A stretch of 64,000 bases of DNA from Leptolinea tardivitalis (GTDB taxonomy: Bacteria; Chloroflexota; Anaerolineae; Anaerolineales; Anaerolineaceae): contig NZ_BBYA01000008.1 in the NCBI RefSeq assembly GCF_001050275.1, positions 62,001 to 126,000 on the forward strand. The letters run 5' to 3'. How positions within the stretch are numbered: position 1 is the stretch's first letter; every line of letters begins with the position of its first letter. Of the stretch, positions 1 through 64,000 are shown one piece after another. The notes beneath the pieces are model-generated. The model did no database searches and had not been told where the DNA came from. It saw nothing but the letters and a program-made list of their open reading frames with translations. The position numbers were made by a program, and so were the translations under genes.

Positions 1-2
1 AA

Positions 3-1022
3 CAGACAAATATTCGCCGATTACGGTTGTTGCCAGTACCAGGCCGTTTACTCGTTTCTCCCGGACAAAAAGTATCACCCATGGATTCTGTGGCGGAAGC
101 TCCCAACCCGAGTGGACATTTTTTCCTCGACATACGAAAAGCGTTAAAAGTTGATACGGCAACAGCGGATGAGTTAATCCAACGAAAAAAAGGGGAACGC
201 CTGGCCAAAGGGGATATCCTTGCGGAAACTGGCGGCGCTTTCTCACGGGTTGTAAGAGCGCCTGTGGATTGCCAGGTGACAGAAATAAATGCCGGAGTCA
301 TGATCATGGAGACTCAAGGCGAACCTGTCAGAATACCGGCAGGCCTGCCGGGCTTTATTCACAGCCTGGAAGGGGATAAAGGTGTTACCATTGAATCAGG
401 TGGTGCCCTGGTACAGGGCGTTTGGGGCAACAACCGGACTGATAGTGGATTACTTGTTGTACTCTGCGATTCGCCCGACCAGGAGTTGACGGTGAAACAA
501 CTGGAAGCCAGTGCCCGTGGATCGGTTGCCGTAGCCGGTTATTGTTTATCCGGCGAGGTCATCCGACGGGCGGCTGAAATGGAGTTGCACGGACTGATTC
601 TCTCTGCCATCAACCCGGATCTGATCCATCAAGTCAACAATCTTACTTTCCCGGTTATTCTCATTGAAGGATTTGGAAGAATACCCATGAACATGGCAGC
701 GTATTCCATCTTTCATGAGAATGAACGCCATGATGCTGCCTTACATGCCCGACCGTGGGACCATATGACAGGTGAACGCCCCGAAGTGTTGATCCCATCA
801 CCAAATCAGGCGTTGCCGCCGCCAGAAGTGGATGAATTCAGTCCGGGACAGATTGTGCATATAAAAATGCCCCCATATTCCGGAGAAGTTGGCACGATTC
901 TTGCAATGACTCAAGGATTGACGAACCTATCAAACGGGCTGCGCGTGCCGGCTGCGGTGTTGCGCAAACAAAATGGCGAACAAATCACCGTACCGCTGGC
1001 AAATCTGGAGCTGATCATCTGA
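3..1022 (+). CDS. Barrel-sandwich (RnfC/lipoyl-like) protein with C-terminal KOW-like segment, 5' partial
   Basis: The frame is open to the left edge (codons from position 3 read QTNIRRLR before the first possible TTG at 27), so the gene starts outside the window. The first ~100 residues alternate short strands and glycines (LPVPGRLLVSPGQKV, KGDILAETGG, RAPVDCQVTEI) in the way barrel-sandwich hybrid domains of the RnfC/lipoyl type do. The last ~60 residues (FSPGQIVHI, GEVGTI) resemble a KOW or SH3-like barrel. No catalytic motif is visible and I do not know the function. It ends 32 bases before the next gene on the same strand, so the two may be co-transcribed. Confidence 0.7.
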   Translation, partial: QTNIRRLRLLPVPGRLLVSPGQKVSPMDSVAEAPNPSGHFFLDIRKALKVDTATADELIQRKKGERLAKGDILAETGGAFSRVVRAPVDCQVTEINAGVMIMETQGEPVRIPAGLPGFIHSLEGDKGVTIESGGALVQGVWGNNRTDSGLLVVLCDSPDQELTVKQLEASARGSVAVAGYCLSGEVIRRAAEMELHGLILSAINPDLIHQVNNLTFPVILIEGFGRIPMNMAAYSIFHENERHDAALHARPWDHMTGERPEVLIPSPNQALPPPEVDEFSPGQIVHIKMPPYSGEVGTILAMTQGLTNLSNGLRVPAAVLRKQNGEQITVPLANLELII

Positions 1023-1054
1023 GGTTGCCCATCCGGATATCAGGAGAAGAAAAA

Positions 1055-1687
1055 ATGTCATACCCTGAAAATCAAAATCAATACGAAGAATTCGATGAAT
1101 ATGAAAGCGATGATCTCTCCGGAGAGAAGGCGGCTAAACCCAGCAACCGTACTTTTTTCATTTCCTTTGGCCTGATTGCGGTGATTTTTGCCCTCACCCT
1201 GGCTGCTCTGGCTTTTGTGGTATTTTACGTACTCCCTCAATCCCGTGAAAAAAGGGAAGCACAGAATATTCAGATCTATGCAGCCAATACGGCGACTGCA
1301 TTAGCGGCTACCCAGCTTTCTGAAAGCCTGGCGATGGCTGCGGCTGCTACCGAAGAACCAACAGCCACGATCGCTCCCACCTTCACACAGCTGGCCCCCG
1401 AAGCAACAGCCACGCCTGAACTTGTGGAAGTGGTTGTAGGAACTCCAGAAGTGGTGACGGCGGAAGCCGTTGGCGGGGGAATGGACAGCCGCACGGCGAC
1501 ACTGGCTGCCTTGCAAACTCAGGCTGTGAGTGCCCGCCTGACGGCTGTTGCAGAAGGCCGGGTTACTACGGCATTACCTCAGACAGGAATTATGGATGGC
1601 GTCGGCCTGCCAGGATTGGCCGGATTGACGGCCGCTCTGGGTGTTGTGATCATCGCAGCACGTAAGTTACGCTCATCCAATAAATAA
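1055..1687 (+). CDS. Membrane-anchored surface protein with LPQTG sorting signal
   Basis: The ATG at 1055 follows an AGGAGA ribosome site at 1042-1047, which is why I prefer it to the TTG at 1025. The 210-residue product has an acidic N-terminus, a strong transmembrane segment at about residues 40-62 and a long Ala/Thr/Glu-rich low-complexity region. At residues 174-178 it carries LPQTG, followed by a hydrophobic stretch and a basic tail (RKLRSSNK). That tripartite C-terminus is the classical sortase recognition signal. No sortase gene lies in the window. The product is probably an envelope spacer or stalk protein. The sorting signal is seen in the sequence; its use is inferred. Confidence 0.75.
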   Translation: MSYPENQNQYEEFDEYESDDLSGEKAAKPSNRTFFISFGLIAVIFALTLAALAFVVFYVLPQSREKREAQNIQIYAANTATALAATQLSESLAMAAAATEEPTATIAPTFTQLAPEATATPELVEVVVGTPEVVTAEAVGGGMDSRTATLAALQTQAVSARLTAVAEGRVTTALPQTGIMDGVGLPGLAGLTAALGVVIIAARKLRSSNK

Positions 1688-1699
1688 AGAGGAAAATAA

Positions 1700-1735
1700 A
1701 AGCCCTGACTTCTAAAAGAGTCAGGGCTTTTTTTG
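1700..1735. terminator. Bidirectional intrinsic terminator
   Basis: An 11-bp perfect stem (AAGCCCTGACT at 1700-1710 with AGTCAGGGCTT at 1719-1729) has an A-rich left flank and a T-run on the right. It sits between two convergent genes and can serve both. Confidence 0.9.
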
Positions 1736-1748
1736 ATTCAAAATTCGA

Positions 1749-3209
1749 TCAACAAATGCTTGCGGCAATTTGCTCGCCAAAGCCGAGCAGGGCTTTGACC
1801 ATATCCTGTGAACGGCCTTCGGCATATACCCGAAGTACGGGTTCTGTCCCAGAAGGGCGGATCAGCAGCCAGGAATCATCGGCCATGATGTATTTGACGC
1901 CATCCAGAGAGGCTACTTCTTTCACCGTTTCCCCGCCAATCTTGGCCGGGGCATCATTAATTAACTGGGTGGTCATCTGGGCTTTGGCGACTGGACGTTT
2001 GAGGCGTAGATCGGTTCGCTCATAGAAGGCCGGACCGACCCGGTTTAACAAATCTTCAATCAGTTCATACAGGGTGACGCCGGAAGCAGAGACAATTTCT
2101 AATAACAGCAATCCCATGAGGATACCATCACCTTCAGGGATATGACCTTTGAAGGATATGCCGCCGGATTCTTCCCCGCCAATGAGCACATCTTCCTGCA
2201 TCATGATGTCAGCAATATGATTAAATCCAACGGGGGTTTCATGGACTTTCAGGCCATATTGATTGGCCAGCCGGTCTATCATGCGGGTGGTTGATACAGT
2301 GCGCACAACAGAACCTGACCATCCACGTTTTTCATGGAGATATTCAAGGGAAAGTGCCATGATTTTATGGGGGTCGACGAAATTTCCCCGTTCATCCATG
2401 GCACCGATCCGGTCGGCATCTCCATCAGTAGCCAGACCGAAATTCCCCAGATGTGTACCGATGGCTCCGGCCAGAGGTCCGAGGAATTTGCCGATGGGTT
2501 CAGGATGTACACCGCCAAATCCGGGGTTCATTTCTCCACGGATTTCCGTCACTTCACATCCGGTGCCCTGCAGGATGCCTTTGATCACCCCGCGCCCGGC
2601 GCCATACATAGAATCAACCACGATGCGCTGCGGATTAGCCGCAATTTTATCGAAATCAATCAATGTGCGCAGGTGGTCGTTATAGGCAGGGATGGGATTG
2701 AAGCGTTGGATCAACCCGGCGTGAATAGCCTGATCATAATCCATGAGATTCGGGCCGCGGCCCTGGTTTTCGTTATCATTCAGATACACTTCCACCCGGC
2801 GGCACTGTTCCGGCAGTGCGGAACCACCGTACGCCGATTTTAATTTCACACCGTTGTAACGCGGCGCATTATGTGATGCTGTGATCATCACACCACCCAT
2901 GGCATTTTGTTGACGGACAGCAAAGGAGAGAGTCGGGGTGGGAACATCCGCATTTGTCAGGTATACAATAAATCCATTGGCTGCCAGTACACGGGCCACT
3001 TCAGAGGCAAACCGGTCGCTCAGAAAACGGGTATCAAAACCGACAACGAGCTTTTTGGGATCGGGGGTCAAATGGACGACGGTGCCGTTATTCCAGGCAT
3101 CGGAGGCAATGGCATCTGCAATCGCCTGAGTGACCTGCCGTAGATTGGCAAAAGTGAATGTATCAGAGATAACGGCGCGCCAGCCGTCAGTACCGAAATG
3201 AATCGTCAT
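1749..3209 (-). CDS. Phosphoglucomutase/phosphomannomutase family protein
   Basis: This is an alpha-D-phosphohexomutase that interconverts hexose 1- and 6-phosphates in the cytoplasm, supplying sugar nucleotides for glycans. All four family signatures are present in order. They are the catalytic phosphoserine loop TASHN (residues 110-114, Ser112), the Mg-binding DGDADR (262-267), the sugar-binding GGEESGG loop, and the C-terminal phosphate-binding RPSGTEP. Its 486 residues are normal for the family. Substrate preference (glucose, mannose or glucosamine) cannot be decided here; the active-site serine loop is TASHN, not the GlmM-type TGSHN. It converges on the LPQTG gene, with a terminator between them. 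Confidence 0.93.
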   Translation of the reverse strand: MTIHFGTDGWRAVISDTFTFANLRQVTQAIADAIASDAWNNGTVVHLTPDPKKLVVGFDTRFLSDRFASEVARVLAANGFIVYLTNADVPTPTLSFAVRQQNAMGGVMITASHNAPRYNGVKLKSAYGGSALPEQCRRVEVYLNDNENQGRGPNLMDYDQAIHAGLIQRFNPIPAYNDHLRTLIDFDKIAANPQRIVVDSMYGAGRGVIKGILQGTGCEVTEIRGEMNPGFGGVHPEPIGKFLGPLAGAIGTHLGNFGLATDGDADRIGAMDERGNFVDPHKIMALSLEYLHEKRGWSGSVVRTVSTTRMIDRLANQYGLKVHETPVGFNHIADIMMQEDVLIGGEESGGISFKGHIPEGDGILMGLLLLEIVSASGVTLYELIEDLLNRVGPAFYERTDLRLKRPVAKAQMTTQLINDAPAKIGGETVKEVASLDGVKYIMADDSWLLIRPSGTEPVLRVYAEGRSQDMVKALLGFGEQIAASIC

Positions 3210-3239
3210 AAATTGTCTTGCTCCTAAATTTCAATAGTA

Positions 3240-4457
3240 TTACCCCGGCGGGGTGGGAGTTATCGTGGGTGTATCTGTCGGGATTCCTGTTGCTGTAATT
3301 AATACCGATTGTAACACCCAGCCTTCATAACCGTCGGGGCTTTTTACATGCAGCCAGATTTTACCGTCAGCCTCTGTTGCCTCGGGTAACAAGAACAATG
3401 GGCTGCCATTTAATAGACTCTTTACCAGGGCGCCGCTGTATCCGGGAGTTTTGCGAACAAAAGCGCCTCCGCCGGTTTCTGCTGACATCCAGGCTTTCAC
3501 CGGTGTGGTGGTGGGGGTGAATGTAACAGTCGGTGTATACGTGGGCTCCGGAGTGGGAGTGCGCGTTATGGTCGGCGTGGGGGGGACCTTTGTGCGGGTA
3601 GGGGTATTCGTAGGGGTCGGCGCCAGGGTGGGTGACGGAACCAATGTAGGCAGCGCCACCTGAAAATGCCGTGCGGTTTCAACGCCGCTGAAGGCGACCA
3701 CAGCACACATGCCGACCAACACGGCTGTTGTGCCCAGCGTGTATCCAAGGTTAATCATCGGACGCAGACCGGTGAAGGCAAGAACGGTTACTCCAATGAG
3801 AACAGAAGCTGCCAGATACACACCGTAGACGAGAAGACCATCCGGCCAAAGTCCTTTGCTTCCGGTAACAAGACCAAACCCGGCAACACTGAGCGGCAGG
3901 TAGAGCTCATATGCCAGGGCAATATTGGCGACATAAAGACGGTTGCTTGCATTGTTGCGAATTGTGAAAAAAGTCGTCAGACCGCCACCCAGCGCCAGCA
4001 AAAAAAAGTCATACCAGGAAAAATGTGCGTGCAGATAGGCATGCTGCACCATCACACTGTTGAATTGCATGGCCGCCAAACCGCCCAGAGCACCGCCAAT
4101 GAAAACCAACGAGGCTCCAATCAGCGTGCTGACCAATGATCTGAGGAAGAACTCCCGCGATCCGATGATGGAAGCGAGTGAAAGTCCGATGACTGGCAGG
4201 AGCAATGGCGCTGTCAACGCCGCCAGCATGAACAATGCTGGCGAATTAACCAGAGCTGCCAGACCGGTGAGCAGGCCGCATATAAAGGAAAAGACCAGAA
4301 AGTCAAACGAAGGCGTCAACCGGGTGACCAGTTGTTCCAGCATGGCCGTTTGTTCATCGGTGGTATCCGGCGCAAGCAGACGACGCTGTCTGCGGCGGCG
4401 GGCTGGCGGCAGGGTCGAATCTTCAGGCGGGAGAGGTTCGCTGGTCGGCAGGGTCAT
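3240..4457 (-). CDS. DUF389-like membrane protein fused to PT-rich linker and bacterial SH3 domain
   Basis: The N-terminal ~60 residues are polar with a basic RRRRQRR patch. Residues ~55-270 form about eight hydrophobic helices resembling DUF389 (the LAALTAPLLLPVIGLSLA segment is typical). Next comes a ~60-residue extracytoplasmic Pro/Thr linker of repeated PTPT units. A ~60-residue SH3b-like domain follows (GAFVRKTPGYSGALV, GYEGWVLQSV), then a short PT tail. SH3b domains usually bind cell-wall components, so this may be a membrane protein tethered to the envelope. The start overlaps the stop of the upstream HAD gene by 4 bases, implying translational coupling. Biochemical function is unknown. 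Confidence 0.75.
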   Translation of the reverse strand: MTLPTSEPLPPEDSTLPPARRRRQRRLLAPDTTDEQTAMLEQLVTRLTPSFDFLVFSFICGLLTGLAALVNSPALFMLAALTAPLLLPVIGLSLASIIGSREFFLRSLVSTLIGASLVFIGGALGGLAAMQFNSVMVQHAYLHAHFSWYDFFLLALGGGLTTFFTIRNNASNRLYVANIALAYELYLPLSVAGFGLVTGSKGLWPDGLLVYGVYLAASVLIGVTVLAFTGLRPMINLGYTLGTTAVLVGMCAVVAFSGVETARHFQVALPTLVPSPTLAPTPTNTPTRTKVPPTPTITRTPTPEPTYTPTVTFTPTTTPVKAWMSAETGGGAFVRKTPGYSGALVKSLLNGSPLFLLPEATEADGKIWLHVKSPDGYEGWVLQSVLITATGIPTDTPTITPTPPG

Positions 4458-4924
4458 TTTCGAAGCGTGGAAACGATCCGTTGTGGATTTTCAAGCAGGG
4501 AAAAGGCGGAAAAGATATCGGGCATGATAATGCGAGCTGAAGCTAAGGCATCTGCGCACAGGCCTTCTGGTGATAAGACAGCGATCCCGAGCCAGGCTTC
4601 CGCCAGCATCAGGGCATCGTTGGCTCCCTGACCGATGGCCGCACAGCTGCTGCCGCCCAACTGACGGATAAACGCCGCTTTTTGTACGGCTTCATCCCCC
4701 GGCTGCAACCGGACGGCTTTCATGCCCAGGATGTGATCGATCTGGTCCTGCCGGTCGTGTGTATCTGCCGTGATCAGGTGCACGTCAAGCCGGTTTTGCA
4801 ACGAGGCGATAGCCCGCGGCATCCCTTCGAGCAACGTTCCATCGATGGCGATGGTTCCGTTAACATCCAGCACCAGATGAGAAATTTGCGCAGTTCCCGC
4901 GCCCGGGATAGTCAGATCAATCAT
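4454..4924 (-). CDS. HAD-superfamily protein, soluble P-type-ATPase-like
   Basis: A small (156-residue) single-domain HAD protein. The nucleophile motif is DVNGT (Asp20), with Asn replacing the usual second Asp. A threonine/serine-like motif II (LITADTH) and the GQGANDALML loop (motif IV, metal binding) are visible. Proteins with DVNGT and this compactness resemble the soluble P-type ATPase-like group, whose substrate is not known to me. I chose the ATG at 4924. A TATAAT hexamer (4931-4936, minus strand) lies 6 bases upstream, so the transcript could be leaderless. The in-frame ATG at 4957 is an alternative. It is coupled to the DUF389 gene. Confidence 0.78.
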   Translation of the reverse strand: MIDLTIPGAGTAQISHLVLDVNGTIAIDGTLLEGMPRAIASLQNRLDVHLITADTHDRQDQIDHILGMKAVRLQPGDEAVQKAAFIRQLGGSSCAAIGQGANDALMLAEAWLGIAVLSPEGLCADALASARIIMPDIFSAFSLLENPQRIVSTLRK

Positions 4925-4996
4925 GCCGCTATTATAATATAGCCGCCCCTGAGTCATTTTATCCCCACTTCTGCCGGGTGCCAGATTGGTATATTG

Positions 4997-6022
4997 ATGA
5001 AGCGTCTTACATCGTATGGATTGACAGGTCTTATTTTTCTTTTGATGATTACCGGTTGCAAAGGGCAGGGTTTGCCGTTCTTCCGGCCGACCGCCACACC
5101 GATTCCCACAGCCACGACCATCCCCACGCCTGTTCCGACGGCCACGCCGGATGTCGGCCGGGTGGCGCTCATTGCGCCGCCGGAGATCAGGCCGGAAGAG
5201 GTCAAGGCCGTTACAGATGCCATTCAGCCTGTGGTTTCGCAGGCCGGTCTGGTGATTGAGACACTGGGGCAGCCTCCCGCCGGGTCACTTGGACCCAACC
5301 GCGCGGCTGCCATCTTCCTGACCATGCCGTCCAACCTGGTGGATATTCTCTCCGCCAATCCGCAGACGCAGATTCTGGTGGTGAGCCGGAATGACCTGCA
5401 GGTGGGACCCACCCTGACTGTTCTGCGTGTTCACCCGGAATATCAGGCATTCATTGCCGGGTATGCGGCTGTTCTGGCGGCTCCCAACTGGCGGGCGGCC
5501 GGGTTGATCGCCGAAGAGGCGGGTGACACCAGCCCGCTTTCAAATGCCTTTATGAGCGGCGGACGGTATTTCTGCGGCCGGTGCGGCACGTCTACACCAC
5601 CATATGCTCCCTACCCGCTGACAGAAACGGCTCCGTCATCTTCTTCGGCTGCCGAATGGCAGACGGCCGTCGCCAATATCTTACCGGCTGGATTGGAATC
5701 GCTGTACTTTTCCAAAGAGGCCATGTCACCTGAATTGATGCAGTCGGTAGCTTCTCAAAACCTGATTTTCCTGGGAGCCACGTACCCCGGGGATGCCTAT
5801 AAGGAACGCTGGGCAGCCACCATATCGTTGGATACCGTCGGCGCACTGGCACAGGCTTTACCCGATGTTCTGAAGGGACAGGGCGGAAAGACGGTATCGG
5901 TGGGTGTAAAACTGACCGATATCAACGAAGCCTATCTGACTATCGGAAAACAGCGGCTGATCGAAAAAACCAACGAAGACCTGATGAAGGGTGTACTCAA
6001 TCCCTTCACGGTGACGAATTAA
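4997..6022 (+). CDS. Lipoprotein resembling BMP-type substrate-binding proteins
   Basis: The N-terminus is a lipoprotein signal peptide (MKR..., hydrophobic core, lipobox ITGC with Cys21), followed by a Pro/Thr-rich spacer. The rest resembles the periplasmic-binding fold of basic membrane proteins (PnrA/Med family), for example an EYQAFIAGYAA segment and a late glutamine/glycine-rich hinge. It would be anchored outside the membrane and bind a small ligand, possibly a nucleoside. No transporter genes are adjacent, so it may be orphaned or act as a sensor. Start: ATG at 4997; the TTG just before it is less likely. Its 3' end overlaps the convergent sugar transferase by 4 bases. Confidence 0.7.
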   Translation: MKRLTSYGLTGLIFLLMITGCKGQGLPFFRPTATPIPTATTIPTPVPTATPDVGRVALIAPPEIRPEEVKAVTDAIQPVVSQAGLVIETLGQPPAGSLGPNRAAAIFLTMPSNLVDILSANPQTQILVVSRNDLQVGPTLTVLRVHPEYQAFIAGYAAVLAAPNWRAAGLIAEEAGDTSPLSNAFMSGGRYFCGRCGTSTPPYAPYPLTETAPSSSSAAEWQTAVANILPAGLESLYFSKEAMSPELMQSVASQNLIFLGATYPGDAYKERWAATISLDTVGALAQALPDVLKGQGGKTVSVGVKLTDINEAYLTIGKQRLIEKTNEDLMKGVLNPFTVTN

Positions 6023-6636
6023 TTCTTCGTTGTGCCTTTGAACTCTGTGGCTGTGGCTGCCCCCGGCTGGTTGATGCCTTCACGGCGAATCACTTTGACA
6101 AAGGTGAGTGCCAGAATTTTGACATCTAACCACAGGGACCAGTGATCGACATACCACACGTCGAGCTTGAATTTCTCCTCCCATGTGAGGGCGTTGCGTC
6201 CATTGATTTGTGCCCATCCGGCCATGCCGGGCAATACATCATGACGGCGGGCCTGTTCCGGCGTATACCGGTCAAGGTAGGCTGTGAGCAGCGGACGGGG
6301 ACCGACCAGACTCATTTCACCGCGCAAGACGTTGAGCAATTCGGGGAGTTCGTCCATGCTGGTGGAGCGCAGGAACCGGCCAAAAGAGGTCAGCCGGTCG
6401 GCATCGGGGAGCAGGTTTCCTTCGGCGTCGCGCTGGTCTGTCATGGTGCGGAATTTATTCAGGGTGAACAACTTGCCTTTATAACCGGGACGTACCTGAC
6501 GGAACAGGATGGGACTGCCCAGTTTGACCCGCACCAGAATCGCCAGCACAAGAATGAGCGGCGAGATGAGGATGACACCTGGAATGGTGAGACACAGGTC
6601 AAAGAGGCGTTTGGAGAGGGGGATTCCCTGAGGCAT
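6019..6636 (-). CDS. Short bacterial sugar transferase (undecaprenyl-phosphate glycosylphosphotransferase)
   Basis: About 205 residues, the size of the minimal catalytic form (PglC/ExoY-like). One N-terminal membrane-associated helix (KRLFDLCLTIPGVILISPLIL) is followed by the family signatures FRQVRPGYKGKLFTLNKFRTM, SMDELPELLNVLRGEMSLVG and GPRPLL. It transfers a sugar phosphate from a nucleotide sugar to undecaprenyl phosphate to start glycan synthesis. The ATG at 6636 is preceded by TATAAT 7 bases upstream and no ribosome site, so the message is probably leaderless. A second, full-length sugar transferase lies at 42197-43708. Confidence 0.9.
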   Translation of the reverse strand: MPQGIPLSKRLFDLCLTIPGVILISPLILVLAILVRVKLGSPILFRQVRPGYKGKLFTLNKFRTMTDQRDAEGNLLPDADRLTSFGRFLRSTSMDELPELLNVLRGEMSLVGPRPLLTAYLDRYTPEQARRHDVLPGMAGWAQINGRNALTWEEKFKLDVWYVDHWSLWLDVKILALTFVKVIRREGINQPGAATATEFKGTTKN

Positions 6637-6643
6637 GGAAGGG

Positions 6644-6672
6644 ATTATAGCCTGCGGGCAATCCTTTGACAA
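6644..6672 (-). promoter_or_regulatory. Sigma-A-type promoter of the sugar transferase gene (leaderless)
   Basis: On the minus strand TTGTCA (6667-6672), a 17-bp spacer and TATAAT (6644-6649) precede the ATG at 6636 by 7 bases. Its -35 box overlaps that of the divergent tRNA promoter. Confidence 0.75.
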
Positions 6673-6694
6673 CCAGACAAGGGCATGGTATATT
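6666..6694 (+). promoter_or_regulatory. Sigma-A-type promoter of tRNA-Glu
   Basis: TTGACA (6666-6671), a 17-bp spacer and TATATT (6689-6694) stand 10 bases before the mature tRNA 5' end. This is a near-consensus housekeeping promoter. Confidence 0.85.
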
Positions 6695-6704
6695 TTTTGT
6701 CCTT

Positions 6705-6777
6705 GCCCCCATTGTCTAGTGGCCTAGGACGTGGCCCTCTCAAGGCCAAAACTCGGGTTCGAATCCCGATGGGGGCA
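6705..6777 (+). tRNA. tRNA-Glu (anticodon CTC)
   Basis: The cloverleaf can be drawn by hand. The acceptor stem is GCCCCCA/TGGGGGC, the D arm begins GTCTAGTGG, and the anticodon stem is TGGCC/GGCCA around the loop CTCTCAA (anticodon CTC, decoding GAG). The T arm contains GGTTCGAATCC, and the discriminator base is A. CCA is not encoded. D-arm and anticodon-arm layout match bacterial tRNA-Glu. Confidence 0.95.
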
Positions 6778-7126
6778 CTGATAATTCGCCTGAAAAAGAC
6801 GGATTTTTGATTTGATTGGCCCTCTCACACCATCGAGGTGCAGGCGGTTAAAATCGACCACACCCTACGGCTGCGTAATTCATATAGAGATTCGAAGAAA
6901 TAAAAGTAGGGGTGGACGGCCGTCCACCCCTACAAGGGTAACCCAAATCTGATCTGGAAACCTTACACCTTCTTCTTACACCTCACGCAATCCCAGAAAG
7001 CTCAGCCGATCACCGGCAGCATGTTGCTCAACCGGTTGTAATATCTACTCCAATATCACGAGATAAAGAAGGCCAGGAAGATGCCTTCCACCACCAGAAT
7101 GCGCCACAGCCCCAGGCATAGCAATA
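6778..7126. other. Gene-free stretch after tRNA-Glu
   Basis: It holds a 28-bp perfect palindrome (listed separately) and, near 7056-7126 on the minus strand, a short hydrophobic open frame right after higA that has no start context of its own. No integrase, duplicated tRNA end or other gene is visible. Confidence 0.6.
6906..6933. repeat. 28-bp perfect palindrome, REP-like
   Basis: The left arm GTAGGGGTGGACGG (6906-6919) is followed with no spacer by its exact reverse complement (6920-6933). GC-rich palindromes that begin GTAGGGG and end CCCCTAC are a common dispersed element in environmental bacterial genomes. There is no T-run, so it is not a typical terminator. Confidence 0.75.
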
Positions 7127-7426
7127 TTAAGCAAACACCGGTTCGACTTCTCTTTTTGCTGTCTCTCCATACCGATCCTGTGCTATTTCAAGATCATAAC
7201 GTGATTGGATGCGCATCCAGAATTCGGGGTCGGTCTTCAGGGCAATTGCAAGGCGGATAGCCGTGTTGGCGGTCACACTGCGTTTCCCCTGAACTATCTC
7301 GCTGATCTGTCCGGCAGGCACGCGCATAGCCAGCGCCAGGCGGTTTTGACGGATGCCCAGCGGTTCTAGGAATTCAGTTTTCAGTATTTCGCCGGGGTGG
7401 ATCGGCGGTAATTTTTCTGTTGTCAT
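7127..7426 (-). CDS. higA: HigA-type antitoxin (XRE family)
   Basis: A 99-residue HTH protein of the HigA/VapI family. It opens with PPIHPGEILKTEFLEPLGI, the family hallmark, followed by the helix-turn-helix (QNRLALAMRVPAGQISEIVQGKR) and a TAIRLAIALKTDPEFWM segment. It should neutralise the adjacent HigB toxin and repress the operon by binding the dyad upstream. Its start overlaps the toxin stop by 4 bases, with the toxin first, the usual higBA order. Length is normal. Confidence 0.93.
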   Translation of the reverse strand: MTTEKLPPIHPGEILKTEFLEPLGIRQNRLALAMRVPAGQISEIVQGKRSVTANTAIRLAIALKTDPEFWMRIQSRYDLEIAQDRYGETAKREVEPVFA

Positions 7427-7725
7427 GGTATTTCTCCAGTCTGGTGATAAACCGCTATTTCAACATCATAAGCATTTCCGTTATCCCAAATAAAGCAGAT
7501 CCGGTACTGGTCATTGATCCGTATGCTGTGCTGCCCATTCCGGTTTCCGGATAGTTTTTCCAACCGATTCCCGGGGGTAACGCGCAATGATTTCAATGAG
7601 GAAACCGCATCCAGCATAACGAGTTTTCTGTGGGTGGTTGGAAGAATATCCGGCGGGAATTTCTTTTCCCTTTCCCTGCCATCCAACAACCGCTTTACAT
7701 CAGTGTCTTTATACGAAGCGAACAC
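7423..7725 (-). CDS. higB: HigB-type toxin (RelE/ParE superfamily mRNA interferase)
   Basis: A 100-residue RelE-fold toxin. The C-terminal half carries the family pattern (RLEKLSGNRNGQHSIRINDQYRICFIW, then DVEIAVYH). In the HigB group this toxin cleaves mRNA on the ribosome. The N-terminal FASYKDTDVKRLLDG is also typical. It is intact and coupled to higA, so the module is probably active. An imperfect dyad lies 21 bases upstream of its start. Confidence 0.92.
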   Translation of the reverse strand: MFASYKDTDVKRLLDGREREKKFPPDILPTTHRKLVMLDAVSSLKSLRVTPGNRLEKLSGNRNGQHSIRINDQYRICFIWDNGNAYDVEIAVYHQTGEIP

Positions 7726-7746
7726 AACAAAATAATATTACGCCGC

Positions 7747-7771
7747 GAGTGTTACGTCGAGCGTAATACTC
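7747..7771. promoter_or_regulatory. Candidate HigA operator
   Basis: GAGTGTTACG (7747-7756) and CGTAATACTC (7762-7771) are inverted with one mismatch about a 5-bp spacer, just upstream of higB. Autoregulation through such a dyad is usual for HigA; the assignment here is inferred. Confidence 0.5.
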
Positions 7772-7913
7772 GTTAATTTCATACAAATACTCCGCAAAAA
7801 TGGACGATTACAACCATTTCTGCAATGGATTCTTTCATTATAGATCGGGTATAAGTGATTAGAGTGGGATCGCTTTTGATCCCATCCTAACTAATGTCAA
7901 TATTCAGGGTAAC

Positions 7914-8372
7914 CTATTCCCCCGGACCGGGCTGGTAATGCCCTTCGATCCATTCCTGCCCGTTGGGTCCCACTTCTTTTTTCCACACAGGGACGATTTC
8001 TTTCAGGCGGTCAATGCCGTAATGGGCGGCGTCAAACACGCCGGTGTCGCGGTGGGCTGCCGTGCAGGCAATGATCACCGTGGGAGTCTGCGGCGTCAAC
8101 TTGCCGATGCGCTGCACAATGACAATCCCTTCCACTGACGGCCAGCGTTCGCGGATTTCATCAGCCACCTGTTTCATTTTGGCTTCCGCCATGGGTTTAT
8201 AGGCTTCGTATTCCAGGTAAGAGGTGGCGCGGTTCTCCCGCGCGGTTTCCCCGCGAACAATGCCGGCAAAGATGGCGGCCGCCCCGGTGGAGGGCAGGGT
8301 GATCTGTGCGAGCAGGTCATTGATGTCCAACACGTCTTCTGTGATCTGGAAAATCAGGGGGAAGTCAGCCAT
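7914..8372 (-). CDS. moaE: Molybdopterin synthase catalytic subunit MoaE
   Basis: MoaE binds two MoaD molecules and inserts two sulfurs into precursor Z to make molybdopterin, the dithiolene shared by Mo and W enzymes. The 152-residue protein has the family blocks AAIFAGIVRGETA, LEYEAYKPMAEAKM and, near the end, AAHRDTGVFDAAHYGIDRL with the catalytic-lysine region KEIVPVWKKE. It is the last gene of the tup-moa operon, 3 bases after moaC. Confidence 0.97.
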   Translation of the reverse strand: MADFPLIFQITEDVLDINDLLAQITLPSTGAAAIFAGIVRGETARENRATSYLEYEAYKPMAEAKMKQVADEIRERWPSVEGIVIVQRIGKLTPQTPTVIIACTAAHRDTGVFDAAHYGIDRLKEIVPVWKKEVGPNGQEWIEGHYQPGPGE

Positions 8373-8375
8373 GGT

Positions 8376-8867
8376 CTACTCCAACGATTCGTTGACGACA
8401 TCACCGGAAACTCCGCCGTGTTTTTCGATGAGGCGGATGTTTTCAATGTGCATGGTCTTCTCGACGGCTTTGGCCATGTCATAGATGGTCAGGGCGGCCA
8501 CGCTGACGGCGGTCAGGGCTTCCATTTCAACACCGGTCTTGCCGGTCACCTTCACAGTGGCCGTGATAATCACACCGGGCAGGGCATCTTCAAACTCAAA
8601 AGCGATATCCACCTTTGTGACCGGCAGCGGATGGCAGAGGGGGATCAGCTCGGAGGTGCGTTTGGCAGCCTGAATGCCGGCAATCTGCGCCACGGTGAGC
8701 ACGTCGCCTTTTTTCATCTGTCCGGCGCGGATCAATGCCAGCGTTTCCGGTTTCATGCGAATTTCACCCCGGGCGACAGCCGTGCGGGCGGTATCGGGCT
8801 TTGCGCTCACATCTACCATACGGGCGTTTCCGTGTTCGTCAATATGCGAGAGTTGCGGACTCATCAT
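8376..8867 (-). CDS. moaC: Cyclic pyranopterin monophosphate synthase MoaC
   Basis: MoaC acts after MoaA to close the cyclic pyranopterin phosphate ring. The 163-residue protein has the hallmarks [35 protein letters not shown] and the C-terminal KHGGVSGD (the usual family form is K-S/G-GG-K-S-G). Two adjacent ATGs are possible starts. It lies between moaA (17-base gap) and moaE. Confidence 0.97.
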
Positions 8868-8884
8868 CCATCCTTATACCCCGG

Positions 8885-9871
8885 TCATCCGCCGATCTGT
8901 GACATGCAGCGGGAATCCGGACAGTTATGTTCTTCCAGTTTATGGCCTCTGGGTTTTTCTTCCACGGCCTTTTGAATAAACAATTTGAGGTCAGCCCCTG
9001 ATTTTAACGCGTCACGGACAGAGATTTCTTTGTCCACCAGCAGGCACGAGCGCAGACGGCCGTCGGCAGTCAGGCGAAGGCGGTTGCAGCGGGCGCAGAA
9101 ATGCTCACCCAGCGGGGCGATGAAGCCTACCGTTCCGGCTGCTCCGGGGATGCGGAACATCCTCTCCGGCCCGGCATTGGGAGGCGTCGCTTCGGGAACC
9201 AGGGAAAGGTCTGCCAGCTTCTCATGCATGGTCTGGACGGAAACATATCTCTGATCCACCGGCGGAAAGCCGCCGCCCCAGTCCTGGCTGTTCGCCACCG
9301 GCATCAATTCGATAAACCGGATGTGCCACGGATGGTCAATGGACAGCCGTGCCAGCTCTGGAATTTCGTCATCATTGAAACCGCCAACCACTACGGTGTT
9401 GAGTTTCAATGGCAGAAGGCCGGCTTTTTCGGCGGCCAGAATACCCTGCCAGGCCTGGTCGAAATCACCAAAACGCGTGACCCGGCGGTATTTTTCCGGG
9501 TGGAGTGTATCGAGGCTGATGTTGACTCGTTTTAGACCGGCATCCGCCAGCGGCCCAGCCAGTTTGCCGAGCAAAATAGCATTCGATGTAAGGCTCAGGT
9601 CCTCAATTCCTGGGATGGCGGCGATCTGTGCCGTGATTTCTAGAATATCCGGGTTGACGAGCGGTTCCCCGCCGGTGAGCCGGATTTTGGTGATCCCCAG
9701 TGCTGCCGCGACTCTGGCCAGACGAATGAAGTCATCTTTGGTGAGGCGTTGATCATCGGGGATCCAGTCCAGACCTGATGCCGGCTGGCAATACGCGCAG
9801 CGCAGGTTACAACGGTCTGTAATGGACATCCTCAAATAGGTGATAGCCCGGCCGTAATGGTCAATTAACAT
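8885..9871 (-). CDS. moaA: GTP 3',8-cyclase MoaA (radical SAM)
   Basis: The first committed enzyme of pyranopterin synthesis, converting GTP to 3',8-cyclo-GTP. The 328-residue protein has the N-terminal radical SAM cluster motif CNLRCAYC (about residues 21-28), the SAM-binding LTGGEP, and the C-terminal second-cluster motif with CARCNRLRLT and RSCLL. It ends in Gly-Gly, the functional MoaA tail. Its position in the tupABC-moa operon ties the pathway to tungstate uptake. Confidence 0.98.
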   Translation of the reverse strand: MLIDHYGRAITYLRMSITDRCNLRCAYCQPASGLDWIPDDQRLTKDDFIRLARVAAALGITKIRLTGGEPLVNPDILEITAQIAAIPGIEDLSLTSNAILLGKLAGPLADAGLKRVNISLDTLHPEKYRRVTRFGDFDQAWQGILAAEKAGLLPLKLNTVVVGGFNDDEIPELARLSIDHPWHIRFIELMPVANSQDWGGGFPPVDQRYVSVQTMHEKLADLSLVPEATPPNAGPERMFRIPGAAGTVGFIAPLGEHFCARCNRLRLTADGRLRSCLLVDKEISVRDALKSGADLKLFIQKAVEEKPRGHKLEEHNCPDSRCMSQIGG

Positions 9872-9961
9872 GGTTTATCTGTCTTCCATACCGAAAAAAA
9901 CTGGTCAATTTCTTTCAACTCTGTCCTTTTATCTGGCATATCCCTGACAGAATGGCAGTCT

Positions 9962-10288
9962 CTATCCACCGCTGACCGGAGGAAAGAGCGCAATCTCATC
10001 ATCGGGGTGGATAATCTGCCCGGGAGATGCATACGTCTGGTTGATGGAAATCAGCAGGTTGTGTGAAAAGGGTTTCAATTCCGGGTACTGGACAAACAGG
10101 TTCTGCAGGAAGGTGGATACATTGGTCTCTTCGGTCACCTGAACTTTGACCTGATTTTTACCCACGCGTTCTTTTAAAGACGCAAACAATAAAACGTTCA
10201 GTTCAAAAGATGTATCAGGCACGCACAACTCGATATATCCGGGATTTTTATCAATGTTTTCACCGATATTTCCGATAATTTTAACCAT
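9962..10288 (-). CDS. moaD: MoaD/ThiS-family sulfur carrier, with N-terminal extension
   Basis: The C-terminal ~78 residues form a ubiquitin-like MoaD domain (LNVLLFASLKERVG ... DDEIALFPPVSGG), ending in the Gly-Gly that is thiocarboxylated and donates sulfur to MoaE. About 28 extra residues precede the normal start. No alternative ATG exists inside, so the extension is either real or the start is a rarer codon. It belongs to the tup-moa operon. A second MoaD-family gene sits with the aldehyde oxidoreductase at 22297-22572. Confidence 0.88.
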   Translation of the reverse strand: MVKIIGNIGENIDKNPGYIELCVPDTSFELNVLLFASLKERVGKNQVKVQVTEETNVSTFLQNLFVQYPELKPFSHNLLISINQTYASPGQIIHPDDEIALFPPVSGG

Positions 10289-10356
10289 AATTCTGTCCAG
10301 ATTGTTTTTTTTGATACCTTCCTTACAAAATCAATAACAATGTCACCCAGATTCGA

Positions 10357-11448
10357 TTACAAATTGGCACTCTTTGCCGGAAGCAGATGGATGGCGGATG
10401 CCTTGAACACGGCGTACACCTGCCTGCCCACGTCCAGGCCCAATTCCTGCACAGAAGGGCGGGTCACCAGGGCGATCAACCGGATGCCGGAATCCATTTC
10501 CACCCGGATGAGCGATCCCTGATGGACCATGCTGGTAATCCGGCACAGCAGTCGGTTGCGGGCGGTTGAAGGGCGGATCTCTTCTTCCGCCGTATAAAGG
10601 GTGATATCTTCCGGTCTCAGGCAGATGAATACAGATGATCCAACCGGCAGGTTACCGACACTTTCCACGATTGTATTGCCCGATTTGATGGAGACAATGT
10701 TCTCGTTTGCCTGAGCGACCACTCCGGGGATGATGTTTTCCACTCCCATAAATGCAGCCACTTCCGGTGTTTTGGGGTGGTTGAAAATAGTCTGCACGGG
10801 GCCGATCTGGTGCAGGTCTCCACCGAACATCACGGCTACACGGTCGCCAATGGTCAGGGCTTCATCAATATCATGGGTGACATACATGCAGGTCTGGCTG
10901 GTTTTAGAGAGAACGCCGCGTAAATCATCCAGCAATTCCTGCCGGGTAGGGGCATCCACCGCGCTGAAGGGTTCATCCATGAGAATCAGTTCAGTCTCCA
11001 GACAAAAGGCCCGTGCCAGGCTGACCCGCTGCGCTTCACCGCCCGAAAGGACTCTGGCCTGCCGGTCTTTGATATGGGAAATGTGCAATAAGTCCATCCA
11101 GCGGTCAACCCGCTCGTATGTTTCTTTTCTGGATAGACCCCGAAAGGACAGACCCGTGGCAATGTTGTTTCTCACCGTATCTGTGAGCAGAAGAGGTGAT
11201 TGGAACACCGTGCTGACTTTTCGCCGGTATTCCAGATCGCTCAACCGGGAGAAACCAGAAAACCGAACCGATCCGGATGTCGGCTTGATCAGGCCGGCAG
11301 CTGCCTGCAGAAGGGTACTCTTTCCGGCACCGTTGGGGCCCAGCAGAACAAGCACTTCATTCCTGTTTACGTCAAGTTCCGGCAAATTCAAAATCCGGTT
11401 CTGGCCGGCCATGATTGCAAGATTGCGTATTTCCAGTAGAGTATCCAC
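10357..11448 (-). CDS. tupC: Tungstate ABC transporter ATP-binding protein
   Basis: ATPase of the oxyanion importer. It has Walker A GPNGAGKST, signature LSGGEAQRVSLARA and Walker B LILMDEP, then a C-terminal extension of ~110 residues with a TOBE/Mop-like oxyanion-binding module (VYAVFKASAIHLL at the end), as in ModC/WtpC proteins. I place the start at GTG 11446-11448, 1 base after the tupB stop. The longer frame to 11508 would overlap tupB by 59 bases. The C-terminal Mop-like part may give feedback inhibition by tungstate or molybdate. Confidence 0.92.
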   Translation of the reverse strand: MDTLLEIRNLAIMAGQNRILNLPELDVNRNEVLVLLGPNGAGKSTLLQAAAGLIKPTSGSVRFSGFSRLSDLEYRRKVSTVFQSPLLLTDTVRNNIATGLSFRGLSRKETYERVDRWMDLLHISHIKDRQARVLSGGEAQRVSLARAFCLETELILMDEPFSAVDAPTRQELLDDLRGVLSKTSQTCMYVTHDIDEALTIGDRVAVMFGGDLHQIGPVQTIFNHPKTPEVAAFMGVENIIPGVVAQANENIVSIKSGNTIVESVGNLPVGSSVFICLRPEDITLYTAEEEIRPSTARNRLLCRITSMVHQGSLIRVEMDSGIRLIALVTRPSVQELGLDVGRQVYAVFKASAIHLLPAKSANL

Positions 11449-11449
11449 G

Positions 11450-12142
11450 TCAGCGGTTCCGTTGTTGAATGGTGGTGAGACCCAGGTTGACCAGGAAAGC
11501 AATGCCAATCAGGATGATGCTGAGGGCAATGGCGGAGGCAAATACCCCGCGGCTGGTTTCCAGAACAATGGCTGTTGTCAACACACGGGTGTGGCCTTCC
11601 AGATTGCCGCCCACCATCATCGAGGCGCCCACTTCGGATATTACGCTGCCAAAGGCGGCAATGATCGCGGCGAACATTGGCAGACGGGCTTCTTTCCACA
11701 GCACCAGCACCATCTGGATTTTTGATGCACCCAGACCAAGCATCTGGATGCGCAGACGGGGGTCGAGCTGCTGCAACGCGCTGATAATCAGGCCTGCCGC
11801 CACCGGGAAAGAGATCAATACCTGGGCAATGACAATGGCTGTGGGGGTGTAGATCAGGTGGAGGTCGCCAAGAGGACCGCTTCGCCATAAAAATATGGAG
11901 ACGATCAGGCCGACGACTACAGGAGGCAGCGCCATGCCGGTATTGATCACGCTGATCCAGAAACGCTTTGTCGGAAAGTTCACCAGCGCCAGGAATGTGC
12001 CGATCGGCAGCCCCAGAAGCAGGCTGATAATGGTGGCCAGCCCCGATACCTGTAAAGAAAGCAGGGTGATCCGGATTACTTCCGGATCACCCTGGATTAA
12101 TAGTTGAAACGCTTTAACGATACCGTCAACTAAATTCTGCAT
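11450..12142 (-). CDS. tupB: Tungstate ABC transporter permease
   Basis: A 230-residue inner-membrane permease with about five to six hydrophobic helices. It has the coupling-loop EAA-type motif (MLGLGASKIQMVLVLWKEARLP), which contacts the ATPase. The segment ISEVGASMMVGGNLEGHTRVLTTAIVLETSRG is characteristic of TupB/WtpB-type permeases. It lies between tupA (6-base gap) and tupC. Confidence 0.93.
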   Translation of the reverse strand: MQNLVDGIVKAFQLLIQGDPEVIRITLLSLQVSGLATIISLLLGLPIGTFLALVNFPTKRFWISVINTGMALPPVVVGLIVSIFLWRSGPLGDLHLIYTPTAIVIAQVLISFPVAAGLIISALQQLDPRLRIQMLGLGASKIQMVLVLWKEARLPMFAAIIAAFGSVISEVGASMMVGGNLEGHTRVLTTAIVLETSRGVFASAIALSIILIGIAFLVNLGLTTIQQRNR

Positions 12143-12148
12143 TACGCG

Positions 12149-13150
12149 CTATTTTACTTCATCCTCAGCTTTGCCGGCATCCGCAATAAACAGTGCCTGG
12201 CCGTATTTATCTTTACCAAATTCTGCGATCAATTTCTGGGTATCGGCAGAGACCATCCAATCGGCGAAGGCTTTGCCGCCGGTGTAATTGATCTTCGGCC
12301 ATTTTTCTGGATTGACGGTAATGACATGGTAGATGTTCAGCAGGGCTTTGTCACCTTCGTAGAGGATCTCAAGGTCGAGGGTGTCTTTCATGGAAAGGTA
12401 AGTGGCGCGGTCGGTGAAGGTATATCCGGCTTTTTCAGATGCAATGCGCAGGGTATCGCCCATACCCTGGCCGGTTTTCAGATACCAGTCGCCTTCAGGG
12501 GTGATTTTGGCAGATTTCCAGAGGGCTAATTCAGCCTTGTTTGTACCAGAATCATCGCCGCGGGAAACGAAGGTGGATTTGGATTCGGAGATGGCTTTGT
12601 AGGCATCAACTGTCGAAGCGCTGCCTTTGATTTTCGCCGGGTCAGCTTTGGGGCCAACGATGATGAAATCATTGTGCATAACCAGCATACGTTCCTTGCC
12701 GAAACCACCGTCCATGTATTCTTTTTCAGAGGCGGGGGCATGTACGAGCAGAACATCAGCATTGCCTTCTTTGCCCATGGTCAGAGCCTGACCTGTGCCA
12801 ACAGCCACCATCTTGACGGTATAGCCGGACGCTTTTTCGAAAACAGGCAGCAGAACATCCAACAGGCCGGAGTCGCGGGTGCTGGTCGTGGTGGCCAGAA
12901 TAATTTCTTTGCTGGTGGAGGCATCCGGGCGGGCGGTGGGTGCTTCCGTGGCGGCAGCAGGTTTAGCGGCGGCTTCGGTTGGGGCGGCAGCCGGGGCTTT
13001 CGTGTCAGCAGGTTTGGCGGCGGCCTCGGTTGGGGCAGCAGCGGCGGGGGCTTCTGCGGCGGGTGCAGGGGTGACGGCGGGTGCGCAGGCAGCCAGTGCC
13101 ATGCTCAGCAACATACAAACACTGACAAACGACAATAATCTTATCTTCAT
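12149..13150 (-). CDS. tupA: Tungstate-binding lipoprotein TupA
   Basis: Extracytoplasmic solute receptor for tungstate. The ATG at 13150 has a good AGGAGA site. The signal peptide ends in a lipobox (LAAC, Cys22), followed by an Ala/Pro/Thr-rich linker of ~65 residues. The mature domain opens with the TupA signature ILATTTSTRDSGLLD, whose TTTS residues bind the oxyanion in characterised TupA proteins. VGTGQAL, ADVLLVHAP, RGDDSGT and NIYHVI blocks follow. This separates it from ModA (molybdate) and points to tungsten as the metal of this locus. It is the first gene of a seven-gene operon down to moaE. Confidence 0.95.
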   Translation of the reverse strand: MKIRLLSFVSVCMLLSMALAACAPAVTPAPAAEAPAAAAPTEAAAKPADTKAPAAAPTEAAAKPAAATEAPTARPDASTSKEIILATTTSTRDSGLLDVLLPVFEKASGYTVKMVAVGTGQALTMGKEGNADVLLVHAPASEKEYMDGGFGKERMLVMHNDFIIVGPKADPAKIKGSASTVDAYKAISESKSTFVSRGDDSGTNKAELALWKSAKITPEGDWYLKTGQGMGDTLRIASEKAGYTFTDRATYLSMKDTLDLEILYEGDKALLNIYHVITVNPEKWPKINYTGGKAFADWMVSADTQKLIAEFGKDKYGQALFIADAGKAEDEVK

Positions 13151-13215
13151 TTTTTCTCCTGATATCCTGAACAATATGATGTTTCTTTTCAACTAAACAG
13201 TCCGGGAATAATTTG

Positions 13216-13244
13216 ATTATTCGCTAATGTCTATCCTTTTTCAA
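13216..13244 (-). promoter_or_regulatory. Probable promoter of the tupABC-moaDACE operon
   Basis: On the minus strand TTGAAA (13239-13244), a 17-bp spacer and AATAAT (13216-13221) give a plausible sigma-A promoter with a leader of about 60 bases. The 16-bp AT-rich repeat at 13245-13260 abuts its -35 side. Confidence 0.55.
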
Positions 13245-13285
13245 CTGTATAATTGTATAGAAACATTAATACATATAATATACAC
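13245..13285. promoter_or_regulatory. Candidate operator region between tupA and the GntR regulator
   Basis: On the + strand TGTATAAT (13246-13253) is followed at once by TGTATAGA (13254-13261), and a further inverted TATAC element lies at 13279-13284. The cluster sits immediately upstream of the tupA -35 box, where an activator or repressor would act. Read on the minus strand it starts CTATAC, the same half-site as the palindrome before the aldehyde oxidoreductase operon. Assignment to the GntR protein is inferred. Confidence 0.4.
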
Positions 13286-13354
13286 GTGAAGAAAAACTGT
13301 GTCAATATTCTGAATACATCTGACAGACTCCAGACACTATAATGGATTGAAATC

Positions 13355-14449
13355 ATGGATGAAGAAAAATACCAGTACATTCAAATAGCAGCTTCCATAC
13401 GGCGTGATATCTATAACGGACTGTATAAAACCGGCGATCTTTTGCCTTCCTTGCGGTCACTGTCGGAAACCTGGCACTGCACCCTCGGAACAGCCCAGCG
13501 TGCATACCAGAAACTGGCTGATGAAGGTCTGGTGACCAGCCATATCGGCAAGGGGACCCGAGTGCTGGGCGTGGTGCCTGTCCAGCCGATGGATTCCCTC
13601 CGGCGGGCGAGCCTTGTCAACCTTGCCGAAAAATTTCTTATTGAAATCCTGACGTCAGGATACACTCCTGCAGAAGTCGAAGATGCCTTTCGAGCAGCTC
13701 TTGAACGCTGGAGAACGGTTTCACGTTCGCAGATTATTGTGAATCAGCAGGTTATTCGTTTTGCCGGCAGCCATGACCCTATGGTGGCCTGGATTGCCAC
13801 CCACTTCACCGATATCACCACAAGCTACGACCTGAATATCAATTTCTCCGGCAGCCTCGCCGGGTTGATGGCATTGGCTGATGGGAAGGCCGATATTGCC
13901 GGGTCCCATCTCTGGGATCGTGAAACAGAAACGTACAACACTCCGGTTCTTAAGAGCCTTTTCCCCGGCGAGAAAATGGTGCTCATCACCATGGCCCACC
14001 GCCGGATAGGATGGTTGCTTGGACAGGGTAACCCGAAGAATTTTCATTCGATCCATGATCTGACCCGGCCGGACATCCATTTTGTAAACCGGCATGCCGG
14101 ATCAGGCACACGGGTGTTCCTGGATGCCCTGTTGAATAAAAACCAGATCGATCCCGCCCTCATACATGGCTACAATAATCAGAAGACCAACCATGCGGAA
14201 ATTGCCCTTGAGATTTCAGAGGGAAAGGCTGACGTTGGCCTGGGGTTGGAAGCCGCGGCCAAAGCCTATAACCTGGAGTTTATATTTGAAAACCTGGAAT
14301 GCTATGACCTCATCGTCAGGGAAAAGACGTTTTATACAAAACCCATGCAAGAGTTGGTCGCCTGGCTGAAAACCGAGCAGTTCCTTCAGATTCTAAATAG
14401 TCTGGGCGGGTATGAGTGCAAGAATTGCGGAGAAGTACGCTGGTCGTGA
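13355..14449 (+). CDS. GntR-type regulator with C-terminal PBP-like (molybdate/tungstate-type) sensor domain
   Basis: Residues ~1-75 are a YtrA/GntR winged helix (QIAASIRRDIYNGLYKTGDLLPSLRSL ... AQRAYQKLADEGLV). From ~125 to the end the protein is a periplasmic-binding-protein-like domain without a signal peptide (GSHDP, AGSHLWDRET, GQGNPKN, NRHAGSGTRVFLD, ADVGLGLEAAAKAY). The same module is fused to MoeA at 29086-31047. It is transcribed divergently from tupA and should sense an oxyanion or pterin-cofactor state to control the tungsten genes. TATAAT at 13338-13343 leaves at most a very short leader. The stop lies 4 bases from the convergent moeB-like gene. Confidence 0.88.
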   Translation: MDEEKYQYIQIAASIRRDIYNGLYKTGDLLPSLRSLSETWHCTLGTAQRAYQKLADEGLVTSHIGKGTRVLGVVPVQPMDSLRRASLVNLAEKFLIEILTSGYTPAEVEDAFRAALERWRTVSRSQIIVNQQVIRFAGSHDPMVAWIATHFTDITTSYDLNINFSGSLAGLMALADGKADIAGSHLWDRETETYNTPVLKSLFPGEKMVLITMAHRRIGWLLGQGNPKNFHSIHDLTRPDIHFVNRHAGSGTRVFLDALLNKNQIDPALIHGYNNQKTNHAEIALEISEGKADVGLGLEAAAKAYNLEFIFENLECYDLIVREKTFYTKPMQELVAWLKTEQFLQILNSLGGYECKNCGEVRWS

Positions 14450-14453
14450 AAGC

Positions 14454-15596
14454 CTAATACTGAAATGCACCCGGCTGGTATTGCGATACCCAGGCATTGA
14501 TCCCGCCAGTCAGGTTTTTTACACGGGGAAAACCGGCGGAATGTAAAATCTCAACAGCCCGCGCTGACCGTCTGCCTGTGCGGCAAAAGACAACAATCTC
14601 CTTTTGCCTGTCCAATTCATCCAGCCGGTCAGATAATTGTTCCAGCGGAATGTTGACAGCATTCTCCAGAGAGGAAATCTGTTGTTCAACAGGTGACCGG
14701 ACATCCAACAGAAGAGGGGGTACTGGTTTTTGCAGAGCTTCAGCCAGATCGGATGGTGTGATCCTTTCATCAGGCGATAACGAGAAAAGGGTGGCATCAC
14801 CGCAAGATTGTGTTGAATCTAACAGTGATTTGATGGACGGTGTTTGCCCGCATACTTCACAATTTGCCTGTTTAGGGAAGGCAATCCGTTGGAAGGAAGT
14901 CTCCAATGCATCGTAAATCATCAATTGGCCGACCAGTGGAGATCCTATCCCCAGGGCGAGTTTTATCGCTTCTGTGGCCATCATGGTGCCGATCACACCG
15001 GGTAAAATCCCAAAGACACCGGCATCCGAACAACTGGGGGATAGCTCGGGTGGGGGCAGCGTTGGGAAAAGGCAGCGGTAACAGGGACCGCGGCGGGAGT
15101 CAAACACGCTGACCTGACCTTCAAAACGGTAGATTGCTCCGTATACTTCCGGTTTGCCTGTTAAAACACACAGGTCATTGATCAGATAACGTGTGGCAAA
15201 ATTATCCGTGCAATCCAGGATGATGTCATAATCTCTGGCGATCCCGGCGGCCGATTCGGAATTGAAGCAGGTGCTGATGGCATTCACTTCAATGTATGGA
15301 TTTAGAGCCAACAGTTTTTCTTTTCCTGATTCCGCCTTAAGCTCACCGACATGGGCGGTATCGTGCAGTATCTGACGCTGCAAATTGGAGGCATCCACCA
15401 CATCATCATCCACCAGACCGATGCGGCCAACACCGGCGGCGGCCAGATAAAAGGCTGCCGGTGAACCCAATCCGCCTGCACCCACCAGCAACATCGAGGT
15501 TTCCTTGAGTTTTCGCTGACCGTCAAGCCCAACTTCCGGGATCATCAAATGACGGGAATACCGATAAATCTCATCCTGTGTGAAAGTCGCGCTCAT
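14454..15596 (-). CDS. moeB: MoeB/MoeZ: MoaD-activating adenylyltransferase with C-terminal rhodanese domain
   Basis: An E1-like enzyme that adenylates the MoaD (or ThiS) C-terminal glycine. Residues ~25-260 hold the ATP-binding GAGGLGSP, the SNLQRQ and DCTDNF motifs, and two zinc CxxC pairs (CYRC and CEVC). Residues ~270-380 are a rhodanese domain with active-site loop CRTGRRS, which supplies the persulfide sulfur. This two-domain MoeBR/MoeZ form activates MoaD without a separate sulfurtransferase. With two MoaD-like carriers nearby it probably serves both. Confidence 0.95.
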   Translation of the reverse strand: MSATFTQDEIYRYSRHLMIPEVGLDGQRKLKETSMLLVGAGGLGSPAAFYLAAAGVGRIGLVDDDVVDASNLQRQILHDTAHVGELKAESGKEKLLALNPYIEVNAISTCFNSESAAGIARDYDIILDCTDNFATRYLINDLCVLTGKPEVYGAIYRFEGQVSVFDSRRGPCYRCLFPTLPPPELSPSCSDAGVFGILPGVIGTMMATEAIKLALGIGSPLVGQLMIYDALETSFQRIAFPKQANCEVCGQTPSIKSLLDSTQSCGDATLFSLSPDERITPSDLAEALQKPVPPLLLDVRSPVEQQISSLENAVNIPLEQLSDRLDELDRQKEIVVFCRTGRRSARAVEILHSAGFPRVKNLTGGINAWVSQYQPGAFQY

Positions 15597-15664
15597 ACTT
15601 AATTCACTTTCAATCGTAAAATCATCTCAATGTGTTTATTATACGAAGGGAATACCGGGACGTT

Positions 15665-15710
15665 ACACCCGGAACCTGTTGAAATAATGATATCAACAGA
15701 TTCCGGGTGT
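15665..15710. other. Strong hairpin between hydrogenase operon and moeB
   Basis: ACACCCGGAACCTGTTGA (15665-15682) pairs with TCAACAGATTCCGGGTGT (15693-15710), with one mismatch. A T-run follows only on the + strand, although both flanking genes read minus. It could therefore be a processing or attenuating structure rather than a simple terminator. Confidence 0.55.
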
Positions 15711-15767
15711 TTTTATGGTCAACTTTGGGCAAAAAGCCGGTCAGGTTTCAAAGAAGCAGATAAAGTA

Positions 15768-16847
15768 TTACCGATCTGTGCAGGAGCAGCATGGATCAAT
15801 GGAAGCCTGGATGAGCGGCATATCTGCCAGATATTGCCCTTTTACCATCGCACGGATGGAGGGGATGTTTACAAAAGATGGTGTACGAATTTTCACACGC
15901 GCGGGCGTATCCGTACCGTTCGATTTCACATAGTAGAAAACTTCACCGCGCGGAGCTTCTGACCGGGCAGTCGCTTCCCCATCAGGAATGGTCAATGGGA
16001 CCTGTTCCGGGCGGATGGGACCGGAAGGCAAGTTCTTCAGGGCTTCTTCGATCAGACGGATGGATTCCATCATCTCCAGTGCACGTACCACCACACGGGC
16101 CTGCACATCGCAGGAATCGAGAACCACTTTCTTGAATCCGAGGTCGTCATAGGCAGCATACGGGAAGGATTCGCGGATATCTTCCTCAATACCGGAAGCT
16201 CGGGCCAGCGGGCCAACAGTTCCGTACATCAGAGCATCGTCTTTTGATAAGGTGCCGATCCCTTTGGTTCGGGCGATGATGGTTTTGTCCTGGGTGAAAA
16301 TCGGAATAACTACTTTCTCCAGGCCTTTCTTGATTTCCTCTGCCATGGCCAGAATACTTTTTGGATCGGTGATATCACGGGTGACACCGCCCAGTGAGAT
16401 CATTCCATAGTTGACCCTGTTCCCGGAAATGGCTTCGAGGATATCCATCACGCGTTCGCGCAGGAAATAAATCTCCATGAACATGCTGTGATACCCGATG
16501 TCTTCCGCACCGATACCCGCCCAGAGCAAATGGGAATGCAGACGTTCAAGCTCACCCATGATGGTGCGGATGTACCGGGCGCGGTCGGGTACTGTGATGC
16601 CGCCAATCTTCTCGACGGCCATCGCCATCGTGCTGGCATGTACATTTGAGCAGATACCGCAGACATGCTCCACCAGCACAAGATCGCGGATATAGTTGCG
16701 GCGCTGTGCCAGAAGTTCGATGGAGCGCATCACAAAACCCACTTCCACCTGGGCATCTTCAACGATTTCACCCTTGCAGGAGAGAGTCAATTTATAGGGT
16801 TCTTCAAAAGCCGGATGCAGCGGACCTAAAGGAAGTTTGTAAGGCAT
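15768..16847 (-). CDS. Group 4 membrane-bound [NiFe]-hydrogenase large (catalytic) subunit
   Basis: Homologous to Ech/CooH/HycE and complex I NuoD. Both Ni-binding cysteine pairs are present: CGIC (Cys63, Cys66) near the N-terminus and DPCCSC (Cys353, Cys356) at the C-terminus. Complex I NuoD lacks them, so this is a hydrogenase-type active site. The protein stops three residues after the last cysteine and has no C-terminal extension, like CooH, so no maturation protease would be needed. Its 359 residues match EchE-like subunits. It is the last gene of the operon, 1 base after the NuoC-like gene. It should bind Ni-Fe(CN)2CO and evolve or take up H2. Confidence 0.92.
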   Translation of the reverse strand: MPYKLPLGPLHPAFEEPYKLTLSCKGEIVEDAQVEVGFVMRSIELLAQRRNYIRDLVLVEHVCGICSNVHASTMAMAVEKIGGITVPDRARYIRTIMGELERLHSHLLWAGIGAEDIGYHSMFMEIYFLRERVMDILEAISGNRVNYGMISLGGVTRDITDPKSILAMAEEIKKGLEKVVIPIFTQDKTIIARTKGIGTLSKDDALMYGTVGPLARASGIEEDIRESFPYAAYDDLGFKKVVLDSCDVQARVVVRALEMMESIRLIEEALKNLPSGPIRPEQVPLTIPDGEATARSEAPRGEVFYYVKSNGTDTPARVKIRTPSFVNIPSIRAMVKGQYLADMPLIQASIDPCCSCTDR

Positions 16848-16848
16848 A

Positions 16849-17283
16849 TTATTTCGCCTCGCTTTCTTTCAACAAAGACTCAGCTACCGATTTGCGGAAA
16901 AATCCTGCAGGCACCTGAGCCGGACGCACCAGAGGACGCGGATCCGGATGTCCGTCAAATTCAACGGCATAGAGATCGTTCATCTCGCGTTCGATCCAAC
17001 TGGCAGATGGCAGGAATGCGGCCAGAGAGGGCAGGTGCTGGTTTTTTGTTGTGACGCGGATGTTTAATGCCAGCGATCCGTGAACGAAGTGATAGAGAAC
17101 ATCGAATTCGCCGTCTCCTCGTTCCAGACAGGTGGCTGTAGAAAGCCGCAATTCTAATTTGTGAACAGAATCTGCCAGTTTCTGCCGGTCAATCGTTTGT
17201 GAGGCGAACCAGATGCCGTCGATCCGTTCTTCCGGTTTTTCAAGGCCGGTTTGTTCCATCAATTTGATTATACGATCATCCAT
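16849..17283 (-). CDS. Hydrogenase subunit, NuoC/EchD-like (30-kDa family)
   Basis: 144 residues with the 30-kDa complex I signature EREMNDLYAVEFDGHPDPRPL near the C-terminus. The protein holds the proximal-cluster and catalytic subunits together and has no cofactor of its own. I chose ATG 17283 because a strong GGAGG site lies 6 bases upstream; the ATG at 17298 would overlap the previous stop. It lies directly between the ferredoxin-type subunit and the large subunit, as expected for a group 4 hydrogenase. Confidence 0.9.
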   Translation of the reverse strand: MDDRIIKLMEQTGLEKPEERIDGIWFASQTIDRQKLADSVHKLELRLSTATCLERGDGEFDVLYHFVHGSLALNIRVTTKNQHLPSLAAFLPSASWIEREMNDLYAVEFDGHPDPRPLVRPAQVPAGFFRKSVAESLLKESEAK

Positions 17284-17297
17284 TATTGCCTCCACCA

Positions 17298-17819
17298 TTA
17301 ATCCTTACTGCCGCTGATACCGGATTTCAGAATCTGACTGTGCAGTCTATTACGGCATTTTTCGCACAGGTTATGTACTTCAGTTGCTTTCTTTGCTGCT
17401 TCTTCTGAATGGTACAGACGGATCAAGGTTTCATGTGGTATTGGGATGATTGTGGCGCCGCAGCGGGTGCAATGCTGGTATTCAACAACATGACTGGTTC
17501 TTTCCAATGAACGCATGCTTACAATCGGAGCCGAGTTTTGTAGAAACGTCAGGGCTTTTGTGGGGCAATACTCCACACATCGGCCGCAGAAGGTACACCG
17601 GCCGGCATCATAATCCCAGTAGCCCATATCACCTTCATCACGGGTTATCTCGATGGCTGCCGGAGAGCAGACATACGTGCAGGTTCCACACAGAGTGCAT
17701 TGCAGAGCATCATGGGTAAGTTCACCCCTGAAATCTACCGGAAAGGGAACCCTGTCAACCGGTTTACGGGTGCGGGATTGTTTTCCCGCGTTTTTGAATA
17801 TGATCTGAAGTATGTTCAT
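17298..17819 (-). CDS. Hydrogenase electron-transfer subunit, NuoI/HycF/EchF-like, with two extra CxxC pairs
   Basis: It carries two classical [4Fe-4S] motifs (Cys41/44/47/51 and Cys75/78/81/85) that relay electrons toward the proximal cluster. The C-terminal ~70 residues carry two further pairs, CTRC (117/120) and CEKC (152/155). These could bind zinc or another Fe-S cluster, as seen in some HycF/HyfH-type proteins. At 173 residues it is longer than EchF. It is followed after 14 bases by the NuoC-like gene. The extra site may be the docking point for the aldehyde oxidoreductase ferredoxin; that is inference. Confidence 0.9.
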   Translation of the reverse strand: MNILQIIFKNAGKQSRTRKPVDRVPFPVDFRGELTHDALQCTLCGTCTYVCSPAAIEITRDEGDMGYWDYDAGRCTFCGRCVEYCPTKALTFLQNSAPIVSMRSLERTSHVVEYQHCTRCGATIIPIPHETLIRLYHSEEAAKKATEVHNLCEKCRNRLHSQILKSGISGSKD

Positions 17820-17834
17820 AATCAGCGCTTCCTA

Positions 17835-18746
17835 TCAGAGGATCAGGGCTGCTGCAACAACCAGTACGGTGGCTGCAATACCCCAGGTCCAGTAGAACTT
17901 GAACGCATGCTGCACTTTCAGGCGGGCTGTTCCGGCAGCTGTAATATTTGTCAACAAGATTACGACTACCGCAACAACAAAGAAAATGAGCAGTTTCATC
18001 CAGATGGAGGTAAACGGTCCGATGAACAGGATGGAAATCAATCCAACCAGCAGCGAAGTTTCCAGAGCGTGTGTCAATTCAAATAAAGCCAGAGGGAGAC
18101 CGTTATATTCCACATGGATACCGGCTACAATTTCTTGTTCGGCGTTGGGGATGGAGAACGGGTTGACTTTCAATTGCGCCAGCAACGCAACAAACAGGGC
18201 AACGGCAGCAAGGATAGTCGCGATTGAGATCGGAGCGGCAGCAAACGTGGCAAGTTTGAACGAATGCAGGCGGACAGCCAGTGCGATCAATGCTCCAAGG
18301 AAGGGAAGGTTGTAGGCAATCGTCAGGATCGCTTCGCGGGTAGCGCCAACCTGGGCATAGACAGATCGGGTCACATATCCGGCAATTACATCCATCAAGA
18401 CTGGCATTTCAATGAGATAGATCAGCAAGACAAGATCACCTTCAAAGGAAATACCCGAACTGCCGGGGACGGGCAGCAAGGCCAGCGCGAAGATAATCGA
18501 GATCAAGCCAATGATCGGCAGGGCGTAGAACAGAACCGGATTAACCCCGTTGGGAATGATGGTTTTCTTCCCGATAAGTTTCCAAAAATCGAAGAAAGGT
18601 TGATAGAACGGAGGCCCTTGTCGGCCCTGCAGCCGGGCAATAAATTTGCGGCTCATCCAGAGCAGGAACCAGCCAAACAGCGCACCACTTAAAAGACCCG
18701 GCCAGAATAACAGGGCCAGGATGGCATTAATCCACCAGTTATTCAT
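17835..18746 (-). CDS. Hydrogenase membrane anchor, NuoH/EchB-like
   Basis: A 303-residue protein with about eight transmembrane helices. It has the family landmarks near the N-terminus (SRKFIARLQGRQGPP, QPFFDFWKLIGKK) and the acidic loop/helix region NAEQEIVAGIHVEYNGLPLALFELTHALE. It forms the interface between the soluble arm and the ion-translocating subunits. The start overlaps the small-subunit gene by 8 bases. Confidence 0.93.
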   Translation of the reverse strand: MNNWWINAILALLFWPGLLSGALFGWFLLWMSRKFIARLQGRQGPPFYQPFFDFWKLIGKKTIIPNGVNPVLFYALPIIGLISIIFALALLPVPGSSGISFEGDLVLLIYLIEMPVLMDVIAGYVTRSVYAQVGATREAILTIAYNLPFLGALIALAVRLHSFKLATFAAAPISIATILAAVALFVALLAQLKVNPFSIPNAEQEIVAGIHVEYNGLPLALFELTHALETSLLVGLISILFIGPFTSIWMKLLIFFVVAVVVILLTNITAAGTARLKVQHAFKFYWTWGIAATVLVVAAALIL

Positions 18747-19209
18747 GGCTCACCTCCCGTTGGCTGCGCGTTTCTCCTTTTTCCAGCATGACAGAGGCCT
18801 TCTGGATGGCTTCCAGAATTGCCTGCGGCCGGGGAGGGCAGCCGGGAACATACAGATCCACCGGAATGACGGCTTCTGCCGACCCTACAATCGTTGGACT
18901 GCCATGAAATACATTGCCGCTGGCAGGGCAGGAACCCAGGGCAATGACCGCCTTGGGTGACGGTATCTGTTGATAAACATCTTTGACCATTTCCTGAGTA
19001 CGGAGTGTAATAGGGCCGGAAATCAATAAAATATCGGTGTGTTTAGGGCTTCCCTGTAAGACAGCCCCGATCTGTTCGCCGTCATAGCGCGGGCTGAAGC
19101 AGGGTGCCACTTCTATGTCACAACCATTGCAGGAGCCAGCATTGATCCTGTAAACCCAGGGAGACCGTCTGCGTGATGTTTGTATCAGGCGTGAGAAGAT
19201 ATTGCTCAT
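18739..19209 (-). CDS. Hydrogenase small subunit, NuoB/EchC-like
   Basis: 156 residues binding the single proximal [4Fe-4S] cluster through Cys27/Cys30 (CNGC), Cys94 (GSC) and Cys124 (PGCPP). The spacing is exactly that of group 4 hydrogenases and complex I NuoB. It forms the electron entry to the Ni-Fe site together with the large subunit. It is tightly packed in the operon. Confidence 0.94.
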   Translation of the reverse strand: MSNIFSRLIQTSRRRSPWVYRINAGSCNGCDIEVAPCFSPRYDGEQIGAVLQGSPKHTDILLISGPITLRTQEMVKDVYQQIPSPKAVIALGSCPASGNVFHGSPTIVGSAEAVIPVDLYVPGCPPRPQAILEAIQKASVMLEKGETRSQREVSHE

Positions 19210-19212
19210 GAA

Positions 19213-20388
19213 TTACCTCCCGCCCATTCCTGGCAGTAATGCTGGAAACAGGCAAGCTACGATCATCAAGATGATCAGCATAATGAAGATTATTCCAACC
19301 AGAGAGTCGTCTTTGACAGCTTTTTTGGTTTCAACAGCTGGCTTGCCGAGCCAGACGCGATGAATTGCCCTGACGTAATACAACAAAGCCAGAGCAGTGG
19401 CCAGTGCCATGCCAATTCCAAGTGTAAGGCCGCCAACTTCTACTCCGGCAAAATACAAACGCCAGCGGCCGAGGAAGCCCATAAGCGGAGGAACACCAAT
19501 CATGCCCAGCGCTCCGGCAATAAAGGCGGCTCCGGCAACGGGGTGGCGCGTTGACAATCCGCGATCCTCCAGAGTGACAGGGTGTTTCAGATCTTTTTCC
19601 GCCACTCCAACGGCGCCAAACAGGAGGAACTTGCAGAGGCTGTGAGACAGGGCGCCGATCAAAGCACCAAGCGCTCCGCCTGTTGTTCCAGCCGCCAATC
19701 CCAGCAATAGATAGCCAATATCATCAATAGTGGAAAATGCCAGCATGCGGCGGATATTCGTCTGTGCCAGTGCCAGCAGGGCGCCGCCAAACATACTGAT
19801 CAACGCCAGAGTGATCCAAATCCACTGGACAGAATTGAATATCCAGGGAGCTTCCACACGCAACAAAGCCAGTTCACCAAATTCTGCCATATCCAGCAGA
19901 CTGATGACCAGAACAGCCGTCATGGCTGTGGATTTTTCAGCCATGGGGGCCAACCAGAAGGCAAAGGGAATAACAGCCAGTTTGATGGCAAAGCCGATCA
20001 AGATGAGGCTGATTACCAGTTTGAGCATTGTTCCAACCGGCGCAGCCGCGGCTTCACTGCCAAACAGGCCGCCCATAACCATGCCGATGGCGGCCAGTAT
20101 TGAACCCACGATAACCGCGAGGAGGAATAATCGGCCTGCCTGCTTATCTTGCTGCCAGACAAACCAGGCCAATAACAGGGCGGCAGCGTCTAGTGCCAGA
20201 GTTCGTCCCATTGTGGATGGTACCCATATACCGGCTAGAATTAATACTGTGGCCGTTGGTGCCATCCATAGAAAATGTTTCCCCTGATTTATTCGAGATG
20301 CATATAGTTCAGCCGCTACTAACAAGAGTACCGAAACGGCTGTAAAGGCAATTTGCCAATCGAGACCTGTAAGTTCTTTTAATGCCAT
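19213..20388 (-). CDS. Antiporter-like membrane subunit, NuoM/NuoN-related, unusually short
   Basis: A 391-residue, multi-helix member of the Mrp/complex I antiporter family. The core blocks are clear: the TM7 lysine segment AIKLAVIPFAFWLAP, then ALAQTNIRRMLAFSTIDDIGY, and GALSHSLCKFLLFGAVG. The family is usually ~480-500 residues. The missing ~100 lie at the N-terminal side, and I cannot find the conserved TM5 glutamate of proton-pumping homologues. It may be a reduced pump or structural module. It is followed after 3 bases by the small-subunit gene. Confidence 0.85.
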   Translation of the reverse strand: MALKELTGLDWQIAFTAVSVLLLVAAELYASRINQGKHFLWMAPTATVLILAGIWVPSTMGRTLALDAAALLLAWFVWQQDKQAGRLFLLAVIVGSILAAIGMVMGGLFGSEAAAAPVGTMLKLVISLILIGFAIKLAVIPFAFWLAPMAEKSTAMTAVLVISLLDMAEFGELALLRVEAPWIFNSVQWIWITLALISMFGGALLALAQTNIRRMLAFSTIDDIGYLLLGLAAGTTGGALGALIGALSHSLCKFLLFGAVGVAEKDLKHPVTLEDRGLSTRHPVAGAAFIAGALGMIGVPPLMGFLGRWRLYFAGVEVGGLTLGIGMALATALALLYYVRAIHRVWLGKPAVETKKAVKDDSLVGIIFIMLIILMIVACLFPALLPGMGGR

Positions 20389-20400
20389 TTCAGCCTCCGC

Positions 20401-22239
20401 CTATACCAGCCAGATGACAACCGCCAGAATAACGGCTGCCCCAAGGATCAAACCAACCGGCGATTTCTCCAGGTTCTCTGCCAGTTTTCTGATCTGTTGG
20501 CTGAATTTATATATTCCCTGCCATATACCGGTGTAAACCGGGTCGGGATTTAATGCTGTGAGTGCAGGAGCAAAAACATCTTCGGTGAATTCCGAAAAAT
20601 CGATGGTGTTGAGTGTATTTCCTTCAGGCAACGGATCGCCACCGGTAAAGGTTGAAACACCTTTGGGTGAAGGCTTTCGCATGGCGAAGATGATCCAGAC
20701 AACAAGAAGGGCAGAAATCGCCAGAACAGCGCCTGCCGTTACCGGAGCACCGGATTGATCCATGTGGAAGCCGAGAAACGTCATGGATTGGGATGCCTCA
20801 AATTTCATGGCTGTCATGGCAGGTTTAGCCAGCCAGTTGACCAGCAACTGGGGAGCGATACCAAAGAGCAGGCTGAAACCGGCCAGAATGCCCATTCCCG
20901 TCAGCATACCTGTAGACGCTTCTTCGATTTTTCTATCTTTCAAATAGTCAGATGGTTCACCGTAGAAGACGCTGACGGTTGCTTTCAAGATATAAAAAGC
21001 GGTGAAAGTGGAAACCAGCCAGGCGATGATCACTACCACCCAGGCACCTGATTCCAGAGCAGCGTCATAGAGCAGCCACTTGGCTACGAATCCGTTGGTC
21101 AAAGGAACACCGATGATTGCCCCGGCAGCGATTAACCAGATCAGGGCTGTACGGGGCATCTGTTTGGCCATGCCGCCCAGAAGGCGCATATCGCGGGTAC
21201 CGGCAGCATGTTGGACGGCACCCGCACACAGGAAGAGGGTTCCTTTAAAGAGCCCGTGACTGAAAACGTAGAATACCCCGGCCAGCGCTCCGAAAGGGGT
21301 GCCAATGCCGAACGCTGTCATGATGTACCCGAGTTGGCTGATGGTGGAAAACGCCAACAGCCGCTTAAGGTCAGTCTGTGCCAGGGCAAACAACGCTCCA
21401 ACGATCATGGTGGCACATCCTACAACCAGCAAGATGGTATTCCAAGAAGGCTGCCAGGGTGAAATGGAATACATGCGGGCAACCAGGTATACACCGGCTT
21501 TGACATAACAGGCGGAATGCAGCAATGCCGAAACAGGTGTGGGGGCATTCATGGCTTCCGGGATCCATGTGTGAATGGGGAACATAACCGATTTCGCCAT
21601 GGCGGCAATAAGGATCAGCAGGAAAATACCGGTGGTAAAATGCGCTGCAATGGCCGGATCTGTCCAAATGAATGTGCCAGCATCTTTATATAGAAGTAGA
21701 ATGGCCAGTAAAAGGGCATAACCCGGAATGTGGGTCATAACCAGAACTTTCCGGGCACCGTTTACGGCAACGGTTTCACTGTACCAGAAACCGACCAGAA
21801 AATACGAGCACAGGCCAATGACTTCCCAGCACAGGTAAACCATAATCAGGCTGCGGGCGCTGACCAGACCGATAAGCCCGGCAATAAAAGTGAGCATGAG
21901 CATATAGAAACGGGTTGTACCTGTTTCATGCTTCATATAATCAATACAATAGACCAAAATGGCGCTGCCAATTCCAGCTGCCATTAAACTGAATACGAGA
22001 CTCAATCCATCAAAATAGAGCAAGAAGGGAGATTCCGCTTGCCATGGAAAGAGGTTTAATTCAACAGTTTGACCGTTGATGATAGAAGGAGCCATCCAAA
22101 GGATGCTTCCCAGAGCAAGTAGACCGGTAACAAATGCCAGCCATCCTTTCGCTTTGGTGGAGAGGAATCTGCCGGATAAAAACAATACCACAACTCCTCC
22201 CAGTAAAATTACCAGAGAAAAGCCTGCCAGAGCGTTCAC
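20401..22239 (-). CDS. Antiporter-like membrane subunit, NuoL/HyfB/EchA-related
   Basis: 612 residues and about 16 transmembrane helices. It keeps the key ion-pathway features, namely the TM5 glutamate in YLCWEVIGLCSYFLVGFWY, the TM7 lysine in AAMAKSVMFPIHTWIPEAM, and the histidine/lysine-rich SALLHSACYVKAG. A C-terminal amphipathic region ending in a single hydrophobic helix resembles the lateral helix of NuoL. It probably translocates protons or Na+ in step with electron flow to the hydrogenase. It is the first gene of the hydrogenase block. Confidence 0.93.
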   Translation of the reverse strand: MNALAGFSLVILLGGVVVLFLSGRFLSTKAKGWLAFVTGLLALGSILWMAPSIINGQTVELNLFPWQAESPFLLYFDGLSLVFSLMAAGIGSAILVYCIDYMKHETGTTRFYMLMLTFIAGLIGLVSARSLIMVYLCWEVIGLCSYFLVGFWYSETVAVNGARKVLVMTHIPGYALLLAILLLYKDAGTFIWTDPAIAAHFTTGIFLLILIAAMAKSVMFPIHTWIPEAMNAPTPVSALLHSACYVKAGVYLVARMYSISPWQPSWNTILLVVGCATMIVGALFALAQTDLKRLLAFSTISQLGYIMTAFGIGTPFGALAGVFYVFSHGLFKGTLFLCAGAVQHAAGTRDMRLLGGMAKQMPRTALIWLIAAGAIIGVPLTNGFVAKWLLYDAALESGAWVVVIIAWLVSTFTAFYILKATVSVFYGEPSDYLKDRKIEEASTGMLTGMGILAGFSLLFGIAPQLLVNWLAKPAMTAMKFEASQSMTFLGFHMDQSGAPVTAGAVLAISALLVVWIIFAMRKPSPKGVSTFTGGDPLPEGNTLNTIDFSEFTEDVFAPALTALNPDPVYTGIWQGIYKFSQQIRKLAENLEKSPVGLILGAAVILAVVIWLV

Positions 22240-22296
22240 TACACACTCCCCGGGTATCTCAATACAAAATCGGATACCTGTTTTTTGAATTTTTGT

Positions 22297-22572
22297 TTAT
22301 CCACCGGCAATCGGTGGGAAAAGCGATATAACATCGCTATCCTTGAGTCGGGTTTGAAGCCCATCTAGACTTCTGTAATCCGTACCATTGATGAGAAAGA
22401 TGCTCAGGCTGCCAAATCCGCCATCTTCGCAGGAAACCCATTTGGCAAAAGATCGTCCATACCTGGCGCAGAGAAACTGAATGAGTTCCTCCAACGTTTG
22501 TTCTGGAACGGAGATGTGTTCTTCTGAAACACGGGTTATATCACGCAATGTGGCGAAATATTTGATTTGCAT
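22297..22572 (-). CDS. Second MoaD/ThiS-family sulfur carrier, AOR-linked
   Basis: A 91-residue ubiquitin-like protein starting MQIKYFATLRDITR and ending SLFPPIAGG with the functional Gly-Gly. The ATG at 22572 gives the normal family length; the longer frame to 22611 adds 13 residues without support. MoaD-like genes beside AOR-family oxidoreductases are common and are thought to help make tungstopterin. It sits between the aldehyde oxidoreductase and the hydrogenase block, separated from the former by a GC-rich hairpin. Confidence 0.9.
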   Translation of the reverse strand: MQIKYFATLRDITRVSEEHISVPEQTLEELIQFLCARYGRSFAKWVSCEDGGFGSLSIFLINGTDYRSLDGLQTRLKDSDVISLFPPIAGG

Positions 22573-22598
22573 GCATCTACCATATAAATGAAATGACT

Positions 22599-22633
22599 CC
22601 ACCCCCCTCAAAAATAGGATTCGAGGGGGGTGG
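22599..22633 (-). promoter_or_regulatory. GC-rich hairpin between aldehyde oxidoreductase and moaD-like gene
   Basis: A perfect 11-bp stem (CCACCCCCCTC 22599-22609 with GAGGGGGGTGG 22623-22633) stands 21 bases after the AOR stop. The minus-strand sequence after it is only moderately T-rich. It could be a leaky terminator that sets the ratio of oxidoreductase to hydrogenase, or protect the AOR message from decay. Confidence 0.55.
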
Positions 22634-22654
22634 AAAGTTGTTCATATCGTTATT

Positions 22655-24460
22655 CTACGCCAAAGACAGGTCGTGGAGTTTTTCAGGTGTGGGTACACCT
22701 TTCGAATCCCAACCGCGTAGAGTGTAGTACTCGGGAAGCATTTTGTCCAGATGGCTGATTTCGCCTTTAGATGGACCGGCTGGAATGGGTTCTTTGGACA
22801 TGCGATCCGGCAGACGGTCATCTTTGCCGGTAATAGCTGATTTCAAACCAAAGAGGCGTTCCAGGTTCCAGATACGATCGCCGGCTTTCATGAAATCGTC
22901 TACCGTGTAGGTAACACCGGTAACAGCTGAAAGCAAGGCGGCCAATTCTTCTGCACCGATACCGAAGGTGGTAAACAGGCAAGAACCGGTCGAATCCAGG
23001 GCAGCAGTCAGGTTTTGGAAGGTGATCACCAGTTGAGGTTTGCCTTCGGTAGCATGCTGGTCAACTTTGAAAGGCACACCAAGAACTTCCGGTGAGATGG
23101 TGTAGCCGCGAACATGGCAGCCGCCGCGGTTGCTGGTGGCGTAATGCAGACCAATACCCTGAATACCGCGGGGATCGTAGGCCGGCATTTCCTGTTTTTT
23201 GGCTGACATAGAATATTCTGGATGTCCATACCGGGTGGCCAGGCGGAAAGATCCTTCTGCCAGTTGATCGCCGAAACCTTCGCGATTTGCTGTCATTTCG
23301 ACAAGTTTGAGCATAGTATCGGCATCGCCAAATTTGACAGCCAAACCGCCCGTATCTTTTCCTGTTATGAACCCGCTTTCATACAGATCCATAGCGCAGG
23401 CGATGGTCGTTGCCATAGTGATGGTATCCAGGCCGAGTTCATTGCAGATAAAGTTGGCTTTGACGACAGCATCCATGTTATCGATACCGCAATCGGAGCC
23501 GAACCCCCACGCTGTTTCATATTCCGGGCCTTCGCCTTCACCAGCGTATTTCGGATTGGTTACTTTGGTAGCGCGACCGCAGGAGATAATGCAGGAGAAA
23601 CAACCGCGCGGCCGGGTAAGGTACTTGGCTGTGAGACTTTCTCCGCCAAATTTATCGGCATTCGGGAAATACCCTTCATGGAAATTGCGGGTCGGTAATG
23701 AGCCAACGCTGTTCAAAATGTTGGTCAATACGTCTGTGCCATAAACACGGAGGCCGGTTCCACCCACAGGATGTTCGGTGATTTTCTTGCGGGCCACCAT
23801 AACAGCTTTTTCAAAAGCTTCAGGATCGGCTACGGCTATGGGTTTGGTTCCAACAACGACAACCGCTTTCAAATTCTTGGAGCCCATTACAGCACCGACA
23901 CCAGAACGACCGGCAGCGCGATGCATTTCATTCATAATAGAGGCAAACAGGACCTTCTTTTCACCGGCAGGGCCGATACAGGCAACTTTTGCATCTTCAT
24001 CCGTTGCAGCGCGAAGGGCTTCGGTTGTATCGGGAACGTTCTTGCCCCAGATTTCAGAGGCATCGCGGATTTCAACGTTATCATCATTGATCCAAAGGTA
24101 AACAGGTTTCTTGGCTGCACCTTCGACGATGACCAGGTCATATCCGGCAAATTTAATTTCAGGTCCAAATGAACCACCGGAATTGGATGCCGCCAGAAGG
24201 CCGGTCAACGGGGCTTTGCAGACCACATCATAGCGGCCCATTGAGGGCGCCATGGTGCCAGAAAGAGGGCCGGGGGCGAAGATCAATTTATTCTCGGCGC
24301 TTAAGGGATCGATTTTGGGATCAATCTCATCTGTTAAAATTTTGCTGGCCAGTCCACGTGCGCCAATGAATAATTTTGCATCCTGCAAATTGGTGGGTTC
24401 TTTTTTAATCTCACCGGTTGTGAGATTTACTCGAAGAATAATGCCAGTCCAACCGTACAT
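22655..24460 (-). CDS. aor: Tungsten-containing aldehyde:ferredoxin oxidoreductase (AOR family)
   Basis: It oxidises an aldehyde to the acid with a bis-pyranopterin tungsten centre and one [4Fe-4S] cluster. The 601-residue protein has the cluster cysteines at 287, 290, 294 and 494, in almost the same positions as in Pyrococcus furiosus AOR. Pterin-binding blocks include GRYDVVCKAPLTGLLAASN, GEGPEYET and DPRGIQGIGLHYATSNRGGCH. The physiological aldehyde cannot be told from sequence; acetaldehyde, benzoyl-type or other aldehydes are all possible. The start codon overlaps the ferredoxin stop by one base and has a strong GGAGG site. Confidence 0.97.
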   Translation of the reverse strand: MYGWTGIILRVNLTTGEIKKEPTNLQDAKLFIGARGLASKILTDEIDPKIDPLSAENKLIFAPGPLSGTMAPSMGRYDVVCKAPLTGLLAASNSGGSFGPEIKFAGYDLVIVEGAAKKPVYLWINDDNVEIRDASEIWGKNVPDTTEALRAATDEDAKVACIGPAGEKKVLFASIMNEMHRAAGRSGVGAVMGSKNLKAVVVVGTKPIAVADPEAFEKAVMVARKKITEHPVGGTGLRVYGTDVLTNILNSVGSLPTRNFHEGYFPNADKFGGESLTAKYLTRPRGCFSCIISCGRATKVTNPKYAGEGEGPEYETAWGFGSDCGIDNMDAVVKANFICNELGLDTITMATTIACAMDLYESGFITGKDTGGLAVKFGDADTMLKLVEMTANREGFGDQLAEGSFRLATRYGHPEYSMSAKKQEMPAYDPRGIQGIGLHYATSNRGGCHVRGYTISPEVLGVPFKVDQHATEGKPQLVITFQNLTAALDSTGSCLFTTFGIGAEELAALLSAVTGVTYTVDDFMKAGDRIWNLERLFGLKSAITGKDDRLPDRMSKEPIPAGPSKGEISHLDKMLPEYYTLRGWDSKGVPTPEKLHDLSLA

Positions 24461-24939
24461 TATGCCACCTCCTGGAAAGCTTCTTTAAATTTCTGGGCAA
24501 AAGCTTTCTTCCTTGAACGTGTAGCCACATTTTCTTCTACATATTCAATTGCATGAACAGGGCAGGCAGCCACGCAACTCGGATTATCATCGCAGGTATC
24601 GCATTTCAAAATCGAATCTGTCACACTGTCGTATACGGCATTGCCAAACGGGCATGCCTGAACACACATCCGGCAGCGGATGCATTTGCTGGCATCATAT
24701 TCGATAAGTGTTGAACCGGTAACGCGGTGCATGGCTCCTGTAGGACAGACGCTGGCACAGGGTGCATCATTGCATTGCTGGCACATCATGGGGACAGAGA
24801 TGCCTTCACGTTCCCATGAGTAGACATGTACACGAGCAGCAGCAGGCCGGAATTGCTTTTCTTTGGCATAGCTGCAGGCTACAACACAATTTTTGCAACC
24901 CGTGCACTTGTCAGGATGGATCATGATCAACTTCGCCAT
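24460..24939 (-). CDS. Four-cluster ferredoxin subunit (AorA/HycB-like)
   Basis: 159 residues with sixteen cysteines in four groups (12/15/18/22, 53/56/61/65, 86/89/92/96, 113/116/122/126), predicting four [4Fe-4S] clusters. Proteins of this layout are the electron-transfer subunits AorA of Aromatoleum-type AOR, HycB of formate hydrogenlyase and related DMSO-reductase partners. The ATG at 24939 is fixed by a perfect AAGGAGG site. It is translationally coupled to aor, so the two products probably form a complex. There is no FAD/NAD subunit (AorC) nearby. Confidence 0.95.
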   Translation of the reverse strand: MAKLIMIHPDKCTGCKNCVVACSYAKEKQFRPAAARVHVYSWEREGISVPMMCQQCNDAPCASVCPTGAMHRVTGSTLIEYDASKCIRCRMCVQACPFGNAVYDSVTDSILKCDTCDDNPSCVAACPVHAIEYVEENVATRSRKKAFAQKFKEAFQEVA

Positions 24940-25014
24940 TGACAAACCTCCTTCATAGAATAAATTGCTATATGAGTATACAAAAATCTCTTTGCTAACA
25001 CACCAACTTAGAGG

Positions 25015-25043
25015 ATAGTACAATACTGGTCTTAAGACGGGAA
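25015..25043 (-). promoter_or_regulatory. Possible weak promoter of the ferredoxin-aor-hydrogenase operon
   Basis: On the minus strand TTCCCG (25038-25043), a 17-bp spacer and TACTAT (25015-25020) are a poor match to consensus, as in activator-dependent promoters. The 30-bp palindrome lies 7 bases upstream of this -35 region. Confidence 0.3.
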
Positions 25044-25050
25044 CGGGTAT

Positions 25051-25080
25051 ATATTTCCTATACTTAAGTATAGGAAATAT
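25051..25080. promoter_or_regulatory. 30-bp perfect palindrome upstream of the aldehyde oxidoreductase operon
   Basis: The 15-bp half ATATTTCCTATACTT is followed with no spacer by its exact reverse complement. A third CTATAC half-site lies at 25085-25090. There is no T-run on the minus strand, so it is more likely an operator for a dimeric regulator (the NarL-type regulator or the GntR-sensor protein) than a terminator. Confidence 0.65.
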
Positions 25081-25084
25081 CTTT

Positions 25085-25501
25085 CTATACTTTCAATGCA
25101 TTAATAAGATGCAAAAGTCGTGAGGGTTCATCACCATGATAGATATATTCATCTGCTCCGGCATATAAAACAGCAAATCTATCTTCTTGCGTATTTCCGG
25201 TGACAACAATAACCGGATTGGATGGAAGGTTATGGAGTGAACGGATTACCACTCCTTTGACCTGATTCTTTGAAAGAATTCCGGTAGTTTTTATTAGATG
25301 GCTGGAAAGGCTGAATTTACCAAAATCTGGAAGGTCCCAGGCAAGGATGATCATATCGGGTTCAACCAATGAAGCATCTCGCAGCAATTCACCTACTCGT
25401 CGTACTTCTGAAACAATCTCGATTTCAGTTTGCGCTTGCAAGAACAATTCCAGTGCAAGCCGGATGGATGGATCGTGATGAGCAATAATAACCCTTACCA
25501 T
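25085..25501 (-). CDS. Degenerate response-regulator receiver domain, stand-alone
   Basis: A 138-residue receiver fold (VRVIIAHHDPSIRLALELFL, EPDMIILAWDLPDF, NPVIVVTGNTQEDRFAVLYAGADEYI). The phosphoacceptor position is Ala54 instead of Asp. The acidic pair is His-His-Asp, and the conserved lysine near the end is replaced (YIYHGD). It therefore cannot be phosphorylated normally. It is the third gene of a histidine kinase/regulator operon and lies directly upstream of the palindrome and the aor operon. It may be a phosphorylation-independent partner or decoy for the two-component pair. Confidence 0.8.
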   Translation of the reverse strand: MVRVIIAHHDPSIRLALELFLQAQTEIEIVSEVRRVGELLRDASLVEPDMIILAWDLPDFGKFSLSSHLIKTTGILSKNQVKGVVIRSLHNLPSNPVIVVTGNTQEDRFAVLYAGADEYIYHGDEPSRLLHLINALKV

Positions 25502-25511
25502 TAAGAACCTT

Positions 25512-26162
25512 TTATTCAGATATATCTACCAGACGATGTTTGATTGCCAATGATATTGCTTCACTGCGATTGTGGGCATTCATCTTAGACAGGATATTAG
25601 AGACATGGAATTTCGTCGTTGAGAGACTGAGGGTCAGTATGTCGCTGATATCCTGGTTATTTTTTCCATTGACCATGAGCCGAAGCACGTCCATCTCGCG
25701 GCTGGTAAGGTCAAAATCTATCTGATTTTTCCTGTCACCGGCATTCATTAATAATTGTGTGACATCCGGAGAAAAGATCGTGTTCCCTGCATGCACAGCT
25801 CTGATGGCATTGGCCAACTCATTCGCGGATGTATTTTTGAATAGATAACCCGATACTCCAGCTTCAATGGCATCATGGATTAATTGCGGATCGCTGAAGC
25901 TGGTCAGCGCAATCACTTTTATTTCCGGATGTTTTTGATGTAATTCGTATGCGGCATGCAAACCATCCATACCCGGCATGATCAGGTCCATAAGGATTAC
26001 GTCTGGCCTGATCTTTTCTGCCAGTTTCACGGCTTCATTCCCGTTGGGTGCTTCACCGGCCAGTTCTAGATCGTCAAAAGCCATAAGGAACATGCGCAAA
26101 CCGCTGCGGACCATGGCATGGTCGTCTACGATCATGATCTTGATCGATTTATCCTGAGCCAT
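25512..26162 (-). CDS. NarL/FixJ-family response regulator
   Basis: 216 residues from ATG 26162, which has a GAAGGAG site and lies inside the kinase 3' end (14-base overlap). The receiver has the acidic pair (IVDDH), the phosphoacceptor Asp in ILMDLIMPGMDG, Thr in ALTSF and Lys in YLFKN. The output domain is a LuxR-type helix-turn-helix (LTSREMDVLRLMVNGKNNQDISDIL ... KFHVSNILSKMNAHNRSEAI). It should be activated by the adjacent kinase and probably controls the ferredoxin-aor-hydrogenase operon downstream; the target is inferred from position. Confidence 0.95.
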   Translation of the reverse strand: MAQDKSIKIMIVDDHAMVRSGLRMFLMAFDDLELAGEAPNGNEAVKLAEKIRPDVILMDLIMPGMDGLHAAYELHQKHPEIKVIALTSFSDPQLIHDAIEAGVSGYLFKNTSANELANAIRAVHAGNTIFSPDVTQLLMNAGDRKNQIDFDLTSREMDVLRLMVNGKNNQDISDILTLSLSTTKFHVSNILSKMNAHNRSEAISLAIKHRLVDISE

Positions 26163-27426
26163 TTTTCTCCTTCTGGGTATCATTCCATTCCAATTGAATA
26201 GTCGTTCCGCAGTTCACCTTACTGTCAATTTCCAGAACCGCACCAATGCTTTGCGCTCTTTCCCGCATGATGTTGAATCCGAGATGCATGGCCGAATCAG
26301 GCAAATCTCTGAATCCGCATCCGTCATCCTTGATATGCAGAATGGCATTTTGGCAGGTTCCGTCTTCAATATGCGGAGTAATTCTCAAGAGAATCTCAAT
26401 GTTTTCGGCTTCTGCATGCTTGAAGATATTATTCAGAGCTTCCTGGGTTATTCGATAGAACGTGAGCCGGACCTCGACCGGCAGAAACGCCTGTCCTTTA
26501 ATATCCAGGGTCACGGGTTTGCGTAATCGTCCCGAAGCGGTTTCGACCAATTGGCGCAGCAAATCGTCAAGAGGAGTTTCTTCAAGAGCATGAGGACGCA
26601 ATTCAAGCAATAAAGACCTCATCTCTGCCAGGGCTCCCCGGGTCAATAATTGAAGTTCACTTAATCCTTCTAACCCTTTTTGTGGGTTCCTTTCCATAAT
26701 AATGGGTAGTGTTTCAGCTATCAGGCTGGCAGAAAACAGATTTTGGGTGACAGAATCATGCAATTCACGCGCCAGACGATTCCGTTCTTCGGCCACGGCA
26801 TCCTGCTCGATACGCATGCGTAATCGGGCATTATCTATGGCCAGGGCAGCCTGGATGGAAAAATCTTTCGCCAGCGATATCTCTTCTTCGGTTATGTGAT
26901 GTTCATTGAGATAATAAAGTGTCAGAGAGCCGTAGTTTTCTTCCCGAATCTCAATAGGAATGGATAGAAGGGAAGAAAATTGAGATGAAAGCCTGTTCAT
27001 CGCTTCAATAAGATCTTCTGAAACGCCGGTTTCTTCACTCAATAGACGGGTATTGGGTACGAAAATCGGTTTTTTGGTTAATGCCGCATTCCCTGTGGCA
27101 AATTTACCCAAAGGAATGTTTCCATACTCAATGTATTCATTAGAGAGTCCAACAAGTGCCTGAATGGTCAGCATACCATTCATTTGAAGGTGGTATATCG
27201 CTGCGGCATCTGCATTGAGAAGTGGACAAGCCTGGTTGACGATGTAATTCAGTAATTTCTCTAATGATAGATTGGTATTAAGAACTGCCAGTGTTTCTCT
27301 CAAGCTGGCAGCGACAATCTGGCGTCGTTCAAGTTCTGCGATCTTTTCTGTCTCTGTGATAGAGGTTGAACGTTTCATCATTCCATTATATCGTTCACCG
27401 TCTAAATAACTAACTGAATAGATCAT
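26149..27426 (-). CDS. GAF-domain sensor histidine kinase (NarX/HisKA_3 type)
   Basis: About 425 residues without transmembrane helices, so a cytoplasmic sensor. A GAF domain spans roughly residues 45-205, followed by the HisKA_3 phosphoacceptor region (LARELHDSVTQ, His223) and a HATPase_c domain (EALNNIFKHAEAENIEI, DDGCGF, LGFNIMRERAQSIGA). Cytoplasmic GAF kinases of this type often sense redox or small ligands; the ligand here is unknown. It is co-transcribed with the regulator and the degenerate receiver. ATGs at 27381/27378 are alternative starts. Confidence 0.92.
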   Translation of the reverse strand: MIYSVSYLDGERYNGMMKRSTSITETEKIAELERRQIVAASLRETLAVLNTNLSLEKLLNYIVNQACPLLNADAAAIYHLQMNGMLTIQALVGLSNEYIEYGNIPLGKFATGNAALTKKPIFVPNTRLLSEETGVSEDLIEAMNRLSSQFSSLLSIPIEIREENYGSLTLYYLNEHHITEEEISLAKDFSIQAALAIDNARLRMRIEQDAVAEERNRLARELHDSVTQNLFSASLIAETLPIIMERNPQKGLEGLSELQLLTRGALAEMRSLLLELRPHALEETPLDDLLRQLVETASGRLRKPVTLDIKGQAFLPVEVRLTFYRITQEALNNIFKHAEAENIEILLRITPHIEDGTCQNAILHIKDDGCGFRDLPDSAMHLGFNIMRERAQSIGAVLEIDSKVNCGTTIQLEWNDTQKEKNGSG

Positions 27427-27843
27427 TCTACATCCGGCCGTTGAAAAACATTGGGCTAATCCATGACTGCCATAACGTTAGAATTTTAAAATTCGGCATA
27501 TACATCTTCGCCGACCTTCCATCTCAGGGTTTTGACTGAATCTTTTTTGATGATGGATACAATCGTTTCTCTCTATTTGTGGTCATAATTACTATAAAAG
27601 TTGACCGCACCGGTGCCAATTTCTTGTACTTTCACTTGATCATATTACGAGCACTACCTTCCAAAACTACTCCAGGCAATTATTTGTGGTATGAACCTTG
27701 ATATTTCTAATGCGTAGAAATCTGCATAAATACCATCAAATTTATAGCCTATCCGCCAATCGTTCAGGCAATCGAATGGCGTATAATATTTCTACGTTTC
27801 TTGTTAATTGTGATCCTCTTATTATTAATTTGATGGATAGATC
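27427..27843. other. Divergent intergenic region before moeA with promoter and inverted repeats
   Basis: TATAAT at 27782-27787 is the best -10 box for moeA (leader ~50 bases) and has no good -35. ATTTCTA/TAGAAAT form a 7-5-7 dyad at 27703-27721. The sequence ATTTCTACG immediately after the -10 box (27788-27796) is an exact inverted copy of CGTAGAAAT at 27713-27721. GAATTTTAAAATTC at 27481-27494 is a perfect palindrome. No gene and no recognisable molybdenum-cofactor riboswitch is seen. Confidence 0.55.
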
Positions 27844-29079
27844 ATGCCTGAGTTTCTTAAGCTCCTAACACCTCAAAATGCCCTTAATCTTTGGTTCGAA
27901 AACATTCCTTTTTCGTTTCCAAAGTATGAAGAAATCAAAACAACAGATGGACTGGGACGGGTGACAGCCGAAGATATAAAAGCTCTTCATCCAATGCCTT
28001 CGTTTTCAAAAAGTACGGTAGACGGCTATGCTGTGATGGCAAAAGATACATATGGCGCAAGTGACAGTCTTCCATGTTACATAAAACTCACGGGAGAAAT
28101 CCTGATGGGCCGTCAGCCAGATAGAATGTTAGTTGCCGGCACAGCGATGCTCATCCATACCGGTGGCATGCTACCAGAAGGCGCCGATGCTGTGGTAATG
28201 CTGGAACATACCCAATCCAGTCGGTCTGATGAAATAGAGGTCTGCCGGGCGGTTGCCCCGTTGGAAAATATCATCCAGGTTGGAGAAGACGTCCGGCAGG
28301 GCGAGGTAGTGATTCCTGCTGGAACAAGAATTCGACCGGCAGAAATTGGTGGTTTGATGGCTTTTGGAATTCAAACCATCAAAGCAGCCTGGAAGCCGAA
28401 AGTTGGCCTTATTTCAACCGGCGATGAGGTTGTTCCACCAGAGTCAACGCCAACCATTGCCCAGGTAAGAGACATAAATACATATTCACTGGAAGCATTG
28501 GTGAAGGAACATGGCGGAGAAGCCATCCGTTATGGCATTGTTCCAGACAGACCCGCTGAATTGCAGAAAGTTCTCCATTCGGCTTTGTCGGAATGTGATG
28601 TTGTCATGATCACCGCCGGATCATCTGCCAGCGCGCGGGATATGACCTCAAAAGTCATCCAGGAAGCCGGAAAACCCGGCGTCATCGTTCATGGGATCAA
28701 TATTAAACCGGGCAAACCGGCCATACTGGCGGTCTGTGATGGAAAACCTGTCATTGGCTTGCCAGGAAATCCGGTAAGCGCTCTGGTAATCGCCTGGTTA
28801 TTCTTGCCAGCACTTTTAGAACGTATGCAATGTTTACAAACAACCATCATTAAGAAGCAAATCGCCGCCCGGTTGACTATCAATTTTGCATCTCTGGCGG
28901 GCAGAGAAGATTACATTCCAGTCAAACTTACAATGGAAGATGGTATTTACCAGGCAGAACCGATCTTTTTCAAGAGCAACCTTATCTTTAATCTGGTAAA
29001 GGCAGATGGATTGATGGTTATTCCAGCCGATGCCAATGGATTGAATGCTGGTGATATGGTTCAGGTATTATTCTTTTAG
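27844..29079 (+). CDS. moeA: Molybdopterin molybdenum/tungsten-transferase MoeA
   Basis: MoeA inserts Mo or W into adenylylated molybdopterin. The 411-residue protein has the normal domain order: N-terminal elongated domain (STVDGYAVMAKDTYGAS), the GDEVV region, the MPT-binding TAGSSASARDM loop, VIGLPGNPVSA, and a C-terminal barrel domain. The TAGSS loop differs from the E. coli SGGVSVG form and is closer to archaeal and AOR-associated MoeA. It is followed after 6 bases by a second MoeA; paired moeA genes are frequent where both Mo and W, or W alone, are used. Confidence 0.95.
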   Translation: MPEFLKLLTPQNALNLWFENIPFSFPKYEEIKTTDGLGRVTAEDIKALHPMPSFSKSTVDGYAVMAKDTYGASDSLPCYIKLTGEILMGRQPDRMLVAGTAMLIHTGGMLPEGADAVVMLEHTQSSRSDEIEVCRAVAPLENIIQVGEDVRQGEVVIPAGTRIRPAEIGGLMAFGIQTIKAAWKPKVGLISTGDEVVPPESTPTIAQVRDINTYSLEALVKEHGGEAIRYGIVPDRPAELQKVLHSALSECDVVMITAGSSASARDMTSKVIQEAGKPGVIVHGINIKPGKPAILAVCDGKPVIGLPGNPVSALVIAWLFLPALLERMQCLQTTIIKKQIAARLTINFASLAGREDYIPVKLTMEDGIYQAEPIFFKSNLIFNLVKADGLMVIPADANGLNAGDMVQVLFF

Positions 29080-29085
29080 AGGCAT

Positions 29086-31047
29086 ATGAGCATCTACCTT
29101 CACGATATTCCATTAACAGAAGCAAAATCACGTTTTCAACAGGAATTGAAAAACGCCGGCCTGTGGGGAGTTTTAGGACAGGAAGAAATTCCGCTTGATG
29201 AAAAAGCGGCCGGGCGGGTTCTGGCAGAATCGGTCTGGGCTCGGATTTCCAGTCCGCATTATCACGCTTCCGCCATGGATGGTTTTGCCATTCGGGCAGA
29301 AAATTCTCTGGGAGCCGCCCCATCAAACCCGGTTCAATTACGGTATGAGGAACAGGCAGTCTATGTAGACACGGGTGATCCATTGCCGCAATGGGCCAAT
29401 GCCGTCATTCCGATTGAAAATGTTGAACCGTTGGATGACACTGGTCATATCAGCACCGAACCGAGGCATCCTTATTCCATCCGCATCCGGGCTGCCATTA
29501 CTCCCTGGAGTCATGTGCGGCCAATGGGTGAAGATATAGTGGCGACCGAGTTGGTCATACCCGCCGGGCAGACTCTTCGTCCGGTGGACCTTGGGGCTCT
29601 GGCTGCTTCGGGTCAAACGAGTCTGAAAGTCGCCCGGGTGCCACGAGTGGCCATTTTGCCAACGGGTACCGAATTGGTTCCCATTGGCAGTGACCTGAAA
29701 GCCGGGGATATCATCGAGTTCAACTCTGTGGTTCTGGGAGCTCAGGTGAATCAGTGGGGTGGAAAGGCAGACCGCTTTCCAATCACCATTGATAATTTTG
29801 ATGCCATTTGTCAGCGTGTAGAAGAGGCTGCCAGAGACCATGATTTGATTTTATTGAATGCCGGATCATCGGCGGGATCGGAAGATTTTTCTGTGCATGT
29901 GACCGAAAAATTGGGAACAGTCCTTGTACACGGTGTGGCCGTCAGGCCGGGGCACCCGGTTATCCTCGGGATGATTACCCGCAAAGATAACTCTAAGATT
30001 CCGATCATAGGCGTGCCGGGATACCCGGTTTCTGCTGCGTTGACAGGAGAGATATTTGTACAACCCTTGCTGACTTTATGGCTAGGAAGGAAGGATCCCT
30101 CTCAGGAACCTGTCATTACTGCAAAAATCACCCGTAAAGTAAACTCACCCCAGGGTGACGATGATTTTATGCGTGTGGCTGTCGGCCGGGTAAACGGGCA
30201 GGTACTGGCGGCTCCTCTGGCCAAAGGTGCCGGTATGATCAATACCCTGGTACACGCAGATGGCATCGCACTTGTCCCCAGAGGGATTCAAGGTCTTGAA
30301 GCTGGAGATGATGTGCAGGTGAAGCTGTACCGAAGCCTGAAAGAAATTGACCAGACGATTTTCGCCATTGGTTCTCATGATCTGACTCTGGATATTCTGG
30401 CACAATTTCTGGCCCAAAGGGAGCGCAGACTGGTGTCTGTTAATGTAGGCAGCCAGGGTGGGTTGGTGGCTCTGCGCCGTGGCGAAGCTCATTTCGCCGG
30501 ATCGCATCTGCTTGACCCGGAGACAGGGGTTTATAACAAATCGTATATAAACCAATATTTGCCGGATACACCGGTATCTGTCTTCAACTGGGTGGGGCGT
30601 GAGCAGGGATTGATTGTTCAAAAAGGAAATCCCAAAAATATTCTGTCACTGAAAGATTTGGAACGATCGGATATTTCCTATGTAAACCGGCAGCGCGGCT
30701 CTGGAACCCGTGTACTGCTGGATTACCAATTAGGAAAACTTGGGTTATCGGCAGAGAGAATTTCAGGATATGCACAGGAAGAATACACCCATCTGGCAGT
30801 GGCCGCCGCCGTAAAATCAGGACGGGCAGATTGCGGTATGGGAATAACCGCTGCCGCCAATGCACTGGAATTGGATTTTATTCCGCTGTATACAGAACAA
30901 TATCAGCTCGTCATCCCCAATACTGTTCTTGAAAATCACTTATTGGATCCATTATTTGATCTGACTCAAGATCCAGAGTTTAAAAAGGCGGTACTCAAAC
31001 TCCCTGGATATACTGTATCCGATATGGGGCGATTGGTAGAACAATAG
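29086..31047 (+). CDS. moeA: MoeA fused to a PBP-like substrate-binding domain
   Basis: Residues 1-~425 are a second complete MoeA (HASAMDGFAIRAENS, PTGTELV, NAGSSAGSEDFS, GVPGYPVSAA). Residues ~430-653 are a periplasmic-binding-like domain (GSHDLTLD, AGSHLLDPET, KGNPKN, NRQRGSGTRVLLD, ADCGMGITAAANAL) without signal peptide. This module is shared with the GntR regulator at 13355-14449. The fused domain could deliver or sense the oxyanion (tungstate or molybdate) for insertion. MoeA-PBP fusions are known in archaea and some bacteria; the ligand here is inferred. Confidence 0.94.
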   Translation: MSIYLHDIPLTEAKSRFQQELKNAGLWGVLGQEEIPLDEKAAGRVLAESVWARISSPHYHASAMDGFAIRAENSLGAAPSNPVQLRYEEQAVYVDTGDPLPQWANAVIPIENVEPLDDTGHISTEPRHPYSIRIRAAITPWSHVRPMGEDIVATELVIPAGQTLRPVDLGALAASGQTSLKVARVPRVAILPTGTELVPIGSDLKAGDIIEFNSVVLGAQVNQWGGKADRFPITIDNFDAICQRVEEAARDHDLILLNAGSSAGSEDFSVHVTEKLGTVLVHGVAVRPGHPVILGMITRKDNSKIPIIGVPGYPVSAALTGEIFVQPLLTLWLGRKDPSQEPVITAKITRKVNSPQGDDDFMRVAVGRVNGQVLAAPLAKGAGMINTLVHADGIALVPRGIQGLEAGDDVQVKLYRSLKEIDQTIFAIGSHDLTLDILAQFLAQRERRLVSVNVGSQGGLVALRRGEAHFAGSHLLDPETGVYNKSYINQYLPDTPVSVFNWVGREQGLIVQKGNPKNILSLKDLERSDISYVNRQRGSGTRVLLDYQLGKLGLSAERISGYAQEEYTHLAVAAAVKSGRADCGMGITAAANALELDFIPLYTEQYQLVIPNTVLENHLLDPLFDLTQDPEFKKAVLKLPGYTVSDMGRLVEQ

Positions 31048-31226
31048 AACTTTGTTGTTTATTCGTCCGTCTTTCAATAGAATGAAGGCAAATTCTTTTT
31101 CACTTCTAATGCCAATCTATAATGACTTGTTGGGCGTGAAGTCTATCCAACAATAGTCTGACCTGGTCTGGATCGAATTCTTCAATTACCACAAACTTAT
31201 TTTTAGAACATTTGATGAACAAAAAC

Positions 31227-31265
31227 AAAACAGGAGTCTAAGAATTTCCAGACTCCTGTTTTCTA
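31227..31265. terminator. Bidirectional intrinsic terminator
   Basis: AAAACAGGAGTCT (31227-31239) pairs perfectly with AGACTCCTGTTTT (31250-31262). An A-rich left flank and T-rich right flank let it serve the convergent moeA-fusion and anti-sigma genes. Confidence 0.9.
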
Positions 31266-31283
31266 TTTATCTACCAATAAGTT

Positions 31284-32450
31284 TTAATGTTTACCGTTAG
31301 ATTTTCCTGATGAACCTGATCCGGATTGGCCGGAAGAATTATCTTGAGCAGGATTGTTGTTTTGATAATTTGGTTGTTGTAATGTGTTTCCTGAATACGG
31401 TGTTGCGGTATTCATCCAATTATTATTTTGACCGTTTCCCATTGTTGGCATTTGAGTAGTCTCGATATTTGGACCATTCTTGTTTTGTGAATTTGGTGTG
31501 GAAGTACAGTTCAGGCAATTTCCAGAACCACCTCCCGATCCATTACCATTGCTCTGAGTTGAAATCTCAGTTGGCAAACCAGCCTGGTTTTGTACTGCGG
31601 TCGTTTCAGGAGAGACCACAATTGTGGGAACATCTGTACCTGTCTGATCACGGTCACGATCACGTTCACGCAATTGATCCTGGTCTTGTTCACGCAATTG
31701 ATCTTGATCTTGCAGGCGCAATTGATCTCGTAATTGATCAGGATTTGTGAGTCCATTATCGAGCAAGGATAAATATTGCCGCAACATGACGCGAGTCTGT
31801 TCCATTATGGGAGTCATCTCGGATGTTTCTTTTGCACGAGACTGTTGCATGGATTCCAACTGAGTTTCCACCTGATTTCTGATCTGGAACAACTCGAGAA
31901 TTGCCTGTTCATTATCAAGTTTCAGGGCAGAACGAATAGCCTGATCAATTTCTCTGTTATAACGCATCTGAACAGCATCAGATGGAACACTTGCCTGGTT
32001 GAGCATTTTATTGATTTCTTCTGCCCGTCTGCTGGCAAAATCAAGTGCCAGTTTTGATTGAACAAACGGATCTGTAGATGCCCATAACCTTACATCTTCA
32101 CTCAGTAATTTAAGGTTGTAGAGCGGTTCATCCGGAAGACTATTTTGGGCAGCGGCTACTGTAATACCACCACCGCCAAGAATCATGGAGATAACCAGAA
32201 GAATTGTGGAAATAGTAGTAACCATAGGGGAGCGTTCCTTTCGTGGGACGAATAACATTGATTGGATTTCTTGTATCCAACCCTTATGACGCAAACTCTC
32301 CCTTTTTGTTACGGTTTTCTTCAAACTTTCGGCTTCTTGAAGAAAGATTCTCCGCCCTTTTTGAGCTTTCAATGGATCCCGATCAGTGTCAATTTTTAGG
32401 AGGTCTAACTCATTTATGATTTGCTCAAACCGCTTGTCATCTAGATCCAT
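31284..32450 (-). CDS. DUF5667-type membrane protein, probable anti-sigma factor
   Basis: 388 residues: a cytoplasmic N-terminus of ~80 residues, one transmembrane segment (TTISTILLVISMILGGGGITVAAAQ) and an extracytoplasmic helical domain of the DUF5667 kind (SLPDEPLYNLKLLSEDVRLW). After that comes a charged repeat built of Asp-Gln-Leu-Arg/Glu-Gln-Asp units at ~240-270 and a disordered Asn/Gly/Ser/Gln-rich tail with a CLNC motif. It overlaps the ECF sigma gene upstream by 14 bases, the usual arrangement for a sigma/anti-sigma pair. The zinc-binding anti-sigma motif (HxxxCxxC) is not present. Confidence 0.82.
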   Translation of the reverse strand: MDLDDKRFEQIINELDLLKIDTDRDPLKAQKGRRIFLQEAESLKKTVTKRESLRHKGWIQEIQSMLFVPRKERSPMVTTISTILLVISMILGGGGITVAAAQNSLPDEPLYNLKLLSEDVRLWASTDPFVQSKLALDFASRRAEEINKMLNQASVPSDAVQMRYNREIDQAIRSALKLDNEQAILELFQIRNQVETQLESMQQSRAKETSEMTPIMEQTRVMLRQYLSLLDNGLTNPDQLRDQLRLQDQDQLREQDQDQLRERDRDRDQTGTDVPTIVVSPETTAVQNQAGLPTEISTQSNGNGSGGGSGNCLNCTSTPNSQNKNGPNIETTQMPTMGNGQNNNWMNTATPYSGNTLQQPNYQNNNPAQDNSSGQSGSGSSGKSNGKH

Positions 32451-33003
32451 AGGAGTTTTCTTTCTTATCCATCAACAATAGATCACGTAATTTATTTAAT
32501 GCCCGTAGCTGCAATGCCCGGACAGCTCCAACAGGTTTTTTTATTACGGCAGATATTTCTTCATGATTCCAACCTTCAAGAAATCTTAGGCTTACAACCA
32601 GTCGTTGATCTGGTGTCAGAGATTTCAATGCCAGATGTATCTGATGTTTCTGCAGCAATGCATCTGTCTGATTTTCAGGATGCATCCTGTCATCATCGGG
32701 TAAAGAATCATGTAGTTCTAGAGATAAAGGTGCCTGTTTTCGATATGCATCTGTGATCAGGTTGTGCGCAATTCGAAAAAGATAGGCCTGAAGATGATCT
32801 TTAGGTCCTTGTCCTGCCTGAAGAGATTTTAAGAATCGAGAAAAAGTCTCGGCGACACAATCTTCAGCCATAGTATCATCACCAAGCAAACGCATGGCAT
32901 AGCGATATAGCAAGGGGCTGTATCGGTCATAGATCATACCCAACACGGACAAATCGTACGATTTTGCTCCGTTTATGAGACTTTGTTCATCAGGATAGTT
33001 CAT
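32437..33003 (-). CDS. ECF RNA polymerase sigma factor
   Basis: 188 residues with sigma region 2 (YDRYSPLLYRYAMRLLGDDTMAEDCVAETF, then AYLFRIAHNLITDAYRK) and region 4 (LTPDQRLVVSLRFLEGWNHEEISAVIKKPVGAVRALQLRALNKLR). It directs RNA polymerase to envelope or stress promoters and is presumably held by the co-encoded DUF5667 protein. CATAAT (33013-33018, minus strand) lies 9 bases before the ATG, so the leader is very short. Confidence 0.94.
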   Translation of the reverse strand: MNYPDEQSLINGAKSYDLSVLGMIYDRYSPLLYRYAMRLLGDDTMAEDCVAETFSRFLKSLQAGQGPKDHLQAYLFRIAHNLITDAYRKQAPLSLELHDSLPDDDRMHPENQTDALLQKHQIHLALKSLTPDQRLVVSLRFLEGWNHEEISAVIKKPVGAVRALQLRALNKLRDLLLMDKKENSYGSR

Positions 33004-33064
33004 TGCTTGTTAATTATGACGGATAAACATGAAATTTGTTATGCATACGGTTGAGGCTGGTTAA

Positions 33065-33097
33065 TAAAAAAAGGGCCAGTAATAAAAGTACTGACCC
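33065..33097 (-). terminator. Intrinsic terminator of the 33104-33745 gene
   Basis: Reading minus, GGGTCAGTA (33089-33097) pairs with TACTGGCCC (33073-33081) with one mismatch, then seven or more T follow (33065-33072). Confidence 0.8.
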
Positions 33098-33103
33098 ACT
33101 AAA

Positions 33104-33745
33104 TCATTTTATCTTGTTCAATTCAGTTTGAAGTTGATTTTTTATTGTAGAAAACTCTACACCTCTTGATGTCAGGTAATCTTTGATGACGAGTGAACGT
33201 TCAGGCAATTCCGCTTCAATGATCTTCTCGATTTTTTCTTTCGGAATTCCCCAGTCCAATAATTCTTGAAAAGTTGTTTTTCCCGTTATTGTCCGATTGG
33301 ATGAGGATTGATCAGCTGGCACAAGTTGTGTTGTTTCGTCTATGGTTGAGGTGGCGGTTTCCTCTGACGATGAAATTGGATTGGAATTGTCCTCTTTCGT
33401 TGTTGGGACAGCCGGATTGTTTTTCTGTCCTAACCAGGTTTTTAGTGCCGTTGTATCAAATGACTCACTTTCAAGGTCTTTTATTGCTGTGGTTGGTGGC
33501 GTATTTGATGGAAGGCCAAAATTTTGAAGAATTTCCTCCATTGGTACGTTAAAAGTTGTAGAGATCTGTTCAAGGGTCATCCAACCTTTTATCGAATTTA
33601 CATCTCCTGCAATTGGTTGGATGGCTTCACCATTTGCGGATACTTTACCGGAAATTGACCAGATTCCTGCAGCCTGAAATCCAAGTATCGAGCCGAAAAA
33701 AACAATAACAACCAGCACACCGAAGAGAATTGGATTGATGCGCAT
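33104..33745 (-). CDS. Membrane-anchored protein with two short helical repeats, partner of the NapH-like gene
   Basis: 213 residues: an uncleaved signal or anchor helix (PILFGVLVVIVFFGSILGF), then two copies of a ~35-residue motif. The first reads IKGWMTLEQISTTFNVPMEEIL, the second ITGKTTFQELLDWGIPKEKIEKII, with a Ser/Thr/Glu linker between. This motif often occurs beside or inside NapH-type 4Fe-4S membrane proteins; its role is not known to me. It lies 9 bases after the ferredoxin membrane protein and probably forms a complex with it. Confidence 0.78.
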   Translation of the reverse strand: MRINPILFGVLVVIVFFGSILGFQAAGIWSISGKVSANGEAIQPIAGDVNSIKGWMTLEQISTTFNVPMEEILQNFGLPSNTPPTTAIKDLESESFDTTALKTWLGQKNNPAVPTTKEDNSNPISSSEETATSTIDETTQLVPADQSSSNRTITGKTTFQELLDWGIPKEKIEKIIEAELPERSLVIKDYLTSRGVEFSTIKNQLQTELNKIK

Positions 33746-33754
33746 TTTTTCTCC

Positions 33755-34672
33755 TTATTTTCCCGTAAAAGGTGATCCAATTTTGACTACCAGTGCACCT
33801 TCGCTTGGACAGGCTCCCACACATTCAAGGCAACCAATACAATCTGCGTTTTTGATCGTATTAGCGGAATGAATCTCCAATCCCATCGGGCAGGTTTTTG
33901 TACAAATTTTGCAGGAGGTGCACGTATTTCTGTCACGCATCAGGTATGTTGGGCTGATTTTGGCTACGATTCCGCTAACAGCACCAAGTGGACAGGCATA
34001 ACGGCACCAGGGGCGGTCTATGAAAAATGATGAAATGACAATGATGGTCAAGATTACGACCCCGGGTGTGAAAGAGAACTCGGCAATATTTAACAATGCA
34101 GCCCATGGATCGTAATCTCGAAAAACCATGGTTCCAAAATAAGCAGAACCACCGATCGCCCATACCAGAACCAGATACTTTATGTATCGTAATATCCGGT
34201 CAATTGTGGAAAATCGGGCACCTAGCATATTGATTCTTAACATGGTGCGATTTAGAGCGGGGAAAACTTTCCTCATTAAATTCCGGAAATTACTGATTAA
34301 GTCTTGAATAAACCCAAATGGGCATATCCATCCACAAAAGGATGACCTGAGCAAAAATGCGGATAAAAGTACTGCAATCAGCAATACAACATTTGAAAGG
34401 TGTGTATGAGATACAAATGTGCCACCTTCTGCCATAAATTTATAAAGCGTTTCTAGTCCGCCAAAAGGACAAAACGCCTCAGGAGATGCCGTAATTGCAG
34501 GTCCATTTTCTCCAACAACCACGTGTTGAATAGCCAGAAATCCAATAAATCCCAATACAGCTACCTGAACAGAGCGTCGTATTATCTGATGCCAAATGAC
34601 TTTCTTTTTTCCAAAAACATGGATTTTCTTTCGGTCAGTCTGGGCAGACATTTGTGAATTTTGGTAAGACAT
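33755..34672 (-). CDS. NapH/NosR-like 4Fe-4S membrane protein
   Basis: About 305 residues from ATG 34672 (GAGGTGA site). Four to five transmembrane helices carry the two CxxxCP motifs characteristic of NapH (CGWICPFG and CRYACPLG). They are followed by two [4Fe-4S] motifs near the C-terminus (CTSCKICTKTCPMG and CIGCLECVGACPSEG). Such proteins pass quinol electrons across the membrane to periplasmic or flavin-binding partners. No nap or nos gene is nearby, so the partner is unknown. Confidence 0.9.
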   Translation of the reverse strand: MSYQNSQMSAQTDRKKIHVFGKKKVIWHQIIRRSVQVAVLGFIGFLAIQHVVVGENGPAITASPEAFCPFGGLETLYKFMAEGGTFVSHTHLSNVVLLIAVLLSAFLLRSSFCGWICPFGFIQDLISNFRNLMRKVFPALNRTMLRINMLGARFSTIDRILRYIKYLVLVWAIGGSAYFGTMVFRDYDPWAALLNIAEFSFTPGVVILTIIVISSFFIDRPWCRYACPLGAVSGIVAKISPTYLMRDRNTCTSCKICTKTCPMGLEIHSANTIKNADCIGCLECVGACPSEGALVVKIGSPFTGK

Positions 34673-34855
34673 CCGAATCACCTCTTCGAAAAATGGAAGT
34701 AATCGGATAATAACTGGCAGATATGAATAAATTATGAAGATACGGGCTGGTTATGATTTTTCATGGTTTTTTTATGCAACGTGGTCTGAAATTTTCAACT
34801 CTCGCATTTCAATATAAAAAACCACTTACGGAATCATCGAACATTTTTTGAAGAA

Positions 34856-35080
34856 TTATCGGCCAATCTCACCTGCCGCCTTTTGCAATAAAGAGTATCC
34901 CATATCAATCAAATATTTCACGTGCTTTTCCGATGGGAAATTCCCGGTTTCACTTTGTTCAAGAGCGCGAAGAATTGCGCCCCTGATTCCGCTGGCCCGA
35001 TGCGCCACAACAGAATCGGCGGATATTCGTTCCAATCGGGAAATCAAGAACTGAAGTGTGATAATGAATTCATTATCCAT
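34856..35080 (-). CDS. Small hypothetical helical protein
   Basis: A 74-residue frame from ATG 35080 (MDNEFIITLQFLISRLER ... VKYLIDMGYSLLQKAAGEIG). Composition and amphipathic periodicity look protein-like. I do not recognise a family; a four-helix 'ILRALE' core is visible. It is isolated between two minus- and plus-strand units and has no clear ribosome site. Confidence 0.5.
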   Translation of the reverse strand: MDNEFIITLQFLISRLERISADSVVAHRASGIRGAILRALEQSETGNFPSEKHVKYLIDMGYSLLQKAAGEIGR

Positions 35081-35389
35081 ATCAATATTTAAAATATGTA
35101 CCTGCAAGTATTGAATTTATTTCTATAATTCTATCGAATATTCTGTCATCGATACTCTCGATGTCCAATCGTGGAATCCTGGCATCTGTTTATTAAGTGA
35201 TGCCAGGGAATAGTGTGTTCTCTGAGAATTCATTACAGGAAAATATTCTATGATTGATTTTGGTGATCGGTTAAGACAGGTTAAAATCTTACTAATCTTG
35301 GAATAGATTAATCATATTCACATATTAATGGTTCTAAACGAAGTTGCTTTGTTTATTATTGATCCAAGATAAAGATGAGGAGTTTAATT

Positions 35390-36145
35390 GTGCTGAATAA
35401 TCCAATCCTGAAAGATATTAACGAAACTGAGCACAAAAAAGAATCTATATGGACTCGACTTCCAGATTCTCGATTATTGGTGGAAGCATCTCTTTGGTCG
35501 GCTGATTTTAAGTATTTTGCCAGAGAGATGGAGCGCATCGATCCATATGCTGACATGTACCACATCGATGTAACAGATGGACATTTTGTCCCCGGTTTTC
35601 TTTTCTTTGCCGATCTTGTGGCGGGATTGCGCCCTTTGACGAAAAAGCCATTCCATGTTCACCTGATGACAGATAATCCCATTAACCATGTGGATGATTT
35701 CATAGCAGCCGGTGCAGATCTGGTGACTGTACACATGGAAAATGGTCCGATTGTTCCTGCAGTGTTGAATCTCATCCACCGAAAAGGTGCCGCCAGCGGG
35801 TTGGCGTTGGGGTTGGATGTTCCCATCGAAACCATCAAACCGTATCTTGAATTGACTGACCTGATTCTGATCATGGGGACTCCGATGGGGATTAAAGGTG
35901 TCAAACCATCGCCGTTTGTGTATGAACGGGTCAACCAGACAAAAAAGCTCATCCTTTCCCTTGGTTTACAGAATGTCGTCAAAGTTTTTGCAGATGGCGG
36001 AATTCGTGAGAACACTGTACCAGAATTGCGGGCTTCGGGTGTTGATGGTGTGGTCGCTGGATCATTGGCATTCAAATCAAATAATCTGGATGAGACTTTT
36101 CGCTGGTTTCATTCGATGGAAACAAATCCCGGGCGATTGACCTAG
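35390..36145 (+). CDS. Ribulose-phosphate 3-epimerase-family protein (AlsE/Rpe-like)
   Basis: A TIM-barrel sugar-phosphate epimerase of ~251 residues. Metal and catalytic landmarks are YHIDVTDGHFVPG, FHVHLMTDNP, VHMEN and FADGGIRENT; the Rpe NPGFGGQ loop is changed to IMGTPMGIKG. The last change suggests a substrate other than ribulose 5-phosphate, for example a hexulose 6-phosphate. I place the start at GTG 35390 because GAGGAG lies 8 bases before it; the ATG at 35375 is an alternative. The aldolase gene follows 186 bases downstream. Confidence 0.88.
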   Translation: MLNNPILKDINETEHKKESIWTRLPDSRLLVEASLWSADFKYFAREMERIDPYADMYHIDVTDGHFVPGFLFFADLVAGLRPLTKKPFHVHLMTDNPINHVDDFIAAGADLVTVHMENGPIVPAVLNLIHRKGAASGLALGLDVPIETIKPYLELTDLILIMGTPMGIKGVKPSPFVYERVNQTKKLILSLGLQNVVKVFADGGIRENTVPELRASGVDGVVAGSLAFKSNNLDETFRWFHSMETNPGRLT

Positions 36146-36159
36146 CGTTCTTTTCATTT

Positions 36160-36246
36160 GCCTGAATCAGGCAGGAAGGTTTTTGAAGTACTTCCCGTAC
36201 ACTTTTTTTGCTACGTACAGGTTTTCTACTGGCAAACACCTGCCTG
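36160..36246. other. Inverted-repeat region between epimerase and aldolase genes
   Basis: GCCTGA-A-TCAGGC forms a small hairpin (36160-36172). CAGGCAGG (36168-36175) is complementary to CCTGCCTG (36239-36246), enclosing a T-rich region. It may be an attenuator or structured leader before the aldolase gene. Confidence 0.4.
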
Positions 36247-36331
36247 TGGGTTTACTGATAGAATTTGCGAAAATAATCGACGGATTTCGCAATGATTTTT
36301 GACATCATCCTGATTTGAAAAAGGAATGTAC

Positions 36332-37300
36332 ATGAAAAAATTATCGTTAGGTAAGAAACGTGGTTTGGATCAATGCGCCAATGAACGGGCGGTTTTCAAC
36401 ATCCTTGCTCTGGATCACCGTCAGGCGGTAAAAAAGGTTTTTATTGAAAAACCTGATCCATATATGGAAGCCGTATCTTTCAAACGAGATGTCGTACGTA
36501 TCCTGGCGCCATTATCCACGGCTGTGCTTCTTGATCCTTCGATAGGAGCCGGACCTTGCATCGCTGATGGCGCATTACCTGGAAATTGCGGATTGGTGTT
36601 GACCGTAGAAGCCAGCGGGTATGAGGGTCCATCTCATGCCCGAATCAGCCGCCTGCCGCAGGATTGGAATTCAGACCGAATCAAACGGATCGGAGCATCG
36701 GCTGTCAAACTGCTGGTGTATTACAGCCCGAAATCAACCACGGCGTCTGCAATGAAAGACCTTGTGGCAAAAGTAGCCAATGATTGTCAGCAGCTGGATA
36801 TCCCATTATTTTTAGAGATTCTTACCTATTCTGCCAGTGAGAGTGAACCAAAATTACGCCCAGAAGAGCGGATTGACACAGTTGTTCAGGCGGCTGCAGA
36901 TTTGACATCCATCGGCGGTGATATTCTGAAGAGTGAATTTCCGGTTGATGTGAAAGCTCAACCGGATAAAACGAAATGGGAAGAGGCTTGCCGGATGGTC
37001 AGTCAGGCATCAGCCGTCCCCTGGGTGCTTTTAAGTGCGGGTGTTGACTATCCTGTTTTTGCCGAACAGACCGAAGTCGCCTGTAAAGCCGGTGCTAGTG
37101 GTATTCTGGCCGGCCGGGCGATCTGGAAGGAAGCTCTGGAAGTGCCTGCAGATGAGCGAGTTGAATTCCTGAAGACTACTGGTATTCAACGTGTCAGGCA
37201 CTTACAGGAAATCTGCAATACCTGCGGCCGTCCCTATACAGATTTCTACAGCATGGATACCCTGGCAGAAGATTGGTATACCTCTTATCAGGGACTATAA
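36332..37300 (+). CDS. Class I aldolase of the LacD/YihT type (tagatose-1,6-bisphosphate aldolase-like)
   Basis: About 322 residues. The N-terminus FNILALDHRQAVKKV and the segments VKLLVYYSP, LFLEILTY, DILKSEFPVD and ASGILAGRAIWKEA match the LacD/YihT class I aldolase family. The Lys in LLVYY-type or KSEF segments acts as Schiff-base lysine. Substrate may be tagatose 1,6-bisphosphate or sulfofructose 1-phosphate-like; no sulfoquinovose genes are near. Start: ATG 36332, with an AAAGGA site, rather than the ATG at 36326. With the epimerase it probably forms a short ketose-phosphate pathway. Confidence 0.88.
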   Translation: MKKLSLGKKRGLDQCANERAVFNILALDHRQAVKKVFIEKPDPYMEAVSFKRDVVRILAPLSTAVLLDPSIGAGPCIADGALPGNCGLVLTVEASGYEGPSHARISRLPQDWNSDRIKRIGASAVKLLVYYSPKSTTASAMKDLVAKVANDCQQLDIPLFLEILTYSASESEPKLRPEERIDTVVQAAADLTSIGGDILKSEFPVDVKAQPDKTKWEEACRMVSQASAVPWVLLSAGVDYPVFAEQTEVACKAGASGILAGRAIWKEALEVPADERVEFLKTTGIQRVRHLQEICNTCGRPYTDFYSMDTLAEDWYTSYQGL

Positions 37301-37326
37301 ACGCTACTATTGTTGAACAGACCCGT

Positions 37327-37360
37327 AAACCGGCGGTTAAAATCCCGCCGGTTTTCCTTT
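37327..37360. terminator. Bidirectional intrinsic terminator
   Basis: AAACCGGCGG (37327-37336) and CCGCCGGTTT (37345-37354) form a perfect 10-bp stem followed by T-rich sequence, between convergent genes. Confidence 0.9.
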
Positions 37361-37395
37361 AAAGGCAATCATATGTGATCAGCATTCACTACCGA

Positions 37396-38934
37396 TTATT
37401 GATTCTTTGAGTTGATCTTTGAAAGGATATTTAAGTAATTTCGGTAATTATCAATGACATAATACGGCCGGGTGGAGTTATTCCGACGGATGGATTCCAC
37501 GGTAAACGAACCCGAATCAGGAACAATTAAATCTGGATAGGTATATTCCAAAGTTCGTTGATACCAGGGAAACTGGAGGAGGTCTGCGGAAATTACCGTG
37601 ATATCTGGTCGCTGTTTTAGGGCAAAATGGAAATACCAAAGAGCAAACGTCGATTCATCATCACCGGTAAAAACCAGAGAATTTTCAGGAACAGATTGCA
37701 TGACCGCTATCCCAAATGTTTCTGCCCGGGCATCTTTGGAGGCATCCACAGTTGGGATCGTACTAAAAATTTGATATGCAATTGCCAGCAACAGCGCCAG
37801 ATAAATTGCTGGTTGACTCAGCTTTCGATTGGAGGAAAGAATATCCACAATTTCCTGAATACCTCCTGCAATCCAGATGGAAAAAACCATGACCGCGGGA
37901 ATTACGTAAACATAGGAATCAAACGTACCATAGACCAGTGCGAAACAACAACTTGACAGGAAAACCCAGAATAAGGGAATGTTCTTTCGTAGAGAAATTC
38001 TGCCACCGAGTAGAGAGAAAAATCCAACGGCCATTCCAATGGCATTAAATTGATCGATAAACAGACCTGCCAGTCCGCGCAAACGATCAGGAAGATATAA
38101 CAATGTAAAATAACCCTGATAGATCTGACCGGTGATCAACTGAAAGAGAGATGAGAGGGTGGTTGGATTGTTCCAGCTGACCGGCGGATTTTGAATGGCA
38201 CGCAGGGGAAGAATCAGGTAAATCAAGGTTCCAATTAAGATCCCGATCGCACGTAAGAAAGTCCGTCTCTTTGTTCCTGGAACGAATTCTTCTGTTTTCC
38301 AGAACAACAGGGGTATCAGCAATAATGAGGTCAAGTGGTTTCCCAGGGCGAGTCCGCCAACCAGACCACACACAATATCCTGATAACGCCATTGTCTATT
38401 GAAAAACGCAAGGTAAAATATGAGGGCTGTGAGAAGAGTCTGTAGAGCATATACTTCTGTAATCACAGCTTGAGACCAGACCAGATGGGAAAAACCGAAA
38501 AGCAGGGCAGATCCCCAGGAAGCCAGCCGGTTATAAGGTTTGCCATCCAGAATGAGACAGGTCACACGGTAAAGGAAAACGGACGCCGTAATTGCACAAA
38601 CAACCGAAAGCAGATTTGTTCTGAATGCCAGGGTACCTGCAGGTATCCATTGGAATAATTCTGCAAGCAAGAGATAAAGCGGGTATCCGCTGGGGTGGGC
38701 TACTCCATGAGTTGCCGCTGCGGTGATCAGGTCTCCGCCATCTGTTCCACCATTTGCCCAGGTGAGTCCTGGAGCCAGGGTACATCCATAGACGGTTCCT
38801 ATTATCAGAACCATACTGACTTCGTGGAATAGGGCAGTATGAGATGGAGAAATGAATAACGCCAGAGAAGATATTCTCTGGCGTACTTTGATTATAAAAC
38901 TCTGACGTTGGCTGTTACTTCCCGAGCAGGGCAT
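37396..38934 (-). CDS. DUF2723-family multi-pass membrane protein (GT-C-like)
   Basis: 512 residues from ATG 38934. The N-terminal ~170 residues are DUF2723 (GLTWANGGTDGGDLITAAATHGVAHPSGYPLYLLL), which resembles protein O-mannosyltransferase-type GT-C enzymes with an acidic motif in the first external loop. About ten helices follow, then a soluble C-terminal ~120 residues (NSLVFTGDDESTFALWYFHFAL). It probably transfers a lipid-linked sugar outside the membrane. The start overlaps the preceding gene by 20 bases, with an AGGGG site inside that gene. Confidence 0.87.
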   Translation of the reverse strand: MPCSGSNSQRQSFIIKVRQRISSLALFISPSHTALFHEVSMVLIIGTVYGCTLAPGLTWANGGTDGGDLITAAATHGVAHPSGYPLYLLLAELFQWIPAGTLAFRTNLLSVVCAITASVFLYRVTCLILDGKPYNRLASWGSALLFGFSHLVWSQAVITEVYALQTLLTALIFYLAFFNRQWRYQDIVCGLVGGLALGNHLTSLLLIPLLFWKTEEFVPGTKRRTFLRAIGILIGTLIYLILPLRAIQNPPVSWNNPTTLSSLFQLITGQIYQGYFTLLYLPDRLRGLAGLFIDQFNAIGMAVGFFSLLGGRISLRKNIPLFWVFLSSCCFALVYGTFDSYVYVIPAVMVFSIWIAGGIQEIVDILSSNRKLSQPAIYLALLLAIAYQIFSTIPTVDASKDARAETFGIAVMQSVPENSLVFTGDDESTFALWYFHFALKQRPDITVISADLLQFPWYQRTLEYTYPDLIVPDSGSFTVESIRRNNSTRPYYVIDNYRNYLNILSKINSKNQ

Positions 38935-39409
38935 AATGCCCCTCGGCAGAACCTGTTCCACAAATCATAGGGGGATTCTCTCCGGTCACTTCTGTCGGGA
39001 TGGGAGTCCAGGTACTATTTTCTGGATTCCAATAATGGAAGACAGTCGTTTTTGTCACCATATCCGGGGCTTGTGGAACACAGATATGTACCGAGTTCAT
39101 GAGACCATTTGAAATGGTAACCTTGAGCGCCTGATCAAGCAGGAATACCCAACCTTCAGGAGGAAGTCCAATTTTGGTGGATGGATCAGCAATTTTTTCG
39201 ATATTCATGGATCCGCCGGAAGAAGCATCTGCTTGAACGGAGACGGTTCCAGTACCGATATTAACGACTTCAGATAACCCTGCCGAGATATTTTCAGAAA
39301 GGACAGGAACAGTTCCAACACGGGCAGGTGCTGCCCATACTCCAATAGCCGTTACACTTAAGATGACCACAAGGAAAATAGCAACGATTAAGCGAGTCGA
39401 TTTCTTCAT
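38915..39409 (-). CDS. Secreted protein of unknown function
   Basis: 164 residues with a clear signal peptide (MKKSTRLIVAIFLVVILSVTAIGVWAAP). The mature part has no family I recognise. It contains a strand-rich segment TVFHYWNPENSTWTPIPTEVTGENPPMICGTG typical of secreted beta proteins. It is coupled to the DUF2723 gene by overlap, so it may be a partner or substrate of that glycosyltransferase. Confidence 0.72.
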   Translation of the reverse strand: MKKSTRLIVAIFLVVILSVTAIGVWAAPARVGTVPVLSENISAGLSEVVNIGTGTVSVQADASSGGSMNIEKIADPSTKIGLPPEGWVFLLDQALKVTISNGLMNSVHICVPQAPDMVTKTTVFHYWNPENSTWTPIPTEVTGENPPMICGTGSAEGHYALLGK

Positions 39410-39598
39410 CCGTTTTACTCCTGATCAAATCATATTAATCAATGTCTATTTATATCAATAATGATCACATAAACCAAGGACGATGAATTCGGATTTTGTT
39501 CGGATTTCGGTGGTGGATTTTTAAATAGAAAATTCGGCTGCGTTTCTTCAAATGATACAATACGAAAACAAATTTTTTCCCCTTTCCCTTAATTCATA

Positions 39599-42172
39599 AT
39601 GGAAACTGACCTTCAAAGTCCACAATTAAAAGAGATTCTTGAAAACCTGACCACGCCAGATAAATTAGATTCGCATCCCTGGACCAGGAAACTCTTTGTA
39701 ATTGATGCCTGTAAGGAATTTCCTGAAATTCAAATGCTTTCTCCCGGCAGACAATTGGCGGAAGCAGTTACCCGAATTTTCTTGAAGATCCTGCCAGCTT
39801 TACCTCCACGAAGAGGATTGCGATTGGATACCCGCTGGGGTGAATTTGGCATTCTGGCTGCCTTATATTTTGCCCCATACAGGTTTGGCGAACCCAAGCC
39901 AACTTCTCTGCGTGAGGCATGGCAGGGGATTGATAAAGCCATCCTTCTCTTTGTCTTTGGTCAATCAAAAGCGATCACGGCTGAAGACCGGGAACGGTTT
40001 CGCCTGGTTGGGGGAGAGACGGAAATTGCTGCCAACAGTACGATCAGTGACTGGCATAGAAAAGGATTGGAACATCTGGCCGGAGTGTTGAATCACTATG
40101 AAAACACACTGGCCGCCCGGGTATCATCTGGTAAAGGAAAAACAAAGCCTGGAAAACAGAAAGTCAAAACAGCAAATCGTCGTTTCAGAACGGTTATTCG
40201 ATATCTATTTTTGCTCATCATCATCTCGATTTTTCTATGGACTGGTTTCACCATCTGGAAAACATACCAGAGGGTTCAATCCATAAAAGAGAACAGTCAG
40301 GCGTTGCTTGGCATTACCCAATCTTATTCAGAGCCCGGGAAGATCACCGAAGCTGGAACGGCAATCACGGCATTGCGAGGCGACTTACAGGGATTGAAGG
40401 ATGACCTGGCTGTATTGTGGATGGTGTCACCCTATCTTGGCTGGCTGCCAGCACATGGAGGCGATATAGCACAGGCACCTTCTTTACTTGAAATGGGCCT
40501 CCAGCTAAGTATTGCTGGAGATGAAACATTTCAGGCGATTTCTCCGGCGTTATCAGATATAGATAAGACTGCTGGTTCACCGGCAATTCTTGATCTGATT
40601 GGCAGCCTGAAAGATGGGAGTACGCGCTTGCTTTCTGCACAAAGCGCTCTGGCCAGTGCGCGAGTCGCCCGGCAGACAATTCAATTGGATAGACTCTCTC
40701 CAAAGGTAAAAACTCTTCTTGAAGGGAAGATTGATCCTCTTTTGTCATCCATACAGGGAGCTTTCCCTGTGGATGACCTGCTTCAAATGGCCCGGTTGGC
40801 GCCGCGTCTCCTGGGGGCAATGGGAAATGGTCCGCAGACGTATTTAATCATGATACAGAATGAAGATGAATTACGCCCAACCGGAGGTTTCCTTTCTGCC
40901 GTGGGTCTTATCGGTTTTGAGAATGGCAAGCTGAATAACCTTTCCTTTGAGAGTTATGAGCTGGTAGAAGATTTATCAAAACCTTATCCCAAAGCGCCAT
41001 GGCAGTTGGATAAGTACATGATGTCAGAAATGCTCCTGTTACGTGATGCCAACTGGTTCACTGATTTTCCAACATCTGTCGAGTGGGTGCGATTCCTTTA
41101 TGCCTACACCCGTCCACAACCTGTTCAGGGTGTCATGGCAATAGACCAGCATGTGCTTGTTGAAATGCTTCGGCAAATCGGGCCGTTGCAAGTGGAAGGG
41201 GAAGCGGATCTCATCACAGCCGATAATGTTTTGATGTATATGCGTTCGGCAAAAGAACAAAAACCACCTGAAGGTGTTTCTGTTGAAGGATGGGATCGAA
41301 AACGGTTCATCAACCGGATGGCCAAACCCCTTCAGCAGCGATTGATGCAGATAGATTCAAAAACCTGGCAGAACCTCGCGAAAACATTGATCTCCCTGCT
41401 AGATGAAAAGCATATCCTGTTGTATACCGATGACCCTGAAATGAAAGAACTTGTTTCGCGGCGCGGTTGGGACGGCGCCGTTCGTCCAGCCAACTCCGGG
41501 GATTTCCTCATGGTTGTGGATTCCAATATTGGATTCAATAAGACCAATGTGATGATGGATGTTTCAGAGGAATACCAGGTGGATCTAACTGATCCAACTC
41601 GCCCTTCTTCCCGGTTGACCATCCAGCAAACAAATAGAGCAACGACACAGGACGAATGTATTCAGGGACGAGTTCTGCCGGAGGCTTCACAGGCTGAGAA
41701 GGATTATCGCACGAATGAATGTTACTGGTCTTATCTTCGGGTGTATGTTCCTGCCGGTTCAGAGTTACTCTCATCCACACCACATCCAATCCCGGCTAAA
41801 TGGTCATTACGGGAGCAGGAGATACCCACAGCAGCCGATATTCTTGATGAAGGCATTCCCGGAATTCAGGCATTTGGATTGATTCTGGTGGTTCCGGGAT
41901 CTCAATCGCAGGAAACCATGTTTGATTACCGCCTGCCATCCACTGCTGTCAATTTCAATGATCAGAATTCTACATGGACATATGATTTGAAAGTTCAAAA
42001 ACAACCGGGAACTCTGAATATTCCACTGAAAATTCATATTTTGCCCCCGGCGGGGATGAAGGTGATCAATCCACCGGATGGAATGCAGACCTTGCCTGAT
42101 GGACTGGTCTACTCCACCAATCTTAAGAAAGATATTTCATTAAAAATTGAATTCAGGTCGGTTGACCAATGA
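39599..42172 (+). CDS. DUF4012 membrane protein
   Basis: 857 residues. A cytoplasmic N-terminal ~195 residues ends in a basic stretch, followed by one transmembrane helix (~198-222). The large external part contains the DUF4012 core (LIMIQNEDELRPTGGFLSAVGLIGFENGKL, VMAIDQHVLVEMLRQIGPL), a domain typical of polysaccharide loci in Gram-positive bacteria and Chloroflexi. Function is not established. It is the only plus-strand gene in the polysaccharide region, divergent from the signal-peptide gene and convergent with the initiating sugar transferase. Confidence 0.88.
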   Translation: METDLQSPQLKEILENLTTPDKLDSHPWTRKLFVIDACKEFPEIQMLSPGRQLAEAVTRIFLKILPALPPRRGLRLDTRWGEFGILAALYFAPYRFGEPKPTSLREAWQGIDKAILLFVFGQSKAITAEDRERFRLVGGETEIAANSTISDWHRKGLEHLAGVLNHYENTLAARVSSGKGKTKPGKQKVKTANRRFRTVIRYLFLLIIISIFLWTGFTIWKTYQRVQSIKENSQALLGITQSYSEPGKITEAGTAITALRGDLQGLKDDLAVLWMVSPYLGWLPAHGGDIAQAPSLLEMGLQLSIAGDETFQAISPALSDIDKTAGSPAILDLIGSLKDGSTRLLSAQSALASARVARQTIQLDRLSPKVKTLLEGKIDPLLSSIQGAFPVDDLLQMARLAPRLLGAMGNGPQTYLIMIQNEDELRPTGGFLSAVGLIGFENGKLNNLSFESYELVEDLSKPYPKAPWQLDKYMMSEMLLLRDANWFTDFPTSVEWVRFLYAYTRPQPVQGVMAIDQHVLVEMLRQIGPLQVEGEADLITADNVLMYMRSAKEQKPPEGVSVEGWDRKRFINRMAKPLQQRLMQIDSKTWQNLAKTLISLLDEKHILLYTDDPEMKELVSRRGWDGAVRPANSGDFLMVVDSNIGFNKTNVMMDVSEEYQVDLTDPTRPSSRLTIQQTNRATTQDECIQGRVLPEASQAEKDYRTNECYWSYLRVYVPAGSELLSSTPHPIPAKWSLREQEIPTAADILDEGIPGIQAFGLILVVPGSQSQETMFDYRLPSTAVNFNDQNSTWTYDLKVQKQPGTLNIPLKIHILPPAGMKVINPPDGMQTLPDGLVYSTNLKKDISLKIEFRSVDQ

Positions 42173-42196
42173 CCACCTGGTTTTAATCTGTTCTTT

Positions 42197-43708
42197 TTAG
42201 CTAACCCCTTCTTGCCGGATGACTACCCAAAGTGTGCGGGTAAGAATATAGATATCCATCCAGATGGACCAATTCATCACATATTCCACATCAAATTCGA
42301 CGCGGGTCGCAAACGACGTCTGGTTTCGTCCTGAAATTTGCCAGATACCTGTTATTCCCGGCCGCACCCGCACGTAATGGCGATAATCAGAACCATATAA
42401 ATCGCGCTGGTTGATCATAATTGGACGCGGTCCGACAATACTCATCTGGCCGATCAACACATTCCATAATTGGGGGAGTTCATCAATGCTGAACCGGCGC
42501 AGAAAACGACCGACAAATGTGATACGGGGATCATTACTCAATTTCTGGTAGGCATCCCATTCCGCCTTCCGGTCGGGGTTCTTCTCAAGGTATTCATGTA
42601 AAACCTGATCTGCGTTTGGAACCATGGTCCGGAATTTAATGATTTCAAATTCCTCGTTATGTTTTCCCAACCGGCGCTGCCTGTAGAAGACATGCCCATG
42701 AGAATTAATGGCTACCAGGATTGTACTCACCAATAAGATAGGAGAGAGAAGGACTAATCCTGTGATTGACAATACAATATCGATGATTCTTTTTTGAAAT
42801 TGGGCAAATGTGTCCATTAATGTATGATGAATTTCAAACGTATGCATCCTTCCGTATTGACTGAGAAACACTCCTGTCAGTTCCCTGCCGTAGTCCTGGG
42901 GATTGGCAAGAATTACATGGTCGAACATTTCACTGAAAATATCCCGGATGACCCCAAGTTCATTCATCTGCTCGTAGGCAACAATTACTGTATGAATGCT
43001 CATTTCCCGGTTGATCTTTTGGGTCTTTTCCAATAACTGATCACGTTGTGAAGGAGCAAGTTCACCGAATGAATCGGAGAGGGTAAAGCAAACTTCTGGT
43101 TTTAATCCGATCTTTGGATACCGGGAAAAGAAGGATAAGAGCTGGTCAACCTGATCAGGGTTGCCAATTATGACAGCCGGTTCACCCCACTTTTTTGCCA
43201 CCGAAAGGACATGCTGGATAATCGTTCGGGAAAGAGGTACGGTGATTAGACTGAAAAACCATGTGAGTCCCAGGAACAACCTGGAGAAATCACTGCTGCT
43301 CTTAATAAAGAAAGTACCGGCAATAATGATCAAAGTGAGCATGCTGGTTGTGATGGTCAAATTGCGGAATTGGTTTTCTGCACTGAGACCGGTAGCCGGG
43401 TAAAGATCCCGCAGGCTGGCAGACAGGATAAAAATCAGCAGGTAGGCCGGTACCCAGAGGTAGGAATCAGGTGAGAGTGGACCATATAACGCACCGCGTA
43501 ATCCGGCGGCGATCCCAACCGCTACGAGAATGGAAAAAATATCAGACAGAATCATCGTTAAAACCATCAATCTTCGGGTGAGAGGATTGATGACACGCGT
43601 GGATGTATTCTCCACCAGGAAGAAATCATCCTCAGCATTTCGGATTCGAATATCCGGGTTCAGGTTAGTGGAAGCGATATTTCCCTGCCTTGAATTGAAT
43701 GCCTTCAC
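42197..43708 (-). CDS. Undecaprenyl-phosphate sugar phosphotransferase (WbaP/WcaJ type)
   Basis: 503 residues in the long PHPT form: four to five N-terminal helices (~45-165), a Rossmann-like middle domain (PAVIIGNPDQVDQLL), then one re-entrant helix and the catalytic C-terminus (FYRQRRLGKHNEEFEIIKFRTMV, RRFSIDELPQLWNVLIGQMSIVGPRPI). It starts the repeat unit on undecaprenyl phosphate for the polysaccharide made by the upstream genes. Confidence 0.94.
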   Translation of the reverse strand: MKAFNSRQGNIASTNLNPDIRIRNAEDDFFLVENTSTRVINPLTRRLMVLTMILSDIFSILVAVGIAAGLRGALYGPLSPDSYLWVPAYLLIFILSASLRDLYPATGLSAENQFRNLTITTSMLTLIIIAGTFFIKSSSDFSRLFLGLTWFFSLITVPLSRTIIQHVLSVAKKWGEPAVIIGNPDQVDQLLSFFSRYPKIGLKPEVCFTLSDSFGELAPSQRDQLLEKTQKINREMSIHTVIVAYEQMNELGVIRDIFSEMFDHVILANPQDYGRELTGVFLSQYGRMHTFEIHHTLMDTFAQFQKRIIDIVLSITGLVLLSPILLVSTILVAINSHGHVFYRQRRLGKHNEEFEIIKFRTMVPNADQVLHEYLEKNPDRKAEWDAYQKLSNDPRITFVGRFLRRFSIDELPQLWNVLIGQMSIVGPRPIMINQRDLYGSDYRHYVRVRPGITGIWQISGRNQTSFATRVEFDVEYVMNWSIWMDIYILTRTLWVVIRQEGVS

Positions 43709-43874
43709 ATTGCCAATGGATGATCATACTGATTTGATGAAATCGTCAAACGATCAAATCCCGGGTAATGGATGGTTTAAACCAATACGTTGAAAATATG
43801 AATCTGGTGAGATCGATGTTTGATTGCAATATTAATGCCATGATTTATTATTTGTTCTTCAACCTGTGAGCAAA

Positions 43875-45002
43875 TTAATGGGAGCGTTGAATACTTGTAT
43901 AAAGTTGTTCGTATTGATCCGCTACTTCTTCCCAGTTATATCGGCTCTGAATCGACTGGTAACTGGCATGCCGTTGTTCTTCAACGTATTTAGGGTTATT
44001 AACAATATACGTCATTTTTTCCATCAAATCAGCAACAGATTTGTTCTTGAAGGTCATCCCTGCATTTCCGATCACTTCCATGTTTTCGCTGATATCGCTG
44101 ACCAGAACACAATTCTGGTAATTCATTGCTTCAATCAATCCGACAGATAAACCCTCGATCTCTGATGGGAGAACATAGAGATAGGCATTGCTTAACAATT
44201 CTTCCAGCAGTTTTCCTTTAATGAAACCGGTAAATATCACATTGGGTGGGGCAAGCTTTTTTAATAATTTAATGTATTCCCGGTCAGTATTATCATCGCC
44301 GGCGATCACCAGTTTTAATGGTGTGTCCAGCTTTTGGAAGGCTTCCAGAAGATAATGGCAACCTTTTTCTGGAACTAACCGTGAGGCAAACAGGATGTAG
44401 TCATTTCCGGCAAGTCCATATTTCTTGATTTCATCGGGAGGAATTCGATTGACCTGGCTTGCTCCGTTGGGAATATAGGTTGCCGATCTACCATAGTGTT
44501 CATGATAATAGGTTTGCAATCTCCGGCTCACCACCACTGTTGCCGTGGGAAATATGCATGTCGTAAAGTCTGTCATTTTCAGATACCATCGGGCAAGTTT
44601 TCCCCATTTGGCCCTCTGCCAGTCCAAACCATGACTGGTTACCACTGTGGGAATTCCGAACCAACGAGGAAAAAAGGAAAATATCGAATTGCCTGTGGAA
44701 TGGATGTGAACCACATCCGGATTCAATGAAACAGACTTGAAAACCGATAGAAAACTGTGTGAGATGGCATCAAAATTCTTAGTTGGGATGGAAGGCAGAT
44801 GAACGAGGTGCATTCCCCTGTATTCCGTCAATGATCGTGGTGTGTAATGCGGCCGAACCAGCACGGTGACATCGTGGCCGCGTTTGACCAGGCGGCTGCC
44901 CAGTTCTTCAACCATGACTTCCACTCCTGCCGTAAACGGTATGCCTTTCAAACCGAACATGACAATTTTCAATCGGAGTTTTCTCCCAAAATCTCTATCC
45001 AT
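43875..45002 (-). CDS. Glycosyltransferase family 4
   Basis: 375 residues, GT-B fold. The N-terminal domain has FGLKGIPFTAGVEVMVEELGSRLVKRGHDVTVLV and the HIHSTGNS/TSHGLDWQRAKW substrate region. The nucleotide-binding C-terminal domain has LFASRLVPEKGCHYLLEAF and the EX7E-type EIEGLSVGLIEAM. It resembles WcaC/RfaB-type retaining transferases acting on lipid-linked sugars in the cytoplasm. It is the last gene but one of the minus-strand cluster, 9 bases from the radical SAM gene. Confidence 0.92.
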   Translation of the reverse strand: MDRDFGRKLRLKIVMFGLKGIPFTAGVEVMVEELGSRLVKRGHDVTVLVRPHYTPRSLTEYRGMHLVHLPSIPTKNFDAISHSFLSVFKSVSLNPDVVHIHSTGNSIFSFFPRWFGIPTVVTSHGLDWQRAKWGKLARWYLKMTDFTTCIFPTATVVVSRRLQTYYHEHYGRSATYIPNGASQVNRIPPDEIKKYGLAGNDYILFASRLVPEKGCHYLLEAFQKLDTPLKLVIAGDDNTDREYIKLLKKLAPPNVIFTGFIKGKLLEELLSNAYLYVLPSEIEGLSVGLIEAMNYQNCVLVSDISENMEVIGNAGMTFKNKSVADLMEKMTYIVNNPKYVEEQRHASYQSIQSRYNWEEVADQYEQLYTSIQRSH

Positions 45003-45011
45003 GAACGAGTA

Positions 45012-46136
45012 TTATCGGTTTTCATACTTGTCCTGGTAATGAGGTTGATCTTTGTATTCGATGACCGGTTTTATCCTGGTATTCAGATAAGACTCTCGAC
45101 GGACAATATTAAAATCTTTATAAATGTGTGTGTAATCAATCGTCTTTTCGAACTGAATTGGTAAACCAATACCAACCTTGAATCTGTTGAGCAAAACCCA
45201 GAACAACGGAGATAGTTTCGGGAGACGGGTAAAATGTGGATTGCGCATAGCGGTACGCGCCGAACCTACCATCCAGCAATTCTGCGTGCAATCAGATACT
45301 TTCTGGTGAATTTCTTTCATTAATTCACCAGTGGTGATTTCTTCCCAGGTCTGATCGATCAGGTTGCCTATTCGCAGATCAGGCCTGACGTTGCAGGCAT
45401 ATACATCAGACCAGGGATCGATGAACAAGAAATCAACAGCGGCCGTACAAGGGATCAGGCGATCCTGCCCTAGGACTCTGGCGATCAGCCCAAGATTCAG
45501 GTAAGCCCTGAACCAATTCTTAATATTCCAGGTTTGCAGCTGAGCCGTGATCAAATTTTCGATATTTCGGGCAATTTTTAGTCTGTCATAAGGAATATTG
45601 TCACTTTTATGAAATTGAAATCCGTTATGCAGGGCGGAGGTGGCCAGCTCAAGATGATGTTTCTGACAGAATTGGAAGAGTTCCACCAAATCTCCAGCGT
45701 TATCATCTTGAATGGTGATGGCCAGACCGAGGTCTTTACCTCCCAGTTCCTTGAGTCGCAGTAATCCGGGAACTTTCCTGTTGTACCCATCCCTCTCTCC
45801 ACGGATCTTATCAGATGTAATTCCCTGTCCATCCAGACTGAACCGGATCTTGATATCCGGAAATTTTTTGATAATCGGTTCAAGTTTTTGAGGATTTAGT
45901 CCATTCGTGCTGATTTCCAACTTGCGCGCTTTGGGGTGGAGAATATCCACTATATCCATTAAGTCCTCGCGTAATGTCGGCTCGCCGCCGGTGATGTTCA
46001 GGTTGTCGAATCCACCGGGTATCTTTTCCAATACTGCCAGACTGATCTCTTCTGATGGCAGGGTGGGTGATTTCCAAATATTGCACATGGAGCAGTGGGA
46101 ATTGCACCGGTAAGTTGAAATGATGCTGAGATCCAT
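45012..46136 (-). CDS. Radical SAM protein within polysaccharide cluster
   Basis: 374 residues. The N-terminal cluster motif CNSHCSMC (from residue ~11), NITGGEPTLREDL and the strand LEISTNGL are standard. A short C-terminal region with three to four cysteines (CTAAVDFLFIDPWSDVYACN, CTQNCW) resembles a SPASM-like second-cluster region. It lies between two GT4 genes with gaps of 1 and 9 bases, so it belongs to the glycan operon. A role in modifying a sugar or lipid-linked intermediate is plausible; its reaction is unknown. Confidence 0.88.
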   Translation of the reverse strand: MDLSIISTYRCNSHCSMCNIWKSPTLPSEEISLAVLEKIPGGFDNLNITGGEPTLREDLMDIVDILHPKARKLEISTNGLNPQKLEPIIKKFPDIKIRFSLDGQGITSDKIRGERDGYNRKVPGLLRLKELGGKDLGLAITIQDDNAGDLVELFQFCQKHHLELATSALHNGFQFHKSDNIPYDRLKIARNIENLITAQLQTWNIKNWFRAYLNLGLIARVLGQDRLIPCTAAVDFLFIDPWSDVYACNVRPDLRIGNLIDQTWEEITTGELMKEIHQKVSDCTQNCWMVGSARTAMRNPHFTRLPKLSPLFWVLLNRFKVGIGLPIQFEKTIDYTHIYKDFNIVRRESYLNTRIKPVIEYKDQPHYQDKYENR

Positions 46137-46137
46137 T

Positions 46138-47385
46138 TTATTGAGATACCTGATGAGCAGTTTGGGCCAGCCTGGTATAGATATTCATAATTTGCCGATA
46201 ATGTTCATCTGATGAGTGGTATTGTTTTACATACTCCAGACTATTCTTACCATACTCTTCGCATTTATCTGGATTTTCATAAAGGAATTTTATGGAGGCT
46301 GCCAGTTGGCGGGCATTCCCTGCTTCAAACAATAATCCACGCTCTTCGGGTTTTGCCAGCTCTTTCATTCCTCCCAGGTTCGAAACGATGACTGGTTTTC
46401 CAGCCGCAAACGCCTCGAGGATAACCAGGGGTTGATTTTCATACCAGATTGATGGAAGAATGAGTGCCCGTGAGTCTCCCAAAAGCGTGGCAAGTTCTAC
46501 CCCGGTTTTCATTCCGAGATAGTGCATATTCGGCGGTAATGTTGATAAAAAATCCTGTGCCTCCTTATCATCTGCCTTTCCGGCCAGTCGAAATTCAATT
46601 TCTGGAAGATTTTTTGCCGCTTCCGCAAGAACATAAATCCCTTTGATCCTATCGAATTTTCCGAGAAACAAGAAGTAGTCAGAGAGAACTCTTGATCTGG
46701 TCCGGTGAGGAATGGCAATTTGATATGGAATGTGTACAATCTTTTCTGAAGGAAAGCCATTTTCGAGAAAAACATTCCGCAGAAACTCTGATGGAGTGAG
46801 AAACACATCAACGAGATCGCGAATGCCCAGTATCTGATGGACATATGCTTCCAGACACGCCATAAAGCTGGCGAGGAATGAACCCTTCTTGCATTTTTTC
46901 CAGACAGCCTGATAGAAGCGACCACCCTTGCAGGCTTCACAGATATTGCCGGTTGTATCATTAAGCAGGTGTGAATTTGGACAGACCAGTTTGTAATCGT
47001 GCAATGTCCAGACAACCGGTATACCCTGTTTCCTGGCCTCAAACAGAATTGACGGTGTGATATGGGCATGCAGGTTGTGAACATGAATGATGTCAGGTTT
47101 TTCCCGTTCAAGAAGGAGGGCGAATTTCTTCCTGGCTTCATTTGAGTAGATGCTTCTAGTAAGCACCTGCCATCCAGTCTTTAGATTTTTTTTCTGATTA
47201 AGGTCCCGAAAGTTGATAGGGCTGACAAATAAATCGCTGTTGGGGTCGGGCAGATTACGTTCGTCCTGCATGGCAAAGAACGAGACATGGTGCCCTTTTT
47301 CTCTTAGCAAGGATGCGAGATTGAAGGCATAAGTACTGTCTCCTCCGCCATGATAATGTCTGGTATTGGCCATCAGGATCTTCAC
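46138..47385 (-). CDS. Glycosyltransferase family 4 (second)
   Basis: 415 residues, GT-B. Visible blocks are the opening MANTRHYHGGGDSTYAFNLASLLREKGHHV, the acceptor-side HVHNLHAHITPSILFEARKQGIPVVWTLHDYKL, a cysteine-containing loop (CEACKGGRFYQAVWKKCKKGS) and the donor-site FLGKFDRIKGI ... IWYENQPLVILEAFAAGKPV. The cysteine loop is found in a subgroup of exopolysaccharide transferases. It is 1 base from the radical SAM gene. Confidence 0.93.
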   Translation of the reverse strand: MKILMANTRHYHGGGDSTYAFNLASLLREKGHHVSFFAMQDERNLPDPNSDLFVSPINFRDLNQKKNLKTGWQVLTRSIYSNEARKKFALLLEREKPDIIHVHNLHAHITPSILFEARKQGIPVVWTLHDYKLVCPNSHLLNDTTGNICEACKGGRFYQAVWKKCKKGSFLASFMACLEAYVHQILGIRDLVDVFLTPSEFLRNVFLENGFPSEKIVHIPYQIAIPHRTRSRVLSDYFLFLGKFDRIKGIYVLAEAAKNLPEIEFRLAGKADDKEAQDFLSTLPPNMHYLGMKTGVELATLLGDSRALILPSIWYENQPLVILEAFAAGKPVIVSNLGGMKELAKPEERGLLFEAGNARQLAASIKFLYENPDKCEEYGKNSLEYVKQYHSSDEHYRQIMNIYTRLAQTAHQVSQ

Positions 47386-47428
47386 GTTTTATCTCCGATA
47401 ATTTTTATTATCTTTATTGATATTCGAT

Positions 47429-48802
47429 CTATGAAACATTCTTAAAAAATTTTGAACCAATAAAGACGATACATACGGCAAAAAAGATACAAAAGACGAG
47501 TGTCGAAATCATGTTTGTTCCGTAAGGAATGATAAGGGCAGATATTACACCCAGCACTATGTAAAAGAAATGTCTGCAGTCTCCTGCCTTCAATCTTTTT
47601 TCTCCTTTTGATATCAACTCTAACCACACACCAAGACAGAAAAATACAATAATGATTCCGATTATTCCATATGCCAGATATGCTTCTCCAAGAAGCCCCA
47701 GTCGGATGGGTACGCTGGCACCGATAATGGAAGCCACATAGTCCCCGATGCTGAAAAGCAACAATTCTTTGTCAATATTAAGGATCCGAAGCAGTCCAGA
47801 AGGGAATAACGAAGCGAGGAAATTGGTGAGTATCTGAGGATAAATATCCGGAGGAGGTATCTTATATGCAACATACCCAAATGCCCGGATTTCAGGAAAA
47901 ATATCTGCCCAAACAGCTCGTTCTATCAAATTGGCGTTGACATCCGAACCAAATATTCGGAAGGTTACAAATGCCATCGCAATGATCAACATGGTCAATC
48001 CAAAGTAGACAGCCTGTCTCAAGCTGATTTTCGAAATGAAAACTGAATGGCAGACAATGGTTAAGAGAATGGGAGTCAGGAAGTAAAAACGACCGCCATA
48101 AAATAACAGAGGGATAAAACTAAGCAAGAATTGAAGCCCGAATAAGAGAATATCATGCCAATGAACCGGCTTTTTCTTCATCAAGTGAATATAGCTCAGG
48201 GGAATGGCCAGAACCAACAGTAATTGAAGAATAAAAAGTGTTCCGCGTCCGGAAGAAAATGACCGGATATCACTTCGGCTTGCATCGATATTCGATGAAA
48301 AGAGGGGGATATCTGCATAGAAGTTATATAGAAATAGACTGGCAATATTCCCGATGATGATCATTCCCCAGATGATAAAAACGAGATAGGTTGGATTGAA
48401 CGATCTTTTTTTTGATTTTGCATATTTGGGAAAAACCAGATCAACCAGACTTTTGCCTGCCAGCATTAAAATGGGCGCCAGGAAAACCGACTGACCGACA
48501 ATTTCCATATCGGCAGGATCGTTGGTCCAATACCTTCCTCTAAATTCATACACCAGTACCCCCATAATGCTAAAGCACATTTGAAACAGGAAGGTAAATG
48601 TGAAAGGATCCGTCCATTCACCCTTATACCGGTATAAAGCAAAATAAATATAGTAAACCGTCACTATGATTGTTGCAGCCGTGTATGTGTACCATGATGG
48701 ATAGCTTAGGTTTGATAAGGGAAAAAGGAAGAAAAATAGAATAATAAAAATCGGAATGATAAAGATAAAAATCCAATGAATGATCGATCTTCCGCTGATC
48801 AT
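47429..48802 (-). CDS. Oligosaccharide repeat-unit polymerase (Wzy/EpsG-like)
   Basis: 457 residues with about eleven to twelve hydrophobic helices and one long external loop (~300-350). It has no strong sequence motif, as usual for Wzy proteins, but a SRSDIRSFSSGRGTLFILQLLL segment and position between GT and flippase genes support the assignment. It would polymerise the lipid-linked repeat on the outer face of the membrane. AT-rich compared with the hydrogenase region. The start overlaps the next gene by 4 bases. Confidence 0.85.
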   Translation of the reverse strand: MISGRSIIHWIFIFIIPIFIILFFFLFPLSNLSYPSWYTYTAATIIVTVYYIYFALYRYKGEWTDPFTFTFLFQMCFSIMGVLVYEFRGRYWTNDPADMEIVGQSVFLAPILMLAGKSLVDLVFPKYAKSKKRSFNPTYLVFIIWGMIIIGNIASLFLYNFYADIPLFSSNIDASRSDIRSFSSGRGTLFILQLLLVLAIPLSYIHLMKKKPVHWHDILLFGLQFLLSFIPLLFYGGRFYFLTPILLTIVCHSVFISKISLRQAVYFGLTMLIIAMAFVTFRIFGSDVNANLIERAVWADIFPEIRAFGYVAYKIPPPDIYPQILTNFLASLFPSGLLRILNIDKELLLFSIGDYVASIIGASVPIRLGLLGEAYLAYGIIGIIIVFFCLGVWLELISKGEKRLKAGDCRHFFYIVLGVISALIIPYGTNMISTLVFCIFFAVCIVFIGSKFFKNVS

Positions 48803-50256
48803 GATCGACCTTCCTCATTAAAAAGATAGGAAATTACTTTGTTGCATACAACAGTACCAGGTTCGGGCAGGTATTTCTTGAGAAATATTTCGCGCTCCTT
48901 CATAAATTCATGTTGAAAAGCCCTATCATTTCTTTCGATTAAATTGACCAGAATTGCCAGATCGTCCGTTGTTCTGATTTTCTGAACGACTTTTTCCTGA
49001 ACAACACCGGTTGGATCAAAAAGGTCATCCCATAATAAAGCAGCCACCGGAATATTATTTAGAACAAAGTGTAATACTACGGAAGAATAATACATAATCC
49101 CCAGTGAACACCCCTTGATCAAATCAGAGAAATCGTCTTCCGATGATATCTGGACATTCCTCAGATTAAGAATTCTTCGGAAGTCTCTTCTGTCTATTGG
49201 ATGGGGGCGGATAACAAGCTCTAATTTTCTTTCGCTGATCGATGAGATAGCAGCAAGGATAAGATCGACATCTTTTTTCACTTGAATGGCAGGTACCCCG
49301 GCAGTTAATGCAAAGATCACTTTCAGCGTATTACCACTTGTCCAATTTTTTGATGAATGTACATCGCCGAATAACGGTGACCCCCAGACCAACAGACGCT
49401 CTCTGTTGGCTCCTGCTGAAATAAGTTTTTCGGCATCCTGATCATTCCAGACGACGATTTTCTCGGCGTATGGAAGATAAAAACGGGGAATTGCCATTAT
49501 GCCATGCTGAATGGAAACTGTTTTAATTTGATTTCGCACAGCAGTCACAACCAGTGCTCTGCCACGGGGACAATTGTCAAATCCAAAAAGAAAAGCGCGG
49601 GAATGAGTGAAGTTTTTCAGCCCTGTCTGCAATACAAGATAAGATAATGGCGCAAAATACAGGGCAAATTCGGGAAACATCTGAATGACGGGATTGTTAT
49701 CCACCCAATGTAAACGGACCCATTCTCTGTTTTTCAGGCAATACTTAAGGAAACGGCCTAACATTGAAAACACGCAAACATAATAGCGCGCCAGCAAAAC
49801 CAGATCATAATATTGTTCAAGCAACGCAGGTTTATCCCCTGTAATTTGCTGGTATCTCTTTATCTCTGATGGCAGCCTTGATAAACCGATGGAAGCTCTT
49901 ACGAAATTGAAGGAATGGATCCCTTTTTCCTGCATTTCTCTGACAATGGGTATTAGAACAGCCGTATGGCTGGAGGCAAAACTGAAAAAACAGATGGAAG
50001 CATCATTCTTCTTTTTGATATAACCCAGAAGTTGAAATACGGCTGTTGCTGATTTTTGCCATATGGGGACAACCATTGCCTTGATTAACGATTTACTGAC
50101 TGAAAGAAGGAAGCTCTTTTTTTTTGCCGCATTATTCGAAACGACATTAAGCAGTGATTGTGCCGCCAGTTCAGACAGGTTTTCCCCTCGAAAAATGATT
50201 GGATCCCCGGTAGTCAGCCTCTGAAGAACTTCTTCATTACTAGCTTTAGTATTCAC
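48799..50256 (-). CDS. Capsule-type glycosyl- or glycerophosphotransferase-like protein
   Basis: 485 residues, not membrane-embedded. The C-terminal two thirds look like the GT-B enzymes of capsule synthesis: VSIQHGIMA, IVVWNDQDAEKLI, LLVWGSPLFG, LELVIRPHPIDRRDF and the late SLGIMYYSSVVLHFVLNNIPVAALLWDD. QHG and RPHP are shared by CDP-glycerol and sialic-acid/Kdo-type transferases. The donor is unknown. It overlaps the flippase gene by 11 bases. Confidence 0.75.
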   Translation of the reverse strand: MNTKASNEEVLQRLTTGDPIIFRGENLSELAAQSLLNVVSNNAAKKKSFLLSVSKSLIKAMVVPIWQKSATAVFQLLGYIKKKNDASICFFSFASSHTAVLIPIVREMQEKGIHSFNFVRASIGLSRLPSEIKRYQQITGDKPALLEQYYDLVLLARYYVCVFSMLGRFLKYCLKNREWVRLHWVDNNPVIQMFPEFALYFAPLSYLVLQTGLKNFTHSRAFLFGFDNCPRGRALVVTAVRNQIKTVSIQHGIMAIPRFYLPYAEKIVVWNDQDAEKLISAGANRERLLVWGSPLFGDVHSSKNWTSGNTLKVIFALTAGVPAIQVKKDVDLILAAISSISERKLELVIRPHPIDRRDFRRILNLRNVQISSEDDFSDLIKGCSLGIMYYSSVVLHFVLNNIPVAALLWDDLFDPTGVVQEKVVQKIRTTDDLAILVNLIERNDRAFQHEFMKEREIFLKKYLPEPGTVVCNKVISYLFNEEGRS

Positions 50257-51691
50257 TGTTCGAGCCTGTATGGGAGATCATTGAGATCATTTCGGAGAAA
50301 GAGAATGAGCCAATTAAATCGATAGTAACAAGCCAGATAAAGGGGAGCAAAATCATCCATAGCGGTTGAATGTAAAAAGACAGAACCAAACATACTGTTA
50401 ACCATACCATCGTAATGACCGCAAACCGAATCATCAAACCAATTCCGATATTAAAGCGGCTTTTTGCAAGAGCCAGCCAACCGTTTAAAACCGCCAAAAA
50501 GAAATACGCCAGCAATGTGGTTAGAGCTGCGGCCAATATGCCAAATCGGGGAACAGCGTAGATGTTGGCGGCAATATTCGCCAGGGCGACTGCAACGGTG
50601 ATAACCGGTATGAGCGCAATGTCTTTTGTCTGAAATGTCTGACTGACAAAGATAAAGTAGCACATTTGAAAAAAACCCGCCATGGATACCAATGCAATAA
50701 TTTGCAGGCATATTGACTGGTTTTCCACTTTAAGAACACTAAGTATTAGAGGTGACAAACAGACTGTCACCACACTGGCACCACTAATGAGGAAAAGGAA
50801 CTGTTTTACAGATTTTTGCAGGGATTTTTTATCAGTCGCGTTGGAAAGAACTTGATAATAGTAGGGTACCCAGGCATTATTCATCGCATTGGCGGTCAGA
50901 AACACCAGGGAACCTATCTGATAACCGATTGAGTAGGCACCTACAGAGCTCATATCAAGAAAATGGCTGATCACTAATCTGTCAGATTGACTGAGTGACC
51001 AGTGTGCGAGTAAATGGGGAATGAATGGGAGTGACAAAATCAGCAGGTTGGAAAGAATGAATCTATCGAGACAGGGATGAATTTCTTTGATTAAAGTAGC
51101 TGTATAACCTGCCGCCACCAACAGGTTGGATAAAACAAGAGCAGATATGGCACCTCTGACGCCGGATTTGAAAACGACCACGAAAATAACAGTGAAAAGA
51201 ATAGTCAGCAGAAAGACAGAAATATTGAACAATATGGATACTACTGGACGATTTTGTATCTTGAAAATTGCCTGTGGAATTACACTCATAACGGAACATA
51301 AACTGATGGCTATGGCATATATCCCGTAAGGTTTGAATGGCAAACCAAAGAATCGTTCAAAAAAAAGATTGTTCCCAACTAACACCAATAGAAAAGTCAG
51401 ACCGATAGAAAAAAGGATCAGAAAGAGTGCCGCCGTACCCAATAGCCTCTTTCGCGCTTCTTCCGATTTACAGTCATAGTAAAGCCGGGTTACCGCTCCG
51501 GCAAAGCCCAATCCAAAGAGAATATTAAGAAATGCTGTGATCGAAAGGGTAAATGTTATTTCTCCGTATTCAGCCTCTGAAAGATATCCGAGATATATTG
51601 GCAAAAGAATGAAGTTCAGGCCTTTGGAGATCATATCCCCGAGTGAGTAAACAAAAGACGACCTGAACAGGCTGACAGGTTTATTAATCAA
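50246..51691 (-). CDS. Polysaccharide flippase (Wzx/MATE-like)
   Basis: 481 residues with about fourteen helices in the MOP superfamily arrangement. The N-terminus SFVYSLGDMISKGLNFILLPIYLGYLSEAEYGEI is typical of Wzx/PST exporters. LAHWSLSQSDRLVISHFLDMSSVGAYSIGYQIGS marks the start of the second half. It should move undecaprenyl-linked repeats across the membrane before Wzy acts. Confidence 0.92.
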   Translation of the reverse strand: MINKPVSLFRSSFVYSLGDMISKGLNFILLPIYLGYLSEAEYGEITFTLSITAFLNILFGLGFAGAVTRLYYDCKSEEARKRLLGTAALFLILFSIGLTFLLVLVGNNLFFERFFGLPFKPYGIYAIAISLCSVMSVIPQAIFKIQNRPVVSILFNISVFLLTILFTVIFVVVFKSGVRGAISALVLSNLLVAAGYTATLIKEIHPCLDRFILSNLLILSLPFIPHLLAHWSLSQSDRLVISHFLDMSSVGAYSIGYQIGSLVFLTANAMNNAWVPYYYQVLSNATDKKSLQKSVKQFLFLISGASVVTVCLSPLILSVLKVENQSICLQIIALVSMAGFFQMCYFIFVSQTFQTKDIALIPVITVAVALANIAANIYAVPRFGILAAALTTLLAYFFLAVLNGWLALAKSRFNIGIGLMIRFAVITMVWLTVCLVLSFYIQPLWMILLPFIWLVTIDLIGSFSFSEMISMISHTGSNSEY

Positions 51692-51837
51692 GGTGGCAGA
51701 TTCCTGAAAGTTCTATGTTTATTTGATCTACCAGACTATACAAGAGTCTTGCCAGGAATCGCGCATACATGCTGCTATTTTCAGCACAGTAGGTAAAAGG
51801 TGATGGTTGAGATGAAAGAACTGAATTGAAAATCGGA

Positions 51838-53457
51838 TTATTTACCTTTTTTCTCAACAACCTTTTCTTCATAATAATCTTTGTAGGCGGAATAATTATG
51901 ATAGTAGTTGTAATGATATCCGTAAGGATTTCCCTTAGTTGGAACATCATTCAAAACAATCCCCAGAACCCTGGCGTTGACCTGCCGAAGTTGTTCAAGG
52001 GTTTGTTTTAATGCATTGGTTCGGGTGATCCCCGGGCGCACTACCAGAATCATCCCATCCAATGACGGAGCCAGAGTGGCGGCATCTGTCACCGTTAATG
52101 TCGGGGGCGTATCAATGAGAATGATGTCAGCGGTTTCGAGTAAAGTGCTGAAAATCGTTTTTATTTTTTGCGAACCCATCAGTTCGGATGGATTGGGAGG
52201 GAGAGAACCAGATGTTATAACTGTCAGACCTTCGACGGGTGTTGATTTAAGCACTCCCGGTACAATATCATTATGGGCGAATAATGTGCTCATACCCTGC
52301 CTGTTTGGCAACCCAAAATACGTGTGTACGCGCGGCCGTCGGAGATCACAATCTGCGATAACCACTTTTTTCCCATTTTGAGCCAGAACAACACCCAGAT
52401 TGCAGATGGTAGTTGTTTTTCCATCGCCGGGTTCGGGACTGGTGATTAACAATGTGCGGATGGGTTTGTCAATGCTGGCATAGCTTACATTTGTCCGCAG
52501 CGTTCTGTATGTTTCTGCAATGAGTGAGCGGGGTTCCTTTATCGTCACCAGAATATTTGATTTTGGCGGCTGATGGTTGATTACACCAAGTATGGGGAGA
52601 TTAAACCGCCGGGTGATATCCTCAGGGGTTTTAATTGTGTCATTTATTGTTTCTCGGGCGACAAGTATGCCGGATGTCAGAAGTATTCCAATAAATGCCG
52701 CCAGTAGGGTGTTAAGGATGATATTGGGTTTCACAGGTATGGGATTGGCAACAGCCGGTTCAACCTGGACTACAGATGAAACAGCCTGTGCTTCTGAGAG
52801 GCGCAATTGCTCATACGATGTCAACAGGTTTGCATAAATAGTCCGATATTGTGCGACTTTGGCTTCAAGGCGTTCTTTTTCATCAGAAGACGAGGCCAGA
52901 TCAACCTGCGCCGTATAGGTGGATATTTGTTTTTCTGTATCTGCCAGTTGAGTTTCAAGAGTGGTTTTCGATTGGGCAAACCGTTGTGTCTGAATTTCCT
53001 GAATCTGTGTAGAAAATGCCTCAACGATGGCATTGGCAATTCGTGCGGAAAAATTGGGATCGGTTGTTTCAACAGTCAACTGAATTAATTGTGTATCGCG
53101 AACTGTAGTAACTTTGATCCAGTCTCGAATATCTTCAATCGGATTTGATATTCCCACCTGTGCCGCCACCTGACCTAAAACAACATCATTGGTCATCATC
53201 TGCGCATAGGTACTGGTCAATTGCTTTGACATCATAACAGAGGAATAATCCGCTCCCTTGTTTGCAGGTGCTTCATTCACCAGAATACTCGTCGCGGATT
53301 GATATATGGGGGGCAATTTTATGCTGACAAGATAACTGATAATTCCACAAATTAAGGCTACCAGAATGATCAACCATGACCGGTAGAGTAATAAAGAGAA
53401 ATATTGCCTGATATCGAGGCCTTCTATGGGTTGTTCAACGGTTGGTTTTTCTGTCAC
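51838..53457 (-). CDS. Wzz-type chain-length regulator fused to BY-kinase (Wzc-like)
   Basis: 539 residues. The N-terminal Wzz domain has two transmembrane helices (~28-50 and ~255-278) and an external helical part. The C-terminal BY-kinase has Walker A SPEPGDGKTT, Walker A' VVIADCDLRRP and Walker B ILIDTPP. The last 25 residues hold nine tyrosines, the autophosphorylation cluster. Phosphorylation cycles with the neighbouring phosphatase control polymer length and export. The single-chain architecture is the Gram-negative-like form. Confidence 0.95.
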   Translation of the reverse strand: MTEKPTVEQPIEGLDIRQYFSLLLYRSWLIILVALICGIISYLVSIKLPPIYQSATSILVNEAPANKGADYSSVMMSKQLTSTYAQMMTNDVVLGQVAAQVGISNPIEDIRDWIKVTTVRDTQLIQLTVETTDPNFSARIANAIVEAFSTQIQEIQTQRFAQSKTTLETQLADTEKQISTYTAQVDLASSSDEKERLEAKVAQYRTIYANLLTSYEQLRLSEAQAVSSVVQVEPAVANPIPVKPNIILNTLLAAFIGILLTSGILVARETINDTIKTPEDITRRFNLPILGVINHQPPKSNILVTIKEPRSLIAETYRTLRTNVSYASIDKPIRTLLITSPEPGDGKTTTICNLGVVLAQNGKKVVIADCDLRRPRVHTYFGLPNRQGMSTLFAHNDIVPGVLKSTPVEGLTVITSGSLPPNPSELMGSQKIKTIFSTLLETADIILIDTPPTLTVTDAATLAPSLDGMILVVRPGITRTNALKQTLEQLRQVNARVLGIVLNDVPTKGNPYGYHYNYYHNYSAYKDYYEEKVVEKKGK

Positions 53458-53490
53458 CTTAATCGATTCCTTAGATTTTCAGCCAGATTG

Positions 53491-53979
53491 TTAAATTTTT
53501 TGCTGGATTTGGTGGGCTTCAGCGAATTGTACCAATTTTGTGAAAGCCTGGTCTATACAGGTATTTATCATTCTGGCAGCGACTTCAGATTGTGTAAATT
53601 TATCCTGCGCAGGATCCGTGATTTCCCCGGCAAATACTTTTGAAAGTTTACCCAGAAGGACAATCCGCTCACGCGCCTGTGGAAAATCTGCTTCAATCGC
53701 ATCTTTATGCCGGGATTCCATGACAGCAATCACATCAGCAGAATTTACCAGATTAACGTTGATCAGTCTGGTGCGATGTTTACTGATATCCAGGCCAATT
53801 TCTTTCGCCGCCTCCACAGCTTTCGGGTGGGCAGTCAACCCGGGTGTTCCCCATATCCCGGCGCTGCCAACCTTCCAATCACTCTGAATCCCCAGGATTG
53901 TCAATTTACGTAGAAAACAGGCCGCAGCAATTGGGGAGCGGAATTGATTGGCTGTACAGACAAACAATATGGCTGGCAA
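53491..53979 (-). CDS. Low-molecular-weight protein tyrosine phosphatase (Wzb-like)
   Basis: 162 residues. The active-site loop VCTANQFRSPIA near the N-terminus is the CxxNxxRS motif. The C-terminal ITDPAQD supplies the general-acid aspartate. It should dephosphorylate the tyrosine tail of the adjacent BY-kinase, from which it is separated by 33 bases. The CTANQFRS form replaces the usual CxGNxCRS. Confidence 0.93.
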   Translation of the reverse strand: MPAILFVCTANQFRSPIAAACFLRKLTILGIQSDWKVGSAGIWGTPGLTAHPKAVEAAKEIGLDISKHRTRLINVNLVNSADVIAVMESRHKDAIEADFPQARERIVLLGKLSKVFAGEITDPAQDKFTQSEVAARMINTCIDQAFTKLVQFAEAHQIQQKI

Positions 53980-53990
53980 ATCCTATCCTT

Positions 53991-54896
53991 TCAGGGTGTG
54001 ATTACCGTATGAGGAATAAGGACCCACTCCCCCGATTGAAACTGGTAATTGATATCCCGTTTATTTATGAGTGCCAGCATAACTGGATCGGCACCCTGAT
54101 CAATGGCCAGCGATTCGACAGTAACATTGTCTGTTGTTACTTCATATGGAGTCATGGGGACTATATTGTTGACCGCCGGCTGGTTAACCGGCACAACGAT
54201 TACTGTATCAACCCATAATTCAAGCGGCATATTGAAATTTACTGCCCGAATGGCATCCACGGTTGTCTGGTACATACCTGCAATGGATATGATATCTTCC
54301 CCGCTTTTTACCTTATGCAGTAAAAAAGCCTGGTTCGTACCAATAGGTGTTTCCAGAAGGTGTGGCAATGCCGGTTCTGATGTCACCGTCGGGGGTACTG
54401 TTATTTCAAGCAAACTGAGTGGTTCCATTGTGGGTGGAATTTCTGTCTCTGTTGCTTCAGGCAACTGAGTTGGAGGAATTGTTGCAGATAGAACTTCCGC
54501 TGTTGGCACAATCAGGGTTTCAACAGCCGCAACAGGTGTTGCTGTTGGAATAATCCAGCGGGTAATCTGCCAGATGAGGATACCCGTAATTATCAGAAGA
54601 AACAACGCTCCCCCAAGCCATAAATAAAGTTTCCTTGTTTTAGCTGGCTTTGCCGTTTCAGAGGACATATCCATTGGCATGGAAGTCGGATGTTTAACAG
54701 CATACAGACGGCATTTTTCAAATGTCTTGTTCAGACAATATTCCCGTTGATGGGATAGAGAGGGAGAGGCATACGGCTTGACCTGGTGACACAGGTTTTG
54801 AACGGATGGATAATCCATGGCCGTATGTATATCAAATGCCAATCCAATAAAAGGGCAAATTTCAGATTCGGGAATTTCAGGAAACTGTTTTTCCAT
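53991..54896 (-). CDS. Membrane protein with N-terminal Cys4 motif and external LysM domain
   Basis: 301 residues. The cytoplasmic N-terminus has a regular motif: CPFIGLAFD (Cys14), YPS..NLCH (Cys36, His37), REYCL (Cys54) and CRLY (Cys62), spaced as if to bind a metal or Fe-S cluster. A basic stretch and one transmembrane helix (~88-112) follow, then a Pro/Thr-rich linker, then a LysM-like peptidoglycan-binding module (VKSGEDIISIAGMYQTTVDAIRAVN, ~205-250). A second, weaker LysM-like part ends the protein. It is first in the polysaccharide operon, 11 bases before the phosphatase. Confidence 0.82.
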   Translation of the reverse strand: MEKQFPEIPESEICPFIGLAFDIHTAMDYPSVQNLCHQVKPYASPSLSHQREYCLNKTFEKCRLYAVKHPTSMPMDMSSETAKPAKTRKLYLWLGGALFLLIITGILIWQITRWIIPTATPVAAVETLIVPTAEVLSATIPPTQLPEATETEIPPTMEPLSLLEITVPPTVTSEPALPHLLETPIGTNQAFLLHKVKSGEDIISIAGMYQTTVDAIRAVNFNMPLELWVDTVIVVPVNQPAVNNIVPMTPYEVTTDNVTVESLAIDQGADPVMLALINKRDINYQFQSGEWVLIPHTVITP

Positions 54897-55194
54897 CTCA
54901 AATATTATCCGAGAAATTCCATGCCAGCGTACAAAACTCTAAAAGAATGAAAATAGTCATATCTCTAAGGTAGTATAGCAGTTTTCATTATTCTATATTA
55001 ATGATTAAATTTGTTGTTATTTAGAAATTGAGCGTTATTACAAGACCTCAGGATGACAAAACGATGCTTCTGGCAAGGAGCTGATTATAGCTTTCACCTT
55101 TTAATACTGTAATTTCCTACCTATTCTCAATAAAAAACTCCGGCCGTAACATATATAGTGAAAATCTATCAACTATTGATTTTATAAATGCCTT

Positions 55195-55482
55195 TTATTC
55201 GTCTTCTTTATCCTGTTCGATCGTCTCTTTCTTTTCATTTATTAATGGTACGCAGGTGTTGACCATCACATGGTTGGGATTGTTTTTCTTGATGGCAGTA
55301 ATGATGAATCCGGCTGCCAGAAAAATTAAAATGAGAGCCCAGGGAAAACCACCTGTCACATTCATCAATGTGGTAGACGGTACTGGAGTGGTCTCAACAG
55401 GCGGCGTTCCGCCTGCCTTCACGAAAATGAGCATAGACGGCAGGACTGACGTAACAAGAATTACCCTATAAGCGATTTTCAT
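55195..55482 (-). CDS. Small secreted/membrane protein
   Basis: 95 residues: a signal-like hydrophobic N-terminus (VILVTSVLPSMLIFVKAG), a Pro/Thr-rich stretch, a transmembrane helix (FPWALILIFLAAGFIITAI) and a charged cytoplasmic tail rich in Glu/Lys/Asp. No known family. It is isolated, about 300 bases upstream of the polysaccharide operon on the same strand. Confidence 0.6.
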   Translation of the reverse strand: MKIAYRVILVTSVLPSMLIFVKAGGTPPVETTPVPSTTLMNVTGGFPWALILIFLAAGFIITAIKKNNPNHVMVNTCVPLINEKKETIEQDKEDE

Positions 55483-55645
55483 TTCACTTCCTTAGTATCT
55501 TGCCAGACAATAAAATTTAAAAATACTGTTGTTACTTAATAATACGTCTACCAACAATACACCGGCAAGTTAGCAGGAGATTATTGTCGGTTTTTGTATA
55601 ACGATGAGAAAACTTGGTCAGTCGTTGAATTCTGGCAACATTTGA

Positions 55646-55651
55646 TATAGT
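55646..55651 (+). promoter_or_regulatory. -10 box of the MerR-type regulator (leaderless start)
   Basis: TATAGT lies 5 bases before ATG 55657 and 8 before ATG 55660. TTGAAT at 55625-55630 gives a short 15-bp spacer. No ribosome site is present, so translation probably starts at or within a few bases of the transcript 5' end. Confidence 0.5.
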
Positions 55652-55656
55652 TGAAG

Positions 55657-56448
55657 ATGATGTCCAAAAATCCATCCCCGTACTTAACCCGGTATTACAA
55701 AACATCTGATCTGGCCCGCGCGGTGGGTGTTCACGAAAATACCGTGCGCCGGTATGTCGATTGGGGGTTGCTTCCCCCGGTGGAGCGGGCCCCCAATGGG
55801 TACCGTCGTTTCACCCAGCGTCATCTGGATTGCCTTCGTCTCGACCGGCTGGTGATGGGGGGCGACTACCCGGGGCGGTCCATCAGACAATCGGCGTTTC
55901 TGGTGATCCAGAGCGCCGTCAAGGATGATTGGGGTGGCGCATTGGAACTTTCGTACAACCACCTGGCTCTGGTTCATGCTGAACAGGCGCAGGCCAATGC
56001 GGCCGTTGAATTGCTGGAGCGGTGGGTGCAGGGCAGTGGCGCTGAGACTGGCGGAAAGCTCCTGCGCATCGGTGAAGTGTCAAAGTTGTTGGGTGTTTCA
56101 CATGATGTGCTGCGCAACTGGGAACGAAATGGCCTGTTGGAAGTCCCACGTCAGGAGAATAATGCTTACCGGCTTTATGGACCTAATGAGATCAGCCGCC
56201 TGCGGGTCATCCGTATGCTGGCAAAAGCCGGGTACAGTCTGATGGCTATTCTTCGTATGCTGCTGCAATTGGATCGGGGAGATACCCGTAACTTGCGCAA
56301 GGTTTTGGATACACCCCAACCCGATGAAGATGTCTATATGGCCTCCGATCGATGGCTTTCAACGCTTGTTGCAGAAGAAAAACGCGCTCGCGAAATGATC
56401 ACCCTTACCGAATCTGTTATCCAGTCTCGGCTTGATGCGCACGGTTAA
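55657..56448 (+). CDS. MerR-family regulator with two tandem MerR-type HTH domains
   Basis: 263 residues. The first HTH (YYKTSDLARAVGVHENTVRRYVDWGLLPPVERAPNGYRRFTQ) is followed by ~80 residues of linker. A second complete MerR HTH follows (LLRIGEVSKLLGVSHDVLRNWERNGLLEVP... YRLYGPNEISRLRVIRML) with a C-terminal helix (MLLQLDRGD). Single MerR proteins have one HTH and act as dimers, so one chain may imitate a dimer. It is likely to bind the near-identical dyads at 56450-56472 and 59160-59182 that precede the UvrA2 and exporter genes. Confidence 0.9.
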   Translation: MMSKNPSPYLTRYYKTSDLARAVGVHENTVRRYVDWGLLPPVERAPNGYRRFTQRHLDCLRLDRLVMGGDYPGRSIRQSAFLVIQSAVKDDWGGALELSYNHLALVHAEQAQANAAVELLERWVQGSGAETGGKLLRIGEVSKLLGVSHDVLRNWERNGLLEVPRQENNAYRLYGPNEISRLRVIRMLAKAGYSLMAILRMLLQLDRGDTRNLRKVLDTPQPDEDVYMASDRWLSTLVAEEKRAREMITLTESVIQSRLDAHG

Positions 56449-56449
56449 A

Positions 56450-56472
56450 ACCCTCCCATTGCACACCAGGGT
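56450..56472 (+). promoter_or_regulatory. MerR-type operator upstream of the UvrA2-like gene
   Basis: A 23-bp sequence begins ACCCTCCCATTGC and ends CCAGGGT, giving a dyad of ACCCT/AGGGT. It matches the copy at 59160-59182 at 22 of 23 positions. TAGAAT (56475-56480) follows 2 bases later as -10 box. MerR proteins such as BmrR use ACCCTCC.../...GGAGGGT sites placed in the promoter spacer. Confidence 0.75.
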
Positions 56473-56516
56473 CCTAGAATGAGATAGTACAACATCATAT
56501 TTCTTATGGAGCCTGA

Positions 56517-59051
56517 ATGAACGAAACCATCTGTATTCGGGGAGCCAGACTGCACAATCTGAAAAACATCAGTCTGGATATCCCCAAAAATAAGCTTGTG
56601 GTAATCACCGGTCTTTCCGGATCGGGAAAATCCACATTGGGTTTTGACATCCTGAATCGGGAAGGGATGCGTCAGTATATGGAATCGCTGGGTATGGTGA
56701 CAGACGGCCTGACCAAACCGCAGGGAATGACCATCACCGGTCTTTCACCGTCTATCAGTGTTGATCAACACCTCACCAATCACAGCCCCCGATCCACAGT
56801 GGGGACATCTACGGAAATATTCACGTACCTGCGCGTTCTATTTGCCCGTCTGGGGCACCGTCCATGTCCGGTTTGTGGAAAGGACGTACCCCCGCCAACC
56901 TATGAATTTGCCGAAGATGAACTGCCGGACGAAGTCAATAATCTGGAGACGGTCAATCCTGAAGATACATTCCCCTGTCCGTATTGCGGTTCGGCCATAC
57001 CTGAAATGGGAATGGCGAATTTTTCGTTTAACAAACCAGCCGGTGCCTGTCCAAAATGTACTGGATTGGGCGTAGTGCGTCAGGTGGTAGTCAGCCGGAT
57101 GATTGATGAAAACCTGAGCATCCCCGAGAATGGCATTCTCTGGTGGGATGAGTTTCACATCAATTATTACTCCCAGATATTACAGAATGCCAGCCTGTAC
57201 TATGACCTGGATTTGGATATCAACCAGCCTGTAAAAAATTTCACCCCGGCTCAACGGGATTTACTTCTTTATGGAACGAACAGCTCACAATTTATGAAGC
57301 ATTTTCCCAATAAGAAGCCACCTAAAACCAACAACCAGGGTAATTTTGAAGGAATTGTCACCAATCTGTTGCGTCGATATGATGAGCACGCCAGTAATGA
57401 GGCGTACCGGGCAAAATTGGAGCCGTATTTTGCCTCGCAAATCTGCCCGGATTGCGAAGGCACCCGTTTGCGGCCGGAGAGTCGGGCGGTGACAGTGGCC
57501 GGAAAAACCATCATTACTGTTTCCCGGCTGCCATTAAACGAATTGGATGCCTGGTTGAAAAGTATCCGATCCACCTTTTCCAGTCAGGAAATGTTGATTG
57601 CTCAATCGATTCTGGCTGATCTGGATGAACGATTGGGACGCCTCCTGGAAGTGGGGGTGGGTTATCTGACCCTTGAGCGATCGTCACCCACACTTTCTGC
57701 CGGAGAAGCCCAACGGCTGCGCCTGGCATCTCTGCTTGGCTCCGGATTGACCGGTGTTCTGTATGTGCTGGATGAACCCACCATCGGTTTGCATCAGCGT
57801 GATACGAACAATTTGATTCATGTTCTCTACCGGCTGCGCGACCTGGGGAATACCGTTTTGGTTGTAGAACACGATCTGGAGATGATGCGGGCAGCAGATT
57901 ACTTGATTGATATTGGACCAGGCGCCGGCAAACATGGCGGTCAAGTTGTGGCAGCGGGAACACCGGAAGAGGTGATGGGAAATCCAAATTCACTCACCGG
58001 ACAGTATCTTTCGGGAATGAAATCTGTTCCCGTACCCGTCCGCCGGCGTCCATTGAATGGAAACTCAGTGACCATACACGGAGCCCGTCAATTCAACCTG
58101 AAGAATGTCACTGTTTCCATACCGGCCGGGAGGCTGGTTGCAGTTACCGGTGTATCAGGATCGGGTAAATCTTCATTGATCTTTGATATATTGGATAAGG
58201 CTGCCCGGAAAAAATTGAACAATGCTTCCGAAGAACCCGGTACTCATGATTTCATCACCGGCTGGGGATGTTTTGACAAGGTTATCACCATTGATCAGGA
58301 ACATATCGGACGGATTCCACGTTCAAATGCAGCCACATATTCCGATGCATTTACTCCCATTCGGGAAGCGTTTGCTGATACCAGAGACGCCCGGCAGCGT
58401 AATTTCTCACCGCGTCACTTCTCTTTCAACGTGCCCGGCGGACGTTGTGAGCGCTGTGAAGGTTCCGGTACACTGACAGTAAAAATGCACTTTCTTCCGG
58501 ATGTTGAGGTGCGATGCCCGGTTTGCCATGGCAGACGGTTTACCCGCGAAACGCTGGCTGTGAAATACAACGGATTTGATATTTCACAGGTTCTCGATAT
58601 GACGGTGGAAGAAGCCCTGGATGTCTTTAAAAATGTCCCTGCTGCGGCTTCCCGGTTGAAGGTTATGTCTGATGTCGGGCTGGGATACCTGCAGCTCGGT
58701 CAACCGGCTACCACACTGTCTGGCGGAGAGGCGCAGCGTGTCAAGCTCGCCAAAGAACTTGGCCGAAAAGCTACCGGGAAAACTTTATATCTGCTGGATG
58801 AACCCACCACGGGCTTGCACCTCGATGATATCGCCCGGCTGCTGGAAGTACTGCAGCGATTGGTGGACGCGGGAAATTCCGTTCTGGTTGTTGAACACAA
58901 CCTTGATCTGGTTAAAGCGGCAGATTGGGTGATTGACCTGGGCCCTGAAGGCGGGGAGGCCGGAGGCCGGGTAATTGCTGAAGGTACACCTGAAGATGTT
59001 GCCGGTGTATCCGAGTCGTACACAGGCCGTTACCTTAAGAAGATGTTATGA
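56517..59051 (+). CDS. uvrA2: UvrA2-like class II excinuclease ATPase (drug/DNA-damage resistance)
   Basis: 844 residues, about 100 shorter than UvrA. Two ABC modules are present (Walker A GLSGSGKST and GVSGSGKSS; signatures LSAGEAQRLRLA and LSGGEAQRVKLA). Zinc motifs CPVC/CPYC/CPKC and CERC...CPVC are kept. Little remains of the UvrB-binding region between the first zinc pair and CPYC. Such UvrA2/DrrC-type proteins protect producers against DNA-binding drugs. MerR regulator upstream and ABC exporter downstream fit a resistance module. Own MerR-type promoter and terminator. Confidence 0.92.
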   Translation: MNETICIRGARLHNLKNISLDIPKNKLVVITGLSGSGKSTLGFDILNREGMRQYMESLGMVTDGLTKPQGMTITGLSPSISVDQHLTNHSPRSTVGTSTEIFTYLRVLFARLGHRPCPVCGKDVPPPTYEFAEDELPDEVNNLETVNPEDTFPCPYCGSAIPEMGMANFSFNKPAGACPKCTGLGVVRQVVVSRMIDENLSIPENGILWWDEFHINYYSQILQNASLYYDLDLDINQPVKNFTPAQRDLLLYGTNSSQFMKHFPNKKPPKTNNQGNFEGIVTNLLRRYDEHASNEAYRAKLEPYFASQICPDCEGTRLRPESRAVTVAGKTIITVSRLPLNELDAWLKSIRSTFSSQEMLIAQSILADLDERLGRLLEVGVGYLTLERSSPTLSAGEAQRLRLASLLGSGLTGVLYVLDEPTIGLHQRDTNNLIHVLYRLRDLGNTVLVVEHDLEMMRAADYLIDIGPGAGKHGGQVVAAGTPEEVMGNPNSLTGQYLSGMKSVPVPVRRRPLNGNSVTIHGARQFNLKNVTVSIPAGRLVAVTGVSGSGKSSLIFDILDKAARKKLNNASEEPGTHDFITGWGCFDKVITIDQEHIGRIPRSNAATYSDAFTPIREAFADTRDARQRNFSPRHFSFNVPGGRCERCEGSGTLTVKMHFLPDVEVRCPVCHGRRFTRETLAVKYNGFDISQVLDMTVEEALDVFKNVPAAASRLKVMSDVGLGYLQLGQPATTLSGGEAQRVKLAKELGRKATGKTLYLLDEPTTGLHLDDIARLLEVLQRLVDAGNSVLVVEHNLDLVKAADWVIDLGPEGGEAGGRVIAEGTPEDVAGVSESYTGRYLKKML

Positions 59052-59093
59052 TCAATTCAGCAGCGGTTCACAGGATCAAGATGAAATATCAGG

Positions 59094-59128
59094 CAGGAGC
59101 GGGTTTAATCCGCTCCTGTTTGTTTTTC
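59094..59128 (+). terminator. Intrinsic terminator of the UvrA2-like gene
   Basis: CAGGAGCGG (59094-59102) and CCGCTCCTG (59110-59118) form a perfect 9-bp stem with a 7-base loop, followed by TTTGTTTTTC. Confidence 0.92.
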
Positions 59129-59159
59129 TTCTCATTGGTTTTCAATCCGACAACCACAA

Positions 59160-59182
59160 ACCCTCCCATTGCGCACCAGGGT
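59160..59182 (+). promoter_or_regulatory. MerR-type operator upstream of the ABC exporter
   Basis: Second copy of the 23-bp dyad (one base different from 56450-56472). TACACT at 59185-59190 occupies the same position as TAGAAT in the first copy, supporting a shared regulator. Confidence 0.75.
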
Positions 59183-59219
59183 TGTACACTGGTATAGAAA
59201 CCAACATCAAGGAGACACA

Positions 59220-60212
59220 ATGAACGATTCACACATTCAGGTGAGAAACCTGAGCAAAACCTATCGAGTGCCGGTGCGCCCCGAAGGATTGCGGGCATCC
59301 GTCGGAAGTCTTTTCCACCCGACGTATGACGACATTCCCGCAGTAAAAGGGATAAGTTTTGATGTCCACGCAGGTGAGGTAGTCGGATTCATCGGGCCCA
59401 ACGGTGCCGGAAAAACGACCACACTCAAGATGCTTTCCGGTTTGATCCATCCAACCTCTGGCGAATTGACTGTTCTGGGATTTGAACCCTGGAAGCGGGA
59501 TGCGAAATACCTGAAACGGATCAGTATCGTCATGGGAAACAAAAGTCAAATGTTATGGGACATTCCTCCCATGGACTCCTTTCGGGTACTCGGTGAAATC
59601 TACAACGTTCCAGCCGGGCAATTCAAACAGACTCTGGATGAAATCATCGAGTTATTGGACATGCAGGAACTACTGACCAAGCCGGTTCGCAACCTTTCAC
59701 TCGGCGAGAGAATGAAATGTGAACTGGCAGCCAGCCTTTTGTACCGACCGGCTGTCCTTTTTCTGGACGAGCCCACTCTTGGATTGGATGTATCCATGCA
59801 GCTGCGCCTGCGGAAATTCCTGGCAGATTACAACCGGCGCAGCGGGGTGACGGTTATTTTGACCAGCCACTACATGGCTGATGTCACCGCGCTTTGTCCC
59901 CGGGTGATTTTGATCCATAACGGCAGTTTGATGTTTGATGGTGAACTCTCTTCGCTGGCAAGGGATCTGGCTCCTTATAAATTATTACGATTGACCCTGC
60001 TGGAAGTAACGTCGATGGAATCATTAAAACTACCAGAAGGCGCCGAAATAACGGAAAGAGAGGGTTTGGGATTATCGATACGCGTTCCACGAGCGGATGC
60101 GCCCGACATTACGGCAAATTTGTTACAAACCCTGCCTGTGTCAGATTTAACCGTGGAAGATCCACCTATTGAGGCGGTCATTGACCGTGTCTATACGGGA
60201 GGTTCATTATGA
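59220..60212 (+). CDS. ABC-2 exporter ATP-binding protein
   Basis: 330 residues from ATG 59220, with an AAGGAGA site at 59209-59215. Walker A GPNGAGKTT, signature LSLGERMKCELA and Walker B LFLDEPTLGLD are complete. An N-terminal extension (SKTYRVPVRPEGLRASVGSLFHP) and the C-terminal regulatory segment place it in the COG4586-type group, which pairs with two dissimilar permeases. Start codon of the first permease overlaps its stop. Confidence 0.94.
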   Translation: MNDSHIQVRNLSKTYRVPVRPEGLRASVGSLFHPTYDDIPAVKGISFDVHAGEVVGFIGPNGAGKTTTLKMLSGLIHPTSGELTVLGFEPWKRDAKYLKRISIVMGNKSQMLWDIPPMDSFRVLGEIYNVPAGQFKQTLDEIIELLDMQELLTKPVRNLSLGERMKCELAASLLYRPAVLFLDEPTLGLDVSMQLRLRKFLADYNRRSGVTVILTSHYMADVTALCPRVILIHNGSLMFDGELSSLARDLAPYKLLRLTLLEVTSMESLKLPEGAEITEREGLGLSIRVPRADAPDITANLLQTLPVSDLTVEDPPIEAVIDRVYTGGSL

Positions 60213-61000
60213 ATCTTCGCGGTGTAAAGGCACTTATCCGCGGATTGTGGCTTTCGTGGATGCAGTACCGGAGTTTCTTTTTCGTTCTGGCGTTTGGGTG
60301 GATGATTCCGCCATTGATCTACCTTCTGGTATGGTCAACAGCGGCCGGTGACGGCAGCCTGGGCGGCTTCAACCGCGGTGCGTTTGTGGCGTATTACCTG
60401 GTTCTGATACTGGTCAACCAGATCACATATGCCCAGGTCAATTGGACGGTGGGAGACCTGATCCGGTGCGGCCAGATCAACCATATTCTTTTGCGGCCGC
60501 TCGCACCTGTGTATGATGCACTGGCCTCCGAAGTCGCCGGGAAGACAGTTTACCTGTTGTTTGATCTCCCAATCCTTGCCATTCTGGCTTTGATCATGAA
60601 ACCCGAGGTAACTTTCACCTGGGAAAAGGTCGGTCTTTTCCTGTTGGCGTTGCTGCTGGCCTGGATGCTGCGTTTCCTGTGGGGATACTGGATTGCGTTG
60701 TTGGCTTTCTGGTCAGCCCGGGCAGATGCCCTGTTGACTCTGCAAGATTCTCTGATTTTCCTTTTAGCCGGTCAGGTTGCCCCGGTGGCCTTGCTGCCTG
60801 GTTTCCTGCAAAGTGCAGCGATTGTATTGCCTTTCCGATATATGGTTGCATTTCCTGTAGAAATCCTCACCGGAAATCTGGGTAGGGCAGATATCGCTGC
60901 CGGATTCGCTATTCAAATCTTGTGGACGACTCTGGCGGCTGTATTGACAGTGGTGATCTGGCGCAGGGGAGTTCAGCGCTATGCCGGATTTGGAGGGTAA
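60209..61000 (+). CDS. ABC-2 exporter permease 1
   Basis: 263 residues with six hydrophobic helices and an N-terminal amphipathic segment (RGVKALIRGLWLSWMQYRS). Of the COG4587 type that accompanies the adjacent ATPase. The motif-poor sequence has conserved YAQVNWTVGDLIRCGQINHILLRPL early in the chain. It overlaps the ATPase gene by 4 bases. Confidence 0.9.
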   Translation: MNLRGVKALIRGLWLSWMQYRSFFFVLAFGWMIPPLIYLLVWSTAAGDGSLGGFNRGAFVAYYLVLILVNQITYAQVNWTVGDLIRCGQINHILLRPLAPVYDALASEVAGKTVYLLFDLPILAILALIMKPEVTFTWEKVGLFLLALLLAWMLRFLWGYWIALLAFWSARADALLTLQDSLIFLLAGQVAPVALLPGFLQSAAIVLPFRYMVAFPVEILTGNLGRADIAAGFAIQILWTTLAAVLTVVIWRRGVQRYAGFGG

Positions 61001-61001
61001 T

Positions 61002-61793
61002 ATGCATATTCTCAGACTTATTCCATATTTCATTAAGGTTTCTTTTCAAGAAGAAGCAGCCTACCGGGCGAATTTCTTTATCAGTCTGTTCACATCGGTG
61101 TTAAACCTGGCGACCGGGGTGTTGGGGATCATGATCCTCTTCGGACAGATCGATTCCATTCATGGATGGAATGAAGCTTCCACGATGGCGCTGCTGGGTA
61201 TTTATTTGATGGTCACCGCATTGCGGGGATTGTTCATCGGTCCAGGGTTGGACGCTCTGGCCGGGATGGATGGCGAAATCTGGGCAGGCAAATTTGACTT
61301 TGTCCTTCTGCGGCCGTTAAATACCCAGGCATTGGTCAGCCTGAGGAAATGGCGGTTGTTTTCTCTGTTTGATCTATTACTTGGACTGGGAGTATTTATC
61401 CTGGCACTGGCCAAAATGCAGACAGTCTTATCTGCATGGCAGATATTTTCTTTTGTGATCGCGTTATTCTCTGGACTGGTCATCCTGTATGCCATTTTGT
61501 TGATTTTTTCTGCCCTGGTGTTTTGGAGCCCCGGCGTGCTGTTTACCTGGGTATTCGACGGGCTGTTCCAGATGGCCCGCTATCCCATGGGAATGTACCC
61601 CGGCTGGCTTCGGTTGGTTTTGACATGGATCATTCCGGTGGGAATGATCACCACCATTCCGGCGGAAGCTTTGACAGGCTCGTTAGAACCCGTCATGCTG
61701 GTGGCCAGTCTGCTACTGGCAGCGGCGCTTTTCGCCGCAGGAACAGCTCTTTTTCAGATTGGACTTCGTCGGTATTCCAGTGCCTCAAGTTGA
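61002..61793 (+). CDS. ABC-2 exporter permease 2
   Basis: 263 residues from ATG 61002, which has a GGAGGG site lying in the end of the previous gene. Six hydrophobic helices; GEIWAGKFDFVLLRPLNTQALVSLRKW in the first cytoplasmic region is typical of COG3694-type permeases. With the ATPase and permease 1 it would make a drug or lipid exporter; the substrate is unknown. Confidence 0.9.
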   Translation: MHILRLIPYFIKVSFQEEAAYRANFFISLFTSVLNLATGVLGIMILFGQIDSIHGWNEASTMALLGIYLMVTALRGLFIGPGLDALAGMDGEIWAGKFDFVLLRPLNTQALVSLRKWRLFSLFDLLLGLGVFILALAKMQTVLSAWQIFSFVIALFSGLVILYAILLIFSALVFWSPGVLFTWVFDGLFQMARYPMGMYPGWLRLVLTWIIPVGMITTIPAEALTGSLEPVMLVASLLLAAALFAAGTALFQIGLRRYSSASS

Positions 61794-62139
61794 TAATTAA
61801 CCATTTCCGAGTAGTAATCGCCCGATCCATGATTACAGATCGGGGGATGTCCTGAAAATCTTAAAATCCTGGTTTTCAGGGGTCTTATGAAAAATACTTA
61901 TTCATAGATACAAAGCTTCATCGACGATAGAACCGGTCGAAGCCCGCCGGGTTCCGACCGGTTTTTGCTATCTGCTACATTCGGAATCGGCCCGAAGGCT
62001 GAGCATATCCCGACAGATGAACTTGTCCCGATGGCTGAGCATATCGAAGCCATTTCGGTTTTCTGAATGTACAGAGTAAAATGGATTGAATTAAATTCCA
62101 TCGATACTGGTAAAACTTTAAACATTGGGGAGAAAAACA
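61794..62139 (+). other. Intergenic stretch with terminator and a direct repeat
   Basis: AACCGGTC (61931-61938) and GACCGGTT (61956-61963) form a hairpin followed by T5, a terminator-like element. CCCGAAGGCTGAGCATATC (61991-62009) recurs with one change at 62027-62045, a short repeat of the kind scattered in many environmental genomes. No gene is visible. Confidence 0.55.
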
Positions 62140-62637
62140 ATGAACATTGAACCACCATGGAAAGAATTAGTACATGAATATGCTGACGGTCCCGACAGGC
62201 TTGCCCGAGAATTAGCCGGGTTGAGCGATACCCAATTGGACAGGCGACTGACGGCGGATACCTGGTCGATACGGCAGATAGCTCATCATATTGTGGATGG
62301 CGATGACATCTGGAACACCTGCATTAAAGCAGCACTGGGAAATCAGGCAGGCGAATTTTCTCTGAAGTGGTACTGGGATGTTCCGCAGACAGAATGGACC
62401 GGATTCTGGCAATATGAAAAACGGTCACTTGAAACCAGTCTGGCATTATTCAAGGCCAACCGGGCACACATTGTGGAGTTATTGGACCTTATCCCGGATG
62501 CACAGTCACGGTCTTGCCTGATTCGTTGGCCAGGGAACCCGGAGATTGAACCTGTGCGGGTTGAACAAATCGTAAAAATGCATGTGGATCATTTGAAAGG
62601 CCATCTGCAGGATATTAAGTCCATAGAAACCATGTAG
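62140..62637 (+). CDS. DinB-family protein
   Basis: 165 residues in a four-helix DinB_2 fold. Metal-binding histidines fit the family pattern: the RQIAHHIVDGDD segment early (His) and KMHVDHLKGHL at the end (His-x3-His). The ATG at 62140 has a GGGAG site. Members are metal-dependent thiol-transferases or unknown; here the function is unassigned. Confidence 0.88.
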   Translation: MNIEPPWKELVHEYADGPDRLARELAGLSDTQLDRRLTADTWSIRQIAHHIVDGDDIWNTCIKAALGNQAGEFSLKWYWDVPQTEWTGFWQYEKRSLETSLALFKANRAHIVELLDLIPDAQSRSCLIRWPGNPEIEPVRVEQIVKMHVDHLKGHLQDIKSIETM

Positions 62638-62660
62638 CCTGTCTCCTGAGAAAGGGTTAA

Positions 62661-62697
62661 AAAACTCTTCCGGTTTACTAAAAATCGGAAGAGTTTT
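62661..62697. terminator. Bidirectional intrinsic terminator
   Basis: AAAACTCTTCCG (62661-62672) pairs perfectly with CGGAAGAGTTTT (62686-62697) between convergent genes, with A-rich and T-rich flanks. Confidence 0.88.
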
Positions 62698-62715
62698 GTG
62701 ATTAATCTGATTCGA

Positions 62716-63015
62716 TTATCCGTGTTGAATATGACTGAGCCCGCATTCCAGTAATTCAACCACATGCGCGTCATCAAGGTAGATGTAAACATTGCGGCCT
62801 TGTTTGCGGGTATTGATAATACGTCTGTCTTTTAATCGGCGAAGCTGATGTGATATGGCGTATTTAGAAATGCCCACTATTTCGACAAGTTCCCCCACAC
62901 CTTTCTCTCCATTCAATAGACTTATCAAAATAAGCAGTCTGGTCGGGTCGCTCAGGGAATCAAACAGGTTGGCCAGGTCAGATGTGATTTCAGGTGAAAC
63001 AGGTGATTCGGGCAT
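62716..63015 (-). CDS. ArsR/SmtB-family repressor with alpha-5 metal site
   Basis: 99 residues. The winged helix is clear (LFDSLSDPTRLLILISLLNG, VGISKYAISHQLRRLKDRRIINTRKQGRNVYIYL). The last helix has Asp82, His84, His95 and His98, spaced +2, +13, +16, the same as the Zn/Co site of CzrA and SmtB. It should release DNA when zinc binds. It lies 12 bases after the methyltransferase-like gene. Confidence 0.92.
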   Translation of the reverse strand: MPESPVSPEITSDLANLFDSLSDPTRLLILISLLNGEKGVGELVEIVGISKYAISHQLRRLKDRRIINTRKQGRNVYIYLDDAHVVELLECGLSHIQHG

Positions 63016-63027
63016 CTCTTTTCCTGA

Positions 63028-63636
63028 TTAATAAATAAATGGAACATATCGTTTTGTCCGTTTCTTATACTCTACATATTTTATTCCATGTACGGCTGTC
63101 AGGTAATCTTCTTCACACCTCACCTGCACTTCAAGAAAAAAGATAAAAAACATGGCAAAGAAAAAAACAGACCAGGTCGGCCAGATCAGCCAGATTCCCA
63201 GATTCATCGCGAACAATCCGAGATATGTGGGATTGCGGATATATTGATAAAGACCATTGGTGACCAATTCTGTACTGTTCTTTTCATCAATTCCAACCCG
63301 CCAGGAAGAGCCCATTTTTATCTGTGCATATAGACACAAAGAAAGACCGGTCAAACCAACCAACAGACCGGTAATATCGACACCGAGGAAGCTCAGGCGG
63401 TCAATACGGGTAAACAACGACCCAATCTGAAAGTTTAGAGAATGTGCGATGATGGAGATCGCCATATACAGACTGAGTATTGAGGTTAAGCGAGAAAAAT
63501 ATTGTTGAACATTGGAAGTAGATTTTTGAATGACCTGTACATCAATACCCGATTCACGCATCAATCGAATCTGTTTAACTTTCCACAGGACCGCATAACA
63601 CAGGAAAATAGTCAAAACAAAGATGGTTTCAAGCAT
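63028..63636 (-). CDS. Isoprenylcysteine carboxyl methyltransferase-like membrane protein
   Basis: 203 residues from ATG 63636 with a GGAG site. Five hydrophobic helices; the C-terminal half carries the family landmarks QIKMGSSWRVGID, ELVTNGLYQYIRNPTYLGLFAMNLG and EVQVRCEEDYLTAVHG. These bind SAM and build the membrane active site. Bacterial homologues are uncharacterised; some sit beside metal regulators. The palindrome GTTGCGCAAC (63683-63692) upstream may be the ArsR operator. Confidence 0.85.
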   Translation of the reverse strand: MLETIFVLTIFLCYAVLWKVKQIRLMRESGIDVQVIQKSTSNVQQYFSRLTSILSLYMAISIIAHSLNFQIGSLFTRIDRLSFLGVDITGLLVGLTGLSLCLYAQIKMGSSWRVGIDEKNSTELVTNGLYQYIRNPTYLGLFAMNLGIWLIWPTWSVFFFAMFFIFFLEVQVRCEEDYLTAVHGIKYVEYKKRTKRYVPFIY

Positions 63637-63682
63637 TCTAGTTTCTCCGTTGTTTGTAATCTTGATAAACAAAAGTTGCAAA

Positions 63683-63692
63683 GTTGCGCAAC
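63683..63692. promoter_or_regulatory. Candidate operator of the ArsR/methyltransferase operon
   Basis: GTTGCGCAAC is a perfect 10-bp palindrome in an AT-rich stretch with TATATT/TATTAT -10-like boxes, about 47 bases upstream of the first gene. The link to the ArsR protein is inferred. Confidence 0.35.
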
Positions 63693-63811
63693 AATATAAC
63701 ATATATAATACTGCCCGTCAACAAAGCGGCATGTAATTACAAGTATCAATAGACCAGGTTGAAATCATGAGGTAATATTTCACTGGTTGAATCATTGCAG
63801 GGAGGTATAAA

Positions 63812-64000
63812 TTGAAAATCCACTCTCCGCGTTTCCCAAAACCCATGCCGGTCACAGAACTGGAACCTCTGGGTGATCATGCGCACATTTTTCAATCCTC
63901 ACTGACAGGTGAGGAATATAACAACCTGACTGCCGGTGGACTGATCTTTGAACAGGTAAAATGCCGGAAACTTCAATTAATGCGTTCCAAACTTCCCGGT
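63812..64000 (+). CDS. Partial CDS at right edge, possibly pentapeptide-repeat-like
   Basis: TTG at 63812 follows a strong GGGAGG site by 6 bases, and 63 codons run open to the window end. The product starts LKIHSPRFPKPMPVTEL. Later a five-residue rhythm (GLIFEQVKCRKLQLMRSKL) suggests a pentapeptide repeat beginning. The gene continues outside the window. Confidence 0.55.
   Translation, partial: MKIHSPRFPKPMPVTELEPLGDHAHIFQSSLTGEEYNNLTAGGLIFEQVKCRKLQLMRSKLPG

Follow-up and report, generated by a model that had tools for sequence, protein, structure and literature searches.

An AOR-bearing group 4 [NiFe] hydrogenase cluster of Leptolinea tardivitalis as a probable energy-conserving aldehyde hydrogenlyase

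Ten adjacent genes of Leptolinea tardivitalis, found in a window of 64,000 nucleotides (the whole stretch of DNA analysed), probably encode an energy-conserving aldehyde hydrogenlyase, in which a tungsten-type aldehyde:ferredoxin oxidoreductase (AOR) would feed electrons to a group 4 [NiFe] hydrogenase. This reading is based on the gene content, the conserved gene order, the motifs, a docking-type cysteine quartet and the exchange of the dehydrogenase at related loci, and it appears that some Chloroflexota have membrane-bound machinery for converting aldehyde into acid and H2 with energy storage. An earlier note on this DNA, made from the sequence alone, had described a close-packed, single-strand block of ten genes, and an ORF check of the window indeed found all ten ORFs adjacent on the minus strand at 15768-24939, while each of the gene identities proposed there was confirmed by Pfam and NCBIfam (Table 1). 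The hydrogenase part comprises seven subunits of the group 4 [NiFe] type with intact ligands, as judged by Pfam, NCBIfam and motif reading. The genome also encodes the HypD maturase, and the cluster is flanked by MoeA/MoeB-like genes and a transporter that is presumably of the tungstate/molybdate type. The upstream kinase and response-regulator genes are probably regulators of the cluster; a kinase and/or a regulator lies upstream at loci L126-L128, L130 (regulator only), L132-L134 and L171 as well, and L136 has a divergent kinase/regulator pair downstream of the cluster instead.

Table 1. Features of the cluster and its upstream region (window positions).
Feature	Position	Strand	Basis and remarks
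AorA/HycB-like ferredoxin, 159 aa, 16 Cys, four predicted [4Fe-4S] clusters	24460..24939	-	Pfam, NCBIfam; proposed electron linker; ATG at 24939
Tungsten-type AOR catalytic subunit, 601 aa	22655..24460	-	both AFOR domains
Strong RNA hairpin in the AOR/MoaD gap	22597..22635	-	folding; 87-nt intergenic stretch, z -6.4
MoaD/ThiS-family sulfur carrier, 91 aa	22297..22572	-	Pfam, NCBIfam; likely ATG at 22572, Met common to relatives
NuoL-like antiporter subunit, 612 aa	20401..22239	-	Pfam, NCBIfam, alignment
NuoN-like antiporter subunit, 391 aa, N end short	19213..20388	-	Pfam, NCBIfam, alignment
Hydrogenase small subunit (NuoB-like), 156 aa, four cluster ligands	18739..19209	-	Pfam, NCBIfam, alignment
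NuoH-like membrane subunit, 303 aa	17835..18746	-	Pfam, NCBIfam
NuoI/HycF-like subunit, two [4Fe-4S] motifs and C-terminal Cys quartet (C117, C120, C152, C155)	17298..17819	-	NCBIfam, alignment
NuoC-like subunit, 149 aa	16849..17298	-	Pfam, NCBIfam
NuoD-like hydrogenase large subunit	15768..16847	-	Pfam, motifs, tree
GAF histidine kinase, LuxR-type response regulator and receiver-like protein	25085..27426	-	directly upstream of cluster

In the proposed mechanism, AOR would oxidise an aldehyde to the acid at its tungsten-pterin site, and the electrons would leave through its [4Fe-4S] cluster and the four clusters of AorA, which would be docked on the NuoI/HycF-like subunit. Two NuoI clusters and one small-subunit cluster would then relay the electrons to the [NiFe] site in the large subunit for the reduction of protons to H2. 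The acetate/acetaldehyde couple lies at about -0.58 V and H+/H2 at -0.41 V, and the drop from the aldehyde couple to H+/H2 could power the export of ions, which, as in relatives of complex I, would run through NuoH and the antiporter-like subunits. The physical assembly of such a complex, together with its electron path, direction, pumping, metal and substrate, is what we infer from these genes.

The intact tungsten-pterin and Fe-S motifs claimed earlier for AOR are borne out by an alignment with 1AOR, in which CxxCxxxC, the distant Cys (DSTGSC), GPEYE and RGGCH are all kept. The protein bears the marks of the WOR/AOR family, namely the AFOR domains, CxxCxxxC with the distant Cys, and the conserved Glu and His, and its best solved relatives are 9mqx_D (799 bits) and 1aor_A (701 bits). 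In AorA all 16 Cys are in place, so that a four-cluster HycB/CooF-like linker is encoded beside the hydrogenase; its best solved relatives are 9mqx_E and 8c0z_C, followed by 6x1o_B, HycB3 (7qv7_A) and 7z0s_B. Members of the membrane WOR Class V (clade 41) are described, in the available text of PMC13328260, as having a WorS with a Tat signal or a transmembrane segment, and inspection of the AorA sequence by eye revealed no leader (N-terminus MAKLIMIHPDKC). The idea that AOR relatives in these bacteria usually travel with AorA was rejected, since no AorA match lay beside any of six AOR relatives at 48-53% identity, one of them on a contig of just 7.5 kb, these six being a chosen subset of far more numerous AOR matches.

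On the hydrogenase side, the large subunit holds both CxxC pairs, one in EHVCGICSNVH close to the N-terminus and one in DPCCSCTDR at the extreme C-terminus, which agrees with the earlier note on the Ni ligands, and the proximal cluster ligands are likewise intact. Complex I was rejected as an identity, because own_L003 and own_L004, the two closest NuoD homologues in the genome, are without the CxxC pairs, whereas the large subunit of the cluster has both. Its best solved relative is MbhL (6cfw_L, 299 bits, versus 221 bits for HycE), and in the tree it falls outside the HycE/HyfG pair, the place of this pair relative to both hydrogenase types not being fixed. The chain ends at DPCCSCTDR without a C-terminal extension, and no HycI-like match was found in the window or in the 19 stretches of its hydrogenase clade. 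The ion-path residues previously noted in the NuoL-like protein also hold up in the alignment, where the positions that we take to be TM5 Glu, TM7 Lys and TM12 Lys are kept. Ion pumping is nonetheless less sure, because in the three clade sequences aligned the NuoN-like subunit has a shorter N end than HyfD/HyfF and its TM5 acid is not conserved, being Asp or Ser versus Glu in HyfD/HyfF.

Ten genomes from two families share this gene order, nine of them on a single contig, and the cluster is therefore more than a chance arrangement; Ornatilinea apprima is a named strain that carries it. The co-occurrence check proposed at the outset gave a positive answer: AOR lies within 20 kb of the hydrogenase at 8 of 13 family loci whose large subunit is at least 60% identical, and the remaining five consist of two loci with a MOP enzyme (see below), one with a CO dehydrogenase (CODH) and two in which the contig ends before the AOR slot, one of which (G422) has AOR on a second fragment. 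An AOR neighbourhood as a common trait of group 4 hydrogenases in these bacteria was rejected, as AOR was found within 20 kb of none of the paralogue large subunits (0/82 at 40-52% and 0/36 at ≤36% identity), many on short contigs that could hide some cases. The searches at class, order and phylum level were samples.

The hydrogenase clade of the window comprises 19 loci, of which 10 carry AOR, two MOP and five CODH, and two are cut by contig ends. MOP, a Desulfovibrio gigas-type molybdenum aldehyde oxidoreductase, occupies the AOR slot at L131 and L135; the L131 protein matches the D. gigas enzyme 1sij with 1392 bits over residues 3-905, and the L135 protein is 83% identical to it. A HycB-like linker is present at all 17 clade loci with that end assembled; those at the CODH loci are CooF-like by position, the Pfam run covering the L138 linker only. 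The MOP-locus linkers have 60-61% identity to AorA of the window and cluster with the AOR-type linkers in the tree, even though flavodoxin is the partner proposed for D. gigas MOP (PMC10223205, available text). This suggests that a change of dehydrogenase leaves the AorA-type linker with the hydrogenase. The trees of the linker and of the large subunit disagree on whether the MOP loci are sister to the AOR type or nested within it. That one chassis carries two aldehyde oxidoreductases of unrelated families suggests that the substrate is an aldehyde. Among the paralogues, 3 of 20 loci have a MOP-family gene (31-33%) immediately upstream of a hydrogenase without linker or quartet, so such neighbourhoods can also arise without a docked linker. 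Cys-rich ORFs (≥12 Cys) occur at nine of these 20 loci, some being NuoI itself, and gave no AorA/CooF match at E 1e-4.

We lean towards the view that the Anaerolineales have a hydrogenlyase chassis of modular build (linker, NuoL, NuoN, HydS, NuoH, NuoI, NuoC and HydL), on which the donor has been swapped among three unrelated families, Ni-CO dehydrogenase (probably the ancestral one), tungsten AOR and molybdenum MOP, that the AOR and MOP forms, which occur together in two genomes, would be the first energy-conserving aldehyde hydrogenlyases, and that a hairpin of changing sequence sets the ratio of the input and membrane blocks. A strong hairpin is predicted by folding between AOR and MoaD at all 10 AOR loci, with z from -3.3 to -9.0 and in most cases no clear T tract; a strong hairpin is found at both MOP loci and the CODH locus L138 as well. 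At L133 and L134 (z -4.4 each) the MoaD ORF opens early, and folding was extended up to the Met common to MoaD sequences; the listed MoaD ORF of the window, with 104 aa, opens upstream of its likely ATG, too. The hairpin lies between the hydrogenase block and the dehydrogenase block, the latter including the linker, strand and order being the same, and its presence at all AOR and MOP loci implies that expression of the two blocks may be separate or may differ in level. It might act as a partial terminator, an attenuator or an mRNA stabiliser.

The main alternative assumes no physical complex: AOR-AorA would reduce soluble ferredoxin, which the group 4 hydrogenase would oxidise with ion pumping in the manner of Mbh or Ech, and the cluster would merely group the genes. 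Such a soluble route is possible because there are known AORs that have an AorA-like partner and are held to use ferredoxin or NAD, and WorLS pairs are classed as ferredoxin-dependent (Class II) in the available text of PMC13328260; the kinship of the large subunit with Mbh and the hairpin that leaves AorA on the AOR side at every AOR locus point the same way. We nevertheless regard it as unlikely. The C-terminal Cys quartet of NuoI is present in 18/18 available NuoI proteins of the clade versus 0/21 in paralogue clusters, and all four Cys occur in 15/15 aligned rows, HycF and HyfH included, whereas the match with 6cfw_N (139 aa) covers residues 3-92 only and leaves the quartet part outside. 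In the structure of the E. coli formate hydrogenlyase this quartet sits in the HycF extension that contacts HycB (PMC9474812, available text). The pattern favours a hydrogenase arm with a HycF-type extension suited to docking of a HycB-like linker, and a physical aldehyde hydrogenlyase is therefore preferred over ferredoxin sharing. Retention of the HycB-like linker with three unrelated dehydrogenases also speaks against sharing, as does a second group 4 hydrogenase type in the same bacteria (e.g. G000:C11), which has a HycI-like protease and a C-terminal extension but neither linker nor quartet, and which we presume to be the ferredoxin type; the window hydrogenase, having linker and quartet but no HycI match or extension, does not fit it.

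A reverse direction, in which H2 and ion influx would drive the reduction of carboxylic acids to aldehydes, is highly unlikely, since the potentials given above make the reduction of acids by H2 an uphill reaction under standard conditions, and the sister-locus partners, CODH and MOP enzymes, are normally electron donors. Aromatoleum AOR can reduce acids with H2 (PMC12096430, PMC10413684) and formate hydrogenlyase is reversible (PMC9474812), but Anaerolineae are described as fermenters capable of H2 production, with weak hydrogenase transcription in syntrophy (PMC4877987), as far as the available texts go. A substrate other than aldehyde, such as a sulfonate, with coupling to the hydrogenase retained, would fit a WOR family that includes a sulfonate oxidase and benzoyl-CoA reductase (PMC13328260, available text). 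Hardly any credence can be given to it, as the scores against aldehyde:ferredoxin oxidoreductase chains far exceed those against WOR5 (234 bits) and benzoyl-CoA reductase (227 bits), and sister loci hold the D. gigas-type aldehyde oxidoreductase.

If an aldehyde hydrogenlyase is indeed encoded here, aldehyde oxidation, usually seen as detoxification or a ferredoxin feeder, would become a direct energy-conserving entry that yields H2 and an ion gradient from one machine, and the scheme of tungsten enzymes would gain an extra class. It would also offer a system with exchangeable input for how complex I relatives gain new electron donors, and would suggest a route by which fermenting Chloroflexota pass electrons to methanogens. 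Because one aldehyde oxidoreductase has been swapped for an unrelated one, the question of the substrate can be tested. In the accessible parts of the openly available literature (subscription papers and preprints lying outside its scope), neither a pairing of a group 4 hydrogenase with AOR or MOP nor the term 'aldehyde hydrogenlyase' was found.

Among known systems, P. furiosus Mbh (6cfw), which receives its electrons from ferredoxin, contains the closest solved relative of the large subunit, but its 6cfw_N is without a counterpart of the NuoI quartet part. The AorAB(C)/WorLS enzymes (Aromatoleum AOR 8c0z and 9mqx, P. furiosus WOR5 6x1o) share the catalytic subunit and the four-cluster small subunit, whereas the AOR of the window adjoins a membrane hydrogenase, of which none was found in any of the five WOR classes in the available text of PMC13328260. 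Electron flow from aldehyde to H2, as proposed for the window cluster, was demonstrated in vitro for the aldehyde oxidoreductase-hydrogenase chain of D. gigas, which is a soluble chain of four proteins with flavodoxin and cytochrome c3 and no membrane complex (PMC10223205, available text). The CODH/energy-converting hydrogenase complexes of hydrogenogenic CO oxidisers likewise combine a dehydrogenase, a CooF/HycB-like protein and a group 4 hydrogenase (PMC6344411, available text), and five loci of the window's own hydrogenase clade belong to this kind; the window differs in having AOR and an AorA-type linker rather than CooS and its linker. E. coli FHL-1 (hyc) and FHL-2 (hyf) share the HycB-like linker, the HycF-type NuoI quartet, the group 4 [NiFe] hydrogenase and antiporter-like membrane subunits, and differ in their dehydrogenase, FdhF, and in a large subunit of the HycE/HyfG pair, while that of the window is nearer MbhL and has no processed C-terminal tail or HycI match. 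A formate hydrogenlyase was rejected on these grounds, with AOR in the dehydrogenase slot and no FdhF, and the comparison supports the cluster as a putative member of the hydrogenlyase kind with AOR as its input enzyme.

The ten-gene cluster described in the earlier note was recovered with the same gene set, order and strand, and its features are collected in the table below. AorA is a four-cluster ferredoxin with 16 Cys residues, and an alignment of the tungsten-type aldehyde oxidoreductase (AOR) with 1AOR revealed that cluster and catalytic motifs are kept. The hydrogenase small subunit has 4/4 cluster Cys residues, and the large subunit has both CxxC pairs and ends directly after the second; the claim of intact W-pterin and Fe-S motifs and Ni ligands is thus borne out by alignments and sequences. 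The ion-path residues claimed for the NuoL-like subunit, the presumed TM5 Glu, TM7 Lys and TM12 Lys, are all kept as well; in the NuoN-like subunit, which is shortened, the TM5 acid is not conserved. HypD, which is needed for [NiFe] maturation, is encoded outside the cluster in this 3.69 Mb genome, in which the window lies on contig 8.

Features of the cluster, its surroundings and related loci
Feature	Location	Strand	Remarks
AorA, AOR, MoaD-like, NuoL-like, NuoN-like, small subunit, NuoH, NuoI, NuoC, large subunit	window 24939-15768	minus	cluster, in this order
Strong hairpin	window 22597-22635		between AOR and MoaD
Palindrome	window 25051-25080		perfect, 30 bases, upstream of AorA
MoeA fused to PBP-like domain	window 29086-31047		one of two MoeA near cluster; separate MoeA adjoins
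GntR-PBP regulator	window 13355-14449		near cluster; Pfam PBP domain same as in MoeA-PBP fusion
ABC transporter			near cluster; PBP_like_2 binding protein, permease, TOBE-domain ATPase
ThiF-rhodanese protein			near cluster
GAF kinase/LuxR regulator pair			near cluster
MOP-type enzyme and AorA-type linker	L131:346-3621; L135:490-3872		ahead of clade hydrogenase block
Linker, CooS, NuoL-NuoN ORF of ~1000 aa	L172, L173, L174, L176, L138		CODH-type loci
Second, divergent AOR	G358:C1:2158829; G357:C37:10581		two Leptolinea relatives

We infer that the neighbouring ABC transporter is of the tungstate/molybdate type. The palindrome is possibly an operator or the terminator of the upstream regulator gene; two other hydrogenase loci carry CCTGTACTTAAGTACAGG (L126) and CCTGTACTAAAGTACAGG (L127) in a similar place.

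The closest named relatives found are Leptolinea sp. HRD-7, a Leptolinea MAG, an Anaerolineaceae MAG and Ornatilinea apprima; Leptolinea and Ornatilinea belong to the Anaerolineaceae (Anaerolineales, Chloroflexota). The proposed co-occurrence of AOR and group 4 hydrogenase holds in relatives, since across 147 genomes of the family an AOR lies within 20 kb in 8 of the 13 loci whose large subunit is at least 60% identical to that of the window, versus 0/82 paralogues of 40-52% identity and 0/36 of at most 36%. The neighbourhoods of the other five loci contain another dehydrogenase (two) or CO dehydrogenase (CODH; one), or are ended by the contig (two), and in one of the latter genomes (G422) a separate fragment carries AorA-AOR-MoaD-NuoL. 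Screening a sample of the order (350 genomes) brought in six more loci, all from one other family (f139); four of these are of CODH type, one is ended by the contig and one is a complete AOR-type cluster (L171, G806). The clade therefore comprises 19 loci, namely ten of AOR type, two with a Desulfovibrio gigas-type molybdenum aldehyde oxidoreductase (MOP), five of CODH type and two with an unassembled slot. The window's own genome was the sole match in a phylum sample (301 genomes, E 1e-112), and in a class sample (298 genomes, E 1e-90) no further match exceeded 48% identity. The second AOR of two Leptolinea relatives (40-41% identity) lies ~10 kb from the first; the window's genome has no such gene among the matches at E 1e-90, and a weak AFOR_C match lies on contig 9.

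The dehydrogenase slot is thus variable. Residues 3-905 of the 918-aa MOP-type protein of L131 align with D. gigas aldehyde oxidoreductase (1392 bits); its identity to the L135 counterpart is 83%, and it shares no Pfam domain with AOR. XdhC- and MobA-like genes follow the hydrogenase block in L131, and the genomes of both MOP loci (G422, G361) hold the AOR version too. Because the same slot holds two unrelated aldehyde oxidoreductases, an aldehyde would be the likeliest substrate. The closest chain to the L138 CODH is CO dehydrogenase 6t7j_B (785 bits), and the other four clade CODHs are 76-77% identical to it. A HycB-like linker occurs in 17/17 loci in which that cluster end is assembled, the linker start of L176 being cut off. 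Since the MOP-locus linkers are 60-61% identical to AorA and cluster with the AOR-type linkers, the AorA-type linker stayed through the AOR/MOP exchange, whichever its direction; the CODH-locus linkers compared are 37-45% identical to AorA and form a separate group.

In a large-subunit tree (one gene, 29 rows, one of them the L138 fragment), the clade separates from a second type of group 4 hydrogenase present in these bacteria, each group having 100/100 support. With the second type as outgroup, a root that coincides with the midpoint root of the drawing, the CODH type branches first, leaving the AOR type as sister to the MOP type (AOR group 98/95; AOR plus MOP 99/96). This early branching suggests that the aldehyde versions represent a CO hydrogenlyase refitted for aldehydes, the CODH type probably being the older form.

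In E. coli formate hydrogenlyase, a C-terminal Cys quartet lies within the HycF extension that touches HycB (PMC9474812, seen in part). C117, C120, C152 and C155 of the window NuoI align with the quartet of HycF and HyfH (15/15 rows), and the quartet occurs in all 18 clade NuoI sequences available. As a control we used the second hydrogenase type, from the window's own genome and 20 loci picked mainly for long contigs: the quartet is found in 0/21 NuoI sequences, and AorA, CooF, AOR or CooS matches in 0/20 loci (14-19 kb read each). A HycI-like protease is present in 19/20 control loci and the large subunit extends beyond DPCxxCxxR in 20/21 control proteins, whereas all 18 full-length clade large subunits end at this motif and neither the window nor the 19 clade stretches gave a HycI match. 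The large subunit of control locus L170 ends VDLCIACADR, with Leu for the Pro of DPC; it has no C-terminal extension, and the locus is without a protease match. In three of the 20 control loci (L156, L157, L161) the hydrogenase cluster, which has neither linker nor quartet, is directly preceded by a gene of the MOP family with 31-33% identity to the L131 protein, possibly a further Mo-hydroxylase/hydrogenase pairing. Gene neighbourhood by itself is therefore weak evidence, and the case for docking is carried by the quartet and the linker.

The main rival is that a ferredoxin couples AOR and hydrogenase without a complex. The chief sequence-level argument for loosely coupled blocks is a hairpin separating the two, since the linker is on the dehydrogenase side. 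A strong hairpin occupies the AOR-MoaD gap in 10/10 AOR loci (z -3.3 to -9.0), its stem kept although the sequence varies; each MOP locus likewise has a strong hairpin in its linker-NuoL gap (z -4.4 and -4.9), as does L138 downstream of CooS (z -4.6). The remaining four CODH gaps give z -1.7 to -3.2, two of them folded only in the CooS-proximal part. The T tract is weak at the window hairpin and none is seen by eye at several others. The hairpin may stabilise the upstream message, so that dehydrogenase and linker exceed the membrane arm, or it may end transcripts. We regard coupling without a complex as unlikely, and the best reading, which we consider probable on sequence grounds, is that the cluster encodes an aldehyde hydrogenlyase.

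A June 2026 classification of tungsten oxidoreductases distinguishes five classes (PMC13328260); in the parts seen, hydrogenase is mentioned twice, both times about bifurcating relatives, and neither 'Chloroflex' nor 'NiFe' occurs in the main text. The parts seen of a 2025 review (PMC12096430) likewise held no description of such an AOR/hydrogenase cluster. Asgard archaea have both AORs and group 4 hydrogenases, not in one cluster according to the part consulted (PMC11291895), and D. gigas aldehyde oxidoreductase feeds hydrogenase in vitro via flavodoxin and cytochrome c3 (PMC10223205, in part). As far as the literature searched reaches, the AOR and MOP versions and their exchange on one chassis are undescribed, while the hydrogenlyase principle is known already and CODH/hydrogenase clusters are well known (PMC6344411, likewise seen in part).
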